Positions 1 through 64,000 of a DNA stretch of 64,000 bases are shown piece by piece. This stretch comes from Agromyces sp. G08B096 (GTDB taxonomy: Bacteria > Actinomycetota > Actinomycetes > Actinomycetales > Microbacteriaceae): positions 3,224,001-3,288,000 of the forward strand of contig NZ_CP158374.1 of assembly GCF_040267705.1 (NCBI RefSeq), in the 5' to 3' direction. The notes below the pieces were generated by a model. That model saw nothing but the letters and a program-made list of their open reading frames with translations, ran no database searches and was not told where the DNA came from. A program made the position numbers and the translations under genes. Each line of letters begins with the position of its first letter. The stretch's first letter is position 1.

Positions 1-128
1 GGGCGGCGATCGGCGCGGCGCTCGGCACGAGCAAGCAGGCAGCCTATGAGCGGTTCGGGCCGAAGCGGGAGAGCGCGGCGGCGCCTCGGGTCGATCCGAG
101 CTTGCCGCCGCCGCTCGATCTGGACTGA
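1..128 (+). CDS. C-terminal end of a helix-turn-helix protein (5' end outside window)
   Basis: Only the last 41 codons are present. They read AAIGAALGTSKQAAYERFG followed by a Pro-rich tail ending PLDLD. The IGAALGTSKQAAYERF segment is a typical helix-turn-helix of the form used at the C-terminus of small actinobacterial DNA-binding proteins. It converges with the phage lysis genes and is separated from them by a hairpin terminator. It could be a phage gene (for instance downstream of an integrase) or a host gene; the fragment cannot decide. Confidence 0.6.
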   Translation, partial: AAIGAALGTSKQAAYERFGPKRESAAAPRVDPSLPPPLDLD

Positions 129-134
129 ACGAGC

Positions 135-168
135 AAGCGCCCGTCTGGCTTCGGCCAGGCGGGCGCTT
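135..168. terminator. Hairpin terminator between convergent genes
   Basis: Arms AAGCGCCCGTCTGGC and GCCAGGCGGGCGCTT form a 15-bp stem with one G-T pair and a TTCG tetraloop. It lies 7 bases after the stop of the plus-strand gene and just beyond the end of the minus-strand phage operon, so it can stop transcription from both sides. Confidence 0.85.
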
Positions 169-182
169 TCGTGTTCGGCGGG

Positions 183-479
183 TCAGTTGGAGCTGGTGCG
201 GACCTTGCCGTAGGCGTCCACGGTGATGATGAGGGTGTTCTTCTTGCGGTTCACGATGCGGACGATGACGACGATGCCCCAGATACCGGCCGTCAGGAAG
301 ATGAGCACGAGGTTCCAGAACCAGCCGATGCGCTTGTTCTTGGACAGGACGGCCTGTCCGGCGGTGGCGGTCTGGACGTTCCAGCCCTTGGTGGCGTACT
401 TGGCGACCTCGGCGTTGAGGACCTGGGCGCGCGCCTCGTCGCTGAGCGTCGGGCGCGTGGTGGCTGTGGCATCGGACAT
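183..479 (-). CDS. Small phage membrane protein, unknown function
   Basis: 98 residues: a hydrophilic N-terminal half, one strong hydrophobic stretch (about residues 53-73, WFWNLVLIFLTAGIWGIVVI), then a basic region and a short beta-like tail. It is the last gene of the phage lysis end, after the holin-like gene and a terminator. Membrane proteins of this type are found near lysis genes of actinophages, but I do not recognise a named family. A role in lysis or superinfection exclusion is only inferred from position. Confidence 0.7.
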   Translation of the reverse strand: MSDATATTRPTLSDEARAQVLNAEVAKYATKGWNVQTATAGQAVLSKNKRIGWFWNLVLIFLTAGIWGIVVIVRIVNRKKNTLIITVDAYGKVRTSSN

Positions 480-504
480 GAGAGAACCCTATCGAGTGCG
501 GAGA

Positions 505-539
505 GGGGCCGGCCTCCCCCCCCAATGGAGGCCGGCCCC
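505..539 (-). terminator. Hairpin terminator after the holin-like gene
   Basis: Perfect 12-bp arms GGGGCCGGCCTC (505-516) and GAGGCCGGCCCC (528-539) around an 11-base loop. It sits directly after the stop of the gene at 546-743, so the last gene at 183-479 may be transcribed at a lower level or from its own promoter. Confidence 0.75.
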
Positions 540-545
540 CCTCCC

Positions 546-743
546 CTACTCGTCGGCGACGTGCTTGCCGCCGCGCTCGGCCGGCACGAGGTAGCCGGCC
601 GCGAATGCCACGATGACCGTGGCGGCGCTGGCGACCTCGGCGGGGACGGTGACGCCGGCGAGGCCGACCGCCCAGACGCCGATGGTGACGACGGCGCCGG
701 CGACGCCTCCAGCGGCGACCTTCGGGTTGATGCGTGTTGCCAT
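546..743 (-). CDS. Putative holin
   Basis: 65 residues with two hydrophobic segments (about 10-30 and 36-53) separated by a short turn (GVTVPAEVAS) and a charged C-terminus (ERGGKHVADE). Size, topology and position two genes after the endolysin fit actinophage holins with two membrane helices, which permeabilise the membrane to release or activate the endolysin. A good Shine-Dalgarno (AAAGGGAACC) precedes the start. No sequence motif proves the function. Confidence 0.65.
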   Translation of the reverse strand: MATRINPKVAAGGVAGAVVTIGVWAVGLAGVTVPAEVASAATVIVAFAAGYLVPAERGGKHVADE

Positions 744-761
744 GGTTGGCGGGTTCCCTTT

Positions 762-992
762 CTACTTGATGATCTGGTCGGCGACCCGAGCGAGCACGGC
801 GCCGGCGATGGCGGCGACGCCGGCGAACGACCAGGAGCGGCGCTCCAGTGCTCGGATGCGGCGCTCGTGGTCGTCGCGGCCGGCGTTGATCATGGTGAGC
901 TGGGCCACGATCACGGCCACGTCGGTTTTGACGGCGTTGATCGCGTCGTAGACCTTGCCGATGCTGGGACGCTCGTCGGTGCTGCCCGTCAC
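762..992 (-). CDS. Small coiled-coil membrane-anchored phage protein
   Basis: 76 residues from a GTG start that overlaps the endolysin stop (GTGA), which implies translational coupling. Residues 10-50 look helical and charged (coiled-coil-like, DAINAVKTDVAVIVAQL), and the C-terminus is a single hydrophobic helix (FAGVAAIAGAVLARVADQII). Proteins of this shape lie between endolysin and holin in many actinophages and may be a second holin or antiholin-like factor. A longer reading starting at 1112 is only the shadow of the endolysin gene. Confidence 0.7.
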   Translation of the reverse strand: MTGSTDERPSIGKVYDAINAVKTDVAVIVAQLTMINAGRDDHERRIRALERRSWSFAGVAAIAGAVLARVADQIIK

Positions 993-1786
993 GGGCGCTC
1001 CAGGCCGAGCGCGAAGCAGGACCAGGAGAGCACCTCGGGGCGCCCGTCGCGCACGCCGCCGTGCTGGCTGTAGTCGCCGAACGCGATGGCGTAGTCCTGG
1101 ATGCCGTAGCAACCGCCCCGCTCGATCACGCCGTCCTCCAGGCCCCGGAACATGCCGGAGTAGTTCAGGGTGACCTGGACGGCGGTGTCGAACACCTCGC
1201 GCGGGTCGCCGTCGTTGTTGTAGTCGGCGGGCAGCCGGCCCTTGCCGATGAGGGCGTTGGCGACGCGCTTGGCGAGGTCGCCCTGGGGCCGGCGGTAGGC
1301 CCAGTCGGCGCCGGAGCGGACGATCGGGCCGAGCACGCCGGACGAGGGCGCCGGCGCGTAGCCGCCGCTGGCAATGTCCTCGCCCGCGAGCGCCTTGCGA
1401 ACCCAGGGCATCGGGTCCTCGCAGTACGAGTAGCCGACCGCGAGCGTGTTGCCCACGGCGAGGTGGAGGTGGGGGCCGGTCGCGTAGCCCCGGTCGGCGA
1501 CGTAGTTGACGGTCTCGCCCTGGGCAACGTGGTCGCCCACGTCGAGGGGCGAGGGGTTCGCGGAGTGGCAGTAGGTGAACACCTTGCCGTTGGCGGCCTT
1601 GATCTGGGTGTAGCAGCCGAGTTCGGCGCTCACCCCCTTGGCGACGACGACGCCGCTGAACAGGGCCGGGATGGCGGTGCCGAAGCCGTGCGGGAAGTCG
1701 GTGCCGCCGTGCGGGCGGACGCGGCCGGCGGTGGCGCCGAAGCCGTCGGCGAGGTCGGGGTTCGAGTAGAACGTGGCGAGTGACAT
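989..1786 (-). CDS. Endolysin, M23 family metallopeptidase
   Basis: 265 residues. The N-terminal domain (about 15-125) is an M23 (LytM-type) zinc endopeptidase with the ligands H26 and D30 (HGGTDF) and the HLH motif at 106-108 (GPHLHLAV). It should cut peptide cross-links of host peptidoglycan. The C-terminal region (about 150-265) carries the pattern VFDTAVQVTLNYSGMF ... YGIQDYAIAFGDY and likely binds the cell wall. The start is set by AAGGAGAATGACATG. An in-frame extension to 1930 is Pro/Arg-rich and probably belongs to a separate small gene. There is no signal peptide, so export should depend on the holin. Confidence 0.88.
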   Translation of the reverse strand: MSLATFYSNPDLADGFGATAGRVRPHGGTDFPHGFGTAIPALFSGVVVAKGVSAELGCYTQIKAANGKVFTYCHSANPSPLDVGDHVAQGETVNYVADRGYATGPHLHLAVGNTLAVGYSYCEDPMPWVRKALAGEDIASGGYAPAPSSGVLGPIVRSGADWAYRRPQGDLAKRVANALIGKGRLPADYNNDGDPREVFDTAVQVTLNYSGMFRGLEDGVIERGGCYGIQDYAIAFGDYSQHGGVRDGRPEVLSWSCFALGLERP

Positions 1787-1787
1787 G

Positions 1788-1930
1788 TCATTCTCCTTGG
1801 GTGGTGGTGGGCGGTTCGGGGGTCGGGACGACGGCGGCCTGTACGGCGGCGATGAGCGCGAGGTGTCGGCAGCCGGCGCGGTGTAGCGGACGGTCGTGGA
1901 GGTCACGGTCTCCTGGGTCTGTTCGATCAC
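1788..1930 (-). CDS. Possible small protein, needs a -1 frameshift to read naturally
   Basis: A GTG start at 1930 has a good ribosome binding site (AGGAGCCCCAGTG). The first 23-24 codons read VIEQTQETVTSTTVRYTAPA..., then the frame turns into Pro/Arg-rich nonsense that would fuse to the endolysin. The -1 frame instead gives LALIAAVQAAVVPTPEPPTT and stops at 1788-1790, just before the endolysin start. The product would be 47 residues. This may be programmed frameshifting, a real mutation, or a sequencing error. Function unknown. Confidence 0.4.
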
Positions 1931-1938
1931 TGGGGCTC

Positions 1939-2508
1939 CTAGGTGCGGATGATGAAGTTGAGGACGAGGTAGGGCTGGAGGTTGTTGTGGGCTTGGCCAC
2001 CGCCCGAGCCGCCGGTGTTGATGCCCTGGGGGTAGATGCCTCCGGCCGAGTCGGAGTCGTAGTCGTTCCGGACGGCTGTCCCGCCCGTGTTGGCGCTCAC
2101 GTTCTGCGCGTGGGAGTGGTTCGGCATCTCGGCGATGGTGAGTGTGTGGGTCTTGGCGCCGCCTGTCTCTCCCATGGCGTTGAACTCGGCTTGTGCGGCG
2201 TCGAGGGCGACCGGGACGCGGCCTTTGAGGTTCGGCAGGTTGAACGTGCTGGAGCCGTTGCCGGCGCCGTAGGTCGAGCCGATGAGGGCGTAGAGGTCGG
2301 CGTACGTGGTGCGGGATACGGCCGCGCCGTCGCAGAGCAGCCAGCCGGCGGGCGCCGCCGAACCGGCGAACGCTTCGACGGCGCCGGTCGGCACGGTGCG
2401 CGCTTCGGCGGCGTCCAGGTCGCCCTGGATGATGGCGAGCCGGGTGAGCAGGTCGCCGTTCTTGGACTCCAGGATGCGGAGCCGCTCTTCGAGTTCTCGG
2501 AATGCCAT
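1939..2508 (-). CDS. Tail collar-domain protein (tail fibre/tip)
   Basis: 189 residues. Residues 1-35 form a charged heptad-rich helix (coiled coil for trimerisation). Residues 40-85 match a phage tail-collar domain (VPTGAVEAFAGSAAPAGWLLCDGAAVSR ... STFNLPNLKGRVPVALD, read in two parts). The C-terminus is Gly/His/Asn-rich (MPNHSHAQN, GGSGGGQAHNNLQPYLVLN), typical of collar proteins ending in NFIIR-type strands. It probably forms part of the receptor-binding tail tip and follows the large minor tail gene by 9 bases. Confidence 0.82.
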   Translation of the reverse strand: MAFRELEERLRILESKNGDLLTRLAIIQGDLDAAEARTVPTGAVEAFAGSAAPAGWLLCDGAAVSRTTYADLYALIGSTYGAGNGSSTFNLPNLKGRVPVALDAAQAEFNAMGETGGAKTHTLTIAEMPNHSHAQNVSANTGGTAVRNDYDSDSAGGIYPQGINTGGSGGGQAHNNLQPYLVLNFIIRT

Positions 2509-2517
2509 GGCGTCGTC

Positions 2518-4542
2518 CTAGAGGGGTTGGAGGTCGAGGGTGATCAGCCAGCGCGTCGGCTGAATGTCGTGGGTGATCGCGATGATCTGCGAGTCCTGTT
2601 CGGAGCCGTTGAAGCGAACGAGGATGCGCTGGCCCACGTCGAGGGCTCTGGCCATTGCGAGGTCCTGCTGGGCATTGAGGCGGAGCTGGGCGACGAGCAG
2701 CTCGGGCTGGTCGCGGGAGTCGAGGATCGCGGCCAGGCGGTCGTTGAGCGAGTCGTCGTAGGGCGGTTCGCTGTAGAGGTTCGTTCGGAGGGTCTGCGAG
2801 CGAGTGCCGTAGGCGGTGATGGAGGCCGGCGAGGTGACCACCAGCTCGTCGTTCTTCTCGTTGGTGCGGGCCTCGTCCACGCCGTAGTTGGTGACCACCA
2901 GGCGGTTGGTCATAGCACGGGTGTCGTAGCCGGCGGACACGTCGATGTAGCTGTGCGCGTCGGCGTCAACGGCATCCGAGAACACGGCGGACATCGGCAG
3001 GGCGCTGCCGGGGAGGACGAAGCGGGTAACGCCGTCCTTGCCGACGAGCCACGAGGCGCCGACCGAGTTGCATGCGAGGTCGAAGTGTGTGGCAAGGTCG
3101 GACTCCAGCACGGTCTCGCGGAGGCGCTGCGGATAGTCGGTGTTCCGCTCCAGCAGCTTCATGCCGGTGAACGCGGCGCGCTCCACGGAGTTCTGGGCGC
3201 CGGTGACAACGACGGCCTCGGCCAGGAGAATCTGGACGGTGACGGTCGTGGCGTCGGCGACGAACTCGACGTAGCCGAGGCTCGTCGGCGCCTGGCCGAG
3301 GGTGACCGGGGCGGCGCTCGATTCACTGAGGACGCGGAGTCGGTAGGCGTCGGCGAGCGGCGCGCCGGAGATCGAGCCGGATGCCTCGAAGCGGTACGCC
3401 TTGCCGGGCACGAGGCCGGCGATGACTCGCTGAATGCCGAAGGTGTCGGCGGCGAGGTTGACCGAGCCGGTCGAGAGCGACTCCAGCCAGAGCGCCTGGG
3501 CGGCGCCCTGGGTGCCTCGGCGGAGGCCCGAGGCGGTGAAGTAGCTGATGGCGGCGGGCTTGGCGCCCACGCGGGTCCAGCCGTCGAGGTCGCCAGAGTC
3601 CAGAACCAGGAGGTGGCTTCTCGAGCTGGAGTAGCTGTTCACGCCGCCGGCGGTGCGCGCGGCGACGCGGGCGTAGTAGATGCGCCCGCCGGACAGGCCG
3701 GGGTGCGTGTAGGTCAGGACGTTGCCCACGTCCACGTTCACGAGGTCGGTGGTGAACGTCGAGTTGGTCGCGATCTGGACGCGGTAGCCGATGAGGCCCG
3801 TGGTGACGCTGGGCGCGGTCCAGGAGGCGATGAGACCGCCGGCGGCGTTCTGGGTGAGGTCGGTGAGTGTCGGCGCCGGCAGGCCCACGGCAACCGAGAG
3901 CGAGGTGGACCAGGCGCCCCAGCCCTGCACGTTGCGCCCGCGCGAGCGCGCCCAGTAGGTGTATCCGGGCGCGACGGTGAACGTGGTGGTGCCGCTGGAG
4001 CTGACGGTCTGGACGTTGGTGGTGAACGCGGAGTCGGTGGCGATCTGGGCTTGCCACTCCAGGATCGGGGCGCCGTTGTCGCTGTTGCCGGAGAACCGGT
4101 AGCGGAAGCTGCTACTGGTCACCTCGTCAATGCCGATCGGCGTCGGCGCGTCCGGCGGCTTCGGGATGCGGGAGAACGTGACGCTGCCGCCGGTCGAGCC
4201 GTCGCCCAGCTCGCCCCAGGTGTTGTTGTCGTCCCAGCCGGCACTAAACGAGGCGGTGAGGTAGCCGGCGGAGTTGTGGCCGAGGTTCACCTGGCCGGAG
4301 CCCAGCACCAGCTCGGAGTAGTTGCGGAAGTCGTACGAGGGGATCGAGCCCGACCCCGGCACGCCTCCGATGTTCACGGACCAGTAGTGCGGGCCATCGG
4401 CCCAGCGGCCGGAGCCCGAGCCCTTGATGATGCGGAGCGACCAGCCGACGACGGTGTAGTTGCCGGCGTAGCTCTGGGCGTCCTGGGTGATGGTCAGGCG
4501 GAGGATGTATCCGCTCGCGAGTGCTGCGTCGAACGTGGCCAT
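2518..4542 (-). CDS. Minor tail protein with fibronectin type III repeats
   Basis: 674 residues. The N-terminal 125 residues are a beta-rich domain (TLRL/VGWSLRIIKGSGSG...). Residues about 130-320 contain two FN3-like repeats (PPDAPTPIGIDEVTSSSFRYRF and PAPTLTDLTQNAAGGLIASW, each with paired aromatic strands ending in YWARS/YYARV). The C-terminal part (about 400-674) is rich in beta structure and ends DIQPTRWLITLDLQPL, as in baseplate or tail-tip proteins. It lies downstream of the tape measure gene and probably contacts the host envelope. Start codon overlaps the stop of the previous gene (TAATG). Confidence 0.82.
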   Translation of the reverse strand: MATFDAALASGYILRLTITQDAQSYAGNYTVVGWSLRIIKGSGSGRWADGPHYWSVNIGGVPGSGSIPSYDFRNYSELVLGSGQVNLGHNSAGYLTASFSAGWDDNNTWGELGDGSTGGSVTFSRIPKPPDAPTPIGIDEVTSSSFRYRFSGNSDNGAPILEWQAQIATDSAFTTNVQTVSSSGTTTFTVAPGYTYWARSRGRNVQGWGAWSTSLSVAVGLPAPTLTDLTQNAAGGLIASWTAPSVTTGLIGYRVQIATNSTFTTDLVNVDVGNVLTYTHPGLSGGRIYYARVAARTAGGVNSYSSSRSHLLVLDSGDLDGWTRVGAKPAAISYFTASGLRRGTQGAAQALWLESLSTGSVNLAADTFGIQRVIAGLVPGKAYRFEASGSISGAPLADAYRLRVLSESSAAPVTLGQAPTSLGYVEFVADATTVTVQILLAEAVVVTGAQNSVERAAFTGMKLLERNTDYPQRLRETVLESDLATHFDLACNSVGASWLVGKDGVTRFVLPGSALPMSAVFSDAVDADAHSYIDVSAGYDTRAMTNRLVVTNYGVDEARTNEKNDELVVTSPASITAYGTRSQTLRTNLYSEPPYDDSLNDRLAAILDSRDQPELLVAQLRLNAQQDLAMARALDVGQRILVRFNGSEQDSQIIAITHDIQPTRWLITLDLQPL

Positions 4543-5036
4543 TAGAACGCGTACACCTCCCTCGGGGCGCCCACAGGTGGCACTTCGACGGGCGCCTGGG
4601 CGGAGCCGGACAGGCGGTTGACGCGGGACTCGAAGGTCTCGAAGCCCTCGGCGATCTGGACGCCGTAGCGGGGCGTGGCGGCGTGCACCTGCACGGCGTC
4701 GGAGGCGGTGACGGTGACGACGGCTCGGAGGGCGCCGGTGCCCTTGTTGATCGGATAGGCGGAGGCGATATCCACGATGCGCCCGGTGAAGAGCGGCCCG
4801 GCCTCGGCCATGACGCGCACGGCCTGGCCGGGCACGAAGGTGCCGCCGGCGAGCGGGTCTTGGGCGTCGCGGAGGGTGAAGGTGCAGAGCCCTACGTCGG
4901 TCTTGACGCCGAGGCCGTCGCGGCTGCCGCCTCGGCGGATGGTCACGCCGGTCGCGTCGGCGATGTAGGTGACCCAGGCGGCGCCTTCCAGGGCCTGAAT
5001 GTCTACCTTCTCGAAGAGCGGGCGTTCGGTGATCAC
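4542..5036 (-). CDS. Minor tail / tail-tip protein
   Basis: 164 residues starting with GTG (VITERPLFEKVDIQALEG) that overlaps the stop of the tape measure gene (GTGA), which fixes the start. It is beta-rich, with a central segment (FTGRIVDIASAYPINKGTGALRAVV, quoted in part) like the domain of tail-tip proteins that follow the tape measure in siphoviruses. It has no catalytic motif. A long reading up to 6884 in this frame is a shadow of the tape measure gene. Role as distal tail or hub protein is inferred from gene order. Confidence 0.72.
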   Translation of the reverse strand: MITERPLFEKVDIQALEGAAWVTYIADATGVTIRRGGSRDGLGVKTDVGLCTFTLRDAQDPLAGGTFVPGQAVRVMAEAGPLFTGRIVDIASAYPINKGTGALRAVVTVTASDAVQVHAATPRYGVQIAEGFETFESRVNRLSGSAQAPVEVPPVGAPREVYAF

Positions 5037-7123
5037 AGCCGGCCTCCAGCGCTCTCGTAGTCGCGGATGGACTGGACGATGATCCGGCCGGTCTCGGCGG
5101 TCGGGTTCAGGGCTGACAGGTAGATGTTGTAGACGGGCGCCGGCCCCCCGGCGGCGGATGCGCCGGCGGCGGCGAACCCGAGGTCGGGGGCGGCGACGGT
5201 CGGGCGGAAGTCGGCGACGCGGCCGGCCAGGCCGTCGAGGCTCTTGTCCACCAGGCGAGCGTTGCCGTCGAGGCCCTGCACCAGGCCCTGAACGACGTTC
5301 TTGCCGTAGCCGGCGAACAGGCGTGAGGGCGAGTGGATGCCGAGGAAGCCGAGGAACCCGTCGATGGCGCTGCCGGCGATATCGAGCAGCGCGGCGCCGA
5401 CCGAGCCGGCGGCTTCCCAGAGCCCGCTCACGAGTCCGCCGATGAGATCGATGCCGGCCTGGATGAGCTGGGGCACGAGCCCGATGAGGGTGGAGACCAT
5501 CTTGGGAGCGAGGTCGATGAGGGCGGTGATGAGCTGGGGCAGCACCTTGGGGATGGCCTCCACGATGCCGGTGAAGAGCTTGACGGCGGCGTCGATGAGC
5601 TTCGGGATCATGCCGACGACGGTGGTGATGATCTTGGGCAGCAGGTCGAGGATGGCCGTGATGAGCAGCGGCAGGATGATCGGCAGCGACTCCACGAGGG
5701 AGGTGAAGAGCTTCACGGCGGCGTCGAGGATCGCGGGGATCAGGCCCAGGATGGTCTCGATCAGCTTCGGCAGCAGCTCCACGATGGCGGTGACGAGCAG
5801 GGGCAGGATGACCGGCAGCGCCTCCACGAGGGAGGTGAACACCTGGACGGCCGCCTCCAGGAGCACGGGGATCATCGAGATCAGGGTGGTCAGGATCGGC
5901 GGCAGCAGCGCGACGATGCCGGACAGCAGCGCCGGCAGTACCTGGATGAGCGCGTTGAGCAGGCCCTGGAAGAGCTGCACGGCGCCGGCGAGGATGACGG
6001 GCGCCTGGGCGACCAGCATGGTCGCGAGCTGGGTGACCAGGGCCACGAGCCCGGTGACGATCGCGGGGATCGCGGCGACGAGGGCCTGGAGGATGGCGGG
6101 GAACACCTGGAGGGCGGCGTCGAACACGGCGGAGCGACCGGACACGATGCCGTTGACGATCGTGGCGGCGCCGCCGGCGGCGAGCCAGTTGGCGGCGTTC
6201 TGGATGCCGCTGACCGCGGCGTCGAGCAGGCCGGAGAACATCGAGCCGAAGTCGAGGGAGGCGGTGCCGTTGAGCAGGTTGAACACGAAGTCGGCGAACG
6301 TGTTGGAGGCATCCGTCAGGTAGCCGGTGAACGCCTCGAAGGCGGCGGACTCCTGTACTCGGGTGACGAGGGCGCCGATTGCGGCCGTGACGGCGGTGAC
6401 GGCCGGCAGGAGGGAGAACCCGAGGGTGGCGAACAGGTTTTCGGTGCCGGCGGCGAGCCGCTGCTGGGCGCCGGCGAGGGTGGTGCTCTCGCGGGAGAAC
6501 GCGCCCTGAGCGTCGGCGGTCTGCTGGTACAGCAGCGCGAGCGTCGCCTGGAGCTTGGCATTCTTCTCGGCCTCGCCGGTGAGCCCGGACAGGCCCATCT
6601 CGGCGAGCTTGGCCTGGACGGCTGCCTCGTTGATCGAAACGCCGTAGCGCTCGATCGGGTCGCGCTCGCCTCGGAGCAGCGACGAGAGCGCCGACACGGC
6701 GTCCGAGGTCGAACCGCCGAACTGGGCAGCGAGGTCGGCGCCGAGGCCGACGAGCTTGTTGGTCTGGCCGGCGAGCTGATCCTGGGCCACACCCATGTTC
6801 TTGAGCTGGGCGCCGAGCACGGTGGACAGCGAGGCGTACTCGCTCTTGGCCAGGCCGACCGAGTTGGCGGCCTTGGTCGCCCACGCTTCCATCTGGGTTC
6901 CGCTCTTGCCGAATACGGCGTACATGCCGCCCATGGCTTGCTCCAGCTCGGAGGCGCTCTTGACGGCCTTGACGCCGAGGGCGCCGACCGCGACGGCGGC
7001 GGCTGCCGCGACGGCGCTGGCGACCTTGCCGAACTTGGCCAGGCCCGACTCGCTCTCGCCGAGCGCCCGCTGGAGGCTGCGGGCGTTGCCGGTGATGCTG
7101 ACGACGACGGTATTACCGGCCAT
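5033..7123 (-). CDS. Tail tape measure protein
   Basis: 696 residues. It opens with a beta/helical start (MAGNTVVVSITGNARSLQRAL) followed by the conserved tape-measure helix region (SASELEQAMGGMYAVFGKSG). Residues about 325-560 hold at least five hydrophobic helical repeats built on the theme LPxILPxLxxAIxxLLPKxxxxxxxxIPxxLxAAVxLFxxLV. The C-terminus ends near residues SAGGRL. The protein sets tail length and is ejected ahead of DNA; the hydrophobic repeats likely help cross the membrane. At 696 residues it predicts a short tail (about 100 nm by the usual 0.15 nm per residue). Confidence 0.93.
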   Translation of the reverse strand: MAGNTVVVSITGNARSLQRALGESESGLAKFGKVASAVAAAAAVAVGALGVKAVKSASELEQAMGGMYAVFGKSGTQMEAWATKAANSVGLAKSEYASLSTVLGAQLKNMGVAQDQLAGQTNKLVGLGADLAAQFGGSTSDAVSALSSLLRGERDPIERYGVSINEAAVQAKLAEMGLSGLTGEAEKNAKLQATLALLYQQTADAQGAFSRESTTLAGAQQRLAAGTENLFATLGFSLLPAVTAVTAAIGALVTRVQESAAFEAFTGYLTDASNTFADFVFNLLNGTASLDFGSMFSGLLDAAVSGIQNAANWLAAGGAATIVNGIVSGRSAVFDAALQVFPAILQALVAAIPAIVTGLVALVTQLATMLVAQAPVILAGAVQLFQGLLNALIQVLPALLSGIVALLPPILTTLISMIPVLLEAAVQVFTSLVEALPVILPLLVTAIVELLPKLIETILGLIPAILDAAVKLFTSLVESLPIILPLLITAILDLLPKIITTVVGMIPKLIDAAVKLFTGIVEAIPKVLPQLITALIDLAPKMVSTLIGLVPQLIQAGIDLIGGLVSGLWEAAGSVGAALLDIAGSAIDGFLGFLGIHSPSRLFAGYGKNVVQGLVQGLDGNARLVDKSLDGLAGRVADFRPTVAAPDLGFAAAGASAAGGPAPVYNIYLSALNPTAETGRIIVQSIRDYESAGGRL

Positions 7124-7150
7124 GTCGGTGGTCCTTTCGGTGGCGGCTCA

Positions 7151-7177
7151 CCCTCCGCCCCTGGTTGGGGCGGAGGG
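7151..7177 (-). promoter_or_regulatory. Intergenic hairpin before the tape measure gene
   Basis: Perfect 11-bp arms CCCTCCGCCCC (7151-7161) and GGGGCGGAGGG (7167-7177) with a 5-base loop. It lies between the stop of the frameshifted chaperone (7186) and the tape measure start (7123). With no T-tract, it may act as an attenuator or RNA-processing site that lowers tape measure expression relative to the upstream genes. Confidence 0.55.
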
Positions 7178-7185
7178 GCCGGCTG

Positions 7186-7589
7186 CTATCGGAGGCGGCG
7201 GGAGCGGCGGGCGGCGTCAGCGATGGCGCGCTGTTCGCCGAGGGTGAGCTGGTCGTACTCGGACGGCTGGATGCCGAGCACGACGAAGCTGGCCTTTACT
7301 CGGTCGCGCTCTCGTCGGAGCGCTCGCCTTTTCCCTCGTCGGAGTCCTCGGCGGGCTCGTCGTCGTCCAGGCCGATGACGGCGTTGGCCTCGTCCAGGGT
7401 CAGCGCCATCGCCTGGTTGAACGTGAAGGTGGGCTCGCCCGAGCGGCGCTTGGCCACCATGGCGAGAGCGGCGAGGGCCTTGCCCTTCGGGGACTCCGCC
7501 ACGGCGATGGCGGAGATCGACAGGCCGGAGAGGTCTTCGATGATGGACACCTCGCCGAGGGTGAGCGAGTCGAAGTCGAACGATGCCAT
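7186..7589 (-). CDS. Tail assembly chaperone, -1 frameshift product (G-T type)
   Basis: Ribosomes that slip -1 at the heptamer GGGAAAA (7335-7329) continue for 47 codons after Lys87 and stop at 7186-7188, giving a 134-residue fusion. The added tail reads VKASFVVLGIQPSEYDQLTL then GEQRAIADAARRSRRLR, which looks like the C-terminal part of siphovirus T proteins (xxYDxLTLGEQ). As in lambda G/GT, the fusion should bring the tape measure protein to the growing tail. The extension is too short to appear as an independent gene. Confidence 0.82.
7296..7589 (-). CDS. Tail assembly chaperone, short (0-frame) form
   Basis: 97 residues, beginning MASFDFDSLTLGEVSIIEDL, with an acidic C-terminus (DDDEPAEDSDEGKGER). 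It lies between the tail proteins and the tape measure gene, the invariant position of siphovirus tail assembly chaperones. It should coat the tape measure protein during tail assembly and is the more abundant of the two products. The slippery site is at codons 86-87, ten codons before its stop. A good ribosome binding site is present upstream (AGCAGAAACGAGAC is weak; spacing unclear). Confidence 0.82.
   Translation of the reverse strand: MASFDFDSLTLGEVSIIEDLSGLSISAIAVAESPKGKALAALAMVAKRRSGEPTFTFNQAMALTLDEANAVIGLDDDEPAEDSDEGKGERSDESATE
7329..7335 (-). promoter_or_regulatory. Slippery heptamer for programmed -1 frameshift
   Basis: On the minus strand the bases read G GGA AAA in the frame of the chaperone gene (end of GAG85, then Gly86 and Lys87), a canonical X XXY YYZ site. 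After slippage the frame stays open for 47 codons and yields a plausible T-type tail. Confidence 0.85.
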
Positions 7590-7612
7590 GGGTGTCTCGT
7601 TTCTGCTGGGGG

Positions 7613-8017
7613 CTACGTGAGCCCGTTGTTTCGGAGGATGAGATCTATGCCGGAGGCCAGCTCGGCGACGACGCGGCCCTGGGAGCGCTTGAGAGCGTCG
7701 GTGAGGAACGGCTGGGCTCGGTTGCCTCGGTGCGGGTCGCCGTAGTGGACGACGCCGGCGTGGGCGCCCCGGCTGCGGTAGCCGGCGCGGACGACGGCTT
7801 TGGTTTTGCCCTTGCCGGCGCGGAGGGTGCCGGCGAGCTCGCCCGAGTTGCGGGGCGGGCGGGCGTTGGTGATGACGATGGTTCCCAGGCGGTGCATCAG
7901 CTCGGACATTTCGCTGAGGTCGGAGCCGGCTGCCCGGAGCTTTCGATTCACCTCGGCCACGCCTTCCACCAGGACGGTTCCGCCCTGGTGGAAGGCGCTG
8001 CCTGCCTGGGTGGCCAT
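7613..8017 (-). CDS. HK97 gp10-like tail/connector component
   Basis: 134 residues, rich in Arg and Gly, with the core VIVITNARPPRNSGELAGTL (in part) and RAGYRSRGAHAGVVHYGDPH that recalls HK97 gp10-type tail-completion proteins (basic, with the motif of a loop before a hydrophobic strand). Its start overlaps the stop of the major tail gene (TAATG). Gp10-type genes usually precede the major tail gene; here the gene follows it, so it may be a different minor tail protein. Confidence 0.6.
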   Translation of the reverse strand: MATQAGSAFHQGGTVLVEGVAEVNRKLRAAGSDLSEMSELMHRLGTIVITNARPPRNSGELAGTLRAGKGKTKAVVRAGYRSRGAHAGVVHYGDPHRGNRAQPFLTDALKRSQGRVVAELASGIDLILRNNGLT

Positions 8018-8454
8018 TACGGGGTGCCGTCGTCCAGGACGGGCTCGCCGTCGATCTTGAACTCGAACTCGAACGAGAACGCCGAGGTGGGCGAGGTCGA
8101 GGCTTCGCCGCCGATGGTCGGCTTGGGGCCGATGGTGAGTGTGCCCACCAGGTGGGGCTCGTTGGCGGTCGGGGCGGCGTTGCCGTGGGGCGCGACCGTG
8201 TACGGGACTTCCGTCTGGCCGGTGTTCTCCCAGACGTAGCGCCAGAACGAGACCGTGGCGGTGGACTGCGTGGCCGAGCCTCGCAGGTAGAACTGGCGGG
8301 CACCGCCCGAGGCGGCGTCCTCGAACGTCACCACGTCCGAGTCGGCCTCCTCGTTCTCGATCGAGTACGAGATCAGGTCGGCGGACTGGTCGGTCCCCGG
8401 CGTGCCGAGGGTGAGGACGGGCTTCTTGTTGCCCCTGATGCGAGGTGAACCCAT
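8017..8454 (-). CDS. Major tail protein
   Basis: 145 residues, mostly beta: VLTLGTPGTDQSADLISYSI at the N-terminus, a middle sheet (TATVSFWRYVWENTGQTEVPYTV, in part) and the C-terminal strand FSFEFEFKIDGEPVLDDGTP. These features and its position between the tail terminator and the chaperones fit a siphovirus tail-tube subunit. The ribosome binding site CAAGGAG lies 6 bases before the start, as expected for a highly translated gene. Confidence 0.82.
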   Translation of the reverse strand: MGSPRIRGNKKPVLTLGTPGTDQSADLISYSIENEEADSDVVTFEDAASGGARQFYLRGSATQSTATVSFWRYVWENTGQTEVPYTVAPHGNAAPTANEPHLVGTLTIGPKPTIGGEASTSPTSAFSFEFEFKIDGEPVLDDGTP

Positions 8455-8455
8455 T

Positions 8456-8836
8456 TCATGCTCCTTGGGTGAAGGTCACGGGTGTCGTGACGGTGATGGC
8501 GGTGACGAGGCCCTGGGCGTTGTTGAACGCCATGGCGTAGGGCTGGCTGACCTGTTCGACCAGCCAGCCGTCCGCCTCCAGCGCGGCCTGGGCGGACTCG
8601 ATCAGCTCGTCCAGAGCTGACGTTTCGGAGTCGTTGTCCCCGGTCTGGGTGCAGACGACGACCTCGAATCGGACGGTTCGCTCGCCGAGCGTCGGCCCCG
8701 ATTCGATGTAGGGCGAGCCGGCCATGACGAACACGCCGGGAAGGGCCATGCGGCCGGGGACGTGGGTGTAGAGGTTGAGGTCGAGGCCGGCCAGCGCGTC
8801 AACCAATTCCTGACGGAGGGTGCCGAGCTGGCTCAT
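8456..8836 (-). CDS. Tail terminator protein
   Basis: 126 residues with the alpha/beta layout of HK97 gp10/lambda gpU-like terminators: N-terminal helix (LGTLRQELVDALAGL), strands VFVMAGSPYIE and TVRFEVVVCTQT, a helix (ALDELIESAQAALEADG) and C-terminal strands (VTAITVTTPVTF). It caps the tail tube and contacts the connector. It lies between connector and major tail genes; the start overlaps the connector stop (ATGA). Confidence 0.78.
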   Translation of the reverse strand: MSQLGTLRQELVDALAGLDLNLYTHVPGRMALPGVFVMAGSPYIESGPTLGERTVRFEVVVCTQTGDNDSETSALDELIESAQAALEADGWLVEQVSQPYAMAFNNAQGLVTAITVTTPVTFTQGA

Positions 8837-9162
8837 GCGAACCCCAGCGGCAGGTAGGGCTGGAGGATCGGGTAGGCGCCGACCATCGGGTCACGGGCGA
8901 CCCGGATGGCGGACCCGTCCGGCCCGGCGAACTGCGAGATGCCGTTCGGGGCCGCGCGGCGGTTGAACAGCTCAGAGCCGACCTCGATGGTCGCCCGGTC
9001 GAGCACCGCCTGGGGAACCGTGGCAGCGCCGACGTAGGCGACGACCAGGGCCTCCGCCTCGGTCAGGCTCGCCTCGATGAACTCCTGGTCGGTGGTCGAG
9101 ACCTGGGCGGCCCCGGACTTGACGTAGGAGGTGAGGCGGGCGATCAGCTCGGCGGAGGCCAT
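8833..9162 (-). CDS. Head-tail connector (adaptor) protein
   Basis: 109 residues, mainly helical at the N-terminus (AELIARLTSYVKSGAAQVS, FIEASLTEAEALVVAYVG), then a DRATIEVGSELFNRR helix typical of HK97 gp6-like adaptors, and a Pro/Gly-rich C-terminus. It follows the capsid gene by 5 bases and should bind the portal ring to make the head-tail joint. Confidence 0.78.
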   Translation of the reverse strand: MASAELIARLTSYVKSGAAQVSTTDQEFIEASLTEAEALVVAYVGAATVPQAVLDRATIEVGSELFNRRAAPNGISQFAGPDGSAIRVARDPMVGAYPILQPYLPLGFA

Positions 9163-9167
9163 GGCGA

Positions 9168-10757
9168 TCAGGCCGCCGCGAGCTTGACGGGGACGACGAG
9201 CTGGGGCACCTCGGCCGCGACGGCGCCGTAGCGGTAGACGCTGAAGTCCTTGGACAGGTTGATGATGTTCTCGTCCTGGAGCGAGACCAGGCCGCTGTCG
9301 TACTGACGGATGGCGCGGCCGTTGACGAACACCGCCTTGTCGCCGGCCTGGCCGGGGTCGAGGTAGACGGGCAGGCCGGCCAGGTTGCCGGTGAGGCCGG
9401 GGAGGTTGAGCGTGCCGCTCGCGTTCTTCTCGGCGACGGTGAAGACCCGCTCGCCGGCGACGGTCAGCGAGCGGAGCTTCTTGAACACGGTGGCGGACAC
9501 GATGAGCGCCTCGGGGCTCGCGTCCTCGCCGTCGTACTTGAGCGCGGCGTCGATCAGGGCGTCCTCCCAGTTGCCGGCGACCGAGGCGGCGAGGGTGGCG
9601 CCGAGCAGGACGACGCCTGCGTTGGCGGCGATGCCCTCGCGGGCGGCGACGAGCGTGCCGAACGCCGAGCGCAGGACGGCCTTCTTGCGGGCGCCGGCGG
9701 CGAGGGCGAGCGCCTCCAGCGAGCGGTTGAGCAGCGGCATCGTGGAGCGCTCGATGGCCTGGCGGGTGAGCTGGGTGTAGCCGCCGAAGGTCTCGACCGG
9801 GGCGGTCTGGGTCGTCAGGGTGACCTTGCCGTAGGCGAGGTCGTCGCCCTCATTGGCCTGCTTCTCGACCTTGACGGTGTTGCTGGCCAGCTCGCCGTAT
9901 TCGATCGTCATGCCCTGGGCCGGCAGGGTGCCGGTCGAGAACACCTCGGCGAGCACGCCGGACGAGCTGTCGAACAGGCGGGTCAGGTCACCGACCCACT
10001 GGTCCTGCATCGGCGCGTCGGCCGAGGTGCCGCCGGTGTAGGCGCGCTCCTGGGCCTGGTTGTAGCGGTCGATGGTGGACTGGTCGCCGGCGACGATGGC
10101 GCGGAGCACCTCGCCGGCCGAGCGGGTGTCGATCTCGGGGGCGTCGTCGCGCTGCTGGCCGAGCGCGAACCGGCGCTCCAGCTCCTGCACGGTGTCGGCG
10201 AGTTCGCGGACGTCGATCTCGGGCTCTTCGGTGACTGCGGGCATGGTGTTCTCTCTCTCCTGGGTGGTGGCGGCGGGGATGGCCTCGCGGACGCTCGTGA
10301 CGACGGCGCCCTCGTAGGCGGGGAACGGCACGAGGCTGACCTCGTAGACCTGGGCACGCTTGTGCGTGATGTGGGGCACGTCGCCGGACTCGTCCACCTC
10401 GTACTGGTCGAAGCGGAAGCCGACCGAGTGCCGGGTGAGCACGCCGTCGCGGGCGAGCGTGAGCGCGTCGTCGCCGGCGCGCGTGTTCGACACGAGGGCG
10501 GTGATCTCCCAGCCCTCTTCGGTGTCGCGGTGCGAGGTGATCCGGCCGATCGGCTCGCCGTGCCGGTAGAGGTAGAGCGCGCCGTCCGAGTCCTGGATCG
10601 CGCCGCGCTCGAACTCTTCGGTGAACCAGCCGCCGATATCGGCTCGCTGGCCCCAGGGCACGGCGATGCCGGTGATCTCGCGGCGCTCGGTGTCGGCCGA
10701 CCGGATGGTCAGCTCGCGGGTCGCGTGCTCGGCGAGCAGCGCGGCGTAGTCGGTCAT
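9168..10757 (-). CDS. Capsid maturation protease fused to major capsid protein
   Basis: 529 residues in one open frame. Residues 1-165 match a HK97-type (U35) prohead protease: ERREITGIAVPWGQ, the His in LTRHSVGFRF, and EVSLVPFPAYEG. Residues 172-230 form an acidic coiled coil like the HK97 delta (scaffold) domain, and the rest is a HK97-fold capsid protein (VKVEKQANEGDDLAYGKVTL, LPGLTGNLAGLPVYLDPGQA). An ATG at 10244 (Met172), 11 bases after GGAG, could also give free capsid protein of 358 residues. Start overlaps the portal stop (ATGA). In-frame continuation above 10757 is a shadow of the portal gene. Confidence 0.88.
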   Translation of the reverse strand: MTDYAALLAEHATRELTIRSADTERREITGIAVPWGQRADIGGWFTEEFERGAIQDSDGALYLYRHGEPIGRITSHRDTEEGWEITALVSNTRAGDDALTLARDGVLTRHSVGFRFDQYEVDESGDVPHITHKRAQVYEVSLVPFPAYEGAVVTSVREAIPAATTQERENTMPAVTEEPEIDVRELADTVQELERRFALGQQRDDAPEIDTRSAGEVLRAIVAGDQSTIDRYNQAQERAYTGGTSADAPMQDQWVGDLTRLFDSSSGVLAEVFSTGTLPAQGMTIEYGELASNTVKVEKQANEGDDLAYGKVTLTTQTAPVETFGGYTQLTRQAIERSTMPLLNRSLEALALAAGARKKAVLRSAFGTLVAAREGIAANAGVVLLGATLAASVAGNWEDALIDAALKYDGEDASPEALIVSATVFKKLRSLTVAGERVFTVAEKNASGTLNLPGLTGNLAGLPVYLDPGQAGDKAVFVNGRAIRQYDSGLVSLQDENIINLSKDFSVYRYGAVAAEVPQLVVPVKLAAA

Positions 10758-11914
10758 GCGGTGGCCTCCTGGGTGGTCGGGGCGGTCTCGGGGAGCGGGC
10801 CGAGGTTCTCGATCTCGCGGACCTCGGCGACGGTCATGAAGCCGGCCTCCAGGGCGACCTTGTGCGCGTTGTAGCGGGTGGTCGTGTCCGAGCGGAGCAG
10901 CGCTTCGACGTTGAACTTGGCCGAGGTGCCGCGCGGCAGCAGCTCGGTCAGCGCGTCCTCGATCTCGACCAGGTAGGACATGAGGGCGAACCGGATGTAG
11001 CCCAGCCAGTCCTGTTCGACGTTGGCGTAGGTCTGGGTCGAGCCCTCGATCGAGGCGAGCATGAGCGAGGCCGGCACGCCGAAGAGGCGGGCGATCTGGG
11101 TGACGGTGAACTTCTGCGATTCGAGGAACTGGGCGTCCGCCGGCGAGAGGAAAATCTGCTGGTATGCGAGGCCGGCGCCGAGCACGGCGACGCCCTTGCG
11201 AGCGCCTTGGCTCTCGTTCCACTGAGCCTTGGCCTGCTTGGCCACCTCGGCGGTGAGGTGCTGGTCGGATTTGAGCACGCCGTTCGGGACGCCGGAGTCC
11301 TCGAACCAGTTGGAGCTGTAGTCGCGGAGGTCGAGGGCGCCGCGCAGCTCGACCTGGGCGGCCTGGATCGGGCCGAGGCCCTTGAGCGAGCCGGGGACGC
11401 GGAGCAGGCTGAGGTGCTGCACCTCGTGAGGCTTGAACCGGGTGGTGCCGGCGCCGCGCCGGTAGTCGTAGCCGATGAGCTTGCCGGCGGCGTCGGCGAC
11501 GGGCTCGCAGTCGAGCGGGTTGAGCACGGCGACGTTCTGCACCTGGCCGAACGAGTCGAGCGTCTTGCGCCAGTAGGCGTTGCCGGAGCAGGCGAGGGAC
11601 ACGACGCTCTGTTCGATGAACGCCGAGCGGCTGACGCCGAGGTCGGGCCGGCGGATGAGCGCCGGGGTGCGCTTGACGAGCTTGCCGTCGCGCTCGGCGC
11701 CGAGCGAGAGCTGCTTGGCCGAGATCGCGTGAATCTGGATCGCGCGGTAGACCATCGAGATCGAGAACGCGTCGCCGGTCGTGACGGCGCGCGGCGCGGC
11801 AGTGCGGGCCGGCGGCGTGGTCGCGGTGCTCGGGTCCGAGGGCGGGGCGGTCTCTTCGCGGGTCGCGGGCTCGGCCGGAATCGGGCCGAGCAGCCAATCA
11901 GCGAACCGCCCCAT
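10754..11914 (-). CDS. Portal protein, HK97 family
   Basis: 386 residues. After a Pro/Thr-rich leader (to about 45), the conserved portal core begins (DAFSISMVYRAIQIHAISAK), with NPLDCEPV, the GLGPIQAAQVELRGALDLRD helix region, SNWFEDSGVPNGVLKSD and the wing/crown helix FLESQKFTVTQIARLFGVPA. It forms the dodecameric DNA gate at one capsid vertex and docks the terminase. The ribosome binding site GGAAGG is inside a strong hairpin just upstream, which suggests controlled translation. Confidence 0.93.
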   Translation of the reverse strand: MGRFADWLLGPIPAEPATREETAPPSDPSTATTPPARTAAPRAVTTGDAFSISMVYRAIQIHAISAKQLSLGAERDGKLVKRTPALIRRPDLGVSRSAFIEQSVVSLACSGNAYWRKTLDSFGQVQNVAVLNPLDCEPVADAAGKLIGYDYRRGAGTTRFKPHEVQHLSLLRVPGSLKGLGPIQAAQVELRGALDLRDYSSNWFEDSGVPNGVLKSDQHLTAEVAKQAKAQWNESQGARKGVAVLGAGLAYQQIFLSPADAQFLESQKFTVTQIARLFGVPASLMLASIEGSTQTYANVEQDWLGYIRFALMSYLVEIEDALTELLPRGTSAKFNVEALLRSDTTTRYNAHKVALEAGFMTVAEVREIENLGPLPETAPTTQEATA

Positions 11915-11956
11915 GAGACTGCCTTCCGTCGTGGTGATCGAACGGAAGGCAGTCTC
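11915..11956 (-). promoter_or_regulatory. 15-bp hairpin covering the portal ribosome binding site
   Basis: Perfect 15-bp arms GAGACTGCCTTCCGT (11915-11929) and ACGGAAGGCAGTCTC (11942-11956) flank a 12-base loop. On the minus strand the 3' arm contains GGAAGG, spaced 8 bases from the portal ATG at 11914, so folding would hide the ribosome binding site. It may also work as a partial terminator after the terminase gene. Confidence 0.75.
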
Positions 11957-11969
11957 GGAGTTCCAAAAT

Positions 11970-13463
11970 TTAGAACACCTGCAGCGTGTCGTCGGTCTGC
12001 GTTTCTGCGGCCAACACGCCGAGAGCGAGGGCCATGATGCCGTCGATCTCGATGGACGAGTCCTTGCGGCTGATCCTGAACCCGTCGCCGACGTTCTTGC
12101 GGACGGTGCGGGGCGCCTGGAGGTTCAGCAGCTCGGAGCCGTCGTGCTCCAGGTCGCCGGTCGCGAGCTTCGCGTAGAGCAGCGCCGAGCCGTTCATCAC
12201 GTCGCCCTGGCTCGCGCCCCAGACGGGCAGGCCGCGCTTCTTGAGTTCGTTGCCGAGATCCTTGAGCGCGTACCAGTCCATGGCGAACGTGAGCGGCTGA
12301 TGGCGGGCGAGATCGACGCACACGTTGACGAGCTGACTGAGCGAGGGTTTCGCGATCGAGGCGACCAGCTCGGCCGAGGTCGTGTCGCCGTGCTTGATCG
12401 TCGCGACGATCGCGGCGAATCCCCAATCGGGCGTGCGGTCGATCGTGAAGATCGGCCGGCCGGCGGGGAACTCATCGGCCTTGCGCTTGCGGCTGGCCCA
12501 GAGCGTGGCGGTGATGAATGCGTTGGTCGAGGCGGTGAAGCGGTTGAGGCGGTAGCGGATCACGTCGGCCTCGGGCATCCCTCGAACGTCGCTGATCGCG
12601 GTCTCCAGGTCGAGCCGGCCGCATGCGAGACCGGGCGAGGCGGCGATGAGGTAGCGGCCGAGGGTCTCGTCGTCCTCGGGGACTCGCGCCTCGGGCGCCT
12701 CCCAGATGAAGTAGCCGAAGCGCTCGGGGGCGTCCTCGGCCAGCTCGTAGAGGTCGATCAGCAGCTCGGAGTTCTCGTCGCCGGCGGTCGTGAGCCCGAT
12801 GACGATGCCGTTGCGGCGGGCGGCGGTGCCGTTCACCATGTCCGACCACAGCTCGCGCTTGGTGATGTGCAGCTCGTCGGCGAGGCCAACGGTGAGGTCG
12901 AGGCCCTGGACGGCAGCGGACTTGGACGGCTTGATCTCGTAGCGCCCGCCGTCCACGGACTGGATGCCTCGGGTGTCGGTGAGCCGCTTGAACTTCGCGG
13001 CCAGGCGCTTGTTGCCTCGGATGACGGCGAGCAGTCGGGCGTAGATGATGCGGGCCTGTTCGGCGGACGAGGCGATGCCGATGACGAGGGCGCCGGCCTC
13101 GCGGACGAGCCCGTAGAGGCCGAAGATCGCACCCAGGACGCTCTTGCCGTTCTGGCGGCTGACGCTCACGAGCACCTGGCGGTAGCGGAGTTCGCCGGCG
13201 CGCGGGTGGCCCTCGGGGTACACCTCCAGGGCGGCGATGATGAGCCAGCGCTGCCACACGTCGAGCTGGATCGGGCTGCCGTCCGGGAGCTTCCAAACCT
13301 TATCGACCAGGCGGAGCAGCCAGTAGCCGTGCGAGGGGAAGCTGTCGGGGTTGCCGACCCAATCGAATCCATCGTCGGGGCTGACGCCGAGGGGCAGCGA
13401 GAACCGCGCCGGCAGCCAGAGCGGTCGCTCAGGCGCCGGCGCGGCGGGCGTCAGGACGGTCAC
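11970..13463 (-). CDS. Terminase large subunit
   Basis: 497 residues. The ATPase domain has a Walker A-like SRQNGKS at 102-108 and Walker B VGLADE (D196, E197), followed by the coupling segment LTTAGDEN. The C-terminal nuclease domain starts near residue 340 with the acidic FTIDRTPDWGFAAIVA and ends with DGIMALALGVLAAE, whose Asp is a typical metal ligand. It packages DNA through the portal. The start codon overlaps the small subunit stop (GTGA/ATGA style), placing both in one operon. Confidence 0.95.
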   Translation of the reverse strand: MTVLTPAAPAPERPLWLPARFSLPLGVSPDDGFDWVGNPDSFPSHGYWLLRLVDKVWKLPDGSPIQLDVWQRWLIIAALEVYPEGHPRAGELRYRQVLVSVSRQNGKSVLGAIFGLYGLVREAGALVIGIASSAEQARIIYARLLAVIRGNKRLAAKFKRLTDTRGIQSVDGGRYEIKPSKSAAVQGLDLTVGLADELHITKRELWSDMVNGTAARRNGIVIGLTTAGDENSELLIDLYELAEDAPERFGYFIWEAPEARVPEDDETLGRYLIAASPGLACGRLDLETAISDVRGMPEADVIRYRLNRFTASTNAFITATLWASRKRKADEFPAGRPIFTIDRTPDWGFAAIVATIKHGDTTSAELVASIAKPSLSQLVNVCVDLARHQPLTFAMDWYALKDLGNELKKRGLPVWGASQGDVMNGSALLYAKLATGDLEHDGSELLNLQAPRTVRKNVGDGFRISRKDSSIEIDGIMALALGVLAAETQTDDTLQVF

Positions 13464-13789
13464 GAGTTGCGGGCCTCGTCCAGGATGCCGTCAACCTCGT
13501 CGTCGTCGTCGCCGTCGAGCGCCGGCGCCTGGTTGCGGAGATCGCGGAAGGCCACGCCGAACTGGGAGACCATGGCGGCGGTGACGCGCTGGTCGAGTTG
13601 GCGGGCGAGGGCTCGGAGGGTCACCAGGGCCGGCTTGTGCTGGGGTCCCAGCCAGTCGCTCGCGTCGATGAACTCGCGCACGGCGCCCACGAACGAATCG
13701 TCGGCGTCGTCGGTCGCTTTCCGGTCGAGATCGGCGTCAATCTGGGCATCCACGAGGGCGTCGATCGGCCCCTGGTTTGCTCCGCTCAT
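13460..13789 (-). CDS. Putative terminase small subunit
   Basis: 109 residues. The acidic N-terminus is followed by helices (FVGAVREFIDASDWLGPQHK, PALVTLRALARQLDQRV, MVSQFGVAFRDLRNQAP) and a very acidic C-terminus (DGDDDDEVDGILDEARNS). Size, helical content and direct overlap with the large terminase gene fit a small subunit that recognises the packaging site. No clear helix-turn-helix is visible, so the assignment relies mainly on position. Confidence 0.72.
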   Translation of the reverse strand: MSGANQGPIDALVDAQIDADLDRKATDDADDSFVGAVREFIDASDWLGPQHKPALVTLRALARQLDQRVTAAMVSQFGVAFRDLRNQAPALDGDDDDEVDGILDEARNS

Positions 13790-13886
13790 CTGCTGTTCCT
13801 TCGGTCTGAAATGTTTGGGGACTGTGCGTGAAAATCGGGACTGGGGGCGGGGTGCGGGAGGTGCCGGCCAGGAAACCGGCCGGCCA

Positions 13887-14138
13887 TCAGACCTGGCTCA
13901 GCCATCGGCGGTTGAACCAGGTGATGCGAGCCCCGAGCCGATTGCCCTTCCGGCTGTTGCACGGCTTGCACGAGGCCACGAGGTTCAGCAGCTCGTCCTT
14001 GCCCCCGGCCTCCTTCGGGATGATGTGGTCGGCCTCGGTTGCCTCGCCTCCGCAGTACGCGCAGATGTGCTGATCGCGCTCCAGCACCTGGAGGCGCAGG
14101 GCATCCCACGCGGCGCCTCGGCTCGAATGCTGGCTCAT
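13887..14138 (-). CDS. HNH endonuclease
   Basis: 83 residues. The HNH fold is evident: CAYCG (C26, C29), ADHIIPKEAGG with D37-H38, NL at 52-53 and CKPCNSRKG (C57, C60, N61). These zinc and catalytic residues are all present. In siphoviruses an HNH protein next to the terminase is often needed for cos cleavage or packaging. The start is taken at MSQHSS, where ATG overlaps the upstream stop; an extension to 14219 is a shadow. Confidence 0.88.
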   Translation of the reverse strand: MSQHSSRGAAWDALRLQVLERDQHICAYCGGEATEADHIIPKEAGGKDELLNLVASCKPCNSRKGNRLGARITWFNRRWLSQV

Positions 14139-14410
14139 GCACGGCCGGCCTTCCCGAGGTAGCGCTGCCGGTCGTAGTGCGGGCGGCAGAGCCCACGAGT
14201 CACGCCGTACTCGTTGCACCCTGTCTCGCTACACCTGGGCAGGGCACGCTCTCGCTCGATGAGGCGGTGGGCCGTGGCCTCGGTCTCGGCTCGTGTCTTG
14301 CTGAGGTAGACCCAAGAGGCCCGGCAGATCGAGCAGTAGACGACATGCGAGGCATCCGACGAGTCAACGGTCACGGGAGTCGGGCGCCCGGTCGCCTGGT
14401 GGTTCGCCAC
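14135..14410 (-). CDS. Small zinc-binding phage protein
   Basis: 91 residues with two Cys clusters: CSIC at about 26-29, and C..TGCNEYGVTRGLCRPHY at about 60-78, a pattern of zinc-binding knuckles seen in small phage proteins near HNH genes. Between them lies a helix (SKTRAETEATAHRLIERERA). It overlaps the HNH gene start by 4 bases. Nucleic-acid binding is likely, but the target is unknown. Confidence 0.7.
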   Translation of the reverse strand: MANHQATGRPTPVTVDSSDASHVVYCSICRASWVYLSKTRAETEATAHRLIERERALPRCSETGCNEYGVTRGLCRPHYDRQRYLGKAGRA

Positions 14411-14414
14411 GGTG

Positions 14415-14486
14415 TCAGTCCTCCAGGATGAGCATGGTGATGCCGACGCCGAACATGGCGCCGACGAGCAGAGCGAGCAGGATCAT
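14415..14486 (-). CDS. 23-residue single-span membrane peptide
   Basis: The product reads MILLALLVGAMFGVGITML then ILED, one hydrophobic helix with an acidic end. Its ATG overlaps the stop of the upstream gene (ATGATC), so it is probably made by translational coupling, and only 4 bases separate it from the next gene. Very small membrane peptides of this type are often missed. Function unknown. Confidence 0.55.
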   Translation of the reverse strand: MILLALLVGAMFGVGITMLILED

Positions 14487-14788
14487 CGGCGGGTCCGCTC
14501 GATCGCGGCGCGCCCGGAGTCGAGCCAGGCGATGCCGGCGTCGATGTCCCACCGGCCCGAGGCGACGAGATCGGCAGCCGCGACGGTGTTGCCGGCCGCG
14601 ACGACGAGCAAGCAGGCATCCGTGGTGAGCCGGCCCAGTTCGTCGGCGCGCTCGTGCATGTCGTGGGCGAGCTTGAGCAGGTCGTCGTGGAGCGCGACGA
14701 CGGCGTACTCGGGGCGGGCCGTGCGCTCGGCGCAGGGGCAGGCGGTCGAGGTCTGGACCAGGTGAGGGGCCGGGCTCGGCTTGTGCAT
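14483..14788 (-). CDS. Hypothetical phage early protein
   Basis: 101 residues, largely helical (YAVVALHDDLLKLAHDMHER, ELGRLTTDACLLVVAAGNTV). Residues 14-20 contain ACPCAE. It is part of a tightly overlapping early operon (overlaps at both ends). I recognise no family. Confidence 0.65.
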   Translation of the reverse strand: MHKPSPAPHLVQTSTACPCAERTARPEYAVVALHDDLLKLAHDMHERADELGRLTTDACLLVVAAGNTVAAADLVASGRWDIDAGIAWLDSGRAAIERTRR

Positions 14789-15030
14789 CAGCGGACACCG
14801 CCCGTCATCAGCCAGGCCGCGACAGCGGCCATGCCGATCGCGAGCACGGTGAGGCCGGCGATCGTCAGCACCTGGGCGGCTGCCGTGTCGCGGAAGGTGC
14901 GACGACGGTGAGCCACAGGGCGGACGTGCTCGCGCTCAAAGCCGGTGCTGTGGAGGCCGGCGTGACCGGACTCCAGGACGCACTGGATGGCGGGCACTGC
15001 GGCCGTGAACTTGCTGGTGCATCGGGTCAT
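14788..15030 (-). CDS. Small membrane protein with N-terminal Cys/His cluster
   Basis: 80 residues. The N-terminal part has Cys4, Cys17 and the motif ESGHAGLHS, a pattern that resembles a short metal-binding module in actinophage proteins. The C-terminal part has one hydrophobic helix (VLTIAGLTVLAIGMAAVAAW). The gene overlaps its neighbours by one to four bases. Function unknown. Confidence 0.62.
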   Translation of the reverse strand: MTRCTSKFTAAVPAIQCVLESGHAGLHSTGFEREHVRPVAHRRRTFRDTAAAQVLTIAGLTVLAIGMAAVAAWLMTGGVR

Positions 15031-15728
15031 GCGACTTCTCCTGTCGTGGTGTTGACGACGAGGGGCGCCTGCCCCTCATCGGGGCGGCGGGCGCCGCAGT
15101 GCCGGCAGTAGCCGGAGGTCTCGTAGGAGTGCTCGCCGGCACGACGGCCAGGGCACTTCGACTCGCTCGACTTGAGGCGAGCGGCAGCCAACGCGGCGGA
15201 GCCGCCAGAGGGCCGGGCGCTCTGCGCCTCCGATCTCGCTCTGTGGTTGCTTTGGGAAGTCTTAGAGAGTGTTTTAACTGGTGTTCTTATAGGCGTTGGA
15301 TCATCCAATGCGGTCCGCGTTGGATCATCCGATGCGGCGATCGACTTATCCACAGGCCGCGTTGGATCATCCAATGCGGTTCCGAAGAGGGCCAGGTCGC
15401 CCTGGTCGTGCGGGTCGCTGATCTCCCAGTCGTGGCCCAGGAACTGCGAGCCGACGCCCTTGATCGGGATGCGCTTGAGGTAGCCGGCCTGCTCCAGCTC
15501 TTCGACGGCCGTGCGCACGGCGTCGATGCCTTCCCTGGGCGACTCGGCGGCGAGGTTCTGGAGCGTGATGGCCCAGCCGTCATCGTGCGACCAGACGGCC
15601 GAGAGGATGCCTCGGGCTCGATAGCTGAGGTTCTTGTCGCGGAGCCAGGAGTTCGCGATCTGGGTGAAGTTGCGCTCGTACCGTGCGCGGCGTCGGATGA
15701 GGCGCGGTTCGCGGCCGGCGCCGCTCAT
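15027..15728 (-). CDS. Phage replication initiator-like winged-helix protein
   Basis: 233 residues from MSGAGREP (an ATG at 15770 would add 14). Residues 12-95 form a winged helix as in many replication or regulator proteins (FTQIANSWLRDKNLSYRARG, ITLQNLAAE, AVRTAVEELEQAGYLKR). The central part is low in order and includes three DDPTR-like repeats that are encoded by DNA iterons. The C-terminus has a possible zinc ribbon (C...H...YCRHCGARRP). The origin-like DNA inside the gene parallels lambda O. It is the first gene of the leftward operon and divergent from the repressor. Confidence 0.72.
   Translation of the reverse strand: MSGAGREPRLIRRRARYERNFTQIANSWLRDKNLSYRARGILSAVWSHDDGWAITLQNLAAESPREGIDAVRTAVEELEQAGYLKRIPIKGVGSQFLGHDWEISDPHDQGDLALFGTALDDPTRPVDKSIAASDDPTRTALDDPTPIRTPVKTLSKTSQSNHRARSEAQSARPSGGSAALAAARLKSSESKCPGRRAGEHSYETSGYCRHCGARRPDEGQAPLVVNTTTGEVA
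15256..15379 (-). other. Candidate replication origin: three iterons, DnaA box, AT-rich segment
   Basis: Three copies of a 21-base iteron (GCGTTGGATCATCC then R-ATGCGG) lie at 15293-15313, 15317-15337 and 15359-15379, the middle one with one change. Each has the near-palindrome TTGGATCATCCAA. A perfect DnaA box TTATCCACA sits at 15346-15354 between iterons 2 and 3. Next to iteron 1 is a stretch (15256-15292) much richer in A/T than the surrounding DNA. In the direction of the gene, iterons come first and the AT-rich part second, the order found in the lambda origin inside gene O. Confidence 0.75.
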
Positions 15729-15744
15729 CGGCGCGTCCCAATTT

Positions 15745-15793
15745 TGTGCATAACGCCCACGTTCATCCACAGTGTGAATAAGTCTGTGGATTG
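15745..15793. promoter_or_regulatory. Cluster of four DnaA-box-like 9-mers
   Basis: TGTGCATAA (15745-15753), TCATCCACA (15763-15771), TGTGAATAA (15773-15781) and TGTGGATTG (15785-15793) differ by one or two bases from TTATCCACA or its complement. They fill the divergent space upstream of the replication gene. They may bind host DnaA; alternatively they are Cro/repressor operators, since they also cover the likely leftward promoter. Confidence 0.55.
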
Positions 15794-15835
15794 ATCGCGG
15801 CGTGTCGCGATTTTGGGCGCGGTGCGCGATATGCT
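15794..15835 (+). promoter_or_regulatory. Repressor promoter with candidate operators
   Basis: A palindrome ATCGCG-N6-CGCGAT spans 15794-15811 and a third half-site CGCGAT lies at 15825-15830. A -10-like TATGCT at 15830-15835 places transcription start at or next to the ATG at 15843, so the repressor mRNA is probably leaderless. Position suggests autoregulation. Confidence 0.5.
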
Positions 15836-15842
15836 GGCGCCC

Positions 15843-16142
15843 ATGACGATGTTCGTGGAAACCCCGACCGGAACGCTGGCGGAACGCCTACGGAAGGCTC
15901 GCCTGCTCGCTGACCTCGACCAGAACGAGCTGGCGGCTCAGCTCGGCATCGCGCGCAACTCGATCTCGAACTACGAGACCGGGCGCAGCGAGCCGAGCGC
16001 CTCGACGTTCGTTCGGTGGGCGCAGATTACCGGCGTGACGCTCGAATGGCTCGCCGAGGGCGTTAACGCGAAAACGGCCCCAGTCGAAACTGGAGCCGTT
16101 CGCTCAGTGCGCCCGGAGGGACTCGAACCCCCAACCTTCTGA
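15843..16142 (+). CDS. Phage immunity repressor, XRE/HTH type, 3' end in the att site
   Basis: 99 residues from MTMFVETPTG. Residues 10-65 form a Cro/C1-type helix-turn-helix (LAERLRKARLLADLDQNELA, LGIARNSISNYETGRSEPSA), followed by WAQITGVTLEWLAEG. The last 12 or so codons (RSVRPEGLEPPTF) are antisense to the 3' half of tRNA-Arg, and codons just before them form the tRNA terminator hairpin. The C-terminus is thus created by integration and would differ in the free phage. ATGs at 15813 and 15831 are possible but lie in promoter-like sequence. Divergent from the replication operon. Confidence 0.82.
   Translation: MTMFVETPTGTLAERLRKARLLADLDQNELAAQLGIARNSISNYETGRSEPSASTFVRWAQITGVTLEWLAEGVNAKTAPVETGAVRSVRPEGLEPPTF
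16073..16100 (-). terminator. tRNA-Arg terminator inside the repressor reading frame
   Basis: Arms AACGGC-C-CCAGT and ACTGG-A-GCCGTT close on a CGAA loop. On the minus strand the stem is followed by TTTTCG, a Rho-independent form, 8 bases after the tRNA 3' end. It therefore ends the tRNA transcript, while the same bases encode repressor residues around KTAPVETGAV. Confidence 0.8.
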
Positions 16143-16150
16143 TCCGTAGT
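16108..16150. other. Prophage attachment site (right junction)
   Basis: Phage genes run up to the tRNA 3' end and host-type genes begin beyond its 5' end. Tyrosine integrases commonly recombine in tRNA 3' halves, so the core is expected between the anticodon stem and the 3' end. The exact borders need the left junction, which is not in the window. Confidence 0.7.
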
Positions 16151-16180
16151 CAGATGCTCTATCCATTGAGCTACGGGCGC
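16108..16180 (-). tRNA. tRNA-Arg (ACG)
   Basis: 73 bases fold as a full cloverleaf: acceptor GCGCCCG/CGGGCGC, D arm GCTC...GAGC, anticodon stem TCTGA/TCAGA with loop CTACGGA (anticodon ACG) and T arm GGGGGTTCGAGTCCCTC (one G-T). CCA is not encoded. The 3' half is on the prophage side and was probably restored by the phage attachment site. Confidence 0.97.
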
Positions 16181-16237
16181 GTGGGATGTCACCTGCGCAC
16201 TCACGGCGATCAGGCAACCACGTAACTCTAACCCACG

Positions 16238-16286
16238 GCGCCGCGGAGCGCCAATCGAGCGCCGCGGAGCGCCGATCGAGCGCCGC
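16238..16286. repeat. Two and a third tandem 21-base repeats
   Basis: The unit begins GCGCCGCGGAGCGCC and ends ATCGA (copies at 16238-16258 and 16259-16279, one base different, then GCGCCGC). It lies between the tRNA-Arg 5' end and the permease stop. The stretch 16181-16331 holds no gene; it must contain the tRNA promoter and possibly the end of the sugar operon. Confidence 0.6.
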
Positions 16287-16331
16287 CCGGCGTCGACCGG
16301 GCACCCCCGACCACCGATCGAGCGACCTCGG

Positions 16332-17354
16332 TCATCCCTTCACCGCCCCGCCGAGCCCAGCACCGCGGAGGAACAATCGCTGGAACACGAGGAACAGGAC
16401 GACCGGGATGAGCGTCGAGATCGCCAGAGCGGCGAGGAAGACGTCGAGCTCGGTCTGCGACTGGACCGCTGGCAGACGAACGGAGAGCGGCTGGACGGCC
16501 GGGTCGGGCAGCACGAGCAGCGGCCACAGGAAGTCCTTCCAGGCCGCGATGACCGCGAACACCGACACGACGCCGAGGATCGGCTTCGACATGGGCAGCA
16601 CGATCGACCAGAACATCCGGAACGGCCCGGCCCCGTCGGTGCGGGCCGCCTCGAAGACCTCGCGCGGGAGCCCGTCGAAGAACCGCTTCACGAGGAGGAT
16701 GTTGAACGCGTTGGCCGCTGCCGGCAACCACACCGCCCAGTACGTGTTGAGCAGCGAGGTGTCGATGAGCGGCGGGTGCAGCACGGTCAGGTACAGCGGC
16801 ACGAGCAGCACGACCGCGGGGATGAACAGCGTCGCGAGCACGAGCACGTTCAGCACCGGGGCGTACTTCGGCCGGAGCACCGACAGTGCGTACCCGGCGG
16901 TCGTCGCGACCAGCAGCTGGAAGAACCACGACCCCGCGGCGACCCAGATCGTGTTGAGGAAGTACTGATCGATGTGGATGTCGTTCCAGGCCGTCGCGAG
17001 GTTCGCCCAGTCGATGCCGCTCGGCCACAGCTCGAACGGATGGCTCAGCGTGTCCTGCGTCGTCGACACCGCCGACTTCGCGAGCCACAGCAGCGGCCCG
17101 AGGCCCGCGACCACGAGGCCGACGAAGAGGAAGAGCTGCACGAGCGTCATCGACGCCCGCACGGGTCGGCGGCGCCGGTCGTGGGCGCTGAGGATGCCGC
17201 GGTCGGAGGCATCCTCGTTCGCATCGCCCGCGCGGCGGCCGAGACGCCGGCGCTCGGGGCGGGCCGGGAGCGATCCGGTCGCCGCGTCGACGGCGGCTCC
17301 CTCGACGACGGCGGTCGCGCCTCCGGGCGCGGACTCTGGCATGGGGGCGGTCAA
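16332..17354 (-). CDS. Carbohydrate ABC transporter permease (MalG/CUT1 type)
   Basis: 340 residues from a TTG start placed 6 bases after GGAG and overlapping the stop of the first permease (TTGA); an ATG at 17342 is the alternative. After a long charged N-terminus (to about 65) come six membrane helices. The EAA loop that contacts the ATPase reads EVFEAARTDGAGPFRMFWSI, and the end RGAGLGGAVKG is typical of MalG. It forms the channel with the gene at 17351-18337. No ATPase gene is nearby; actinobacterial CUT1 systems commonly share one ATPase (MsiK). Confidence 0.9.
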   Translation of the reverse strand: MTAPMPESAPGGATAVVEGAAVDAATGSLPARPERRRLGRRAGDANEDASDRGILSAHDRRRRPVRASMTLVQLFLFVGLVVAGLGPLLWLAKSAVSTTQDTLSHPFELWPSGIDWANLATAWNDIHIDQYFLNTIWVAAGSWFFQLLVATTAGYALSVLRPKYAPVLNVLVLATLFIPAVVLLVPLYLTVLHPPLIDTSLLNTYWAVWLPAAANAFNILLVKRFFDGLPREVFEAARTDGAGPFRMFWSIVLPMSKPILGVVSVFAVIAAWKDFLWPLLVLPDPAVQPLSVRLPAVQSQTELDVFLAALAISTLIPVVLFLVFQRLFLRGAGLGGAVKG

Positions 17355-18337
17355 TTCGTGCTCCACCGTTCGGTGAGCTTGAAGTAGGCCCAGCTCAGCA
17401 ATCCGAGGAAGATCGCGAGCATGAGGCTGAGGGCGGTCGCCTCGCCGTAATCGCCGCCCAGACTGTTCTGGAAGGCGTACCGGTAGATCAGCAGCAGGAT
17501 CGTGAGCGTCGCGTTGTTCGGGCCGCCGCCCGTGAACAGGAACGGCTCGAGGAAGACCTGCGAGGTCGCGATGATCTGCAGGATCAGCATGATGAAGAGG
17601 ATGCCCCGCAGCTGCGGCAGCGTGACGTGCCAGATCTTGCGCCAGATGCCCGCCCCGTCGACCTCCGCGGCGTCGTACAGCTCGGGCGGCACGGCGATGA
17701 GGGCGGCGAGGTAGACGATGATCGACCCGCCCGCGCCCGCCCAGGTCGCCTCGAGCACGAGCGAGGGCATCGCCGTCGCCGACGACTGCAGCCACGGCTG
17801 GGGCGGGATGCCGACCCACCCGAGCACCGTGTTGAAGACGCCGTCGGCGCCGCCGGAGTAGAACACCTTCCAGAGCAGCACCGCGACGACCGGCGGGATG
17901 ACGACCGGCAGGTAGGCGAGCGCGCTGTAGAGGCCCTTGCCGCGCCTGACCTCGCTCATCATGACGGCGAGCAGGATCGGCAGCGGGAAGCCGAACAGCA
18001 GCGCGAGCAGGGCGAAGTACAGCGTGTTCAGGACGGCGACGCCGAGGTTCGGGTCGGCCAGCACCCGGGCGAAGTTGTCGAGCCCGACCCACGCGGGCGG
18101 GGTGATCAGGTTCGTCTTCTGGAAGCTCATCACCACCGACTGCACGATGGGGCCCCAGCTGAACACCCCGAAGACGATGAGCATCGGCGCGAGGAAGACG
18201 AGGTTCGACAGTCCTCCGCCGCGCACCCACGTGATCGGCGTCCGGCGGCGGCGCCCCGTCGCGGAGGCCCGCGGCGGGGTCGCCGGCGGCGGGCCGTCCG
18301 GTGCGGTCGCGGCATCCGGTTCTCTGGTCATGGTCAT
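17351..18337 (-). CDS. Carbohydrate ABC transporter permease (MalF/CUT1 type)
   Basis: 328 residues; the start follows GGAGGAACGAAGCCG. A Pro/Arg-rich cytoplasmic N-terminus (about 45) precedes six membrane segments; the EAA motif is ELYDAAEVDGAGIWRKIWHV. The pair with the following gene should import an oligosaccharide delivered by the lipoprotein at 18425-19783. All three share an operon with the GH13 enzyme, which suggests an alpha-glucoside as substrate. Confidence 0.9.
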   Translation of the reverse strand: MTMTREPDAATAPDGPPPATPPRASATGRRRRTPITWVRGGGLSNLVFLAPMLIVFGVFSWGPIVQSVVMSFQKTNLITPPAWVGLDNFARVLADPNLGVAVLNTLYFALLALLFGFPLPILLAVMMSEVRRGKGLYSALAYLPVVIPPVVAVLLWKVFYSGGADGVFNTVLGWVGIPPQPWLQSSATAMPSLVLEATWAGAGGSIIVYLAALIAVPPELYDAAEVDGAGIWRKIWHVTLPQLRGILFIMLILQIIATSQVFLEPFLFTGGGPNNATLTILLLIYRYAFQNSLGGDYGEATALSLMLAIFLGLLSWAYFKLTERWSTN

Positions 18338-18424
18338 CGGCTTCGTTCCTCCGTCGCGGCTGGCGGGTGGCCGGAGGCCGCGGCCGTGCGGGAAGGGCAC
18401 GGCCGCGGCATCCGGGCTCGGCGG

Positions 18425-19783
18425 CTACTCGTCGAGCAGGGCCTGCGCGTCGACGTCGATCTGCTTCAGCAGCGCATCGATGTCGGCGTTCTCGTCGGTC
18501 AGGACGGCCTGGACGAGGTTGTCCATGAGCGCGTAGATCGGCTGGGTCTGGCCCTTGAACTCGCCGACCGGCGTCTGCTCGAAGATCCCCTCGGTGAACC
18601 CGGTCATCTGGTCGAGCGGGACGTTGATGTAGTCGGCGATCCACTCCTGCGACTCGAGGTAGGTCTCCTGGTCGAGCACGGGGAGCACAGGCGTGCCGAC
18701 GGCCTGGTCGGCCTCGGCGAGCGCCTTCGCGTCGGCGACCGCGGCATCCTCGTTCAGCAGCTTCTGCATGTAGTACCAGTCGATCCAGGTGACCGCGGCC
18801 GCCTTGGTCTCCTCGTCGACCGTGGGCGCGACCACGGCGATGTCGCCGCCGCCCAGCACGCCGCCGCCGTCTTCGGTGGGGATGACGGTGAGGCCGTACT
18901 GGTCGGGGCTCATGCCGAAGTCGCGCACGAGGGCGGTGTAGACGTCGGAGCCGGTGGTGTACATGCCGATGTTGCCGGCGGCGAACTCCTGGTTGATCGA
19001 CCCCCAGTCGAGGTCGAAGTTCGCCCCCATGGAGTTGTCCTCCCAGCGCAGGTCGTGCAGGTACTGCAGCGTCTCGCGCGTGGCCTCGTTGTCGATCGTC
19101 GACGTGTACGTGCCGTCGCCGTTGTCGGTCTGCAGCTCCGCGCCGCGTGAGTCGGCCTGCACCGAGAGCTGCCAGCCGCCCGTGTTGCCCGTCGTCATGG
19201 TGGCGTACCCGGCCTTGCCGGTCTTCTCGGCGATGGTCTTCGCGGCCGCGCGGACCTCGTCCCACGTGGTCGGCGGCTGGTCGGGGTCGAGCCCGGCCTG
19301 CTCGAACAGCTCGCGGTTGTAGTGCAGGCCGTTCGCGTACGCCTGCCGCGGGAAGCCGTAGAGCTTGCCGTCGTCGCCCGTGACCTCGTTCAGGATGACG
19401 GGGTTGAACTTGTCGGTGTAGCCGAGCTCCTCGATCTCGTCCGTCAGGTCCATGAGCTGGTCGTTCTCGAGCAGCGTCTTGGAGTCGGTGAACGGCACGG
19501 TGAAGACGTCGGGGAGGCTGCCGCCCGCGAGCTGCGCCGCGAACGTCGGCGCGGTCCACTCGTACTCGACGCCGACGACGTCGATGTCGGGATGTTCCTC
19601 CTCGAACTGCTTCTCCTGCTCGGCGAAGGCGTCGTACGCGGCCTGGTCGGCGCCGGGCGGGAAGGTGGCGACGCGGAGCTCGAGCTTGCCGTCGTCTTCG
19701 GCGGCCTGGCTGCATGCGGCGAGCGAGCCCACCATCACGAGCGCGGTGAGACCCGCGATCGCGATGCTGTGTGGTGACTTCAT
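18425..19783 (-). CDS. Sugar-binding lipoprotein of ABC transporter
   Basis: 452 residues. A signal peptide ends in the lipobox LAAC (Cys24). The mature part is a cluster-B type extracellular sugar-binding protein (RVATFPPGADQAAYDAFAEQ, LPDVFTVPFTDSKTLLEND, GFPRQAYANGLHYNRELFEQ, GGGDIAVVAPTVDEETKAAA). It captures sugar outside the membrane for the two permeases encoded next, with gaps of 87 and -4 bases. A ribosome binding site GAAAGGATC lies upstream. Substrate cannot be read from sequence; the linked GH13 enzyme favours maltose, isomaltose or trehalose-type sugars. Confidence 0.9.
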   Translation of the reverse strand: MKSPHSIAIAGLTALVMVGSLAACSQAAEDDGKLELRVATFPPGADQAAYDAFAEQEKQFEEEHPDIDVVGVEYEWTAPTFAAQLAGGSLPDVFTVPFTDSKTLLENDQLMDLTDEIEELGYTDKFNPVILNEVTGDDGKLYGFPRQAYANGLHYNRELFEQAGLDPDQPPTTWDEVRAAAKTIAEKTGKAGYATMTTGNTGGWQLSVQADSRGAELQTDNGDGTYTSTIDNEATRETLQYLHDLRWEDNSMGANFDLDWGSINQEFAAGNIGMYTTGSDVYTALVRDFGMSPDQYGLTVIPTEDGGGVLGGGDIAVVAPTVDEETKAAAVTWIDWYYMQKLLNEDAAVADAKALAEADQAVGTPVLPVLDQETYLESQEWIADYINVPLDQMTGFTEGIFEQTPVGEFKGQTQPIYALMDNLVQAVLTDENADIDALLKQIDVDAQALLDE

Positions 19784-19855
19784 TGTCCAGATCCTTTCGG
19801 TGCTGTGTTCAGGTGTGGTGCGGTGGGTGCGTGCCGCGCGAGGCGGCCGCGGCGG

Positions 19856-21532
19856 TCAGCTGTTCGCAGGGGGTACGCGCAGCCAGGCCGTCGCATCGGT
19901 CGGGAGCAGGCCGTCCTCGAGCGGGGCGCTCGCGAGCAGGATGCTCTCGTGGTCGGGCAGGGCGACGCTCGCCCGCCCGAGGTTCGTGATCGACACGAGG
20001 TCATCGCCCCGGCGGAAGCAGAGCACCTCGGGTCCGCGGTCGACCCAGGTCATCGGGCCGTCGCCGAGCGCGGCCTCGCGGCGCCGGATGCGCAGCGCCT
20101 GGCGGTAGAGCCAGAGCATGGAGGCGGGGTCGGCCTCCTGCGCCTGCACGCTCAGCGCCGCCCACTCGGGCGGCTGCGGGAGCCAGGGCGCGGCGGCCGC
20201 CCCGTCGGGGCTGAAGCCGTACGGCGCCGAGGTGCCGCGCCAGGGCAGCGGCACCCGGCAGCCGTCGCGGCCGGGGTCGACGCCGCCCGAGCGGAAGTGC
20301 ATGGGGTCGTCCAGCACCTCGCGGGGCAGCTCCACCTCCGGCAGGCCGAGCTCGTCGCCCTGGTACAGGTACAGCGATCCCGGCAGGGCCGCGGTGAGCA
20401 GCGCGGCCGCGCGGGCGCGGCGCCGGCCGAGCTCGAGGTCGGTCGGGGTGCCGAACCGTTTCTTGGCGAACGCGAACGAGGAGTCCTCCCGGCCGTACCT
20501 CGTGACGGGCCGGGTGACGTCGTGGTTGGAGAGGACCCAGGTGCTCGGCGCCCCGACGGGCGCGTGCGCGTCGAGCATCAGGTCGATCGAGGCGCGCAGC
20601 TCGGCGGCGTCCCACGGCCGCGACATGAAGTCGAAGTTGAAGGCCGTGTGCATCTCGTCGGGGCGGAGGTACGCGGCGAAGCGGGAGGCATCCGGCACCC
20701 AGACCTCGCCCACGAGCACGCGAGTGCCGTCGTAGGAGTCGGCGATGCGTCGCCAGGCGCGGTACACGTCGTGCACCTCGTCGCGGTCTTCCGTGGGGTG
20801 GGCGCCCGGCTCGACGACGTCGGGGACCTCGGGCAGTGCGGGGTCCTTGATGAGCAGGCCCGCGGAGTCGATGCGGACGCCCGCGACGCCCCGGTCGAAC
20901 CAGAACCGGAGGATGTCCTCGTGCTCGGCGCGGACGTCGGGGTGGTTCCAGTTGAGGTCGGGCTGCTCGGGCGTGAACAGGTGCAGGTACCACTCGCCGG
21001 GCGTGCCGTCGGGCTCGGTGGTGCGGGTCCACGTGTCGCCCTGGAAGTTCGAGACCCAGCGGGTGGGCATCTCGTCGCCGTTCGGTCCCTTGCCGGGGTG
21101 GAACCAGAAGCGCTCGCGCTCGGGGCTGCCGGGGCCGGCGGCGAGCGCGGCCTGGAACCAGGGATGCTCCGAGCTGACGTGGTTCGGGACGATGTCGATG
21201 ATCGTGCGGATGCCGAGCGCGGCGGCCTCGGCGATGAGCAGCTCGGCGTCGGCGAGGGTGCCGAAGGCCGGGTGGATGTCCCGGTAGTCGGCGACGTCGT
21301 ATCCGCCGTCGGCGAGGGGCGACGGGTACCACGGGTTGAACCAGAGCGCGTCGACCCCGAGCTCCTTCAGGTAGCCGAGCCGGCTCCGAACGCCCCGAAG
21401 GTCACCGGTGCCGTCGCCGTCGGAATCGGCGAAGCTGCGCACGTAGACCTGGTAGATGACGGCGCTGCGCCACCAGAGGGCGTCGTCCGCGGGAGCGGCG
21501 GGCGCCGCGGCATCCGTCAGGGGCATCGTCAC
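19856..21532 (-). CDS. GH13 alpha-glucosidase / oligo-1,6-glucosidase
   Basis: 558 residues, counting from a GTG start 9 bases after GGAG. The (beta/alpha)8 motifs are intact: DIVPNHVS, GVRIDSAG with nucleophile D222, LVGEVWV with acid/base E276, and LSNHDVTR with D338. The opening YQVYVRSFADSDGDGTGDLR is typical of the exo-acting GH13 glucosidases. No signal peptide, so it should hydrolyse imported alpha-glucosides in the cytoplasm. First gene of the operon that continues into the sugar transporter; about 170 bases of AT-richer DNA lie upstream. Confidence 0.92.
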   Translation of the reverse strand: MTMPLTDAAAPAAPADDALWWRSAVIYQVYVRSFADSDGDGTGDLRGVRSRLGYLKELGVDALWFNPWYPSPLADGGYDVADYRDIHPAFGTLADAELLIAEAAALGIRTIIDIVPNHVSSEHPWFQAALAAGPGSPERERFWFHPGKGPNGDEMPTRWVSNFQGDTWTRTTEPDGTPGEWYLHLFTPEQPDLNWNHPDVRAEHEDILRFWFDRGVAGVRIDSAGLLIKDPALPEVPDVVEPGAHPTEDRDEVHDVYRAWRRIADSYDGTRVLVGEVWVPDASRFAAYLRPDEMHTAFNFDFMSRPWDAAELRASIDLMLDAHAPVGAPSTWVLSNHDVTRPVTRYGREDSSFAFAKKRFGTPTDLELGRRRARAAALLTAALPGSLYLYQGDELGLPEVELPREVLDDPMHFRSGGVDPGRDGCRVPLPWRGTSAPYGFSPDGAAAAPWLPQPPEWAALSVQAQEADPASMLWLYRQALRIRRREAALGDGPMTWVDRGPEVLCFRRGDDLVSITNLGRASVALPDHESILLASAPLEDGLLPTDATAWLRVPPANS

Positions 21533-21604
21533 TGGTGCGGTCTCCTCGTTCGGCGGCGGGCCGGCGTTCGAAGGAGACACCGGCGTCGATGCCGGTCAAC
21601 GTAA

Positions 21605-21677
21605 TGACAGCAACAGAATGATGCAACTATTCAACAATCGAGCATCAGGTTGCGATGATTTGCGTGGAATTGCGGTT
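21605..21677 (-). promoter_or_regulatory. AT-rich promoter region of the alpha-glucoside operon
   Basis: This stretch between the LacI gene terminator and the GH13 start is clearly richer in A/T than its surroundings and has imperfect dyads such as TGATGC...GCATCA. It likely carries the promoter and operator, but I cannot define the elements. Confidence 0.4.
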
Positions 21678-21704
21678 CCGGTTTGCGGGATCCGCGCAAA
21701 CCGG
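21678..21704 (-). terminator. Hairpin after the LacI gene
   Basis: Perfect 10-bp arms CCGGTTTGCG (21678-21687) and CGCAAACCGG (21695-21704) with a 7-base loop, one base after the LacI stop. No T-tract, which is normal for high-GC actinobacteria. Confidence 0.75.
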
Positions 21705-21705
21705 G

Positions 21706-22713
21706 TCAGCGCGGCGCTGGGGCCGTCGAGCCGCGGACCACGAGCTCGGGCGCGAAGAGCACCTCGTCGCCGATCGGCCGCTCGCTCGACATCTGACGCA
21801 TGAGCAGCTCGATCACCATCTTGCCCATGGCCTCGATCGGCTGGCGCACCGTGGTCAGCGGCGGCTCGGTGCAGTTCATGAGCGCCGAGTCGTCGTACCC
21901 GATCACCGACACGTCCTCCGGCACCCGCAGCCCCGCGCGACGGACCGCGCGGACCGCGCCGAGCGCCATCGGGTCGCTCGCGCAGACGATGCCGGTCGCG
22001 CCCGCCGCGAGCAGCTTCGCCGCGGCGGTCTGCCCTGACTCCAGCGAGTACAGGGAGTGGACGACGAGATCGTCGCCGAGCTCGAGACCGTGGCGTTCCG
22101 CCGTCGCCACCGCTGCGGCATGCTTGCGCCGCGAGGGCACATGGTCCCTCGGCCCCAGCAGGATTCCGATGCGCCGGTGCCCGAGCTGCACGAGATGCCC
22201 GAACGCCTGCTCCATCGACACCGCGTCGTCGCAGGAGACCGTCGCGAAGCCGAGCCCCTCGACCGGGGCGTTCACGAGCACCGCCGGCAGCTTCAGTTCG
22301 ACGAGCCGCGCGTAGTGCTCATGCGAGGCATCCGCCTGCGCGTACGCGCCGCCCGCGAAGATCACCCCCGACACCTGCTGGTGCAGCAGGAGCTCGACGT
22401 AGTCGGACTCGGAGATGCCGCCGGCCGTCTGGATGCAGAGCACCGGCGTGAAGCCGTTCTGCGCGAGCCCGCCGCCGAGCACCTCGGCGAGCGCTGGGAA
22501 GATCGGGTTCTGCAGCTCGGGCATGACGAGCCCGACGAGCCTCGCGCGTTCGCCGCGCAGCTTCGTCGGGCGTTCGTAGCCGAGCACGTCGAGCGCCGTC
22601 AGCACCGCCTCGCGCGTGGAGGCGGAGACCCCCGGCTTGCCGTTCAGGACGCGGCTGACCGTGGCTTCGCTGACTCCGACCTTCCGCGCGACATCCGCAA
22701 GCCGTCTCGACAT
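21706..22713 (-). CDS. LacI family transcriptional regulator
   Basis: 335 residues. Residues 3-28 are the LacI headpiece (RRLADVARKVGVSEATVSRV), followed by the hinge helix region and a periplasmic-binding-protein-like effector domain (LVGLVMPELQNPIFPALAEV, VIGYDDSALMNCTEPPLTTV, RQPIEAMGKMVIELL). It lies between two sugar ABC operons and could repress one or both. The ATG at 22722 is an alternative start; neither has a clear ribosome binding site, so translation may be leaderless. Confidence 0.92.
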   Translation of the reverse strand: MSRRLADVARKVGVSEATVSRVLNGKPGVSASTREAVLTALDVLGYERPTKLRGERARLVGLVMPELQNPIFPALAEVLGGGLAQNGFTPVLCIQTAGGISESDYVELLLHQQVSGVIFAGGAYAQADASHEHYARLVELKLPAVLVNAPVEGLGFATVSCDDAVSMEQAFGHLVQLGHRRIGILLGPRDHVPSRRKHAAAVATAERHGLELGDDLVVHSLYSLESGQTAAAKLLAAGATGIVCASDPMALGAVRAVRRAGLRVPEDVSVIGYDDSALMNCTEPPLTTVRQPIEAMGKMVIELLMRQMSSERPIGDEVLFAPELVVRGSTAPAPR

Positions 22714-22791
22714 GGGCGCCATGGTACGCGAGCGCACGCAAGAAGACGACAAGCAGACGACGGATGCCGCGCCGCGCCGGCGCCGACCGCG

Positions 22792-23763
22792 TCAGCCCTT
22801 CAACCCGCTCGACGCCACCCCGTCGATGATCTTCCGCTGCGCGAGGAAGAACACGATGATCATCGGCACCGTGGTGATCACGCTCGCCGTCACGATGATC
22901 TCCCAGTGCCACTCGCCGCCGAAGCCGTACGCGTCGACGAGCGCTTTCAGACCCCTCGGCACGGTGAACGTGTCGGAGTCGCGCAGATAGATCAGAGCGC
23001 GCATGAGATCGGTCCACACGGCCTGCACCTCGAAGATGAGCGTCACCGCCAAGACCGGTTTCGCGAGCGGCACGGCGATGTGCCAGAATACGCCCCACTG
23101 GTTCGCCCCGTCGACCCGCGCCGCATCGAAGAGGTCGCGCGGCAGGCCGAGGAAGAACTGCCGGATCAGGAAGATGTAGAACGCGCTGCCGAAGAGGTTG
23201 CCCGCCCACAGGGGGGTCAGCGTGCCGACCTGCCCGAGCGCGTTCCAGATGAGGAACGTCGGGATCATCGTCACCGCGCCCGGCAGCATCATGGTCGCGA
23301 GCACCAGGCCGAAGAGCGCGCCGCGACCGCGGAACCTGAAGTACGCGAACCCCCAGGCCACCATGGCGCTCGAGATCGTCACGGTCGTCGCAGCGAGCAC
23401 CGTGACGATCACGGTGTTCAGCAGCCAGAGCGCGAGCGGGGCCTCCTGCCAGACCTGGACGTAGTTGTCGAACGTGAAGGTCTCGGGGATGAGCCGGTTG
23501 TCGAAGACCTCGCCGCGCGGCTTGAACGACGCGCTCACGAGCCACACGAACGGGTAGACGAAGACGATGCCGAGCACCGTCAGGGCGATCCACGCGAGGA
23601 CCTGCCCGACCCGCGACCGCCGCCGTCGGCTCGGGCCGCGCACCAGACGCGGCTCCGCCTCGGCGATCGCATCGGCCGACCCGGCCGTCCGGACGCGGCC
23701 CTTCGCGTCCGCCGCCCCGGCGGGCGGTACGAGCGGGGGCGTCACCCCGACGCCGGCGCTCAC
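22792..23763 (-). CDS. Carbohydrate ABC transporter permease (MalG/CUT1 type)
   Basis: 323 residues from GTG overlapping the preceding permease stop (GTGA). The N-terminal 60 residues are cytoplasmic and basic; six membrane helices follow. The EAA loop reads DLFDAARVDGANQWGVFWHI, and the end is DGVASSGLKG. Last structural gene of the second importer; the LacI gene begins 78 bases later, so it may belong to the same transcript. Confidence 0.9.
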   Translation of the reverse strand: MSAGVGVTPPLVPPAGAADAKGRVRTAGSADAIAEAEPRLVRGPSRRRRSRVGQVLAWIALTVLGIVFVYPFVWLVSASFKPRGEVFDNRLIPETFTFDNYVQVWQEAPLALWLLNTVIVTVLAATTVTISSAMVAWGFAYFRFRGRGALFGLVLATMMLPGAVTMIPTFLIWNALGQVGTLTPLWAGNLFGSAFYIFLIRQFFLGLPRDLFDAARVDGANQWGVFWHIAVPLAKPVLAVTLIFEVQAVWTDLMRALIYLRDSDTFTVPRGLKALVDAYGFGGEWHWEIIVTASVITTVPMIIVFFLAQRKIIDGVASSGLKG

Positions 23764-24767
23764 TTCCGGTCCCCCTCGTAGTAGACGAGGCGTCTGGACA
23801 CCACGAGCTGGATCGCCGTCACGATCATGATCACGACGAAGAGCAGCCACGCGAGTGCGGACGCGTAGCCCATGTTCAGGAATCCGAAGGCCTGCTGGAA
23901 GAGGTAGATGACGTAGAACAGGGCGGCGTCGTTGCTGTACGTCGTATTGCCCGAGCCGAAGAACGCCGTATACGCCTCGTCGAAGGTCTGGAACCCCGCG
24001 ATCGTGTTGACGACGATGATGAAGAACAGCGCCGGACTGATCATCGGCACGGTCACATTCCACGCGGTCCGCCAGAACCCCGCACCGTCGAGCCGGGCGG
24101 ACTCGTAGAGCATCTCCGGGACGTTGCGGAGCGCCGCCAGCAGGATGATCACCGAGGCGCCGACCGTCCAGAGCGACATGAACACCAGGCCGGGCTTCAC
24201 CCACGCCGGATCCGTGGTCCACGCCGGCCCGTCGATGCCGAACCAGCCGAGCACGGTGTTCACGATGCCGTTCTGCCCGTTGAAGAGGAGCAGGAACAGC
24301 ACGCCGACGGCCACCGGCGGGGTCATCTTCGGCAGGAAGAACACGGTGCGGAAGAAGCCCGACGCGCGGCCCGCCCGGTCGAGCAGGAGCGCGAGGATCA
24401 GCGACACGACGACGTAGAGCGGCACCTGCATGAGCGTGAACAGGGCGGTGTTGCCGAGCGCCAGGAGCAGCTTGTCGTCGGAGGCCATCGCGACGTAGTT
24501 CTCCACGCCGATGAACTCCGGCGAGTTGATCACGTCGTAGTCGGTGAGCGAGAGGTACGCGCTGTAGATCATCGGCCACGCGGTGAAGACGAGGAAGCCG
24601 ATGATCCACGGGCTGAGGAAGAGCAGCGCCGGCCGCGCCTCCCGCCACCACGAGCCGGGGCGACGGGAACGCACCGGACGCGAGGCATCCGGCCCCTCGG
24701 CGCCGCCGGGCCGACGGGCCGCCGGCGTCGCGGCGCCGGCGGCGGCCGATGGCGCGGCGGCGGTCAT
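23760..24767 (-). CDS. Carbohydrate ABC transporter permease (MalF/CUT1 type)
   Basis: 335 residues. An Ala/Arg-rich N-terminus (about 45) precedes six membrane helices; the EAA loop reads EMLYESARLDGAGFWRTAWN. The start ATG overlaps the stop of the lipoprotein gene (TGATG), so the three transporter genes are translationally coupled. Import partner of the genes at 22792 and 24767. Confidence 0.9.
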   Translation of the reverse strand: MTAAAPSAAAGAATPAARRPGGAEGPDASRPVRSRRPGSWWREARPALLFLSPWIIGFLVFTAWPMIYSAYLSLTDYDVINSPEFIGVENYVAMASDDKLLLALGNTALFTLMQVPLYVVVSLILALLLDRAGRASGFFRTVFFLPKMTPPVAVGVLFLLLFNGQNGIVNTVLGWFGIDGPAWTTDPAWVKPGLVFMSLWTVGASVIILLAALRNVPEMLYESARLDGAGFWRTAWNVTVPMISPALFFIIVVNTIAGFQTFDEAYTAFFGSGNTTYSNDAALFYVIYLFQQAFGFLNMGYASALAWLLFVVIMIVTAIQLVVSRRLVYYEGDRK

Positions 24768-26146
24768 CAGTCGCCGTCCTCGAGCTCGGCCCACGCGTCG
24801 TCGAGCGCCTTCTGGGCCTTCTCCTGCGCCTCGGCGAGCGCCTCCTCGGGCTCGGCCTGGCCGTTCAGTACACGGTTCACCGCGTCCTGCATGGCGTCTT
24901 CGAACTCGGCGTCGGCGGGATTCGCGGGCATCGCGACGGCGTGGTCGTTGGCCTCGTACATAGCCTCGACCCCGGAGTCCCACGGCTCGCCGCCACCGGT
25001 CACCATGCCCTGGATCTCCTCGTCGGCCACCTGGTTGCCGGTGAGGATGCCGGTGAAGGGCTTGCCCTCCGCGTCGCGGGCGGCCAGTCGCGCCTCGGCT
25101 GCCGCGCGCCAGGCGTCGGTCGAGGTCATCGCGCGCGCCCAGCGGCACGCAGCCTCGGGGTTGTCCCCGCCGGAGGGGATCGCCCACGCCGAGCCGCCGG
25201 TGAAGGCGATGGGCTCGCCGTCGGTGCCGCGCACGGTGTCGAACGCCATGGGGGCATCAGGCGAGACGTCGTTCAGCACGTTGAGGTACCACTGTTCCAT
25301 CGGCATCGCGCCGAGCGTGTTCGTGGCGAACTGGTTGCCCTCGCCGAAGAAGTCGGCGGAGTCGCGGAACGCCTTGACCGCGCTGAACCCGCCCTGGTCG
25401 TCGTAGATGCCCACCGCCCAGGTGAGCGCCTCGACGGCCTCAGGCGAGTCGAGCTGCGCGGTCTTCGCATCGTCGGAGATGAGCGATCCGCCCGCTCCGG
25501 CCACCCACAGGGGAAGGAACTCGGGCAGCTTCGAATCGACGCCGATGACCTGCACCTGGCCGCCGCTGGTCTTCGCGAGCTTCCGGTTCGCCTCGGTCAT
25601 CGCCGCGCGATCGGAGCCGTTCACCTGCTCGATCGTGACGCCGGCGGCCTGCAGCAGGTCGGCGTTGGCCATGGTCACCTGCACCTGGCTGAACTCGGGG
25701 ATGCCGTACACCTCGCCGTCGAGGGTCACCTGCCCGACCGCGGACTCGAGGAACTGATCCATCTCGATGCCCTCGCCCTCGATGCAGCGCTCGAGCGGGA
25801 GGATGGCGCCGCGGGCGGCGAGGGAGCCGATCTGGTCGCGGTCGGCGTAGAGCAGCGACGGCGGCTCACCGGATGCCACGGCCGAGAGGAACTGCTGCAG
25901 GTCGAGCTCGCCCTCGATGAGCTCGACGTCGACGTCGCCCAGCTCGGTCTCGGCGACGTCGATGCGGGCCTGCGCGACCTCGTCGACCGCTGAGAACCCC
26001 ATGACGGAGAGCTCGCCGGACAGGTCGCTCCCCGAGTCGTACTCGGCGTCCGCGTCGCCTCCCGAGCCTCCCGTGCCGACGGCGCATCCGCCGAGGAGCA
26101 GTGCGGTCGCGGCCGCGAGGCCGAAGACGATGGGTGTGCGTTGCAT
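24767..26146 (-). CDS. Sugar-binding lipoprotein of second ABC transporter
   Basis: 459 residues with signal peptide and lipobox LLGGC (Cys21), then a Gly/Asp-rich linker. The mature protein has the usual features of CUT1 solute-binding proteins (VYGIPEFSQVQVTMANADLL, LPLWVAGAGGSLISDDAKTA, FTGGSAWAIPSGGDNPEAAC). The C-terminus is a helical acidic tail (EEALAEAQEKAQKALDDAWA). Substrate unknown. A LacI-type palindrome at 26234-26245 lies in its promoter region. Confidence 0.9.
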   Translation of the reverse strand: MQRTPIVFGLAAATALLLGGCAVGTGGSGGDADAEYDSGSDLSGELSVMGFSAVDEVAQARIDVAETELGDVDVELIEGELDLQQFLSAVASGEPPSLLYADRDQIGSLAARGAILPLERCIEGEGIEMDQFLESAVGQVTLDGEVYGIPEFSQVQVTMANADLLQAAGVTIEQVNGSDRAAMTEANRKLAKTSGGQVQVIGVDSKLPEFLPLWVAGAGGSLISDDAKTAQLDSPEAVEALTWAVGIYDDQGGFSAVKAFRDSADFFGEGNQFATNTLGAMPMEQWYLNVLNDVSPDAPMAFDTVRGTDGEPIAFTGGSAWAIPSGGDNPEAACRWARAMTSTDAWRAAAEARLAARDAEGKPFTGILTGNQVADEEIQGMVTGGGEPWDSGVEAMYEANDHAVAMPANPADAEFEDAMQDAVNRVLNGQAEPEEALAEAQEKAQKALDDAWAELEDGD

Positions 26147-26233
26147 GATGGCGCTCCGATCCCCCGGGCTCGTTGTGGGCTCCCGGCTCGGTCACGGTAG
26201 GTCGGCGAGCGCCGCGCCCGGCAGGGGCTTGAC

Positions 26234-26245
26234 AGAAGCGCTTCT
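26234..26245 (-). promoter_or_regulatory. LacI-type operator palindrome
   Basis: AGAAGCGCTTCT is a perfect 12-base palindrome with the central CG dyad expected for LacI-family operators. It lies 88 bases upstream of the lipoprotein start, in the 116-base gap after the alcohol dehydrogenase gene. The regulator at 21706-22713 is the obvious candidate. Confidence 0.55.
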
Positions 26246-26262
26246 CTGGAAACAGGACGTGA

Positions 26263-27444
26263 TCAGGGCTTCAAGACGACCTTGATGCAGCCGTTCGACT
26301 TCTCTTTGAACTGCTCGTACAGATCGGGTGCCTGCTCGAGCGAGCCGCGATGCGTCACGAGGTCCTCCAGGCCGAGCGGGTCGTCGTCGCGTTCTGCGAG
26401 CCCCACGAGGTCGTCGAGCCAGCGCTGCACGTTGCACTGGCCGAACCGCATGGTGAGCTGCTTGTCGAAGATCCGCAGCAGCGGCATCGGGTCGACCGCG
26501 CCCGCATAGACGCCGGCCACGGAGACGGTGCCCCCGCGTCGGACCGCGTCGGTCGCGAGGTCGAGCGCCGCCATCCGGTCCACCCCGGCGTGCGTCATCA
26601 TCGCCTTCGCGGGCGCACCCGCCATCGAGCCGGTGACGTTCTGCACGAGGGCAGTCACGGGGTTGCCGTGGGCCTCGAGACCGACGGCGTCGATCACGGC
26701 GTCGGGTCCCCGGCCGTCGGTCCGCTCGCGGAGCCAGTCCAACGCGTCGTCGCGCTCGCCCAGGTCGTGCACCTCGGCGCCGTACCGCTCGGCCATCAGT
26801 CGGCGTTCGACGACCGGGTCGACGGCGACGGCCCGCAGACCGAGGATCCGTGCGACCCGCACCGCGAGCTGGCCGACCGGTCCGAGACCGAGGATGCCCA
26901 CGATGGCACCAGGCTCGAGACCCGTGTACCGCACCGCCTGCCAGGCCGTCGGAAGCACATCGGTGAGGAAGAGGTACCGCTCATCGTGGAGGTCACGGCC
27001 CACCACGCGGAGGTTCGCGTCGGCGAGGAGCACGCGGATCGCCTCGGCCTGGCCGCCCGGCACCCGGCCGTACAGCTCGGTGTATCCGTAGAGCATCGCC
27101 CCCGTGCCGTGCTCGGTGTTCTGCGTCGTCTCGCACTGGGTCGTGAGGCCCAGCTCGCACATCCGGCACCGGCCGCACGCGATGACGAAGGGCACGATCA
27201 CCCGGTCGCCCGGCCGGATCCGCTGCACCACCGGGCCGACCTCCTCGACCACGCCCATAGCCTCGTGACCGAGGACGTCTCCCCGGTGCATGAAGGGGCC
27301 GAACACGTCGATGAGGTGCAGGTCGGATCCGCAGATGGCGGTCGACGTGATGCGCACGATCGCATCGGTCGGCTCGAGGATCCGCGGGTCGGGCGCGTCC
27401 GCGACTCGGACGTCGCGGGCGGCATGCCAGGTGACTGCTCTCAT
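26263..27444 (-). CDS. Zinc-dependent alcohol dehydrogenase
   Basis: 393 residues of the medium-chain dehydrogenase family. Catalytic zinc ligands are at AICGSDLH (C38) and GHEAMGVVEEVG (H59, E60). The structural zinc loop has four Cys (ACGRCRMCELGLTTQC). The Rossmann motif is GILGLGPVGQLAVRVA. The C-terminal third (MRFGQCNVQRWLDDL, THRGSLEQAPDLY) resembles glutathione-independent formaldehyde or threonine-type dehydrogenases. Its promoter carries the GTCAACCC box shared with several stress genes, and the mRNA may be leaderless. Confidence 0.88.
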   Translation of the reverse strand: MRAVTWHAARDVRVADAPDPRILEPTDAIVRITSTAICGSDLHLIDVFGPFMHRGDVLGHEAMGVVEEVGPVVQRIRPGDRVIVPFVIACGRCRMCELGLTTQCETTQNTEHGTGAMLYGYTELYGRVPGGQAEAIRVLLADANLRVVGRDLHDERYLFLTDVLPTAWQAVRYTGLEPGAIVGILGLGPVGQLAVRVARILGLRAVAVDPVVERRLMAERYGAEVHDLGERDDALDWLRERTDGRGPDAVIDAVGLEAHGNPVTALVQNVTGSMAGAPAKAMMTHAGVDRMAALDLATDAVRRGGTVSVAGVYAGAVDPMPLLRIFDKQLTMRFGQCNVQRWLDDLVGLAERDDDPLGLEDLVTHRGSLEQAPDLYEQFKEKSNGCIKVVLKP

Positions 27445-27450
27445 CCGGCC

Positions 27451-27490
27451 AGTCTCCGCGCGGGCGGATCGTCCCAGGCAGGGGGTTGAC
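27451..27490 (-). promoter_or_regulatory. GTCAACCC-box promoter of the alcohol dehydrogenase
   Basis: On the minus strand GTCAACCC (27490-27483) is followed after 23 bases by GCGGAGACT, seven bases before the ATG. Site 1 of six matching promoters. The complementary strand of the box contains TTGACA, which may serve the divergent gene at 27519. Confidence 0.55.
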
Positions 27491-27518
27491 AGGCAGCCCG
27501 CCCGGCTACGATTCCGAC

Positions 27519-27839
27519 ATGGGCAAACTGATCTACAACTCCTCGAACCGCGAGCTCGAGATCGACGACCGGACGCTGGCCCATCTCCGCGTGGCGATCC
27601 TCAACAAGCTGCGCCGCTCCGAGAGCTTCTCCATGACCTGGGAGCACGGCGTCGAGAACGGCAGCGGCCGCACGACGCTCTGGCTCCACGAGTCGATCCC
27701 GCTGCAGTTCGTCTTCAGCGGCAACCGCCCGCCGAAGCTCAACCGGCTGTGGATCGAGCAGCTCCTGCTCGCGGCCAACAGCACCGCGGGCCTGCAGTAC
27801 GTGCCCGAGCCCGACGAGAACGAGGACTTCGACGACTGA
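27519..27839 (+). CDS. DUF7882-like small protein, copy 1
   Basis: 106 residues, MGKLIYNSSNRELEIDDRTL then LAHLRVAILNKLRRSESFSM, with conserved SIPLQFVFSG, LNRLWIEQLL and ANSTAGL. It is a divergent paralogue of the proteins at 28906 and 32179. The family is widespread in Microbacteriaceae and often called ATP-dependent DNA ligase in databases, but it has no ligase motif. ATG lies a few bases after a TACGAT element, so the transcript is probably leaderless. Function unknown. Confidence 0.82.
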   Translation: MGKLIYNSSNRELEIDDRTLAHLRVAILNKLRRSESFSMTWEHGVENGSGRTTLWLHESIPLQFVFSGNRPPKLNRLWIEQLLLAANSTAGLQYVPEPDENEDFDD

Positions 27840-27850
27840 CGGCGGCCCGC

Positions 27851-28090
27851 CTAGTCGACCGCCTCGACCTGCGTGCGGATGTAGTCGCAGTCCTTCCGGC
27901 TGAGCCGAACCGGCGTCGCAGCGGATCCCCCGACGCGTTCGCTGATCTCCGCCGAGACGACCTCGTCGAGCTCGACCTCCTCCGCGTCCCCGGCCCCCTC
28001 GATGGCCGCGAGCACGCGGTGCTTCGCGTCGATCGAGAGCCCGGGCCACCAGCGCTCGACACCGTTGCCATGGGTCGCCTGCTCGGTCAT
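27851..28090 (-). CDS. Hypothetical acidic protein
   Basis: 79 residues, start supported by GGAGGTGGTCGATG. Features: a WWPGLSIDAKHRVLAAIEG segment and an acidic stretch EEVELDEVVSAEISERV, ending RKDCDYIRTQVEAVD. No known domain. It converges with copy 1 of the DUF7882-like genes and diverges from the SRPBCC gene. Confidence 0.65.
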   Translation of the reverse strand: MTEQATHGNGVERWWPGLSIDAKHRVLAAIEGAGDAEEVELDEVVSAEISERVGGSAATPVRLSRKDCDYIRTQVEAVD

Positions 28091-28160
28091 CGACCACCTC
28101 CGCCTCGGCCGCGGTCCGCGGCATCCGTCTCCTTCCGTCGTATCAGCCGCTCCGACCGTC

Positions 28161-28200
28161 GACAACCCCCTCGCCCTCGGCGACCGGGTCTGCCTACCGT
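28161..28200 (+). promoter_or_regulatory. GACAACCC-box promoter of the SRPBCC gene
   Basis: GACAACCCC (one base different from GTCAACCC) at 28161 is followed after 23 bases by GCCTACCGT (28192-28200). Same spacing class as the other five promoters. Confidence 0.5.
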
Positions 28201-28244
28201 GGCGGCGGGCGCGAACCCGGCGCCCCCAACGGAAGGAATCGATC

Positions 28245-28805
28245 ATGAGCACCACCGTGACCGCGGACATCGTCGTCGACGTGCCCGTGTCCGTCGCCTA
28301 CGACCAGTGGACGCAGTTCGAGTCGTTCCCGCACTTCATGCACGGCGTCGAGGAGGTGCGCCAGGAGGGCGACACCATGACGCACTGGGTCGTCTCGATC
28401 GGCGGAGTCCGCCGCGAGTTCGACGCGGAGATCACCGACCAGGTGGCCGACGATCACGTCGCCTGGCGCAGCATCGACGAGATCACCCATCGCGGCCGCG
28501 TCGCGTTCCGCCCCGAAGGGCCCGAGCGCACCCGCGTCGACCTCGAGCTCGAATGGGAGCCCGAGAGCCTGACGGAGAAGGCGGGCGCCGCCCTGCAGCT
28601 CGACGACCTCCAGGTGCGCCGCGACCTCGACCGCTTCAAGGAGTTCATCGAGGACCGCGGCGGTGCGACCGGCGCCTGGCGCGGCGAGGTCCACGGCGGA
28701 GTCGAGACGCGCGGCGACGAGACGGGCGGAACGAGCCGGGTGACTGGTGCGGTGCCGCCGACGAGCGACGGCGCGCTCGGCCAGGACCCCGACCTGCGGG
28801 CGTAG
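28245..28805 (+). CDS. SRPBCC (START/Bet v1-like) protein
   Basis: 186 residues; start follows GGAAGGAATCGATC. Residues 1-130 match polyketide-cyclase-like SRPBCC proteins (VTADIVVDVPVSVAYDQWTQ, FESFPHFMHGVEEV, HWVVSIGGVRREFDAEI, RVDLELEWEP). This group is common in actinobacteria and often linked to stress and membrane-lipid genes. The C-terminal 50 residues are low complexity, rich in Gly/Thr. It likely binds a hydrophobic ligand; the ligand is unknown. Confidence 0.85.
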   Translation: MSTTVTADIVVDVPVSVAYDQWTQFESFPHFMHGVEEVRQEGDTMTHWVVSIGGVRREFDAEITDQVADDHVAWRSIDEITHRGRVAFRPEGPERTRVDLELEWEPESLTEKAGAALQLDDLQVRRDLDRFKEFIEDRGGATGAWRGEVHGGVETRGDETGGTSRVTGAVPPTSDGALGQDPDLRA

Positions 28806-28838
28806 CACCGGCCGCCGGGGCATCCGCCCTGCGACGAG

Positions 28839-28872
28839 ACGACCCCCGCCCGGCAACGCCGGCGGGGGTCGT
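28839..28872 (+). terminator. Hairpin terminator after the SRPBCC gene
   Basis: Arms ACGACCCCCGCC (28839-28850) and GGCGGGGGTCGT (28861-28872) with inner pairing GGC/GCC in the loop. It separates convergent genes and may act in both directions. Confidence 0.85.
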
Positions 28873-28905
28873 TCGGTTGCGCGTCCGAGGGGCCTTCGCG
28901 TCGCC

Positions 28906-29265
28906 CTAGGCGAGCTGCGGGTCGGCCTCGGCGAGCGGCTGGGTCGCGATCGAGATCGCGCCCGTGTCGAGGTTCTCGGGAACGAGCTGGATGCCGCCGG
29001 TCGAGTTGGCGGACTTCATGAGATCCTCGATCCACTGCCGGCTGAGGTCGGGCCGCTCGGGCTCGTCGAACACGAACCGCAGCGGGATCGACGGGTGCAG
29101 CCAGAGCGTGCTCCGCCCGCGGGGCTGATCGTCGGCGTGCTGCCACGAGAGCGTGAAGCTCTCGCCGCGCCGCAGCTTCGTGACGATCGCGACCTTCAGG
29201 TGGGCGAGCGCGCGGTCCTCGATGCCGATCGGGGTACCGGAGTCCCCGTAGTAGAGGGTTCCCAT
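28906..29265 (-). CDS. DUF7882-like small protein, copy 2
   Basis: 119 residues, MGTLYYGDSGTPIGIEDRAL, AHLKVAIVTKLRRGESFTLS, then RSTLWLHPSIPLRFVFDEPE and ANSTGGIQLVPE. It is very close to copy 3 at 32179, including the sequence just upstream of the start (both have CCCCGTTCG before a GTA-containing -10-like element). The C-terminus is variable. The start is at MGTLYY; upstream in-frame DNA is repetitive and non-coding in appearance. Confidence 0.85.
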   Translation of the reverse strand: MGTLYYGDSGTPIGIEDRALAHLKVAIVTKLRRGESFTLSWQHADDQPRGRSTLWLHPSIPLRFVFDEPERPDLSRQWIEDLMKSANSTGGIQLVPENLDTGAISIATQPLAEADPQLA

Positions 29266-29306
29266 GCCGAGAGGATACGCCGAACGGGGCCCCGCCGTCA
29301 GTCGTT

Positions 29307-29395
29307 CCGGCGTCGTCCCGACACGGTTCGCGCGTCGTCCCGGCACGGTCCCGGCGTCGCCCCGACACGAAGGGTCCCGGCGTCGTCCCGACACG
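29307..29395. repeat. Four imperfect repeats of CCGGCGTCGTCCCGACACG
   Basis: Copies at 29307-29325, 29332-29346 (partial), 29351-29369 and 29377-29395, spaced 20-26 bases. They lie upstream of DUF7882-like copy 2 and end near the stop of the small membrane gene. They do not resemble CRISPR because spacers are only a few bases. Confidence 0.7.
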
Positions 29396-29446
29396 AAGGA
29401 GCGGGCGCCCGATGGACGCCCGCTCCTGCAGTGAGGTCGTAGTCGG

Positions 29447-29614
29447 CTACACCGACGTGCGGTTGCCTCCGATGTACCGCACGAGGAACACGATGACCGC
29501 GATGACCGCGAGCGCGATCCCGACCCAGATCAAGAAGTTCAGGGTCGGCACCACCCCACCGGTGATCAGCAGCACGACGGCGGCGATGGCGATGATGGCG
29601 ACGAGGATGTTCAT
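29447..29614 (-). CDS. Small two-span membrane protein
   Basis: 55 residues, MNILVAIIAIAAVVLLITGG then LNFLIWVGIALAVIAVIVFL and RYIGGNRTSV: two hydrophobic helices with a short turn, a topology shared by small stress-linked membrane proteins of actinobacteria. Strong ribosome binding site GAAGGAGAATGACATG. Its promoter has the GTCAACCC box. No known function. Confidence 0.75.
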   Translation of the reverse strand: MNILVAIIAIAAVVLLITGGVVPTLNFLIWVGIALAVIAVIVFLVRYIGGNRTSV

Positions 29615-29708
29615 GTCATTCTCCTTCACGGGTTCCGTCGCGTCGGGAACGCGGCGGTGCCGGCGGTGAAGCCGGGTCAGGGGGCGCCGGGAGCGCCCCA
29701 GTGCCTCG

Positions 29709-29747
29709 AAGCTACGCGCCCTCCGGTCGACGGGGCGAGGGGTTGAC
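29709..29747 (-). promoter_or_regulatory. GTCAACCC-box promoter of the small membrane gene
   Basis: On the minus strand GTCAACCC (29747-29740) is followed after exactly 22 bases by GCGTAGCTT (29717-29709). The gap 29615-29950 contains no gene; it holds this promoter, the divergent one at 29869, and little else I can recognise. Confidence 0.6.
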
Positions 29748-29868
29748 CGGCCGGAGATCGCGGTGGTAGCCGTGCGAGTGCGCGCTCTCATGCGCGTCGG
29801 GACGCGGATGCCCACACATTCTCCCGAGGCACGTTCCGAGACCCGCTCTGGGTCCGGCCCTCCGACCT

Positions 29869-29907
29869 GTCAACCCCTCTCGTGGGCTCCCCGCGCACGC
29901 GTAGCGT
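29869..29907 (+). promoter_or_regulatory. GTCAACCC-box promoter of the SDR operon
   Basis: GTCAACCC (29869-29876), 22 bases, then GCGTAGCGT (29899-29907), with a 37-44-base leader to the ATG at 29951. It is the mirror image of the promoter at 29709-29747. Confidence 0.6.
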
Positions 29908-29950
29908 GGCCGCACGACCGAAGGAACGACCGAGGAAGGGGGCATCGACG

Positions 29951-30835
29951 ATGCACGACGACCACCTCGTCGACCCGACGACGAAGCACACCACCGACCG
30001 GTTCCCGCGCCAGGAGCAGACGCCGCCGGGGCGCACCGAGGACATGCACCCGCTGCCCGACCACGGCGAGCAGAGCTACCACGGCAGCGGCCGGCTCACG
30101 GGGCGCCGGGCCCTCATCACCGGCGGCGACTCGGGTATCGGCCGTGCCGTCGCGATCGCGTTCGCGCGGGAGGGCGCCGACGTCGCCATCGCGTACCTGC
30201 CGGAGGAGCAGGAGGACGCGGAGGAGACCGGCCGCTGGATCGAGGACGCGGGGCGGGTACCGCTGCTGATGCCCGGCGACCTGCAGGACGAGGCCTTCTG
30301 CCAATCGCTCGTGGAGCGCACCGAATCGGCGCTCGGCGGCCTCGACCTCCTCGTGCTGAACGCTGCGCACCAGCGCAACCGCGGCGGCATCGACGAGATC
30401 CCGACCGACGACTTCGAGAAGGTCATGCGGGTGAACCTGTTCGCCCCGGTCTTCCTCACCCGCGCCGCCGTGCCTCGCCTCAGCGCGGGCTCGTCGATCA
30501 TCACGACGACGTCGATCCAGGGCTTCGACCCCTCGTCGGCGCTCGTCGACTACGCGATGACCAAGGCGGCGCTCGTCGCGTTCACGAAGGCGCTCGCCGA
30601 AGAGCTCGGGCCGCGAGGCATCCGCGTGAACGCCGTCGCGCCTGGCCCGATCTGGACCCCGCTCATCCCCGCGACCGGGTGGCCCGACAAGGTGCCCGAG
30701 TTCGGCCAGAACACCCCGCTCGGCCGTGCAGGCCAGCCCGCGGAACTCGCGGGCGCGTACGTGTACCTCGCCTCGGAGGAGGCATCGTACGTGTCGGGAG
30801 CGATCCTGCCGGTCACCGGCGGCAAGCCGCTGTAG
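29951..30835 (+). CDS. SDR family oxidoreductase
   Basis: 294 residues. NAD(P) motif TGGDSGIG at 57-64; catalytic S188, Y201 and K205 (TTTSIQG, VDYAMTKAA); NNAG-equivalent LNAAH. A 45-residue N-terminal extension with DRFPRQEQTPPGRTEDMHPL is typical of the YghA/YdaD general-stress group of short-chain dehydrogenases. It leads an operon with the Rho_N-like protein (73 bases later) and topoisomerase IB (10 bases later). Substrate unknown. Start preceded by GAGGAAGGGGGCATCGACG. Confidence 0.9.
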   Translation: MHDDHLVDPTTKHTTDRFPRQEQTPPGRTEDMHPLPDHGEQSYHGSGRLTGRRALITGGDSGIGRAVAIAFAREGADVAIAYLPEEQEDAEETGRWIEDAGRVPLLMPGDLQDEAFCQSLVERTESALGGLDLLVLNAAHQRNRGGIDEIPTDDFEKVMRVNLFAPVFLTRAAVPRLSAGSSIITTTSIQGFDPSSALVDYAMTKAALVAFTKALAEELGPRGIRVNAVAPGPIWTPLIPATGWPDKVPEFGQNTPLGRAGQPAELAGAYVYLASEEASYVSGAILPVTGGKPL

Positions 30836-30908
30836 GCGGGCTGCTCCCGCCGACACGCGGCCGGCAGATGTCGCCGGCCGCACGGACCACGAAGAGAAGG
30901 AGGATGCC

Positions 30909-31175
30909 ATGCCGGGACGCAGGAACGCGTCGCTGAAGGACCCCGAGCTCTACGAGGAGCTGCGTGAGGACGGCGCATCGAAGGAGAAGGCGGCCCGCAT
31001 CTCGAACGCGGCCGCGAACCGGGGGCGCAGCGCCGTCGGCCGCAAGGGCGGCAAGAGCGGCGACTACGACGACTGGACGGTGCCGCAGCTGAAGAAGCGC
31101 GCGAAGGAACTCGGGCTGCACGGCTACAGCGACAAGCGCAAGGGCGAGCTCATCGACGCCCTGCGCAACCACTGA
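30909..31175 (+). CDS. Small basic protein with Rho_N/SAP-like domain
   Basis: 88 residues. The N-terminus (NASLKDPELYEELREDGASK, EKAARISNAAANRGRSAVGR) matches a conserved actinobacterial family, I believe DUF7218. The C-terminal 35 residues (WTVPQLKKRAKELGLHGYSD, KRKGELIDALRNH) form a Rho N-terminal-type helix-extended-loop-helix that binds nucleic acids. Placement between SDR and topoisomerase IB suggests a DNA-protection or stress role. Start follows GAAGGAGGATGCC. Confidence 0.8.
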   Translation: MPGRRNASLKDPELYEELREDGASKEKAARISNAAANRGRSAVGRKGGKSGDYDDWTVPQLKKRAKELGLHGYSDKRKGELIDALRNH

Positions 31176-31185
31176 CGGTCGCCGG

Positions 31186-32166
31186 ATGCCCCGCCTCAGG
31201 CGTGTCGAGCCGTACGCGTCGCCCGGCTGGCGACGCATCCGCCGCGGGTCGGGGTTCGCGTACGTGCACGCCGACGGGTCGACCGCCGATCGCGCCGAGC
31301 GCGCGCGCATCGCCGAGCTCGCCGTGCCGCCAGCCTGGCAGGACGTGTGGATCGCGGATGTCCCGAATGCGCACATCCTCGCCGTCGGGCAGGACGCGGC
31401 GGGTCGGCGCCAGTATCTGTACCACCCCGCATGGCGGGAACGGCAGGACGCCGCGAAGTTCCAACGGATGACGGAGCTGGTGCGGGCCCTGCCCGGCGCA
31501 CGCCGGCTCGTCCTCCGAGACCTCTCCCTCGACGAACTGCCACGCGACCGCGTGCTCGCGGCCGCGTTCCGCACGCTCGACCTGGGCGGCATCCGCGTGG
31601 GGTCGGAGGAGTACCTCGCGACCGCCCGCAGCCGCGGCCTCACCACGTTGCTGGTGCGGAACGCGGCGGTCGATCCCACGACCCCGGCGGTGCGGCTGCG
31701 CTTCCGGGCGAAGGGCGGGATCGCGCAAGACCTGCTCATCCCCGATGCGCCGCTCGCGACCTTCGTCGAGCAGACCTCTGAGCGCGCGGCATCCGCCCGC
31801 CTCTACGCCTGGCGCGACGGGCGTCGCTACCGCGCCCTCACCGCCTCCGACGTGAACGACGACATCCGCGCGCGCACGGGAGGCGACTTCACCGCGAAGG
31901 ACTTCCGGACGCTCCGTGGCACGCTCGTCGCAGCGACCCGTCTCGCGGAGCTGGGCCCGGAGTCCACCGCGCGCGCCAGGGCCGCCGCGATGCGGGAGGC
32001 GGTGGTCGCGGCATCGCAGGCGCTCGGCAATACGCCGACCATCGCGAAGGCCAGCTACATCGACCCGCGGGTGCTCCGGGCGTACGAGTCGGGGCTCGTC
32101 ATCGTGCGCGGCGGCGACGCCGAACGCGCCCTGCTCGATCTCGTCGAGCAGGGCGCGCAGGCCTAG
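31186..32166 (+). CDS. DNA topoisomerase IB (poxvirus-like)
   Basis: 326 residues. The N-terminal domain has the family opening ([20 protein letters not shown]) and PPAWQDVWIADVPNAHILAV; the catalytic domain has FRAKGG, FTAKDFRTLRGT (Arg/Lys active site) and the nucleophile Y291 in KASYIDPRV. All catalytic residues appear present. It relaxes supercoils by nicking one strand through a 3'-phosphotyrosine. Found in stress-related gene sets of actinobacteria, here in an operon with an SDR and next to NHEJ genes. Confidence 0.92.
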   Translation: MPRLRRVEPYASPGWRRIRRGSGFAYVHADGSTADRAERARIAELAVPPAWQDVWIADVPNAHILAVGQDAAGRRQYLYHPAWRERQDAAKFQRMTELVRALPGARRLVLRDLSLDELPRDRVLAAAFRTLDLGGIRVGSEEYLATARSRGLTTLLVRNAAVDPTTPAVRLRFRAKGGIAQDLLIPDAPLATFVEQTSERAASARLYAWRDGRRYRALTASDVNDDIRARTGGDFTAKDFRTLRGTLVAATRLAELGPESTARARAAAMREAVVAASQALGNTPTIAKASYIDPRVLRAYESGLVIVRGGDAERALLDLVEQGAQA

Positions 32167-32178
32167 GTCGGGCGGGCG

Positions 32179-32520
32179 TCAGGCGACGCGCTGGGTGGCG
32201 GTCGAGGTGACCGGCTCCAGGTCGAGGTGCTCTTCGACGAGCTGAATGCCGCCGGTCGAGTTGGCCGACCGCATGAGTTCCTCGATCCACTCGCGGCTGA
32301 GTTCGGGCGTCTCGGGTGCGTCGAACACGAAACGGAGCGGGATGCTCTGGTGCACCCACAGCGTGCTTCGTCCGCGTGGCTGGTCGTCGCCGTGCTGCCA
32401 CGAGAGCGTGAAGCTCTCGCCTCGGCGCAACTTGGTCACGACCGCCACCTTGAGGTGGGCGAGCGCGCGGTCCTCGATTCCGATCGGGGTCCCGGAGTCG
32501 CCGTAATAGAGAGTTCCCAT
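32179..32520 (-). CDS. DUF7882-like small protein, copy 3
   Basis: 113 residues, nearly identical in its first 90 residues to copy 2 (MGTLYYGDSGTPIGIEDRAL, KLRRGESFTLSWQHGDDQPR, ANSTGGIQLVEEH). Convergent with topoisomerase IB (12 bases) and just downstream of LigD in the same direction (77-base gap). Database entries of this family are often mislabelled DNA ligase, perhaps because of such neighbours. Function unknown. Confidence 0.85.
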   Translation of the reverse strand: MGTLYYGDSGTPIGIEDRALAHLKVAVVTKLRRGESFTLSWQHGDDQPRGRSTLWVHQSIPLRFVFDAPETPELSREWIEELMRSANSTGGIQLVEEHLDLEPVTSTATQRVA

Positions 32521-32597
32521 GGGGCGAAGCGTACCCTCGAACGGGGCGTGTCGTCTGGCCCCCGTTTCGCACCCTTGACAGTGAACGTCGCGGCACG

Positions 32598-35084
32598 CTA
32601 GGCGGATGCCTCGCGCACGACCTCCTCGGGCGTCTTGTCGGGTCGGAGGCCCCGCCACCGTGGGTGCCTCGCGATGCCCTGCTTCGTCCACTCGCCGAAC
32701 TCGATCTCGCCGACGAGCACGGGCTCGAGCCAGACGGCGTCGGGGACGTCGGCCTTCGGCACCTCCACGAACGGCGAGGTGTCGCGCTCCAGCGGGGCGA
32801 ACGTCTCGAGCAGTCGGGAGAGCTCGGCCTGGCTGAATCCCGACCCGACGCGCCCTGCGTACTCCAGCCCGCCCTCGCCCGGGATGCCGATGAGCAGCGA
32901 CCGCAGCCGCTCCGTGGTCCGCCCGTCGCCGCGCCGGTAGCCGCCGATGACGACCTCCTGCGTGCTCGTGAGCTTCAGCTTCACCCAGTCGTCGCTGCGG
33001 GTGCCCGGCCGGTACGGCGAACCGAGGCGTTTGGCGACGATCCCCTCGTAGCCGCGGCGGCGGCTCTCCTCGAGCGCCTCCTCGGGGGTGCCCTCGGCGG
33101 CGGGGGGCACCTCGACCGGCTCGTCGGTGCCCGGGCGCAGCAGTCGCTCGAGCCGTCGGCGCCGCTGCTCGTACGGCTCGTCGACCGTGGGCGTGCCCGC
33201 GATCTCCAGCACGTCGAAGAGCAGCAGCCGCACCGGCACGGATGCCGCGAGCTCGGCGATCTCGCGCCGGCCGGTGACGTTCATCCGAGGCTGCATCCGC
33301 CCGAAGTCCGGCCGCCCGTGCTCGTCGAGCGCCACGATCTCGCCGTCGACGAGGGCGTCCGCGCGGAGCGCGCGCGAGACACCGGCGAGCTCGGGGTACC
33401 TGGCCGTCTCGTCGCGGCCGCTCCGGCTGGTGAGGGTCACGGTGTCGCCGTCGGTGCGCGCCAGCACGCGGATGCCGTCCCACTTCCACTCCAGCGCCCA
33501 GTCGCCCCGGCCGAGGCGGCCGACGGAGCCGAGCGTGGCGAGCATGGGGCGCGGGACGGGCGTCGGGGCGGAGGCATCCGGGGCGGTCCCCGCGACGGCG
33601 CGCTTCGCCCGTGCGCGCGTTGACATCGGGGCGGAGGCATCCCGACCGCCCCCCGCGGGGCCCGCGTGCTGCTCCTTCATGCGGTGCAGCAGCCACTGCG
33701 ACTTCTCGCCCTCGCCGGACGTGCGGATCAACGCCAGCCGGACCGTGCCGAGCGGGCCGCCGGGCCGACCCGAAACCGTGAAGATCACCTCGTCGTCGCG
33801 CCACTTCTCGGCCTCGTAGGTGCCCGTGTCCCAGACGGTCATGCTGCCGACGCCGTACTGGCCAGCCGGGATCGTGCCCTCGAACGTGAGGTACTCCAGC
33901 GGATGATCCTCGGTCTGGACCGCGAGGTGGTTCGTGCCGGTGCCCTCGGGCACGCCCTTCGGAACCGCCCAGCTCTTCAGCACCCCGTCGCGTTCGAGCC
34001 GGAGATCGAAATGCAGGCGGCGCGCGTGATGCTCGTCGATCACGAACCGCGGATGCCCCTCCCCCGGCGCACCCCACGGCGAGGCCGGCATCGGCTCGGG
34101 TGTCGCGGCCGCGTCGCGCATCGACAGGTACGTGCTGAGCGGGCCGTCGGCGATCGCGGCGGCCCCGCCGCCCCCGCCGCGCGCGGCACCCCCACCGAGC
34201 GCCGCAGCCGGGTCGGTGCCGGCGGCGACCCGGTCGAGCACCTCGTGGTACTCGAGATGCCGCAGCCCGGGGTCCTCGAGCTCCTCCCAGGTGCGCGGGG
34301 CCGCCACCGTCGGCCGCAGCCTGCCGCGCAGCGAGTACGGGGCGATCGTCGTCTTCGCCGCGTTGTTCTGACTCCAGTCGATGAGCACGCGCCCGGTGCG
34401 CAGCGCCTTCTTCATGCTCGACACGATGAGGTCGGGGTGATCGGCCTCCAGCGCCCGGGCCAGCTCGTGCGCGACCTCCGACACCTGCGCCGAGGTCTGC
34501 GAGCCGTCGAGGGCGGCGTACAGGTGCAGGCCCTTGCTGCCGCTCGTGACGGGCACGGTCTCGAGCCCCATTCCGGCCACGATGTCGCGGACGAGGCGGG
34601 CGACCTCCGCGCACTCGGCGAGCCCCATGCCCTCACCAGGGTCGAGGTCGAACACCAGCCGGTCGGGGTTGCCCGGCGACCCATCTGGCCGGAAGCGCCA
34701 CTGCGGCACGTGCACCTCGAGCGCGGCCTGCTGCGCAAACCAGACGAGCGCGGCCCGCGAGTCGGCAATCGGATAGTCCTTCGGGCCGTCACTGTGCTGG
34801 ATCACCCCGCGCCTCATCCACTCGGGCGCGTGCTCGGCGAGGTTCTTCTCGAAGAACACCTGGCCCGGGGCATCCGCTGTGCCGACGCCGTGGACCCACC
34901 GCTTCCTCGTCACCGGCCGCCCGGCCACCAGCGGCAGCATCACCGGGGCGATCTCCGCGTAGTAGCCGATCACCTCGCCCTTGGTCGTGCCCGTCTCCGG
35001 GTACATGACCTTGTCGAGGTTCGTGAGCCGCAGCCGCCGGCCGTCGACCTCGACGAGTCGGCGCTCCCCCTCGGCCTGTGCCAT
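32598..35084 (-). CDS. ligD: NHEJ DNA ligase LigD (polymerase-phosphoesterase-ligase)
   Basis: 828 residues. Order is POL (about 10-290: RRLRLTNLDKVMYPETGTTK, VFDLDPGEGMGLAEC), PE (about 345-480: FVIDEHHARRLHFDLRLERD, GVLKSWAVPKGV, MTVWDTGTYE), then LIG (about 505-828: EWKWDGIRV with catalytic K534, VDGEIVALD, EGIVAKR, WVKLK). This order matches mycobacterial LigD. It fills and seals double-strand breaks with Ku, which is encoded divergently 135 bases away. ATG at 35084; long in-frame upstream sequence overlaps Ku and is a shadow. Confidence 0.96.
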   Translation of the reverse strand: MAQAEGERRLVEVDGRRLRLTNLDKVMYPETGTTKGEVIGYYAEIAPVMLPLVAGRPVTRKRWVHGVGTADAPGQVFFEKNLAEHAPEWMRRGVIQHSDGPKDYPIADSRAALVWFAQQAALEVHVPQWRFRPDGSPGNPDRLVFDLDPGEGMGLAECAEVARLVRDIVAGMGLETVPVTSGSKGLHLYAALDGSQTSAQVSEVAHELARALEADHPDLIVSSMKKALRTGRVLIDWSQNNAAKTTIAPYSLRGRLRPTVAAPRTWEELEDPGLRHLEYHEVLDRVAAGTDPAAALGGGAARGGGGGAAAIADGPLSTYLSMRDAAATPEPMPASPWGAPGEGHPRFVIDEHHARRLHFDLRLERDGVLKSWAVPKGVPEGTGTNHLAVQTEDHPLEYLTFEGTIPAGQYGVGSMTVWDTGTYEAEKWRDDEVIFTVSGRPGGPLGTVRLALIRTSGEGEKSQWLLHRMKEQHAGPAGGGRDASAPMSTRARAKRAVAGTAPDASAPTPVPRPMLATLGSVGRLGRGDWALEWKWDGIRVLARTDGDTVTLTSRSGRDETARYPELAGVSRALRADALVDGEIVALDEHGRPDFGRMQPRMNVTGRREIAELAASVPVRLLLFDVLEIAGTPTVDEPYEQRRRRLERLLRPGTDEPVEVPPAAEGTPEEALEESRRRGYEGIVAKRLGSPYRPGTRSDDWVKLKLTSTQEVVIGGYRRGDGRTTERLRSLLIGIPGEGGLEYAGRVGSGFSQAELSRLLETFAPLERDTSPFVEVPKADVPDAVWLEPVLVGEIEFGEWTKQGIARHPRWRGLRPDKTPEEVVREASA

Positions 35085-35151
35085 CCCCCCATCCTGCTCC
35101 ACCTCGGGGCGATGTCGCGCAAACCGCGCGCATTCGGGCCGGATGACGACG

Positions 35152-35163
35152 GGTTGCGCAACC
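35152..35163. promoter_or_regulatory. Palindrome in the ligD-ku divergent promoter
   Basis: GGTTGCGCAACC is a perfect 12-base palindrome in the middle of the 135-base divergent region, suited to coordinate control of ligD and ku by one regulator. A related GCGCAAACC lies 33 bases to the left. Confidence 0.45.
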
Positions 35164-35219
35164 TCGCGCGCCGCGCCAGGGGGTGGTGGCGGCACGGGGG
35201 CGGGGTGTGTACTGGGGTG

Positions 35220-36239
35220 ATGCGAGCCGTCTGGAAAGGGGCGGTCACATTCGGCCTCGTGAATGTGCCCGTCAAGCTGTACAGCGCCACCGAGGATCAC
35301 GACGTGTCCCTGCACCAGGTGCACGCCGAGGACGGCGGACGGATCCGCTATCAGCGGGTGTGCGAGATCGACGGCGAGGTCGTGCCGTACCAGGACATCG
35401 ACAAGGCGTACGACGACGGCGAACGCACCGTCATCATCACCGACGAAGACCTGAAGGCGCTGCCCGCCGAACGCAGTCGCGAGATCGAGGTCGTCGAGTT
35501 CGTGCCCACCGAGCAGATCGACCCGATCATGTTCGACAAGAGCTACTACCTCGAACCCGACTCCGCCTCGTCGAAGGCGTACGTGCTGCTGCGCAAGACG
35601 CTCGAGTCGACCGATCGCACGGCGATCGTCCAGATGGCCCTTCGCCAGAAGACGAGACTCGCCGCACTCCGCGTCTTCGGCGACGTGCTCATGGTGCAGA
35701 CCCTGCTCTGGAGCGACGAGGTGCGCGACGCGAAGTTCAAGAGCCTCGACGAGGACGTGCGCATCTCGCCGAAGGAACTCGACCTGTCGAAGCAGCTCGT
35801 CGAGAGCCTCGTGGCCGACTTCGAGCCCGACAAGTACGTCGACGAGTACCAGGCCGAGTTGCGCACGCTCATCAAGGCGAAGCTCGAGCAGGGCGACGCG
35901 CTCGACACCGCGGCCACCTTCGGCGAGGAGCCCGAGGAGGCCGAGGGCGGTGAGGTCATCGACCTCATGGAGGCCCTCCGCCAGTCGATCGCCGCGAAGC
36001 GGGGTGGCGGATCCGGCGGCGGCGGGCGTGCGGCAGCCGGCGGCGGCGATGCGGATGACTCGCACGCGGACGACGCGGATGACTCGAGCGGGTCGGGCCG
36101 CTCGGGCGGTTCGGGCGGTGCGGGCGGTTCAGCGAAGAAGGCCGCCGGCGGGGGCGCGGGGAAGAAGGCGCCGGCGAAGAAGACCGCGGCCAAGAAGCCC
36201 GCCGCGAAGAAGACGGCGACGAAGAAGGCAGCCTCCTAA
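35220..36239 (+). CDS. ku: Ku protein of bacterial NHEJ
   Basis: 339 residues. The canonical start MRAVWKGAVTFGLVNVPVKL is followed by the Ku core (YSATEDHDVSLHQVHAEDGG, RYQRVCEIDGEVVPYQDIDK, VEFVPTEQIDPIMFDKSYYL). From about 265 the protein becomes low-complexity, with Gly/Ser/Asp runs and a Lys/Ala-rich tail (KKPAAKKTATKKAAS). Such tails bind DNA without free ends in other Ku proteins. It threads onto DNA ends and recruits LigD. The stop codon overlaps the convergent TetR gene stop. Confidence 0.95.
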   Translation: MRAVWKGAVTFGLVNVPVKLYSATEDHDVSLHQVHAEDGGRIRYQRVCEIDGEVVPYQDIDKAYDDGERTVIITDEDLKALPAERSREIEVVEFVPTEQIDPIMFDKSYYLEPDSASSKAYVLLRKTLESTDRTAIVQMALRQKTRLAALRVFGDVLMVQTLLWSDEVRDAKFKSLDEDVRISPKELDLSKQLVESLVADFEPDKYVDEYQAELRTLIKAKLEQGDALDTAATFGEEPEEAEGGEVIDLMEALRQSIAAKRGGGSGGGGRAAAGGGDADDSHADDADDSSGSGRSGGSGGAGGSAKKAAGGGAGKKAPAKKTAAKKPAAKKTATKKAAS

Positions 36240-36913
36240 GACTCGCCCTCCGTCCCGCCAGGAGCGGTCGACAGCTCGCCGGCGTACTGGCCGAGGCCGC
36301 GACGGAGGGAGAGATAGAGTTCGCGCACGTCGGCGTGGTCGTCGCGCTCGTCGCGCCGCGCCCACTCGTCGAACGCCAGCCGGGCGATGGTGCCGAGGAC
36401 GGCGATGAGCGCGCGGGTCGTGAGCGGGTCGGCGCCCGCACCGGATGCCTCCACCGCGGCATCCGTCAGCCGCGCCTCGTGCTCGGCGTCGCGGCGGAGC
36501 GCGACGGCGAGCAGCGCCGGGTCGTCGTGGACGAGCCGTCGGACCCGGCGAAAGCGGGCCCGCGCGGCCTCGTCGCCGGCGAACGCTCGATAGACGCGCA
36601 TCCAGCTGCGCTCGAATGCGGGCACGATCGGCGTGCCCGACCGGATCGCCTCGATCGCGTCGTTCATCGCCTGCTCGACCTGTGCGTCGTCGATGAAGGC
36701 GGCGTGCTCCTTCGTCGGGAAGTACCGGAAGAACGTCCGCTGCGAGACGCCCGCAGCCTGGGCGATCCCGTCGACCGTGGTCGCGGCCGCGCCGCGGAGT
36801 TCGAAGAGGTCGAGCGCGGCGTCGGAGATCGCGGCGAGCGTCTCGCGGCGGCGACGCTCGCGCAAGCCCGGGGCATCCGGGGCGTCAGCCTGCCCGCTCG
36901 TCTCGATCTCCAT
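36236..36913 (-). CDS. TetR family regulator
   Basis: 225 residues. Residues 17-65 hold the TetR helix-turn-helix (RERRRRETLAAISDAALDLF, TVDGIAQAAGVSQRTFFRYF). The rest is the helical ligand-binding domain. Divergent from an MFS drug-efflux gene, with a palindrome in between, so it most likely represses that pump. Its 3' end overlaps Ku by 4 bases. Confidence 0.92.
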   Translation of the reverse strand: MEIETSGQADAPDAPGLRERRRRETLAAISDAALDLFELRGAAATTVDGIAQAAGVSQRTFFRYFPTKEHAAFIDDAQVEQAMNDAIEAIRSGTPIVPAFERSWMRVYRAFAGDEAARARFRRVRRLVHDDPALLAVALRRDAEHEARLTDAAVEASGAGADPLTTRALIAVLGTIARLAFDEWARRDERDDHADVRELYLSLRRGLGQYAGELSTAPGGTEGES

Positions 36914-36933
36914 GCCCGAAGCATACAGTTGCC

Positions 36934-36944
36934 GCCAACTTGGC
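36934..36944. promoter_or_regulatory. TetR operator
   Basis: GCCAACTTGGC is a palindrome centred between the two divergent genes, inside the spacer of a likely plus-strand promoter (TTGCCG at 36929, CATAAT at 36954). Binding there would block transcription of the pump and of tetR. Confidence 0.6.
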
Positions 36945-37016
36945 AGTCTCTGTCATAATTGAGATCCACCCCGTCCGGCCCGACGATGCGCCGACCACGC
37001 CGAACCGGAGCACCCA

Positions 37017-38492
37017 GTGACCCTCGACACCCCAGACACCGTCGCACGCCCTGCCGTCGCGGCAGCCCCGCCGCGTACCGGCCCCGTCATCGCCCTGCTC
37101 GTCGCCTCGGCCTTCGTCGTCATCCTGAACGAGACGATCATGAGCGTCGCGCTGCCGCGGCTCATGGTCGACCTCGACATCTCGGCCGCGAACGCGCAGT
37201 GGCTGACGACCGGCTTCATGCTGACCATGGCCGTCGTCATCCCGCTCACCGGCTACCTCCTCGAACGCTTCCCGCTCCGCGGCGTGTACTTCACCGCCAT
37301 GGGGCTCTTCGCCGCGGGCACGCTCATCGCCGCCCTCGCCCCCGGCTTCGGCGTGCTGCTCACGGGGCGAGTCGTGCAGGCGGCCGGCACCGCGATCATG
37401 ATGCCGCTGCTCATGACGACCGTGCTGAACGTCGTCGCGCCGTCGCACCGCGGCCGCATGATGGGCGTCATCTCGATCGTCATCTCCGTCGCGCCGGCCA
37501 TCGGCCCGACCGTGTCCGGGCTCATCCTCTCCGCGCTCGACTGGCGCTGGATGTTCTGGATCGTGCTGCCCATCGCCGCCGTCGCGATCGTCCTCGGCAC
37601 CGTCTGGGTGCGGAACGTGACCGAGCCGCAGCGGGTGCGCTTCGATGCGCTGTCGGTGGTGCTGTCGGCGCTCGGGTTCGGCGGGCTCATCTTCGGGCTG
37701 TCGAGCATCGGCGAGGCCGCGACCGGTCACGCGCCCATGCCCGTGTGGATCCCGGTGACCGTCGGCGCGCTGGCGCTGGCCGCGTTCATCTGGCGCCAGC
37801 TCCGCCTCCAGCGCGAAGACCGGGCGCTCCTCGATCTCCGCACGTTCCGGTCGTCGTCGTTCTCCCTCGCGGTGGTGCTCGTCGTCGTCGCCATGGCCGG
37901 CATGTTCGGCACGCTCGTGCTGCTGCCGATCTACCTGCAGCAGGTCCTCGGCCTCAGCACCCTCGAGACGGGGCTCATGCTGCTGCCCGGCGGCATCCTG
38001 ATGGGCGTCATCGCACCGATCGTCGGCTCGCTGTTCGACCGGTTCGGGCCGAAGCCGCTCGTGATCCCCGGCATGTTCGTCGCGGCGGCCGCCCTCGCGG
38101 CGATGACCACCTTCGATGCCACGACCGAGGTCGCCTGGATCATCGCCGTCCACGTCGTGCTGAACCTCGGCCTCGGCTTCGTCTTCACGCCGCTGCTCAC
38201 CTCGGCGCTCGGCTCGCTGCCCCGCGCCCTGTACCCCCACGGCAGCGCGATCGTCGGCACGGTGCAGCAGCTGGCGGGTGCGGCGGGCACCGCCGTGTTC
38301 GTCACCGTGATGAGCGTCCAGGCCGCGGCCGCCGCGCTCGGCGGCGCCGACGCGGTGAGCGCGACCGCCTCCGGCATCCACCAGGCGTTCCTCTACGGTG
38401 CGGGCTTCGCGCTGCTCGCGGCGATCCTCTCCTGCTTCGTGCGCAAGCCCGCCGCAACGAGCGAACCGCAGCAGATACCGGCGGCGCACTGA
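37017..38492 (+). CDS. MFS multidrug efflux transporter (DHA2, 14 TM)
   Basis: 491 residues from GTG (CGGAGCACCCAGTG). Fourteen hydrophobic segments can be counted; motif A appears as GYLLERFPLR and motif C in the fifth helix as VISVAPAIGPTVSG, as in EmrB/QacA proton antiporters. The adjacent TetR gene with a shared operator fits a drug-induced pump. Substrate unknown. Confidence 0.92.
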   Translation: MTLDTPDTVARPAVAAAPPRTGPVIALLVASAFVVILNETIMSVALPRLMVDLDISAANAQWLTTGFMLTMAVVIPLTGYLLERFPLRGVYFTAMGLFAAGTLIAALAPGFGVLLTGRVVQAAGTAIMMPLLMTTVLNVVAPSHRGRMMGVISIVISVAPAIGPTVSGLILSALDWRWMFWIVLPIAAVAIVLGTVWVRNVTEPQRVRFDALSVVLSALGFGGLIFGLSSIGEAATGHAPMPVWIPVTVGALALAAFIWRQLRLQREDRALLDLRTFRSSSFSLAVVLVVVAMAGMFGTLVLLPIYLQQVLGLSTLETGLMLLPGGILMGVIAPIVGSLFDRFGPKPLVIPGMFVAAAALAAMTTFDATTEVAWIIAVHVVLNLGLGFVFTPLLTSALGSLPRALYPHGSAIVGTVQQLAGAAGTAVFVTVMSVQAAAAALGGADAVSATASGIHQAFLYGAGFALLAAILSCFVRKPAATSEPQQIPAAH

Positions 38493-38514
38493 GCAGGAGC
38501 GCCGAGACGACGAC

Positions 38515-38547
38515 GGCGCGCGGCATCCGATTCGGATGCCGCGCGCC
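38515..38547. terminator. Strong hairpin between convergent genes
   Basis: Perfect 15-bp arms GGCGCGCGGCATCCG and CGGATGCCGCGCGCC with a 3-base loop. It ends the MFS transcript and the lipoprotein transcript from the other side. Confidence 0.9.
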
Positions 38548-38563
38548 GGACGGTCGCGAGGGA

Positions 38564-38992
38564 TTACTCCGCGGTGCACACCTCGGTGACCTTGACGGAG
38601 GCCTCCTGGATGCCCGACTGCTGCTCGGCGATCGCGTCGGCGTCGCGCTCGGCCTCGGGGTCGGCCGGCAGGGTCGCGGCGAAGTCGGCGGCCGCGTCGA
38701 TGCGCTCGTCGAGCGCCTCGAGCGCGTCGGAGACCTTCTCGTCGGTCGCGTCCTCGGAGAGGGCGTCGACGCGCTCGGAGAGCTCCTCGAGGTAGGACTC
38801 GATCTCGGCCGGGTCGTTGGTCGAGGCGAGCGTGTTCTGCGCGCCGTTCGAGATGTTGCGGACCTCGACGCGGATCGTCTCGCAGTCGCCGGCCGCGGCG
38901 GTGGAGCCGCCGTCGCCCGAATTCGAGGCGCAGCCGGCGAGCAGCAGTGCGCCCGCGAAGACGAGCGCGGTGGACGTCATGATTCGTTGCAT
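38564..38992 (-). CDS. Lipoprotein, unknown function
   Basis: 142 residues. Signal peptide with lipobox LLAGC (Cys20), then a low-complexity linker (SNSGDGGSTAAAGD) and a helical, acidic domain (SYLEELSERVDALSEDATDE, ALEALDERIDAAADFAATLP) with two further Cys (near the start and near the end, EVCTAE) that may pair. GGGGGA precedes the start. No domain recognised. Confidence 0.75.
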   Translation of the reverse strand: MQRIMTSTALVFAGALLLAGCASNSGDGGSTAAAGDCETIRVEVRNISNGAQNTLASTNDPAEIESYLEELSERVDALSEDATDEKVSDALEALDERIDAAADFAATLPADPEAERDADAIAEQQSGIQEASVKVTEVCTAE

Positions 38993-39067
38993 GGTGGCAA
39001 ATCCCCCTGATCGTGTGACCACGGAAGTCTACCGAAGACCACCGACGCGACCCGGCCGAGGGCTGTC

Positions 39068-39106
39068 GTCAAGCCTCTGCCGGCGGCGAACGGCCGCGCC
39101 TATTCT
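39068..39106 (+). promoter_or_regulatory. GTCAAGCC-box promoter of the acidic protein gene
   Basis: GTCAAGCC (one base different) at 39068-39075, 22 bases, then GCCTATTCT (39098-39106). The ATG at 39113 is at the predicted transcription start, hence leaderless. Confidence 0.55.
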
Positions 39107-39112
39107 GCCGGC

Positions 39113-39388
39113 ATGGCACGAGACGAGAACGCGAGCGGGCCGAACCCCGCCCAGGGGCGCGACGACGGCGCGCTCACCGATGACGAGCTGATCCGCAAGG
39201 ATGTGAGCGAGAGTCCGGGCAGCGAGGCGGAGACGGCGGCGAAGCAGACCGACCCCATCCCCGACGCGGTCGCGGAGGATATCGACACCGACCGGGTCCG
39301 CGCCGTCCCCGGCACCGGCGGGCCCGACGACGCCGGCGATGTCGACGTGTCCGCCGACGAGATCCACCTGCCGGGACGCGACCGCTGA
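39113..39388 (+). CDS. Small acidic hydrophilic protein
   Basis: 91 residues, strongly acidic and low in hydrophobic residues (RDDGALTDDELIRKDVSESP, DIDTDRVRAVPGTGGPDDAG), probably disordered. Proteins of this kind are often stress-induced in actinobacteria. The promoter belongs to the GTCAACCC-box group. No family recognised. Confidence 0.72.
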   Translation: MARDENASGPNPAQGRDDGALTDDELIRKDVSESPGSEAETAAKQTDPIPDAVAEDIDTDRVRAVPGTGGPDDAGDVDVSADEIHLPGRDR

Positions 39389-39424
39389 ATCGGCCCGAAG
39401 GGCGCGGTGTGCTTCACTGATCGG

Positions 39425-39832
39425 ATGCCCCGACCGAGCACCCCCGCACGCCTCCGCCTCGGTGCGGCCGTCGCCGCCGTCGCCGTCCTCGCCGGCGGCC
39501 TCGCGCTCCAGCTGGGCGAACGCAACGCCGTGATCGACGCCGCCGGCAGCATGCTCTACGTCGTGCTCGTCGGCCTCGTCGTCATGATGATCGGACCACG
39601 GCTGGCGCCCTGGGCCGTCGCCGTCATCGCGCTCGCGGTCTCGGTCGCGATCGAGCTGCTGCAGCTCACGGGCCTGCCCGGCGCGATCGTCGACGCCGTG
39701 CCGGCCGCCCGGCTCGTATTCGGCAGCTCGTTCGACCCGTGGGACCTCCTGGCCTACCTGGCCGGTGCCCTGCTCCTCTGGGCGATCGCCGTGCTGATCC
39801 GCCGCATCGCCGTCCGCACCTCGACCGGCTAA
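39425..39832 (+). CDS. DUF2809-like membrane protein
   Basis: 135 residues with four hydrophobic segments (AAVAAVAVLAGGLALQL, AAGSMLYVVLVGLVVMMIG, WAVAVIALAVSVAIELLQL, LLAYLAGALLLWAIAVLI). The motif SVAIELLQLTG and the end FDPWDLLAYLAGALL are characteristic of DUF2809 (VanZ-like fold). Start at MPRPST; the upstream region resembles a leaderless promoter. Function unknown. Confidence 0.8.
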   Translation: MPRPSTPARLRLGAAVAAVAVLAGGLALQLGERNAVIDAAGSMLYVVLVGLVVMMIGPRLAPWAVAVIALAVSVAIELLQLTGLPGAIVDAVPAARLVFGSSFDPWDLLAYLAGALLLWAIAVLIRRIAVRTSTG

Positions 39833-39850
39833 CACCGCGCCCGGCCGGCG

Positions 39851-39889
39851 GTCAACCCCTGGGGGCGCTCGCAGGCCGGTCGTACCGTC
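39851..39889 (+). promoter_or_regulatory. GTCAACCC-box promoter of the P450 gene
   Basis: GTCAACCC (39851-39858), then TCGTACCGT after 21 bases (39880-39888). The ATG at 39895 coincides with the expected transcription start, so the message is probably leaderless. Confidence 0.6.
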
Positions 39890-39894
39890 GGCAC

Positions 39895-41133
39895 ATGGCC
39901 GACCTCCCCGACACGCACGCGATCGACGAGTCGCTCGCGCTGCTGCACGACGGATACGCCTACGGCGCCCGCCGCTTCCGCGAACTCGATGCCGACGCGT
40001 ACCGCACCCGTCTGCTCGGCCGCCCGACGGTCGTGATGCACGGGCGCGAGGCATCCGAGGTGTTTTACGACGGCGAACGGATGTCCCGCGCCGGCGCCAT
40101 CCCTCCGCCCATCATGCACCTGCTGCAGGACGAGGGCAGCGTGCAGAGCCTGGAGGGCGCCGCGCACCACCACCGCAAGGCCGTGTTCCTCCGGATGCTC
40201 GATGAGGACGGTTCGTCAGGCCTCGGTTCCGACTTCGCCGACGCCTGGGCGATCGCGCGACGCACCCTGTCCGGACGCACGCTCTCGCTCTACGACGTCG
40301 GCACCCGGGTGCTGACCCGCGCCGCCCTGACCTGGACGGGTGTGCCGTCCGACGGCGTCGACATCGATCGGCTGGCCGGGCGCCTCGCCGCCATGGTGGA
40401 CGACGCCCCACGGCTCGGACCGGTCAACTGGGCGGCCCGACTGCGCCGGCGCCGTGTCGAACGCTGGGCGACCGACCTGATCGCGCGCCAGCGGTCGGGG
40501 CCCGCCCCGGCCCCCGCCGACACACCGCTCGGAGTCCTCGCGTCCGCGCGGGATGTCGACGGAGCGCTCCTCTCCCCCGAGGTCGCCGCGGTGGAGCTCA
40601 TCAACCTGCTCCGCCCGATCGTCGCGATCGCCCGATACCTGGCCTTCTCGGCGCACGCCCTCGAACGCCACCCCGACTGGCGCGAACGGCTGCGGGCCGA
40701 CGCACGCGCCCGGCACGCGTTCGCCCAGGAGGTGCGCCGCTGGTACCCGTTCTTCCCGGCGATCGTCGGCACCGTCGCCCGGCCCTTCGCCTGGCACGGC
40801 CACGACTTCCGAGCCGGCGAACGGGCGATGCTCGACCTCTACGCGACCAACCACGACCCCCGAGAGTGGCGGGAGCCCGAGCGGTTCGATCCGTCCCGCT
40901 TCCTCGGCGAGCCGGCGGACCCGAATGCGCTCGTCCCGCAGGGCGGCGGCGACGCGGCGACGGGTCATCGCTGCCCGGGCGAGGGCGCGACGCTCGCGGT
41001 GATGGAGACCTTCCTCGAGCTCGCCGCGGCCGACCCGCCGCCGTACGACGTGCCCGCGCAGGACGCCCGCATCAGCCTGCGGAAGCTGCCGGCGCTGCCG
41101 GTCGACCGCATGCGCGTGACGTTCCGGGCCTGA
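39895..41133 (+). CDS. CYP152-like fatty acid peroxygenase (P450)
   Basis: 412 residues. The heme ligand is C360 in the loop PQGGGDAATGHRCPGEG, which is the CYP152 form of the Cys motif. R240-P241 (NLLRPIVAIA) fits the Arg-Pro pair that binds the fatty acid carboxylate in P450-BSbeta, and VRRWYPFFP plus LDLYATNHDPREWREPERFD are further CYP152 hallmarks. These enzymes hydroxylate or decarboxylate fatty acids with hydrogen peroxide and need no reductase; none is encoded nearby. Promoter belongs to the GTCAACCC-box group. Confidence 0.92.
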   Translation: MADLPDTHAIDESLALLHDGYAYGARRFRELDADAYRTRLLGRPTVVMHGREASEVFYDGERMSRAGAIPPPIMHLLQDEGSVQSLEGAAHHHRKAVFLRMLDEDGSSGLGSDFADAWAIARRTLSGRTLSLYDVGTRVLTRAALTWTGVPSDGVDIDRLAGRLAAMVDDAPRLGPVNWAARLRRRRVERWATDLIARQRSGPAPAPADTPLGVLASARDVDGALLSPEVAAVELINLLRPIVAIARYLAFSAHALERHPDWRERLRADARARHAFAQEVRRWYPFFPAIVGTVARPFAWHGHDFRAGERAMLDLYATNHDPREWREPERFDPSRFLGEPADPNALVPQGGGDAATGHRCPGEGATLAVMETFLELAAADPPPYDVPAQDARISLRKLPALPVDRMRVTFRA

Positions 41134-41147
41134 CCTCGCGAGACGAC

Positions 41148-41172
41148 GAAAGCCCGGCGATGCCGGGCTTTC
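41148..41172. terminator. Hairpin between P450 gene and tRNA-Ser
   Basis: Arms GAAAGCCCGGC and GCCGGGCTTTC close on GAT. It can stop both the P450 transcript and the opposing tRNA transcript. Confidence 0.9.
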
Positions 41173-41182
41173 GTGTCGAGAG

Positions 41183-41271
41183 CGGAGACGGCGGGATTTG
41201 AACCCGCGGTCCCCTTACGGGGACTCCACCTTAGCAGGGTGGTGCACTCGACCGGACTATGCGACGTCTCC
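41183..41271 (-). tRNA. tRNA-Ser (GCT)
   Basis: 89 bases with acceptor stem GGAGACG/CGTCTCC, anticodon stem CCACC/GGTGG around loop CTGCTAA (anticodon GCT), a long variable arm (GTCCCC...GGGGAC) and T loop GGTTCAAATCC. No CCA encoded. Confidence 0.96.
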
Positions 41272-41352
41272 ATGCGTGCAGCGCACGCGGTTGCCATCAT
41301 AACCCGGCCGGCGCCGGAATCACGATTCGGTCGCGAGCGACGCGGGCCGCCG

Positions 41353-42639
41353 CTACTGGTCGTCGAGTGTCCGCCCGGCCGAGCAGCGGACGTCGGCGGC
41401 CGTCTGACCGGAGACGCCCTCGGGCAGCGCGGCCTGGGTCGGCGTGGGAGCTGCCTCGGCCGGGGCCTCCTCGGCCGGGGCCTCCTCCGCGGGGGCCTCT
41501 TCGGCGGGCGGCGCCGCGTTCGGGTCTGCCGCAGACGCGAAGTCCGTCTCCTGCGCCGTCGAGAGCACGACCGGGATGTCCTGCTGGAGCGCGAGGTTGA
41601 CCTCGTCGGCGAGGTAGTTGGGCTCGACCGCTCCGCCACCCTCGACGTAGCTCGTCGGGTACTGGATGAATGCGATCTTCGACAGGTCGACGTCCTGCAT
41701 CGCCTTGGCGATGGAGATCATCGTGGTCGGGTTCGTGAGGGCGGACGAGAGCTGCATGTTCGCCAGCGCCGCCTTGGCGATGCCGTAGAGCTTCACCGGG
41801 TCGCTCAGCGTGCCCTCGGACTGGAGCTTGCGCACGAGCGACGACAGGAACACTTGCTGGTTCGAGATGCGGCCGAGGTCGGAGCCGTCGCCGACACCGT
41901 GCCGCGTACGGAGGAACTGCAGGGCGTCGATCCCGGCGAGGGTGTGGTTGCCCGCGTCGAGGAACATGCCCGTGTACTCGTCTTCGATGGGCTCGGCGAT
42001 GCAGACGTCCACGCCCCCGATCGCCTCCGAGAGGCCGGCGACGCCGAGGAACTGCACGATGCCCGCGAAGGGGATGGTGATGCCGAGCTGGTTCTCGACC
42101 GTCTTCACGACGCACTCCATGCCGCCGTACGACAGCACCGAGTTGATCTTGGCGGAAGACATCGGCGAGAGCGTGTCGCTCGGGTCTTCGGGATCGGTGC
42201 ACTCGGGCACGGAGACGAGCATGTCGCGCGGGAAGCTGATGACCTCGACATGGGAGTGGTCCTGCGAGATGTGCAGGAGCATCGTCACGTCGTTCAGGAC
42301 CGCGGTCTCCTCGTCGGGGTCGCCGAACGCCTCGCCCTGGCCCTGCCGGCTGTCGCTGCCGATCAGGAGGAAGTTCACGCCGCCGTCGATCGCCCCGACG
42401 TCGGGCACCCCCTCGAGCACCTTTTCGCTCTCGAGCGTGACCGTCGGCTTGACGGTGCTCGCGAGGTCCCACGCGGCGTACGCGCCGACCGCGACCCCTG
42501 ACACGAGGACGACCGCGAACGCGGCGACGACGCTCTTCGCGATCGTCTTCCACACGCTGTTCGTCTTCAACCGGCCGTGGCGGGCGATCGACGGGGTCTT
42601 CGCCGCACGGCGCGTGCTGGGGCGGGGGTCCTGGTGCAC
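41353..42639 (-). CDS. LCP (LytR-CpsA-Psr) family protein, copy 1
   Basis: 428 residues. One N-terminal membrane helix (about 34-58), then the LCP domain with LLIGSDSR, ISFPRDMLV, KINSVLSYGGMECVVKTVE, and FLRTRHGVGDGSDLGRISNQ: the Arg/Asp residues that bind polyprenyl-phosphate substrates. These enzymes attach glycopolymers to peptidoglycan. The C-terminus has an Ala/Pro/Glu repeat (EEAPAEEAPAEEAPAEAAP) and ends in a GQTAADVRCS motif shared with copy 2. The gene is flanked by two tRNA-Ser genes. Confidence 0.9.
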   Translation of the reverse strand: MHQDPRPSTRRAAKTPSIARHGRLKTNSVWKTIAKSVVAAFAVVLVSGVAVGAYAAWDLASTVKPTVTLESEKVLEGVPDVGAIDGGVNFLLIGSDSRQGQGEAFGDPDEETAVLNDVTMLLHISQDHSHVEVISFPRDMLVSVPECTDPEDPSDTLSPMSSAKINSVLSYGGMECVVKTVENQLGITIPFAGIVQFLGVAGLSEAIGGVDVCIAEPIEDEYTGMFLDAGNHTLAGIDALQFLRTRHGVGDGSDLGRISNQQVFLSSLVRKLQSEGTLSDPVKLYGIAKAALANMQLSSALTNPTTMISIAKAMQDVDLSKIAFIQYPTSYVEGGGAVEPNYLADEVNLALQQDIPVVLSTAQETDFASAADPNAAPPAEEAPAEEAPAEEAPAEAAPTPTQAALPEGVSGQTAADVRCSAGRTLDDQ

Positions 42640-42706
42640 CTGGCTCCTCTCCGTCTGCGACCGGCTCAGTCCGTGGTCGTCATCTTTTCGTCACGCTCAT
42701 CATGCG

Positions 42707-42791
42707 CGGAGGGCGTGGGATTCGAACCCACGAGGCATTGCTGCCCACTGGTTTTCAAGACCAGCTCCATCGGCCGCTCGGACAGCCCTCC
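42707..42791 (-). tRNA. tRNA-Ser (TGA)
   Basis: 85 bases with acceptor GGAGGGC/GCCCTCC, anticodon stem CTGGT/ACCAG with loop CTTGAAA (anticodon TGA), variable arm and T arm GTGGGTTCGAATCCCAC. Lies between the two LCP genes, which are transcribed in the same direction. Confidence 0.96.
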
Positions 42792-42914
42792 TCGCCGCGC
42801 GAAACGAGCGCCGCGGAATCCGCGGTGCTCGTCATCGGGCGGGTCGACCGCGATTCTAGCCGACGCGCATTCCGGCCAGCCTGGCAGGGGAGGCTGAAAA
42901 GGGCCTGAACCGGC

Positions 42915-44240
42915 TCACCCGTCGTTCGCGGTCGAGCATCGGACGTCGGCCCCCGTCTGGCCCGGTACGTCGCCCGGCAGCACGCGGGGCGGCGTCGCCT
43001 CGGGCGTCGCGTCGACCGTCGGCGCCGCGGCATCCGTCTCCTCGTCCGGCGCCTCAACCGGCGGTCCGGATGCCTCCGCCTGCGGCGCCACGGCCTGCTC
43101 GCCGGGCACCGTCCCGAACGGCGACGAGGTCGCGGCCTCCGGCGACAGCTGCACGGGGACGTCATCCCGCAGCGCTGCCATGAGCACCTCGGCGGACTCG
43201 GCGGGGATGAGCGCGGTGAGGTCGGAGGTGTAGACCGTCGGGTACTGGATGAAGGCGACCCGGCCGAGGTCGACGTCCTGCAGCGTGCGCGCGATCGAGA
43301 TCAGCGTCGCGGGGTTCTGCAGCCGGTTCGACAGCTGCATGTTCTCGAGCACCGCCTTCGCGATCGAGTAGAGCTTCACCGGGTCACCGAGCACCCCGTC
43401 GCGCTGGATGGTCCGCATGAGCGAGGAGAGGAACACCTGCTGGTTCGAGATGCGGCCGAGGTCGCTGCCGTCGCCGACGCCGTGACGCGTCCGGAGGAAG
43501 GCGAGCGCGGTCATGCCGCTGATGGTGTGGGTGCCGGCGTCGAGGTGCAGGCCCGACCAGTCGTCTTCGACGGGCTCGGCGAGGCACACCTCGACGCCCC
43601 CGACGGCTTCGGCGAGCGCGGCGACCCCGTAGAACTCGACGACGCCGGCGACGGGGATGACGAGTCCGGTGAGCTGTTCGACCGTGGCGACGACGCAGCC
43701 GATGCCGCCGTGATGGAGCACGGAGTTGAGCTTCACCTCGGACTGCGCCGGCAGCGTCTCCCCCTCGGCGCCCGCCGGATCCGGGCATTCCGGCACGTCG
43801 ACCAGCAGGTCCCTCGGGAAGCTCACGACCTCGACGTGCGAGTGGTCCTGCGAGATGTGCAGCAGCATGTTGACGTCGTTCAGCACGCCGCTCTCCTCGG
43901 CCGGGTCGCCGAAGGAGCCGTCCTCGGGGCGTTTGTCGCTGCCCGCGAGGAAGAAGGTGAGCCCGCCTTCCATGGCGCCGATGTCGGGCACGCCGTCGAG
44001 CACGTCTTCGTTCTGCAGCGCGGCGCCGGGGCTGCGTACCACCCCGCCGTACAGGTCGACCGCGACGAAGACGGCGACCGCGGTGGTCGCGGCGAGGAGT
44101 ACGGCGGCGCCTCCGGCGAGGAATCCGGCCGTCGACCGACCCCACGAGCGCCGGTGCAAGCGGCCGTGCCTCGGCGGGGTCGCTCGGGCCGTCCGGCCCG
44201 CGCTCGGCGGTGCGGTCGGCTGCGCTCCGCTCGTCGACAT
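42915..44240 (-). CDS. LCP (LytR-CpsA-Psr) family protein, copy 2
   Basis: 441 residues, clear paralogue of copy 1. Membrane helix at about 36-62; LCP motifs FFLAGSDKRPE, VSFPRDLLVDVPEC, KLNSVLHHGG and FLRTRHGVGDGSDLGRISNQ. The linker after about residue 370 is Pro/Ala/Glu-rich and the end reads PGQTGADVRCS. The first Arg of the usual SDSR motif is shifted (SDKR). Expected role: transfer of wall polymers to peptidoglycan. Conserved Cys pairs inside the domain (PECPD, EVCLAE) match copy 1. Confidence 0.9.
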   Translation of the reverse strand: MSTSGAQPTAPPSAGRTARATPPRHGRLHRRSWGRSTAGFLAGGAAVLLAATTAVAVFVAVDLYGGVVRSPGAALQNEDVLDGVPDIGAMEGGLTFFLAGSDKRPEDGSFGDPAEESGVLNDVNMLLHISQDHSHVEVVSFPRDLLVDVPECPDPAGAEGETLPAQSEVKLNSVLHHGGIGCVVATVEQLTGLVIPVAGVVEFYGVAALAEAVGGVEVCLAEPVEDDWSGLHLDAGTHTISGMTALAFLRTRHGVGDGSDLGRISNQQVFLSSLMRTIQRDGVLGDPVKLYSIAKAVLENMQLSNRLQNPATLISIARTLQDVDLGRVAFIQYPTVYTSDLTALIPAESAEVLMAALRDDVPVQLSPEAATSSPFGTVPGEQAVAPQAEASGPPVEAPDEETDAAAPTVDATPEATPPRVLPGDVPGQTGADVRCSTANDG

Positions 44241-44291
44241 CGGACCCCCTCCGATCGCCCCGCTCCCCTGCGGCGCCGCGACGTCACGGCG

Positions 44292-45092
44292 CTACGGCAA
44301 CGTCTCCAGTATGGCCGCGAGCCCGGCCTCATGGATGGAACCGGTGACCTCGCGCGCGGCATCCTTCACATCGTCGGGCGCCTGGCCCATCGCGACGGCG
44401 CGACCGGCGGCCCCAGCCCAGGTGAACATCTCGATGTCGTTGCGGCCGTCGCCGGCGACGAGCACGCGGTCGAGCGGCACGTCGAGCCAGCCCCGGACGC
44501 GTTCGAGCGCGGTCGCCTTGTTGACGCCGTCCGGCGCGATGTCGAGCCACGCCGTCCAGCCGATCGCGTAACTGACGTGGTGCAGGCCCATGCGGTCGAC
44601 GATCGCGAAGAACTCGTCGAGATCGTGGTCGAGGCTCGTGACGACGACACGGGTCGCCCGCTGGTCGAGGAGGTCCTCGAACGCGACCTCGCGGGCGTTC
44701 ACGAGGTTCCAGTCGCTCATGCCCTCGGTGTACAGGCGGAAGCCGTCGGGAAGCTCGACCATGAACTTCCCGGCGGGCAGGAACCCGCGGATGCGCTCGA
44801 GGACGTGCGTCGGGTCGAACGTCTCGACGTGCACGCGGCGGTAGCCGCCCGGCTCCCGGTCGTCGCGGCCCATCGTGATGGCGCCGTTGGCGCACACGAC
44901 GTACTCGGGGTCGAGGCCCAGCCGGTCGAGGACGGGAGCGGTGGTCGACCACGACCGGCCCGTCGCGAGCGTCACGAGGTGCCCCCGCTCGCGAGCGGCG
45001 GCGACCGCGTCGATGACGGCGTCGTCGATGGTCTCGTCCTCGTGCATGACGGTGCCGTCGATGTCGAGCGCGACGAGCCAGGGCGCGGTCAT
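44292..45092 (-). CDS. HAD superfamily (Cof-like) phosphatase
   Basis: 266 residues. Motif [11 protein letters not shown] with nucleophile D10 and D12, motif II TLATGRS, and motifs III/IV in K169-like region and [14 protein letters not shown]. The cap domain fits the IIB (Cof) type, which acts on sugar phosphates or similar. Start ATG overlaps the stop of serS (ATGA), so the two are co-translated. Confidence 0.9.
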
Positions 45093-46357
45093 CGGGCGAC
45101 GGGCTCGAGCACCTCGAGGCCACCGAGGTAGGGCCGCAGCGCCTCCGGGACGACGACCGAGCCGTCGGCCTGCTGGTGCGTCTCGAGGATCGCCACGATC
45201 CACCGTGTGGTCGCGAGGGTTCCGTTCAGGGTCGCGACGGGCGTCGTCCTGCCACCTTCGCCGCGGTGCCGGATGTCGAGGCGGCGCGCCTGGAAGGTCG
45301 TGCAGTTGGAAGTCGAGGTGAGCTCGCGGTACGCCTGCTGGGTCGGCACCCACGCCTCGACGTCGTACTTCCGGGCGGCGCTCGAGCCGAGGTCGCCTGC
45401 GGCGGTGTCGATGACCCGGTACGCCAGGCCCAGTGCCTGCAGCATCTGCTCCTGCCAGGCGAGCAGCCGCTCGTGCTCCGCCTCGGCGTCGGCCGGGTCG
45501 ACGTAACTGAACATCTCGAGCTTGTTGAACTGGTGCACGCGGATGATGCCGCGGGTGTCCTTGCCGTGGCTGCCGGCCTCGCGCCGGTAGCAGGTCGACC
45601 AGCCGGCGTAGCGGATGGGCCCGTTCGAGAGGTCGAGGATCTCGTCGGCGTGATAGCCGGCGAGCGCGACCTCGCTGGTGCCGGTCAGGTACAGCTCGTC
45701 GTCGGGGAGGTAGTAGATGTCTTCGGCGTGCGAGCCGAGGAAGCCGGTGCCCTGCATGATCTCGGGGCGAACCAGCGTCGGCGTGATGAGCGGGGTGAAT
45801 CCGGCGGCGATGGCCTGATCGAGCCCCATCGTCATGAGACCGAGCTCGAGCCGCGCGCCCACGCCCTTCAGGTAGTCGAAGCGGGCGCCCGAGACCTTCG
45901 CGCCGCGGGCCATGTCGATCGCGTCGAGCAGCTCGCCGATCTCGAGATGGTCGCGCGGCTCGAACGGGAACGCCGGGATCTCGCCGACCTCGCGCAGCAC
46001 GACGTAGTCGTCTTCGCCGCCGGCGGGCACCCCCTCGAGCACGATGTTGCCGAGGCGCTGCACGGCTGCCGTGAACGCCGCCTCGGACTCGCTCGCGCGC
46101 TGGTTCGCGTCCTTCACCGCGGCGGCGAGCTCCTGCGCCTGCGCGACGAGCGCCGCCTTCTCCTCCTTCGGCGCCTTCGCGACCTGCTTGCCGAAGGCGT
46201 TCTGCTCGGCGCGGAGCGACTCGAACGCCGAGATCGCGGCGCGGCGCGCGGCATCCGCTTCGACGGCCTCGTCGACGAGCGAGGTGGACTCGCCGCGCAT
46301 CGCCTGCGAACGCTTGACCAGGTCTGGATTCTCGCGGAGGAGCACGGGGTCGATCAC
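45089..46357 (-). CDS. serS: Seryl-tRNA synthetase
   Basis: 422 residues from GTG ([20 protein letters not shown]). The N-terminal coiled-coil arm (about 25-110) reads tRNA-Ser; class II motifs follow: [15 protein letters not shown], motif 2 [20 protein letters not shown], and motif 3 [17 protein letters not shown]. The stretch [17 protein letters not shown] is characteristic. It lies near two tRNA-Ser genes and pheA, an arrangement also known around serS in Mycobacterium tuberculosis. Confidence 0.97.
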
Positions 46358-46447
46358 GCGAGCCAGTCTAACCGCGGCGCCCCGGCGGGCCGCGGGCCGC
46401 GCGTCGCTCCGGGCGAGCGTTCGGCGCGATGCCGTAGCGTGTGCTGC

Positions 46448-47479
46448 GTGGGTGGGGACGGGCGCGAGGTGACGGATGCCGCGGTGACGCGCGCCGATCG
46501 GCCGGCCGGGGGTCGTCCGCGCGCGGCGATCATCGCGAATCCGACGAAGCAGGGCATCGACGAGCTGCGGATCGCCGTCGAGGAGGCCGAGCGGCGGCAG
46601 GGGTTCGAACCGAGCCTGTGGCTCGAGACCACCATTGAGGACCCGGGCAAGGCGCAGGCGATGGAGGCCGTCGCCGAGGGCGTCGACCTCGTCATCGCGG
46701 CCGGCGGCGACGGCACCATCCGGTCGGTGGCGGCCGGGCTGCGCGGCACCGGCGTGCCGATGGGCCTCGTCCCGCTCGGCACCGGCAACCTCTTCGCCCG
46801 CAACCTCGACCTGCCGGTGAACGACCAGGCCGATGCCGTCGTGATCGCGTTCTCGGGCATCGAGCGCCAGGTCGACGTGCTCGTCGCCGACATCCGCCGT
46901 CCCGACGGCGACGCCGAGACGCACGTCTCGCTCGTTATGGCGGGCATCGGCATCGACGCGGCGATGATCGCGAACACGAACGACGACCTCAAGAAGCGGG
47001 TCGGATGGCTCGCCTACGTCGACGCCGGACTCCGAGCGCTGCCCGCCTCGGTGCCGTTCCGGGTGCACTACCGCGTCGACACGGGTCGCGTGCACCGGCC
47101 GCGGGCGTCGAGCATCCTCGTGGCGAACCTCGGCTACCTGCCGGGCAACATCGAGCTCGTCCCGGATGCGGAGATCGACGACGGCATGCTGGACGTCGTC
47201 GTGCTGCAGCCGCGGAACCTGCTCGGCTGGCTGTTCGTCTGGCGGAAGATCACCTGGGAGAACCGGGTGCTCCGGAAGTCCGCCCTCGGCCGCCAGTTCA
47301 TGGACCTCACGGGCGGCAGCCGTCGCCGGGAAGTGGTGTACGGGCGCGGCCGGCATGTCGCGATCCGCATCGAGGGCGCGGCCGAGGAGTTCGAGATCGA
47401 CGGCGACGAGTTCGGTTCAGTCGTCGCGGCCGATTTCCGCGTCGACCCCGGTGCGCTGATCGTGCGCGTCGCGGAGTAA
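46448..47479 (+). CDS. Diacylglycerol kinase-like lipid kinase
   Basis: 343 residues from a GTG start next to a CGTAGCGT element (leaderless; GTG at 46469 is an alternative). Motifs: [24 protein letters not shown] and [13 protein letters not shown] of the DAGK catalytic domain; the C-terminal domain ends [11 protein letters not shown], typical of the NAD-kinase/DAGK fold. It likely phosphorylates diacylglycerol or another lipid at the membrane face. Divergent from serS by 90 bases. Confidence 0.9.
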
Positions 47480-47791
47480 CTCCGCGTCGGCGGCGGCGTC
47501 CGCGTCGCGATCCGCGGCCCGCTGCGCCGAGCGACGGGCGAGCGCGTGCGCGCCGACGACGAGGAGGGCGAGCAGGGATGCCGCGGTGAGCGTGGCAGAC
47601 CCCGGCAGGACGAAGGTGTAGCCGAAGCTCTGCCAGGCGAAGAAGTCGATCACCTCGGCCGGCGGCTCGTCGCCCTGCCACGACATCTGCGGCCCCGGGC
47701 CGTTCATGAGCTGGGCTCCCCACTGCAGCAGCGCCAGACCGACGACCGCCAGCGCGGCGAGTGCCGTGATGGCCGCGACCCGGGCGCTCAT
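47417..47791 (-). CDS. Hypothetical membrane protein
   Basis: 124 residues with two hydrophobic segments (VAAITALAALAVVGLALLQW and ATLTAASLLALLVVGAHAL) and a charged Asp/Arg-rich C-terminus. Its 3' end overlaps the DAGK gene by 63 bases in antisense. ATG overlaps the stop of the next upstream gene (ATGA). No family recognised. Confidence 0.68.
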   Translation of the reverse strand: MSARVAAITALAALAVVGLALLQWGAQLMNGPGPQMSWQGDEPPAEVIDFFAWQSFGYTFVLPGSATLTAASLLALLVVGAHALARRSAQRAADRDADAAADAELLRDAHDQRTGVDAEIGRDD

Positions 47792-48408
47792 CGCCGCTCC
47801 CGCCGCCCGCCTGCGACGAGCGCCCAGGCCAGCAGGACGCCGACGATGCCGAGGACACCGACCTCGGCGAGCGCGGGGCCGAGAGCGCTGACGATCGCCG
47901 ACCGGACGGCCTCATCGGTGCCCATGGCGTACCCGTACGCGCCCCGTCCGCCGATCAGCGACCAGTAGGAGGCCACGCCGACGACGATGAGCAGGGCGCT
48001 CGCGGCGAGGACGAGCCACAGCCATCGGGTCGCGACGAACGGTGCCGGGGGCTGCGACGTGCTGCGGGCGTCGTCGACCACCGACGGGGTCGACGAGGTC
48101 CCGCCAGGGTCTGGGGCGGCCGCTGCGACGCCCCCGGCCGTCGGTTCGCCGGGCACTCCGGCCGGTGGACCGGCAGCCGGCACCGCCGTCGCGGTCGCGG
48201 GCCCGGCCTGGTCGACCGCCCGCCTCGACCGGCCCGCCTCCGGGTCCGCCGCCGTGGCCCGGCGCGGAACCGCATCCAACGCCGGCTCGGCGGGCGAGCG
48301 CTCGGGCGCCGGCTCCAGCGGCGCCGCCCCCTCATGATCCGCCGCGACGTAGCCCCGCTGGAACCGCGGGTCGTACCGGGGGTCGAACTCCTGCCTGGCC
48401 TCGGTCAC
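47788..48408 (-). CDS. Hypothetical membrane protein with long disordered N-terminus
   Basis: 206 residues. The first 125 are Pro/Ala/Gly-rich and probably disordered, then come two membrane helices (WLWLVLAASALLIVVGVASY and LAEVGVLGIVGVLLAWALVA). It forms a pair with the following gene, with overlapping start and stop. Function unknown. Confidence 0.7.
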   Translation of the reverse strand: MTEARQEFDPRYDPRFQRGYVAADHEGAAPLEPAPERSPAEPALDAVPRRATAADPEAGRSRRAVDQAGPATATAVPAAGPPAGVPGEPTAGGVAAAAPDPGGTSSTPSVVDDARSTSQPPAPFVATRWLWLVLAASALLIVVGVASYWSLIGGRGAYGYAMGTDEAVRSAIVSALGPALAEVGVLGIVGVLLAWALVAGGRRERR

Positions 48409-48451
48409 GCCTGCTCCTTCGTCGGGGTGGCGACAGCCTAGCGGCCGGCGA

Positions 48452-49411
48452 TCAGACGTCGGGCTCGCCGCTCAGGATGCCCCGCAGCCAGTCGCGTGCC
48501 TCGATGAAGATCTCGTCGTCGTACTTCGAGTGGTACTCGACCTCGCGACGGTCGGCGCGGGGATAGGAGCCCAGGAAGATGACGTTCGGGCTGAAGCGGC
48601 GGAGGCCGAGCAGGGCGTCGGCGACGCGCTCGTCCTCGACGTGGCCGTCGAGGTCGACGACGAACCGGTACCGGCCGAGCTCGTCGCCGATGGGGCGGGA
48701 CTCCAGCAGCGACATGTTCACGCCCCGGGTCGAGAACTGCTCGAGCATCGCCAGCAGCGAGCCGGGCTCGTCGTCGGGCAGCTCGACGATGAGGCTCGTC
48801 TTGTCGGCCCCGGTCCTCGGCGGGATGGCTCGCGACCGGCTGACGAGCACGAACCGGGTGACGGCGTTGGGGTTGTCGCCGATGTCCTCGGCGAGCACGT
48901 CGACCTCGAGCCGGTCGACGATGCCGGGCGGGGCGACGGCGGCGTCGGCGTTGCTGCCCGGTTCGAAGAGCGAGGTCGCCGCCTGCACGTTGCTGGTCGC
49001 GGGGAGGTGCCCGTGGTCGGGCAGGTGACGCTCGAGCCATCCGCGCGACTGCGCGTACGCGACGGGGTGGGCGTTCACGACGCGCACGTCGGCGAGCGCG
49101 GTGCCGGGCCGGGCGACGAGGAGGAAGTTCACCGGCACGAGGACCTCGCTCACGATGCGGAGGCCGGGCACGGTGGCCAGCGCATCCTGCGTCGCGGAGA
49201 CGCCGCCCTCGATCGAGTTCTCGATGGCGATCATCGCGGCGATCGAACGCCCGGACGTGACATCCGCCAGCGCCTCGCCCACGTTGTTCACCGGCCGCCA
49301 GTCGTGCCCGGCGGCCTCGGGGACCTGCTTCAGCGCGGCCTCGGTGAACGTGCCGGCCGGCCCGAGGTAGGAGTAGGTCTCCGTCTGGCGCGGGGCGGCG
49401 GGCTCGGTCAT
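48452..49411 (-). CDS. pheA: Prephenate dehydratase
   Basis: 319 residues. The dehydratase domain (about 12-200) has SYLGPAGTFTEAAL, IAIENSIEGGVSATQDAL and the active-site Thr of AVTRFVLVSR (TRF). A C-terminal ACT domain (about 210-290; TSLIVELPDDEPGSLLAMLE, ESRPIGDELGRYRFVVDLDG) provides phenylalanine feedback control. It converts prephenate to phenylpyruvate. No chorismate mutase domain, the usual stand-alone form in actinobacteria. Confidence 0.95.
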   Translation of the reverse strand: MTEPAAPRQTETYSYLGPAGTFTEAALKQVPEAAGHDWRPVNNVGEALADVTSGRSIAAMIAIENSIEGGVSATQDALATVPGLRIVSEVLVPVNFLLVARPGTALADVRVVNAHPVAYAQSRGWLERHLPDHGHLPATSNVQAATSLFEPGSNADAAVAPPGIVDRLEVDVLAEDIGDNPNAVTRFVLVSRSRAIPPRTGADKTSLIVELPDDEPGSLLAMLEQFSTRGVNMSLLESRPIGDELGRYRFVVDLDGHVEDERVADALLGLRRFSPNVIFLGSYPRADRREVEYHSKYDDEIFIEARDWLRGILSGEPDV

Positions 49412-49511
49412 GCAGGCCAGCCTAGCCAGCGCCGGCGCGGCACCCGACTAGCGTGACCATGGGTGACGGGGCGCCCGCCCCGCGGCCCGACGCCGATGCG
49501 GAGGGGTGAGG

Positions 49512-50804
49512 ATGACCACCACCACACGACCCGGACCCGCCGTCGCACGGGCGGTGCCGACCGATGAGGAGCGCCGCATCGCGCTCCGGAGCATGAAGCG
49601 GCTCGCGACCGGCCTGCTGGCGGTGGCCGCCGTCGTGTTCGCGGTCGCGTTCGCCCTGCAGGAGCAGGTGCCCTGGCTCGGCTACGTCCGTGCGGCCGCG
49701 GAGGGCGCCATGGTCGGCGCCATCGCCGACTGGTTCGCGGTGACGGCGCTGTTCCGCCGGCCGCTCGGGCTGCCGATCCCGCACACGGCGATCATCCCGA
49801 CGCGGAAGGACGAGATCGGGGCGAGCCTCGGCGCCTTCGTGGAGGACGAGTTCCTCTCCGACGACGTGGTCCTCGGCAAGCTGCGCTCGATCGGCATCGC
49901 CCGTCGCCTCGGCGGCTGGCTCGCCCAGCCCGCGAACGCGGAGCGGCTGACGGCCGAGGCATCCGTCGCAGCCCGCGGGGTGCTCACGCTCCTCGGCGAC
50001 GCCGACGTCGAGGACGTCGTCGAACGGCTCGCGCGCCGGCACCTGTTCGAGCCCGAGTGGGCGCCGACCATCGGCCGCGTGGCGGGGCGGCTCGTCGCCG
50101 ATGACCGGCAGCACGCCGTCCTCGACGTCGTGCTCGACCGCGCGGAGACCTGGCTGGAGGCGCATCCGGAGGCCTTCGAGCGGATGGTGTCGGAACGGCT
50201 GCCGCGGTGGATGCCCGGCTTCGTCGACCGGTTCGTCGACGACCGCGCGCACCGGGAGGTGCTGGGCTTCGTCCGCGCGGTGCGTGACGATCCGGAGCAT
50301 CCGCTTCGGGCCGCCGTCGACGACTGGCTGACCGAGTTCACCGACGCCCTCCAGCACGACCCGGCGACGATCGCCCGCGTCGAGTCCATGAAGGCCGAGC
50401 TCGTCGCGAGCCCGCGGGTGCGCGAGTTCGCGGCCGAGGCCTGGGCGTCGGCGAAATCCGCGCTCGACGCCGCGCTCCGCGACCCCGAGAGCGAGCTGCG
50501 GACCGCGATGCGGCAGGCCGTCGCCGAAGTCGGCGTGCGGCTCGCGTCCGATGAGCGGCTCGCCGCCAAGGTCGACGAGTGGGTGACGGATGCCGCGGCC
50601 TACGTCGTCCGCACCTACCGGCACGAGATCGCCGGCGTGATCACCGAGACGGTGGAGCGCTGGGACCCGAAGGAGACGACCGAGAAGCTCGAGCTGCAGG
50701 TGGGCCGCGACCTGCAGTTCATCCGCATCAACGGCACGGTCGTCGGGGCGCTCGCGGGCCTCGCGATCTTCGCCGTGGCGTCGGGCGTGCAGCTGCTCGT
50801 CTGA
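49512..50804 (+). CDS. DUF445 family membrane protein
   Basis: 430 residues, start after GGAGGGGTGAGG. Two membrane helices, near residues 30-50 and at the C-terminal end ([20 protein letters not shown]), flank a long helical region. The conserved DUF445 segment is present ([40 protein letters not shown]). YjiN-like proteins of this family have no firmly established role. Divergent from pheA. Confidence 0.9.
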
Positions 50805-50874
50805 CGTCGCTCAGACCGAGCGCCGAGGGCGGCCGGGGTGTGCCGCGATGACGGCCGGTGCCAGACTGGTGCGC

Positions 50875-52503
<1,629 letters not shown>

Positions 52504-52521
52504 CGGCCGCCGGCTGCGCCG

Positions 52522-52566
52522 CAGCTCAGCTCCAGCTCAGCTCAGCGCAGCTCAGCTCAGCTCAGC
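52522..52566. repeat. CAGCT/CTCAG short tandem repeat
   Basis: About nine imperfect copies of the pentamer CAGCT lie between the convergent pgm and amidase genes and run into the last codons of the amidase gene. Slippage could alter the amidase C-terminus (YFSLS). Confidence 0.75.
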
Positions 52567-53750
52567 GAGAAGTAGTGCACCGAGCCGCCGCCCGTGGCGA
52601 GCGCGGTGTCGACGTCCCAGTAGTCGGCGTCCTTCGTGTGCCCGCCGACCCAGACCTTCGTGCCGGCCGCAGTGTGCTCGACCCTGGTGACGACGGCCGT
52701 GTGGTCGCGGTCGCCCGAGCCGTCCCAGTCGAACTGGGCGATGTCGCCGACCTTCACGAGGTCGCGCTGCGCGTCCTCGAGCGGCGTCGCGAGATCGGGG
52801 CGTCCGAGCAGCCAGTCGCGCATGGCGGTCGAGCTCGTCCATGACGGCGAGGTGGCCCCGGTCGCCGCGTCGTAGTACCACGCGCCGTCCATCGTCCAGC
52901 CGCGGGCGATGAGCGACTGGCTGGCGAAGTTGGCGCAGTCGTAGCCGTCGATGACGGGGTACTGCGCCGCGTTGTACGACGACCAGTAGGCCAGCACGTA
53001 GCCGACCTGCGCGTCGATGCCGGGATCGGTCGTGTACGTGAGCGTCAGCGCGTCGGCGGCGGCGGCTTCGGCACTCACGGGCGCGACGGCGGCCGCGGCC
53101 GGTGCCGTCGCTGCAGCCGGCGCGCTCGCGGTGGCAGCGGCCGACGGCGACGTCCCTGCGGTCGCCGCGACGCCGGGCAGCTCCACATCGGCCGGCGCGC
53201 CGGAGGCATCCGCGAAGGTCACGGCGACGTCGCCGAGCGAGGTGCCGGCCGTCGCCGGGACGGCGAAGGTGAGGTGGTCGGCCGCGGCCTCGACGATGGC
53301 GGCCGGGGCGCCGCCGACGCTGACCTGCGCCACCTCGTCGAGCTGCGCCCCCGCGACGGTCACCTGCGTGCCGCCGGTGAAGGGGGCCTGCGCCACCGAG
53401 AGCCCGCTCGTGATCGTGGGGCCGGGGTCCGCGGCGACCGCCGCGGAGATGGCGTCGGCGACGGGGGCGAGCGGCGCGTCGGACGCGTGCTGCGCGTACG
53501 CCATGCCGGGGTCGCCGGTCGGCTCGGCCGAGGCCGAGATCGCGCCGAACGCGCTCACCCCGACGATCGCGGTCGCCGAGGTGAGCGCCGTCCACCGGCG
53601 CGCCGAGCGTCGCGTGCCGCCGGGAGCAGGCCTGCGGTTGCCGATGCGGTCCGCGCGGTGCTTCGGTTCCTTCTCCGCCGAGGACTCCTCGCGCATCCCG
53701 CCCGGCTCGGGCACGGGCGGGCGGAACGTGGATCGACGGCGGGCGGGCAT
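52557..53750 (-). CDS. Secreted amidase-domain protein with IPT/TIG domain
   Basis: 397 residues. A basic N-terminus and hydrophobic segment (about 55-75, ALTSATAIVGVSAFGAISAS) direct export. An IPT/TIG-like beta domain (about 110-190: ITSGLSVAQAPFTGGTQVTV) and an Ala/Pro linker precede an amidase_6-type domain (about 245-397: IDGYDCANFASQSLIARGWT with the putative catalytic Cys, and RDHTAVVTRVE with His). It probably acts on peptidoglycan or wall peptides. ATG after CAGGAAACCCCC; the GTG at 53768 is the alternative. Confidence 0.82.
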   Translation of the reverse strand: MPARRRSTFRPPVPEPGGMREESSAEKEPKHRADRIGNRRPAPGGTRRSARRWTALTSATAIVGVSAFGAISASAEPTGDPGMAYAQHASDAPLAPVADAISAAVAADPGPTITSGLSVAQAPFTGGTQVTVAGAQLDEVAQVSVGGAPAAIVEAAADHLTFAVPATAGTSLGDVAVTFADASGAPADVELPGVAATAGTSPSAAATASAPAAATAPAAAAVAPVSAEAAAADALTLTYTTDPGIDAQVGYVLAYWSSYNAAQYPVIDGYDCANFASQSLIARGWTMDGAWYYDAATGATSPSWTSSTAMRDWLLGRPDLATPLEDAQRDLVKVGDIAQFDWDGSGDRDHTAVVTRVEHTAAGTKVWVGGHTKDADYWDVDTALATGGGSVHYFSLS

Positions 53751-53860
53751 GGGGGTTTCCTGGGGCACGGTGGGAGGGGGTTTCCGGGTCGGCGTTTCGG
53801 GGGACCCGATACCTCACCACGCCAAATTGTGAGGAAACCTTCCGGACGCTGGGAAGGACG

Positions 53861-53876
53861 TGAGAGCGCGCTCTCA
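53861..53876. promoter_or_regulatory. TGAGAGCGCGCTCTCA palindrome
   Basis: A perfect 16-base palindrome with the same half-sites as the cellobiose operators but two extra central bases. It overlaps the stop of the MFS gene and lies 111 bases upstream of the amidase start. It could be a variant operator or part of a terminator. Confidence 0.4.
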
Positions 53877-55220
53877 GGCCGTCGCGCGGCGAGCGGTCGC
53901 GAGCGCGCGGGCACCGACGAGCACGAGCGGCACGAGCACCACCGCGCCCACGAGGTTCACGGCCGGGAATCCGCCGGCCTCCAGCACCACGCCCGAGAGC
54001 GCGGCGGCGATCGCGGCGGCGAAGTTCATCGCGGCATCGGAGGCGCCCTGCAGGGGCACCCGCAGGTCGGTGCCGACGGAGGTCGTGAGCAGCGCCGAGC
54101 CGCCGATCATGCCCGCCGACCAGCCGAGGCCGAGCAGCCCCAGCGCGAGCGGCACGAGCAGCAGGTCGTCGGCGGGCGCCAGCATGCCGATGAGCGTCGC
54201 CGAGAACAGGATGACGACGCCCGCGGCGATCACGGGGATCGCGCCGAGGCGGTCGACGATCCAGCCGACCAGGGGGCTCGCCGCATACATGCCGAGGATG
54301 TGCACCGAGATGACCAGCCCGATGAGCGAGAGCGACAGCCCGTGCGCGTGCATGTGCACCGGCGTCATGACCATCACCGCGACCATGACCGTGTGCGAGC
54401 ACACGATCGCGACCAGGGCGAGGAGCGCGCGTGGGTCGCGGGCGGCGATCGCGAGGGCGCGCCAGGATCCGACGGGGCGGCCGGGCGGGTCGGATGCCTC
54501 GGGCGCCTGGATCCCCGCGCCCGGATCCGCCGGAGCCGGCGGGCTCGGCGTGGCTGCCGGGGTCGCCGGAGGCGAGGCATCCGTCACCGGCCCGACCGCC
54601 GACGCGTGGTCGGCCTCGAGGTCGCCCGGACGCGGCATCCGCAGCAGGGTCGCGACGACGAGCGTCGAGATCGCGAACGCCGCGCCCGACAGCAGGAACG
54701 GACCGACGAGCGGCGGCAGGCCGAGGCTCCGCCCGAGGTCGTCGCCGAACTGCGAGAGGTTCGGGCCTGCCACCGAGCCGATCGTCGTCGCCCACAGCAC
54801 GAGCGACATCGCTCGCGCCTCGAACCCGGGCCGGGCCACCTCCGTCGCCGCGAACCGGGCCTGCAGGCCGGCTGCCGCGCCCGAGCCGAAGGCGGCGAGG
54901 CCGAGGAATACGAGCGGGACGAACTCCGTCACGGCCGCCGCGATGACCAGCACCGCGCCGACGAACGCCAGCGCGTAGCCGGTGCCGAGGGCGACGTGCC
55001 GGCCGCGCGCCACGGCCAGCCGGGCGAGCGGGATCGCGGCGATGCCGGCGCCGAGCACCGAGGCGGTCTGACTGAGCCCGGCGAGCACGGCCGTGCCCGT
55101 GAGCTCCTCCGCGAGGAGCGCCGCGACGGCGATCCCCGACGCGACGCCGACGCCCGCGAGCAGCTGGTTGCCGATCAGGATGCCGAGGGCGAGGCCGCGG
55201 CGGGGTGCCCTGGCGTTCAT
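53874..55220 (-). CDS. MFS transporter
   Basis: 448 residues with about twelve hydrophobic segments. N-half opens LALGILIGNQLLAGVGVASG; a long Pro/Ala cytoplasmic loop (about 205-255) divides the halves; the second half contains VGWIVDRLGAIPVI. It resembles actinobacterial MFS proteins of unknown substrate. Start ATG overlaps the stop of the VanY-like gene (TGATG), so both are co-expressed. Confidence 0.88.
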   Translation of the reverse strand: MNARAPRRGLALGILIGNQLLAGVGVASGIAVAALLAEELTGTAVLAGLSQTASVLGAGIAAIPLARLAVARGRHVALGTGYALAFVGAVLVIAAAVTEFVPLVFLGLAAFGSGAAAGLQARFAATEVARPGFEARAMSLVLWATTIGSVAGPNLSQFGDDLGRSLGLPPLVGPFLLSGAAFAISTLVVATLLRMPRPGDLEADHASAVGPVTDASPPATPAATPSPPAPADPGAGIQAPEASDPPGRPVGSWRALAIAARDPRALLALVAIVCSHTVMVAVMVMTPVHMHAHGLSLSLIGLVISVHILGMYAASPLVGWIVDRLGAIPVIAAGVVILFSATLIGMLAPADDLLLVPLALGLLGLGWSAGMIGGSALLTTSVGTDLRVPLQGASDAAMNFAAAIAAALSGVVLEAGGFPAVNLVGAVVLVPLVLVGARALATARRATA

Positions 55221-56089
55221 CAGCCGTAGTCGGGCGCTGGCGGGAGGGCGAAGAACTCCTCGAGCGTGGTGAACCCGGTCTCGCGCATCTCGGTCGCGAG
55301 CTCCACGCCCACGTAGCGGAAGTGCCACGGCTCGTAGGTGTAGCCGGTGACGTCGCGCTTGTCGGCCGGGTAGCGCAGGATGAAGCCGAAGCGGTAGGCG
55401 TTGTCGCGGAGCCAGATGCCCTCGGGCGTCTCGCCGAAGCACTCGGCGAGCGAGCACTCCCCCGATTCGGCGCCGATGTCCATCACGAGCCCGGTCTGGT
55501 GCTCGCTGAACCCCGGCCGGGCGGTGGTCTCGTCGTCGCCGTCGTAGACCTCCTCCTGCGCGGAGTACGAACGGTAGGCGCTGTTCGATGCCAGGTACAG
55601 GTCGGCCTCCGCGGCCGCGGCGTCGAACATCGCGACGACGGCGTCGGCGGCCTCCTGCCGAAGCAGCGGCTCCCAGGTGTGCGCGACGGGCACCTCGACG
55701 AGGTCGTCGGGCTCGAAGTCCTGCGGGTTCATGGGGCGCAGCTTGTTGACGACCACCCAGGTACTCGTCGGGTCGTCGAGTGAGCGCGCCGAGCGGTCGA
55801 ACGTGTCGACGCTCGCGGGCGGTGGCGCGGCCGTCGGTGCGGGGCGCGGCTCGGCGGTCGCCGGGTCGGATGCTCCGCCAGGGCCGCCGCCGGCGGCGGG
55901 CGATCCCGAAACGAGGCCGACGACGAGCGCGGCGGCGGCGAGGAGCACGCCGATCACCGGGAGGGCGACGGCGAGCCGTCGGCGCGACCGCTCGCGGGCG
56001 TCGGCGACCTCGCGGGCGTCGCGCCCGGGCGCCTGCCCGGCAGACTCGTACCGGTCGTACGGACGGTCGTCGCGGGGCTGGGATGGCAC
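55220..56089 (-). CDS. D-alanyl-D-alanine carboxypeptidase, VanY/M15B type
   Basis: 289 residues. One membrane helix (about 39-61) anchors the protein, followed by a Pro/Ala linker. The M15B zinc peptidase domain has SNSAYRSYSAQEEVY, SEHQTGLVMDIG (His and Asp ligands) and EPWHFRYVG (catalytic Glu and ligand His). It trims D-Ala from peptidoglycan stems outside the membrane. Divergent from the cellobiose operon; operator 1 of that operon lies about 100 bases upstream of its start. Confidence 0.92.
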   Translation of the reverse strand: MPSQPRDDRPYDRYESAGQAPGRDAREVADARERSRRRLAVALPVIGVLLAAAALVVGLVSGSPAAGGGPGGASDPATAEPRPAPTAAPPPASVDTFDRSARSLDDPTSTWVVVNKLRPMNPQDFEPDDLVEVPVAHTWEPLLRQEAADAVVAMFDAAAAEADLYLASNSAYRSYSAQEEVYDGDDETTARPGFSEHQTGLVMDIGAESGECSLAECFGETPEGIWLRDNAYRFGFILRYPADKRDVTGYTYEPWHFRYVGVELATEMRETGFTTLEEFFALPPAPDYG

Positions 56090-56191
56090 CGTCCGAGTCT
56101 ACCGGCGGCGGTTCCGGCGGCTGCCGAGGCGCCCGGCGGCGCGGCGCGCGCCGGCGCCGGCAGTCGCGCTGCACGGGGAGAGTCGGCACCA

Positions 56192-56285
56192 TGAGAGCGC
56201 TCTCTTGACAAGCCGCCCGTCTTCCGCATAGGGTCTCACCGATGTCGTGAGAGCGCTCTCACGCTGGTGCATGAGAGCGCTCTCA
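56192..56285 (+). promoter_or_regulatory. Cellobiose-type operon promoter with three operators
   Basis: Operators: TGAGAGCGCTCTCT (56192-56205), CGTGAGAGCGCTCTCACG (56246-56263, perfect) and TGAGAGCGCTCTCA (56272-56285, perfect). Between the first two lies a promoter with TTGACA at 56205-56210 and TAGGGT at 56229-56234 (18-base spacer). Operator 1 touches the -35 box and operator 2 covers the start of transcription. The sites resemble CebR/CelR operators (TGGGAGCGCTCCCA) with A in place of G at position 3. The stretch 56090-56336 holds no gene. Confidence 0.88.
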
Positions 56286-56336
56286 AGCGCCATCCATCTG
56301 CACCATTCCCCATCCCACGCACACAAAGGAGTGACC

Positions 56337-57638
56337 GTGAAGCTTTCACGACGCACCCGCGGTGCCGCTGCCCTCGCGGGCGCGGCATCCATCGCCCTCC
56401 TTGCCACCGCCTGCTCCACCGGTGGCGACTCGGGCGGCGACGGCGAGGACATCACCCTCACCGTCACGACCTTCGGCACCTTCGGCTACGAAGAGCTGTA
56501 CGAGGAGTACGAGGCCGCGAACCCCGGCATCAAGATCGAAGCCACCAACATCGACACCGGCGGCAACGCCCGCACCGACGCGTTCACGAAGATCGCGGCC
56601 GGATCGGGCCTCAGCGACATCGTCGCCGTCGAAGAAGGCTGGCTCGGCGCGATCATGGAGGTGTCCGACCAGTTCGTCGACCTCCGCGACCACGGCATCG
56701 AAGACCGCAAGTCCGACTGGGTCGACTGGAAGTACGAGCAGGCCACCGACGCCGAGGGCCGCGTCATCGGCTACGGCACCGACATCGGCCCCGAGGGCAT
56801 CTGCTACAACGGCCCCGCGCTCGCCGCGGCCGGCCTGCCCACCGACCGCGAGTCGGTCGCGGGCCTCCTCGAGGGCGACTGGGCGCACTTCTTCGACGTG
56901 GGCCGCCAGTACCAGCAGGCCACCGGCAAGGCGTGGTTCGACCACTCCGGATTCGTCTGGAACGCCATGGTCAACCAGATGCCCGAGGGCTACTACACCT
57001 CCGACGGCGAGCTCAACGTGAAGGACAACGCCGACCTCAAGGCGAACTTCGAGCTGCTCGGCGCCGCAGTCGACGACGGCCTCTCGGCCGCGCAGACCGC
57101 GTGGGACTGGAACGGCGGCAAGTCGTTCGTCGACGGCACCTTCGCCACCTTCGTCTGCCCCGGCTGGATGCTCGGCGTGGTGCAGGGCCAGGTCGAGGCC
57201 GGCGGCGGCGACGCCTCCACCGGCTGGGACTTCGCCGACGTCTTCCCCGGCGGCGCCGGCAACTGGGGCGGGGCCTTCCTCTCGATCCCCCAGACCTCGA
57301 AGCACCAGGAGGAGGCCGCGAAGCTCGCCGACTGGCTGACCCAGCCCGAGCAGCAGGTGAAGCAGTCCGCCGCCGCGGGCAACTTCCCCTCGACCGTCGA
57401 GGCGCAGGAGACCCTGGCCGCCGACGCGACGCCCAACGAGTTCTTCAACGGCGCCCCCACCGGTGCCATCCTCGCCGACCGCGCCCAGGGCATCACCGCC
57501 CAGTTCAAGGGCCCGGACGACTCGGTGATCCAGGAGAACGTCTTCGGCCCGCCGCTGCAGAAGCTCGACCGCGGTGAGGTCAGCGTCGAGGAGGCCTGGA
57601 ACGAGGCCCTCTCGCTGCTCGACGAGCTCGTCGGCTAG
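56337..57638 (+). CDS. Sugar-binding lipoprotein, CebE-like
   Basis: 433 residues from GTG after AAAGGAGTGACC. Signal peptide with lipobox ATAC (Cys27), then a cluster-B sugar-binding protein (ITLTVTTFGTFGYEELYEEY, VEEGWLGAIMEVSDQFVDL, GFVWNAMVNQMPEGYYTSDG, FLSIPQTSKHQEEAAKLADW). First gene of an operon with two permeases, a GH1 beta-glucosidase and a LacI repressor, the layout of cebEFG-bglC. Cellobiose or related beta-glucosides are the likely ligand. Confidence 0.9.
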   Translation: MKLSRRTRGAAALAGAASIALLATACSTGGDSGGDGEDITLTVTTFGTFGYEELYEEYEAANPGIKIEATNIDTGGNARTDAFTKIAAGSGLSDIVAVEEGWLGAIMEVSDQFVDLRDHGIEDRKSDWVDWKYEQATDAEGRVIGYGTDIGPEGICYNGPALAAAGLPTDRESVAGLLEGDWAHFFDVGRQYQQATGKAWFDHSGFVWNAMVNQMPEGYYTSDGELNVKDNADLKANFELLGAAVDDGLSAAQTAWDWNGGKSFVDGTFATFVCPGWMLGVVQGQVEAGGGDASTGWDFADVFPGGAGNWGGAFLSIPQTSKHQEEAAKLADWLTQPEQQVKQSAAAGNFPSTVEAQETLAADATPNEFFNGAPTGAILADRAQGITAQFKGPDDSVIQENVFGPPLQKLDRGEVSVEEAWNEALSLLDELVG

Positions 57639-57646
57639 TTCCGACC

Positions 57647-57674
57647 GGGGTCCCGGGAGCGATCCCGGGGCCCC
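57647..57674 (+). promoter_or_regulatory. Hairpin after the binding-protein gene
   Basis: Arms GGGGTCCCGGG and CCCGGGGCCCC (one G-T) with a 6-base loop lie 9 bases after the lipoprotein stop. Such hairpins commonly cause partial termination or stabilise the upstream mRNA, so the binding protein is made in excess over the permeases. Confidence 0.7.
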
Positions 57675-57737
57675 GCCACGCCGGCGGGCCCCCTCCCCCG
57701 GCCCTCGATCACCACTCTTCCCTCAGGACGGCTCGAC

Positions 57738-58772
57738 ATGACCACCACGCTCCGCCCGCCGCGCGTCGACGAGGCGACGACGACGCGCCCGGCCGCGCCC
57801 CCGCGAGCGACCTTCCGGCAGCGCCTCTCCCGCTTCGACGTCAAGGCGTCGCCGTACTTCTACGTCTCGCCGTTCTTCATCCTCTTCGCCCTCATCGGGC
57901 TCTTTCCCCTCGTCTACACCCTCGTCGTCTCGATGCACGAGTGGGACCTGCTGAAGGGCCAGGGCGAGTTCGTCGGCTTCGAGAACTTCGCGTCGATCCT
58001 CAGCGACGGCATGTTCTGGAACTCGATCTTCAACACCGTCAGCATCTTCCTGCTGTCGGCGATCCCCCAGCTGACGGTCGCGATCGTCGTCGCCTACCTG
58101 CTCGACCAGGGCCTTCGGGCCCCGACGTTCTGGCGCATGGGCGTGCTGCTGCCCTTCGTGGTCACCCCCGTGGCCGTGGCGCTCATCTTCTCCAGCATCT
58201 TCAACGAGGCCGACGGCCTCGCGAACAACCTGCTGAACCTCTTCGGCATCGCCGACCAGGAGTGGAAGCACGACGCGTTCCTCAGCCACCTCGCGATCGC
58301 CACCATGGTGAACTTCCGCTGGACGGGCTACAACGCGCTCATCCTGCTGGCCGCCATGCAGTCGGTGCCGCGCGACCTCTACGAGTCGGCCGCGATCGAT
58401 GGCGCGGGCAGCGCCCGCCGCTTCTTCTCGATCACGATCCCCTCGATCCGCCCGACGCTCATCTTCGTGATCATCACGGCCACCATCGGCGGCCTCCAGA
58501 TCTTTGCCGAGCCGCGCCTCTTCGACGTCTCCAACGCGGGCGGCATCGGCGGCAGCGACCGGCAGTTCCAGACCACCGTGCTGTTCATGTGGGAGCTCGC
58601 GTTCTTCCGGCGCGACTTCGGCGAGGCATCCGCCGTCGCCTGGCTGCTGTTCCTGCTCATCGTGGGCTTCGGCCTCATCAACTTCCTCATCTCGCGGCGC
58701 ATCGCCACCGGCGACGGTCGCCGCCAGAACCGCCGCACCCGACGCGCCCTCGAGCGAGGAGAGCACCGATGA
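57738..58772 (+). CDS. Carbohydrate ABC permease, CebF-like (MalF type)
   Basis: 344 residues, N-terminal 35 cytoplasmic, six membrane helices. EAA loop DLYESAAIDGAGSARRFFSI; C-terminal ISRRIATGDGRRQNRRTRRA is basic. The 99-base gap to the binding-protein gene contains a hairpin. Forms the channel with the following permease; the ATPase must come from elsewhere. Confidence 0.92.
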   Translation: MTTTLRPPRVDEATTTRPAAPPRATFRQRLSRFDVKASPYFYVSPFFILFALIGLFPLVYTLVVSMHEWDLLKGQGEFVGFENFASILSDGMFWNSIFNTVSIFLLSAIPQLTVAIVVAYLLDQGLRAPTFWRMGVLLPFVVTPVAVALIFSSIFNEADGLANNLLNLFGIADQEWKHDAFLSHLAIATMVNFRWTGYNALILLAAMQSVPRDLYESAAIDGAGSARRFFSITIPSIRPTLIFVIITATIGGLQIFAEPRLFDVSNAGGIGGSDRQFQTTVLFMWELAFFRRDFGEASAVAWLLFLLIVGFGLINFLISRRIATGDGRRQNRRTRRALERGEHR

Positions 58773-59707
58773 GCACCGCCATCCCCGAGCCGCTGCCCGC
58801 GGTCCAGGTCGACACCGTCGGCCCCGACGAGCCCCGCCGCCCCGGCCGCGACGGCCTGCCCCGCGGACGCCGCCGGTCCGGCACCGCCGGCATCGGCAGC
58901 CGCCCGGGCTTCCTCACCTACGGCCTCCTCGCGGCCTTCCTCATCGGCAGCGCCTACCCGCTCTGGTGGTCGTTCGTCGTCGGGTCGGGGACCAACGCGA
59001 CCCGCGGCGAGACGCTCCCGCTCATCCCGGGCGGCAACTTCCTTGCGAACGCGCAGAAGGTCTTCGACGCGATCCCGTTCTGGCTCGCGCTCGGCAACTC
59101 GGTGCTGATCTCGGCGATCATCACGATCTCCGTCGTGACGTTCTCGACGCTCGCCGGCTACGCGTTCGCGAAGCTCCGCTTCCGCGGCCGCGACGGGCTC
59201 ATGGTGTTCGTGGTCGCGACGATGGCGATCCCGACCCAGCTCGGCATCATCCCGCTGTTCATGGTGATGAAGCAGCTCGGCTGGACGGGCTCGATCGGCG
59301 CCGTGATCGTGCCGACGCTGGTGACCGCGTTCGGCGTGTTCTTCATGCGCCAGTACCTCGTGGACGTCATCCCCGACGAGCTCATCGAGGCCGCCCGAAT
59401 GGACGGCGCGAACCAGTTCCGCACCTTCCTCACCGTCGGACTGCCGGCCGCACGGCCCGCGATGGCGATCCTCGGCCTGTTCACGTTCATGACGGCGTGG
59501 ACCGACTACCTGTGGCCGCTCATCGTGCTGAGCCCCTCGAACCCGACGCTGCAGACGGCGCTCAGCCAGCTGCAGTCGGGCTACTACGTCGACTACTCGA
59601 TCGTGCTGACCGGCGCGATCATGGCGACCATCCCGCTGCTCATCCTCTTCGTGGTGGCGGGCAAGCAACTCATCTCCGGAATCATGGCAGGAGCGGTCAA
59701 GGGCTGA
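58769..59707 (+). CDS. Carbohydrate ABC permease, CebG-like (MalG type)
   Basis: 312 residues; ATG overlaps the previous stop (ATGA) and follows GAGGAGAGCACCG. Six membrane helices, EAA loop ELIEAARMDGANQFRTFLTV, end GIMAGAVKG. Overlap with the GH1 gene (TGATG) shows tight coupling of import and hydrolysis. Confidence 0.92.
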   Translation: MSTAIPEPLPAVQVDTVGPDEPRRPGRDGLPRGRRRSGTAGIGSRPGFLTYGLLAAFLIGSAYPLWWSFVVGSGTNATRGETLPLIPGGNFLANAQKVFDAIPFWLALGNSVLISAIITISVVTFSTLAGYAFAKLRFRGRDGLMVFVVATMAIPTQLGIIPLFMVMKQLGWTGSIGAVIVPTLVTAFGVFFMRQYLVDVIPDELIEAARMDGANQFRTFLTVGLPAARPAMAILGLFTFMTAWTDYLWPLIVLSPSNPTLQTALSQLQSGYYVDYSIVLTGAIMATIPLLILFVVAGKQLISGIMAGAVKG

Positions 59708-61182
59708 TGGCAGCGAACGACACGGCATCGAGGGACTTCAGGGCATCGGCCTTCCCGCGGGACTTCATCTGGGGCTCGGCCACGGCCGCCGCCCAGATCG
59801 AGGGCGCCGCGCACGAGGGCGGCAAGGAGGACTCGATCTGGGACGCGTTCGCGCGCGTGCCGAACGCGGTCGCGGGCGGCGACACACCCGAAGTCGCCGT
59901 CGACCACTACCACCGCATGCCGGAGGACGTGGCGCTGATGCGCCGGCTCGGGCTCGACTCGTACCGGTTCTCCACGAGCTGGGCGCGCGTCGTGCCCGGC
60001 GGGCGCACGGTGAACCAGGAGGGGCTCGACTTCTACTCGCGCCTCGTCGACGAGCTGCTCGAGGCCGGCATCCTGCCGTGGCTGACGCTCTACCACTGGG
60101 ATCTGCCGCAGGCGCTCCAGGAGCAGGGCGGCTGGGCGAACCGCGACACGTCGTACCAGTTCCTCGAGTACGCCGAGGCGGTGTACGGGGCGCTCGGCGA
60201 CCGGGTCACGCACTGGACGACCTTCAACGAGCCGCTCTGCTCGTCGCTCATCGGCTACGTCGGAGGCGAGCACGCGCCCGGCCTGAACGACCCGGTGGCG
60301 GGGCTCGCCGCCGTGCACCACCAGCACCTCGGGCACGGCCTGGCGGTGCGGCGGCTCCGCGAGCTGGCGGATGCCTCGGGGCGGGACATCCGCCTCGGCA
60401 TCACGCTGAACCTCACCAACGCGGTGCCGAACGACCCGGCCGACCCCGTCGACCTCGAGGCCGCGCGCCGGATCGACGCGCTGTGGAACCGGATGTACCT
60501 CGAGCCCATGCTGCTCGGCGCCTACCCGGCCGACCTGCTCGAGGACGTCGCCGAGTTCGGCCTCGCCGACCGCATCCAGCCGGGCGACCTCGAGATCGTT
60601 TCGCAGCCGCTCGACTTCCTCGGCGTGAACCACTACCACGACGACAACGTGTCGGGGCATCCGCTGCCCGCCGACGCGCGCCCGTCGCTGCGGCCGACGG
60701 ACAAGCCGGGCCGCTCGCCGTTCCCCGGCAGCGAGTACGTGACGATGCCGAGCCGGGGCCTGCCCCGCACGGCGATGGACTGGGAGGTGAATCCGGCCGG
60801 GCTCGAGCAGCTGCTCGTCCGCCTGGGCCGCGAGTACGACAACCTTCCCGCCCTGTACGTCACCGAGAACGGCTCGGCGTACGACGACGTCGTCGCCGAG
60901 GACGGCGCCGTGCACGACGTGGAGCGCACACAGTACCTGCTCGACCACGTGGCGGCCGTCGGCCGTGCGATCGAGCAGGGTGCCGACGTCCGCGGGTACT
61001 TCGTGTGGTCGCTGCTCGACAACTTCGAGTGGGCGTGGGGGTACGAGAAGCGGTTCGGCATTGTGCGGGTCGACTACGACACGCTCGTGCGCACCCCGAA
61101 GGACAGCGCCCTCGCCTATGCGGCGCTGATCGCCGAGGCGAAGGCGGCGTCCGCCGTCGGCGCGGCGGCTATCGTGGACTGA
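59707..61182 (+). CDS. GH1 beta-glucosidase, BglC-like
   Basis: 491 residues. Start region FPRDFIWGSATAAAQIEGAA is the GH1 signature; acid/base E175 in TTFNEP and nucleophile E387 in YVTENGS are present; glycone site residues include Q30, H130, W131 and the late segment SLLDNFEWAWGYEKRFG. No signal peptide, so it should split imported cellobiose or cello-oligosaccharides in the cytoplasm. Last enzyme of the operon, 22 bases before the LacI gene. Confidence 0.95.
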   Translation: MAANDTASRDFRASAFPRDFIWGSATAAAQIEGAAHEGGKEDSIWDAFARVPNAVAGGDTPEVAVDHYHRMPEDVALMRRLGLDSYRFSTSWARVVPGGRTVNQEGLDFYSRLVDELLEAGILPWLTLYHWDLPQALQEQGGWANRDTSYQFLEYAEAVYGALGDRVTHWTTFNEPLCSSLIGYVGGEHAPGLNDPVAGLAAVHHQHLGHGLAVRRLRELADASGRDIRLGITLNLTNAVPNDPADPVDLEAARRIDALWNRMYLEPMLLGAYPADLLEDVAEFGLADRIQPGDLEIVSQPLDFLGVNHYHDDNVSGHPLPADARPSLRPTDKPGRSPFPGSEYVTMPSRGLPRTAMDWEVNPAGLEQLLVRLGREYDNLPALYVTENGSAYDDVVAEDGAVHDVERTQYLLDHVAAVGRAIEQGADVRGYFVWSLLDNFEWAWGYEKRFGIVRVDYDTLVRTPKDSALAYAALIAEAKAASAVGAAAIVD

Positions 61183-61204
61183 GCCGGCAGGGAGGGGGTT
61201 CGCG

Positions 61205-62221
61205 ATGACCGGAACCGCCGGGGGCGGCGCCCCCACACTCGAGATGGTCGCGGCGCGAGCCGGGGTCTCCCGCGCGACGGTGTCGCGGGTCGTGAACGGC
61301 TCGCCGAAGGTCAGCCCCGATGTCGCCGAGGCCGTGCAGCGCGCCATCGCCGACCTGAACTACGTGCCCAACCGCGCCGCCCGGTCGCTGGCGAGCCGGC
61401 GCACGCAGGCCGTGGCGCTGGTCGTGCCCGAGTCGGCCGCCCGCGTCTTCGACGACCCGTTCTTCGCCTCGATCGTGCAGGGCGTCGCGCTCGCGCTCGC
61501 GTCGACCGAGTACACGCTGACGATGATGATCGAGTCCGAGGTCGACCCCGACAAAACGAGGCGCTACCTGCTCGGCGGCAACGTCGACGGGGCGCTCGTC
61601 GTCTCGCACCACACGGGCGACCATTCATTCGCCCAGCTGAGCCGCTCGCTGCCGCTCGTGTTCGGCGGCCGCCCGCTCGACCCCGCGGAGTCGAGCGGGT
61701 ACACCGTCGACGTCGACAACGAGCACGGTGCGAAGACCGCGGCGGCGCACCTCGTCGAGCGCGGCCGGCGGCGGATCGCGACCATCGCGGGCCCGCAGGA
61801 CATGCCTCCGGGCGTCGACCGGCTGCACGGCTTCCAGAGCGCGCTGACGGATGCCTCGCTCCCCGCCGACCTCGTCGACTTCGGCGACTTCACCGCGGCG
61901 TCGGGCGCGGCGGCGACGCGCCGGCTCCTCGAGCGCGAGCCCCGGCTCGACGCGGTCTTCGCCGCGAACGACCAGATGGCCATGGGGGCGTTGTCGGCGC
62001 TCGCGGAGGCCGGGCGCACCGTGCCCGACGACGTCGCCGTGGTCGGCTTCGACGACGACCGGTACGCCGCGACCGCGGTGCCGCCGCTCACGACCGTGCG
62101 TCAGCCGTCGACCGAGATGGGGGCCGAGATGGCCCGGAAGCTGGTCCGACTGGTCGAGGGGCACGAGGTCGAGCCCGAGACGATCCTGACGACGGAGCTG
62201 GTGGTGCGTGCCTCGAGCTGA
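61205..62221 (+). CDS. LacI family repressor, CebR-like
   Basis: 338 residues after the strong site GGGAGGGGG. Headpiece at about 11-35 (LEMVAARAGVSRATVSRVVN), hinge YVPNRAARSLASRRT, then the sugar-sensing core (VALVVPESAARVFDDPFFAS, VVGFDDDRYAATAVPPLTTV). It ends the cellobiose operon and is the natural ligand of the three TGAGAGCGCTCTCA operators. By analogy to CebR and CelR, cellobiose would release it from DNA. Confidence 0.93.
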   Translation: MTGTAGGGAPTLEMVAARAGVSRATVSRVVNGSPKVSPDVAEAVQRAIADLNYVPNRAARSLASRRTQAVALVVPESAARVFDDPFFASIVQGVALALASTEYTLTMMIESEVDPDKTRRYLLGGNVDGALVVSHHTGDHSFAQLSRSLPLVFGGRPLDPAESSGYTVDVDNEHGAKTAAAHLVERGRRRIATIAGPQDMPPGVDRLHGFQSALTDASLPADLVDFGDFTAASGAAATRRLLEREPRLDAVFAANDQMAMGALSALAEAGRTVPDDVAVVGFDDDRYAATAVPPLTTVRQPSTEMGAEMARKLVRLVEGHEVEPETILTTELVVRASS

Positions 62222-62230
62222 GGTCGCGCG

Positions 62231-63151
62231 TCAGCCGACCTTCGGCAGCACCTCGCTCGCGAGGAACTCGAGCAGGTCGAGGTCGTCGAAGTCGAGGACC
62301 TGCAGGTACAGGGTCTCGACGCCGATCGCGGCGAGGCCGGAGATGCGGTCGACGACCTGCTGCGCCGTGCCGCCGATGCCGGTGCGACCGAGCTCTTCCG
62401 GATCGCGGCCGATGCGCTCGGCGCGGCGCCGGTACTCGGCGTCGGTGGCGCCCGCCGTGGTGGTGAGCGCTGCCGAATAGACGAGGGAGCCCGGGTCGCG
62501 TCCGGCCGCCTCGGCCGCGGCGCGGACGCGGCCGAACTGCTCCGCGATCTCCGCGTCGGAGCGGAACGGCACGTTGAACTCGGCAGCGAAGCGCGCCGCG
62601 AGCCTCGGGGTGCGGGTGGGTCCGCCGCCGCCGACGATGACGGGGATCGGCTGCTGCACGGGCTTCGGCAGCGCCGGGGAGTCGACGAGCTCGTGGTGCT
62701 CGCCGCGGAAGGTGTAGGTCTCGCCCTCGGGGGTGCCCCAGAGGCCGGTGATGATCTCGAGCTGCTCCTCGAGCAGGCCGAACCGCTTGGCCGGGAAGGG
62801 GATGCCGTACGCCGCGTGCTCGGCGTCATACCACCCGGTGCCGAGGCCGAAGTCGATGCGGCCGCGGCTCATGGCGTCGACCTGGGCGACCTGGATCGCC
62901 AGCAGGCCCGGGTGGCGGAAGGTCAGGCTCGTGACGAGCGTGCCGAGGCGGATCGACGAGGTCTCGCGCGCGATCGCGCCCAGCGTCACCCAGGAGTCCG
63001 TGGGGCCGGGCGCCCCGTCGACGTCCATGGCGAGGAGGTGGTCGCTGCGGAACCACGCGTCGTATCCGAGCCGCTCCGCGGCCTGCGCCATCGCGACCTG
63101 CTGCTCGTACGTGGCGCCCTGCTGCGGCTCGGTGAACACCCGGAACTTCAT
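62231..63151 (-). CDS. LLM class F420/flavin-dependent oxidoreductase
   Basis: 306 residues of the luciferase-like monooxygenase fold. Typical segments: FRVFTEPQQGATYEQQVAMA, RSDHLLAMDVDG, TSSIRLGTLVTSLTFRHPGL, GRIDFGLGTGWYDAEHAAYG and IPVIVGGGGPTRTPRLAARF. Actinobacterial members mostly use F420, but this cannot be proved from sequence. Start ATG overlaps the methyltransferase stop (ATGA). Convergent with the repressor gene (9 bases). Confidence 0.92.
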   Translation of the reverse strand: MKFRVFTEPQQGATYEQQVAMAQAAERLGYDAWFRSDHLLAMDVDGAPGPTDSWVTLGAIARETSSIRLGTLVTSLTFRHPGLLAIQVAQVDAMSRGRIDFGLGTGWYDAEHAAYGIPFPAKRFGLLEEQLEIITGLWGTPEGETYTFRGEHHELVDSPALPKPVQQPIPVIVGGGGPTRTPRLAARFAAEFNVPFRSDAEIAEQFGRVRAAAEAAGRDPGSLVYSAALTTTAGATDAEYRRRAERIGRDPEELGRTGIGGTAQQVVDRISGLAAIGVETLYLQVLDFDDLDLLEFLASEVLPKVG

Positions 63152-64000
63152 GCATCCATCCTTCCCTGGACGGCGTCGAACTCGACGCCCGCGACGCCGG
63201 CGAATCGCCGCCGCATCACCTCGATCGCCTCGGGGTTCTCGTCGACCAGCACGAAGCGCCGCCCGAGCGCCGTCGCCACGGCACCGGTGGTGCCCGAGCC
63301 GGCGAAGAAGTCGAGCACCCAGTCGCCCTCGCGGGTCGAGGCCTGCACGATCCGGCGCAGGATCCCCTCCGGCTTCTGCGTCGGATATCCCGTCTTCTCG
63401 CGACCCGTCGGCGAGACGATCGTGTGCCACCACACGTCGGTGGGCAGCTTGCCGTTCGCGGCCTTCTCGGGCGTCACGAGCCCCGGCGCCATGTACGGTT
63501 CGCGGTCGACCGCCGACGAGTCGAACCAGTAGCGCTGCGGGTCCTTCACGTACACGAGGATCGTGTCGTGCTTCGTCGGCCATTTCCGTTTGGCCTTCGC
63601 CCCGTAGTCGTACGCCCAGACGATCTCGTTCAGGAAGCACTCGCGGCCGAAGAGCGCGTCGAGCAGCACCTTCGCATAGTGCGCCTCGCGGTAGTCGAGG
63701 TGGAGGTACAGCGTGCCGTCGTCGGCGAGCAGCCGCCACGCCTCCACGAGCCGCGGTTCGAGGAAGCCCCAGTAGTCGTCGAAGCGGTCGTCGTACCGCA
63801 GCAGGTCGCCCCTGATCCGCTCGTACCGCTTGCCGGCGAACCCCGTCACGGCGCCGACGACGGGTGCGGATGCCTCGTCCGAGGCATCCGGCTCGACGAT
63901 CCGCACGTGACGCATCGACTGCCGCGACTGCGCCCGCCCGGTGTTGAACGGCGGGTCGAGGTAGACGAGCGTGAAGGCACTGTCGGGAAACGCGGGCAGC
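63148..64000 (-). CDS. Site-specific DNA methyltransferase, beta class (N-terminus outside window)
   Basis: At least 283 codons; the gene continues beyond 64,000. The catalytic motif LVYLDPPFNTGR is near the cut edge, and the AdoMet-binding motif LDFFAGSGTTGAVA is near the C-terminus. DPPF before FxGxG is the order of beta-class N4-cytosine/N6-adenine methyltransferases. TRD-like sequence (YGAKAKRKWPTKHDTILVYV, VWWHTIVSPTGREKTGYPTQ) lies between. No restriction gene is visible here, so it may be an orphan. Recognition site unknown. Confidence 0.9.
   Translation of the reverse strand, partial: LPAFPDSAFTLVYLDPPFNTGRAQSRQSMRHVRIVEPDASDEASAPVVGAVTGFAGKRYERIRGDLLRYDDRFDDYWGFLEPRLVEAWRLLADDGTLYLHLDYREAHYAKVLLDALFGRECFLNEIVWAYDYGAKAKRKWPTKHDTILVYVKDPQRYWFDSSAVDREPYMAPGLVTPEKAANGKLPTDVWWHTIVSPTGREKTGYPTQKPEGILRRIVQASTREGDWVLDFFAGSGTTGAVATALGRRFVLVDENPEAIEVMRRRFAGVAGVEFDAVQGRMDA

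Follow-up and report, generated by a model that had tools for sequence, protein, structure and literature searches.

A repressor gene ending inside its attachment tRNA-Arg points to integration-dependent immunity in an Agromyces prophage, with a hydrophobic tail on the rebuilt viral form

A 17.3-kb temperate prophage at a tRNA-Arg(acg) gene of Agromyces sp. G08B096 probably uses integration-dependent immunity; on its sequence and the comparisons below, we put the probability at about 0.8. It lies at the left end of the window, the 64,000-nucleotide stretch that was analysed (genome 3224001-3288000). The first-pass annotation had proposed a switch like that of mycobacteriophage BPs, in which integration decides how the repressor ends, and this interpretation is supported at the sequence level. 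The BPs scheme is already known. What differs here is a hydrophobic repressor tail without an ssrA-like end, and a terminator-like hairpin antisense to the repressor gene.

The repressor gene occupies positions 15843..16142 on the plus strand and, by ORF call and profile matches, encodes an HTH protein of 99 aa in its prophage (short) form; an alternative TTG start lies at 15813 (+). The protein contains an HTH_3 domain (Pfam, E = 7e-16), and its residues 8-99 match PHROG 2328, 'transcriptional repressor'. The gene runs into tRNA-Arg(acg) (16107..16180, minus strand), which is rebuilt at the right junction (attR) from a presumably chromosomal 5' part and a presumably phage-supplied 3' part. 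The 35-bp attR core (16107..16141) is identical to the attL core at genome 3222780-3222814, and the crossover probably fell within it. The repressor codons V-R-P-E-G-L-E-P-P-T-F plus the stop (16107-16142) are antisense to the 3' 36 nt of the tRNA. The overlap noted earlier for the last repressor codons holds for these 11 codons and the stop; only 'RS' falls just outside the tRNA, a trivial correction. The TGA stop (16140..16142, +) takes its third base, the A at 16142, from the chromosome, and this is the first mismatch to attL, where G is found. Because the 35-bp core recurs identically beside an integrase gene at the left end, the overlap stands above chance, and an HTH protein overlapping a tRNA was also found in other genera, in the flanks of integrase relatives. 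The overlap of repressor and tRNA at the prophage junction is real. It is also very compact, since the repressor C-terminus, the attachment core, the tRNA 3' end and, apparently, the tRNA terminator share about 70 bp.

The left junction falls 1.2 kb to the left of the window. A copy of the tRNA 3' part at genome 3222780-3222824 (35 bp identical, 45 bp with two mismatches) provides the junction that had been predicted there, with the 35-bp core common to both ends; ARAGORN called no tRNA around this copy in 20 kb. Left of the attL core stands chromosomal-type sequence ending in ACTGTCTCAACCAGT; the same letters are found before the core in 9 of the 30 tRNA-Arg loci compared within the genus. 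Right of the core, a tyrosine integrase gene identified by profile match (plus strand, genome 3222898 or 3222943, for a GTG or ATG start, to 3223794) reads inward, as had been expected for the prophage end opposite the repressor. From core to core the prophage measures 17,327 bp. Its late genes (183..14219, minus strand) match profiles of holin, M23 lysin, tape measure, portal, terminase and HNH proteins. A divergent minus-strand gene (15027..15770) faces the repressor and encodes, by profile, a replication-initiation-like HTH protein of 247 aa. The interval between the two genes (15771-15842) is a probable control region.

Several further features were observed in and around the prophage. The replication-initiation-like gene holds three 22-bp repeats (GCGTTGGATCATCCAATGCGGT and variants; 15293-15380) and a TTATCCACA box (15346-15354), and TGTGAATAA lies in the control region (15773-15781); we take both motifs to be DnaA-box-like. 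Together, these elements suggest a possible origin inside the initiator gene. A gene for a 100-aa HTH protein follows the integrase (L007 15826-16128, ending at window position 128). By eye, look-alikes of this gene in G127 and in Microbacterium phage PensacolaC28 precede the integrase; its position relative to the integrase has therefore changed. At 40441-40524, near two tRNA-Ser genes, ARAGORN called an unusual tRNA-like structure whose anticodon has four bases (ggcg), perhaps a false positive.

The phage attP is known by reconstruction from attL and attR. Rebuilt in silico from both junctions, it encodes a repressor of 140 aa, which carries 41 residues (WSVVVSPLAGMLWLGLALRSIVSERSERRGEAEACSRIDRD) beyond the 99 of the prophage form. 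Its C-terminus differs from that of the prophage and the core does reach the repressor, as the proposal that integration decides the repressor's end had required. In the reconstructed phage form, the attP core lies inside the repressor ORF and the integrase follows downstream on the same strand; the tail stop precedes the integrase ATG by 4 nt and comes after the alternative GTG start. The attB site lies in a tRNA gene that integration rebuilds, and the prophage form is shorter through a stop at the junction. Wherever the crossover is placed within the 35 identical bp, the product has 140 aa; placed to the right of the first mismatch, it leaves 99 aa. At that mismatch (16142), attR has A, giving the TGA stop, and attL has G, giving TGG. 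All 30 tRNA-Arg loci of the genus that were compared (those fetched from the 60 genomes matching the tRNA region, own attR included) carry A as the chromosomal base, so the G after the core belongs to the phage unless attL mutated twice. The collections searched yielded no free form of this phage; the nearest integrases there stood at 49% and 45.5%, and near-identical entries may be hidden.

Natural long and short forms were sought among 5.8 billion proteins with the rebuilt repressor, which gave 14 matches at E <= 1e-12, its own short form included. Two of them, P0010 and P0011, are identical at 121 of 130 residues; P0011 stops at PPTF, and P0010 continues for 44 residues that include NGVAGLGLLLVLALRAV, a hydrophobic tail. 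They form a natural long/short pair. Inspected by eye, the 13 matches other than our own comprise seven that run past PPTF, on contigs that may be free phages, four that end there or at a like place, and two that end otherwise. Three of the seven (P0010, P0014 and P0020) reach the hydropathy cut-off given below.

The arrangement recurs in relatives. The integrase is present in 26 of 398 sampled genomes of the family (E <= 1e-30, own included) and in 4 of 60 of the genus (E <= 1e-40). The genus search added G421, with two integrases, and G412; further genus searches gave integrase matches only in genomes found before. Flanks were taken from 14 family genomes besides our own, leaving out 11 genomes and a second G063 integrase. 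Among the resulting 18 loci, 15 had both junctions; the other end was not found for G293, for G276 or for the second G421 integrase. At 14 of these 15, the prophage has an HTH ORF that stops at the junction, no more than 5 nt from the end of the core, and that reads on in attP; in all 14 the viral form gains 15-86 aa. The relatives' repressors match HTH profiles in 13 of 13 cases, 12 above a Pfam cut-off and one (G275) below it. Twelve of the 14 sites are tRNA-Arg(acg), one is tRNA-Met and one tRNA-Lys. The exception among the 15 is G033. Near 642533 of G033:C1 (L068, L222), two repressor-like HTH ORFs, recognised by eye, and two cores separated by about 16.7 kb suggest tandem prophages. Both ORFs are out of frame with the usual tail, and the G033 left junction was dropped as a natural attP since the frame does not fit.

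The closest integrase, 71% identical and sister to ours on the integrase tree, belongs to G421. There the core is 40 bp and the repressor uses another frame than ours, and the first mismatch again makes a stop (TAG versus GAG). The G421 viral tail, EPIGLVAMLWLALTIQSMVTRRG, resembles our own by eye, and in both phages hydrophobicity tracks the repressor frame. Three other elements at tRNA-Arg in the genus (G427, G415 and G440) lack the arrangement in our repressor's frame, with 31, 20 and 16 open codons, respectively, before the core end; their other frames hold 20-48 open codons, bar one of 318 in G415 (L206), which could be an exception. Core to core, these elements span 12.9 kb (L205, G427), 13.6 kb (L206, G415) and 4.8 kb (L207, G440).

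Among phages, the repressor matches mycobacteriophage Sneeze (42.7% over 74% of its length), other BPs-type mycobacteriophages (41.9% over 74%), Curtobacterium phage Barebow (41.8% over 75%) and PensacolaC28 (63.3% over 49%); none of the records spans 80% of its length. Integrase matches are to Barebow and to the BPs-type mycobacteriophages, the latter at 35-36% over 92%. In the sampled free phages the repressor is followed by the integrase on one strand. The PensacolaC28 integrase is annotated as two adjacent ORFs (L012 2865-3741), and the tRNA seems, by eye, to be read by its repressor in sense orientation (SEGWEFESLRAH).

We called a tail hydrophobic if a 17-residue stretch had a mean Kyte-Doolittle hydropathy of at least 1.6, a value taken here as membrane-helix-like. 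Our own tail reaches 1.89 and ends in ACSRIDRD, a hydrophobic tail in place of the C-terminal degradation tag that had been looked for; it has no ssrA-like end. The integrase, ending in SPIVRGIP, has no ssrA-like tag either. Such stretches occur in 8 of 14 rebuilt viral forms, in none of the 14 prophage forms and in none of 19 sampled free phages; at the same cut-off they occur in 291 of 12000 random segments free of stops and in 46 of 1749 ORF ends. An A or S at the C-terminus is found in 11 of 14 rebuilt viral forms and 18 of 19 free phages (29/33 together) and in 0 of 14 prophage forms, against 22-25% of ORFs in general, although the tails are related by descent and none of these counts carries a true probability. 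The free-phage sample of 19 combines 5 first picks with 14 selected by hand from two lists, some of them near relatives of one another, with attP assumed to lie inside each repressor; it includes PensacolaC28, which ends in E. The rebuilt forms without A or S are our own, whose tail could have decayed, G421 and G412. G412 is doubtful, because its 86-aa tail contains a glycine repeat and a second frame is hydrophobic too. An earlier compilation (18 of 20 ending in A or S) was replaced; it included G033, which is out of frame, and G293 and Tersicoccus L092, known from the left junction only, and lacked G412 and PensacolaC28. On an integrase tree of 21 rows the hydrophobic tail needs four changes, three of them forced by well-supported branches, which means more than one gain or loss. 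ssrA-like C-termini are a published mark of the repressors of integration-dependent immunity, as far as the accessible text of three papers goes (PMC9262239, PMC5559632, PMC9934374).

Transcription of tRNA-Arg at attR points toward the repressor gene. Inside the repressor coding sequence, a loose rule calls a terminator-like hairpin for the tRNA (16071..16099, minus strand) with an 11-pair stem, a TTCG loop and TTTT. The tRNA's original downstream sequence, with its own hairpin, stays at attL after integration. By the loose rule, a stem-loop and T run follow the tRNA on its strand at 10 of 15 attR junctions; on the repressor strand 2 of 15 pass, ours among them, and of 4500 control windows 116 do. 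A stricter rule gave 4 of 15 on the tRNA strand, 1 on the repressor strand and 42 of 6000 controls, our own junction on neither strand; it under-calls, its stems being allowed to swallow the T run, and the loose rule was set afterwards. The built-in scan of the junctions called neither a terminator nor a sigma-70 promoter. Of four phage attP stretches judged by a still earlier rule, only that of Barebow passes. By eye, our hairpin differs from the one after tRNA-Arg of G432 (L191), a member of the genus, at the two bases of one pair, a likeness which suggests that it may have been captured from a host. A terminator in our own phage is likely but weak.

Integration could then act as follows. 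In the circular phage, the repressor would be made as the 140-aa form with its 41-residue tail and hydrophobic helix-like segment, and would share one transcription unit with the integrase. The long form would be inactive through degradation or through membrane or hydrophobic sequestration. Integration would swap the base after the 35-bp core, creating the TGA that removes the tail, and would move the integrase to the opposite prophage end. The tail-less repressor would be stable and repress the divergent lytic gene, and the antisense hairpin would stop tRNA transcription before the repressor. We infer the functional switch from homology to the BPs-type system; its architecture and the truncation are visible in the sequence. 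More tentatively, and with rather less than even confidence, we propose for this Microbacteriaceae phage lineage that the hydrophobic helix-like tail serves as a membrane tether or exposes the protein to proteases without an ssrA-like tag, that the one-base truncation on integration frees a soluble repressor, and that a host-like antisense tRNA terminator shields its gene. Because tags are absent from repressor and integrase, we set this phage apart as a variant that would work like BPs, not as a plain member. The findings would extend a rare DNA-rearrangement switch to prophages of one family, which we take from the relatives to be Microbacteriaceae. They would also distinguish the removal of a tail on integration from ssrA-tag-like degradation, since the inactivating tail is possibly of another physical kind than such a tag.

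It could be objected that the phage, as phages often do, merely carries a tRNA 3' end, in which its repressor happens to stop, both forms repressing equally. Any ORF in our frame must meet the TGA of the tRNA, the canonical tag is missing here, and the long and short forms of BPs bind DNA alike in the accessible part of PMC4557955. We nevertheless regard an incidental overlap as quite improbable: two different frames, ours and that of G421, yield the same outcome, none of the three other elements at the site shows the arrangement in the frames that were covered, and the viral C-termini are strongly patterned, by A/S endings and by the hydrophobic stretches of the rebuilt forms, in ways that the 14 prophage ends are not. 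This patterning also bears on a role of the tail mainly in coupling integrase translation to the repressor mRNA, with protein stability secondary and integration silencing the integrase by taking it off the transcript. The short distance from our tail stop to the integrase ATG, beyond the GTG start, would suit such coupling, as would the 30-81 nt between tail stop and integrase match in 6 of 13 relatives; in the other 7 the distance exceeds 200 nt, and coupling gives no reason to expect tails that are hydrophobic or end in A/S. We consider it unlikely as the main function.

The truncation itself would disappear if the crossover had occurred beyond 16142 on the right, within the anticodon stretch, with later mutation of attL, since attP and attR would then encode the same protein. 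Identity does resume for 6 bp after the second mismatch, and a crossover there would leave the repressor at 99 aa. This history would need two later mutations in attL. Identity ends at the same CTTCTG in 12 of 13 tRNA-Arg loci with both junctions, G421 being the exception, and a long form found in nature has W directly after PPTF; we judge this history highly implausible. Loss of a promoter as the sole switch was dropped, as it leaves the patterned tails unexplained. Integration-dependent immunity through a removable repressor tail is the reading we prefer.

Integration-dependent immunity (Broussard et al. 2013) is outlined in the accessible text of PMC9262239 and PMC9934374. Another tie between tRNA and lysogeny, tRNA-dependent lysogeny, is reported in PMC10865867, as far as its accessible text goes, and Arthrobacter phage Galaxy carries attP outside the repressor according to the part of PMC5513430 available. 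In the literature searched, outside which most subscription papers lie, the accessible text held no report of a hydrophobic repressor tail or of a tRNA terminator at attP; nor did the searched listings on Microbacterium or the matches listed for Microbacteriaceae report these features. The terms 'tRNA' and 'attachment site' are absent from the accessible text of a paper on small Curtobacterium prophages (PMC9862828). Small Bifidobacterium prophages resemble ours in their compact genome, and the available text of PMC6109161 states integration-dependent immunity for them and mentions in-silico reconstruction. Compact genomes with repressor then integrase are likewise found in the small (16-18 kb) Gordonia phages GRU3, McGonagall, EricDab, Emperor and Rahul and in Barebow; unlike ours, the tails of the small Gordonia free phages and Barebow are non-hydrophobic and end in AA or AS. 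GRU3 and McGonagall belong to Gordonia cluster CW, for which the accessible text of PMC5559632 states integration-dependent immunity and gives GMA5, GRU3, Jeanie and McGonagall a common attP for tRNA-Lys. In the tandem Mycobacterium abscessus prophages prophiT36-2a/b, as described in part of PMC9934374, the repressors use different frames over a common core, like ours and that of G421, although their tags end in AA and their site is tRNA-Thr. The nearest parallel in detail is the BPs type (cluster G, with Angel and Sneeze; genes 32/33). BPs has attP in the repressor, with forms of 103 and 136 residues and an ssrA-like tag (PMC4557955, in part), and a 35-bp core in tRNA-Arg with the TGA made at the base adjoining the core (PMC9262239, in part). 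Our phage shares the attP in the repressor, the 35-bp core, the tRNA-Arg and the TGA beside the core, as well as the order of repressor then integrase on one strand and homologous versions of both proteins. The Angel integrase end (LVAGF), like ours, is not AA or AS. The differences lie in the Angel attP, which has no terminator-like hairpin by the earliest of the rules above, and in the tail, which in BPs comprises 33 aa with an ssrA-like tag and in our phage 41 aa that are hydrophobic and end in RIDRD.
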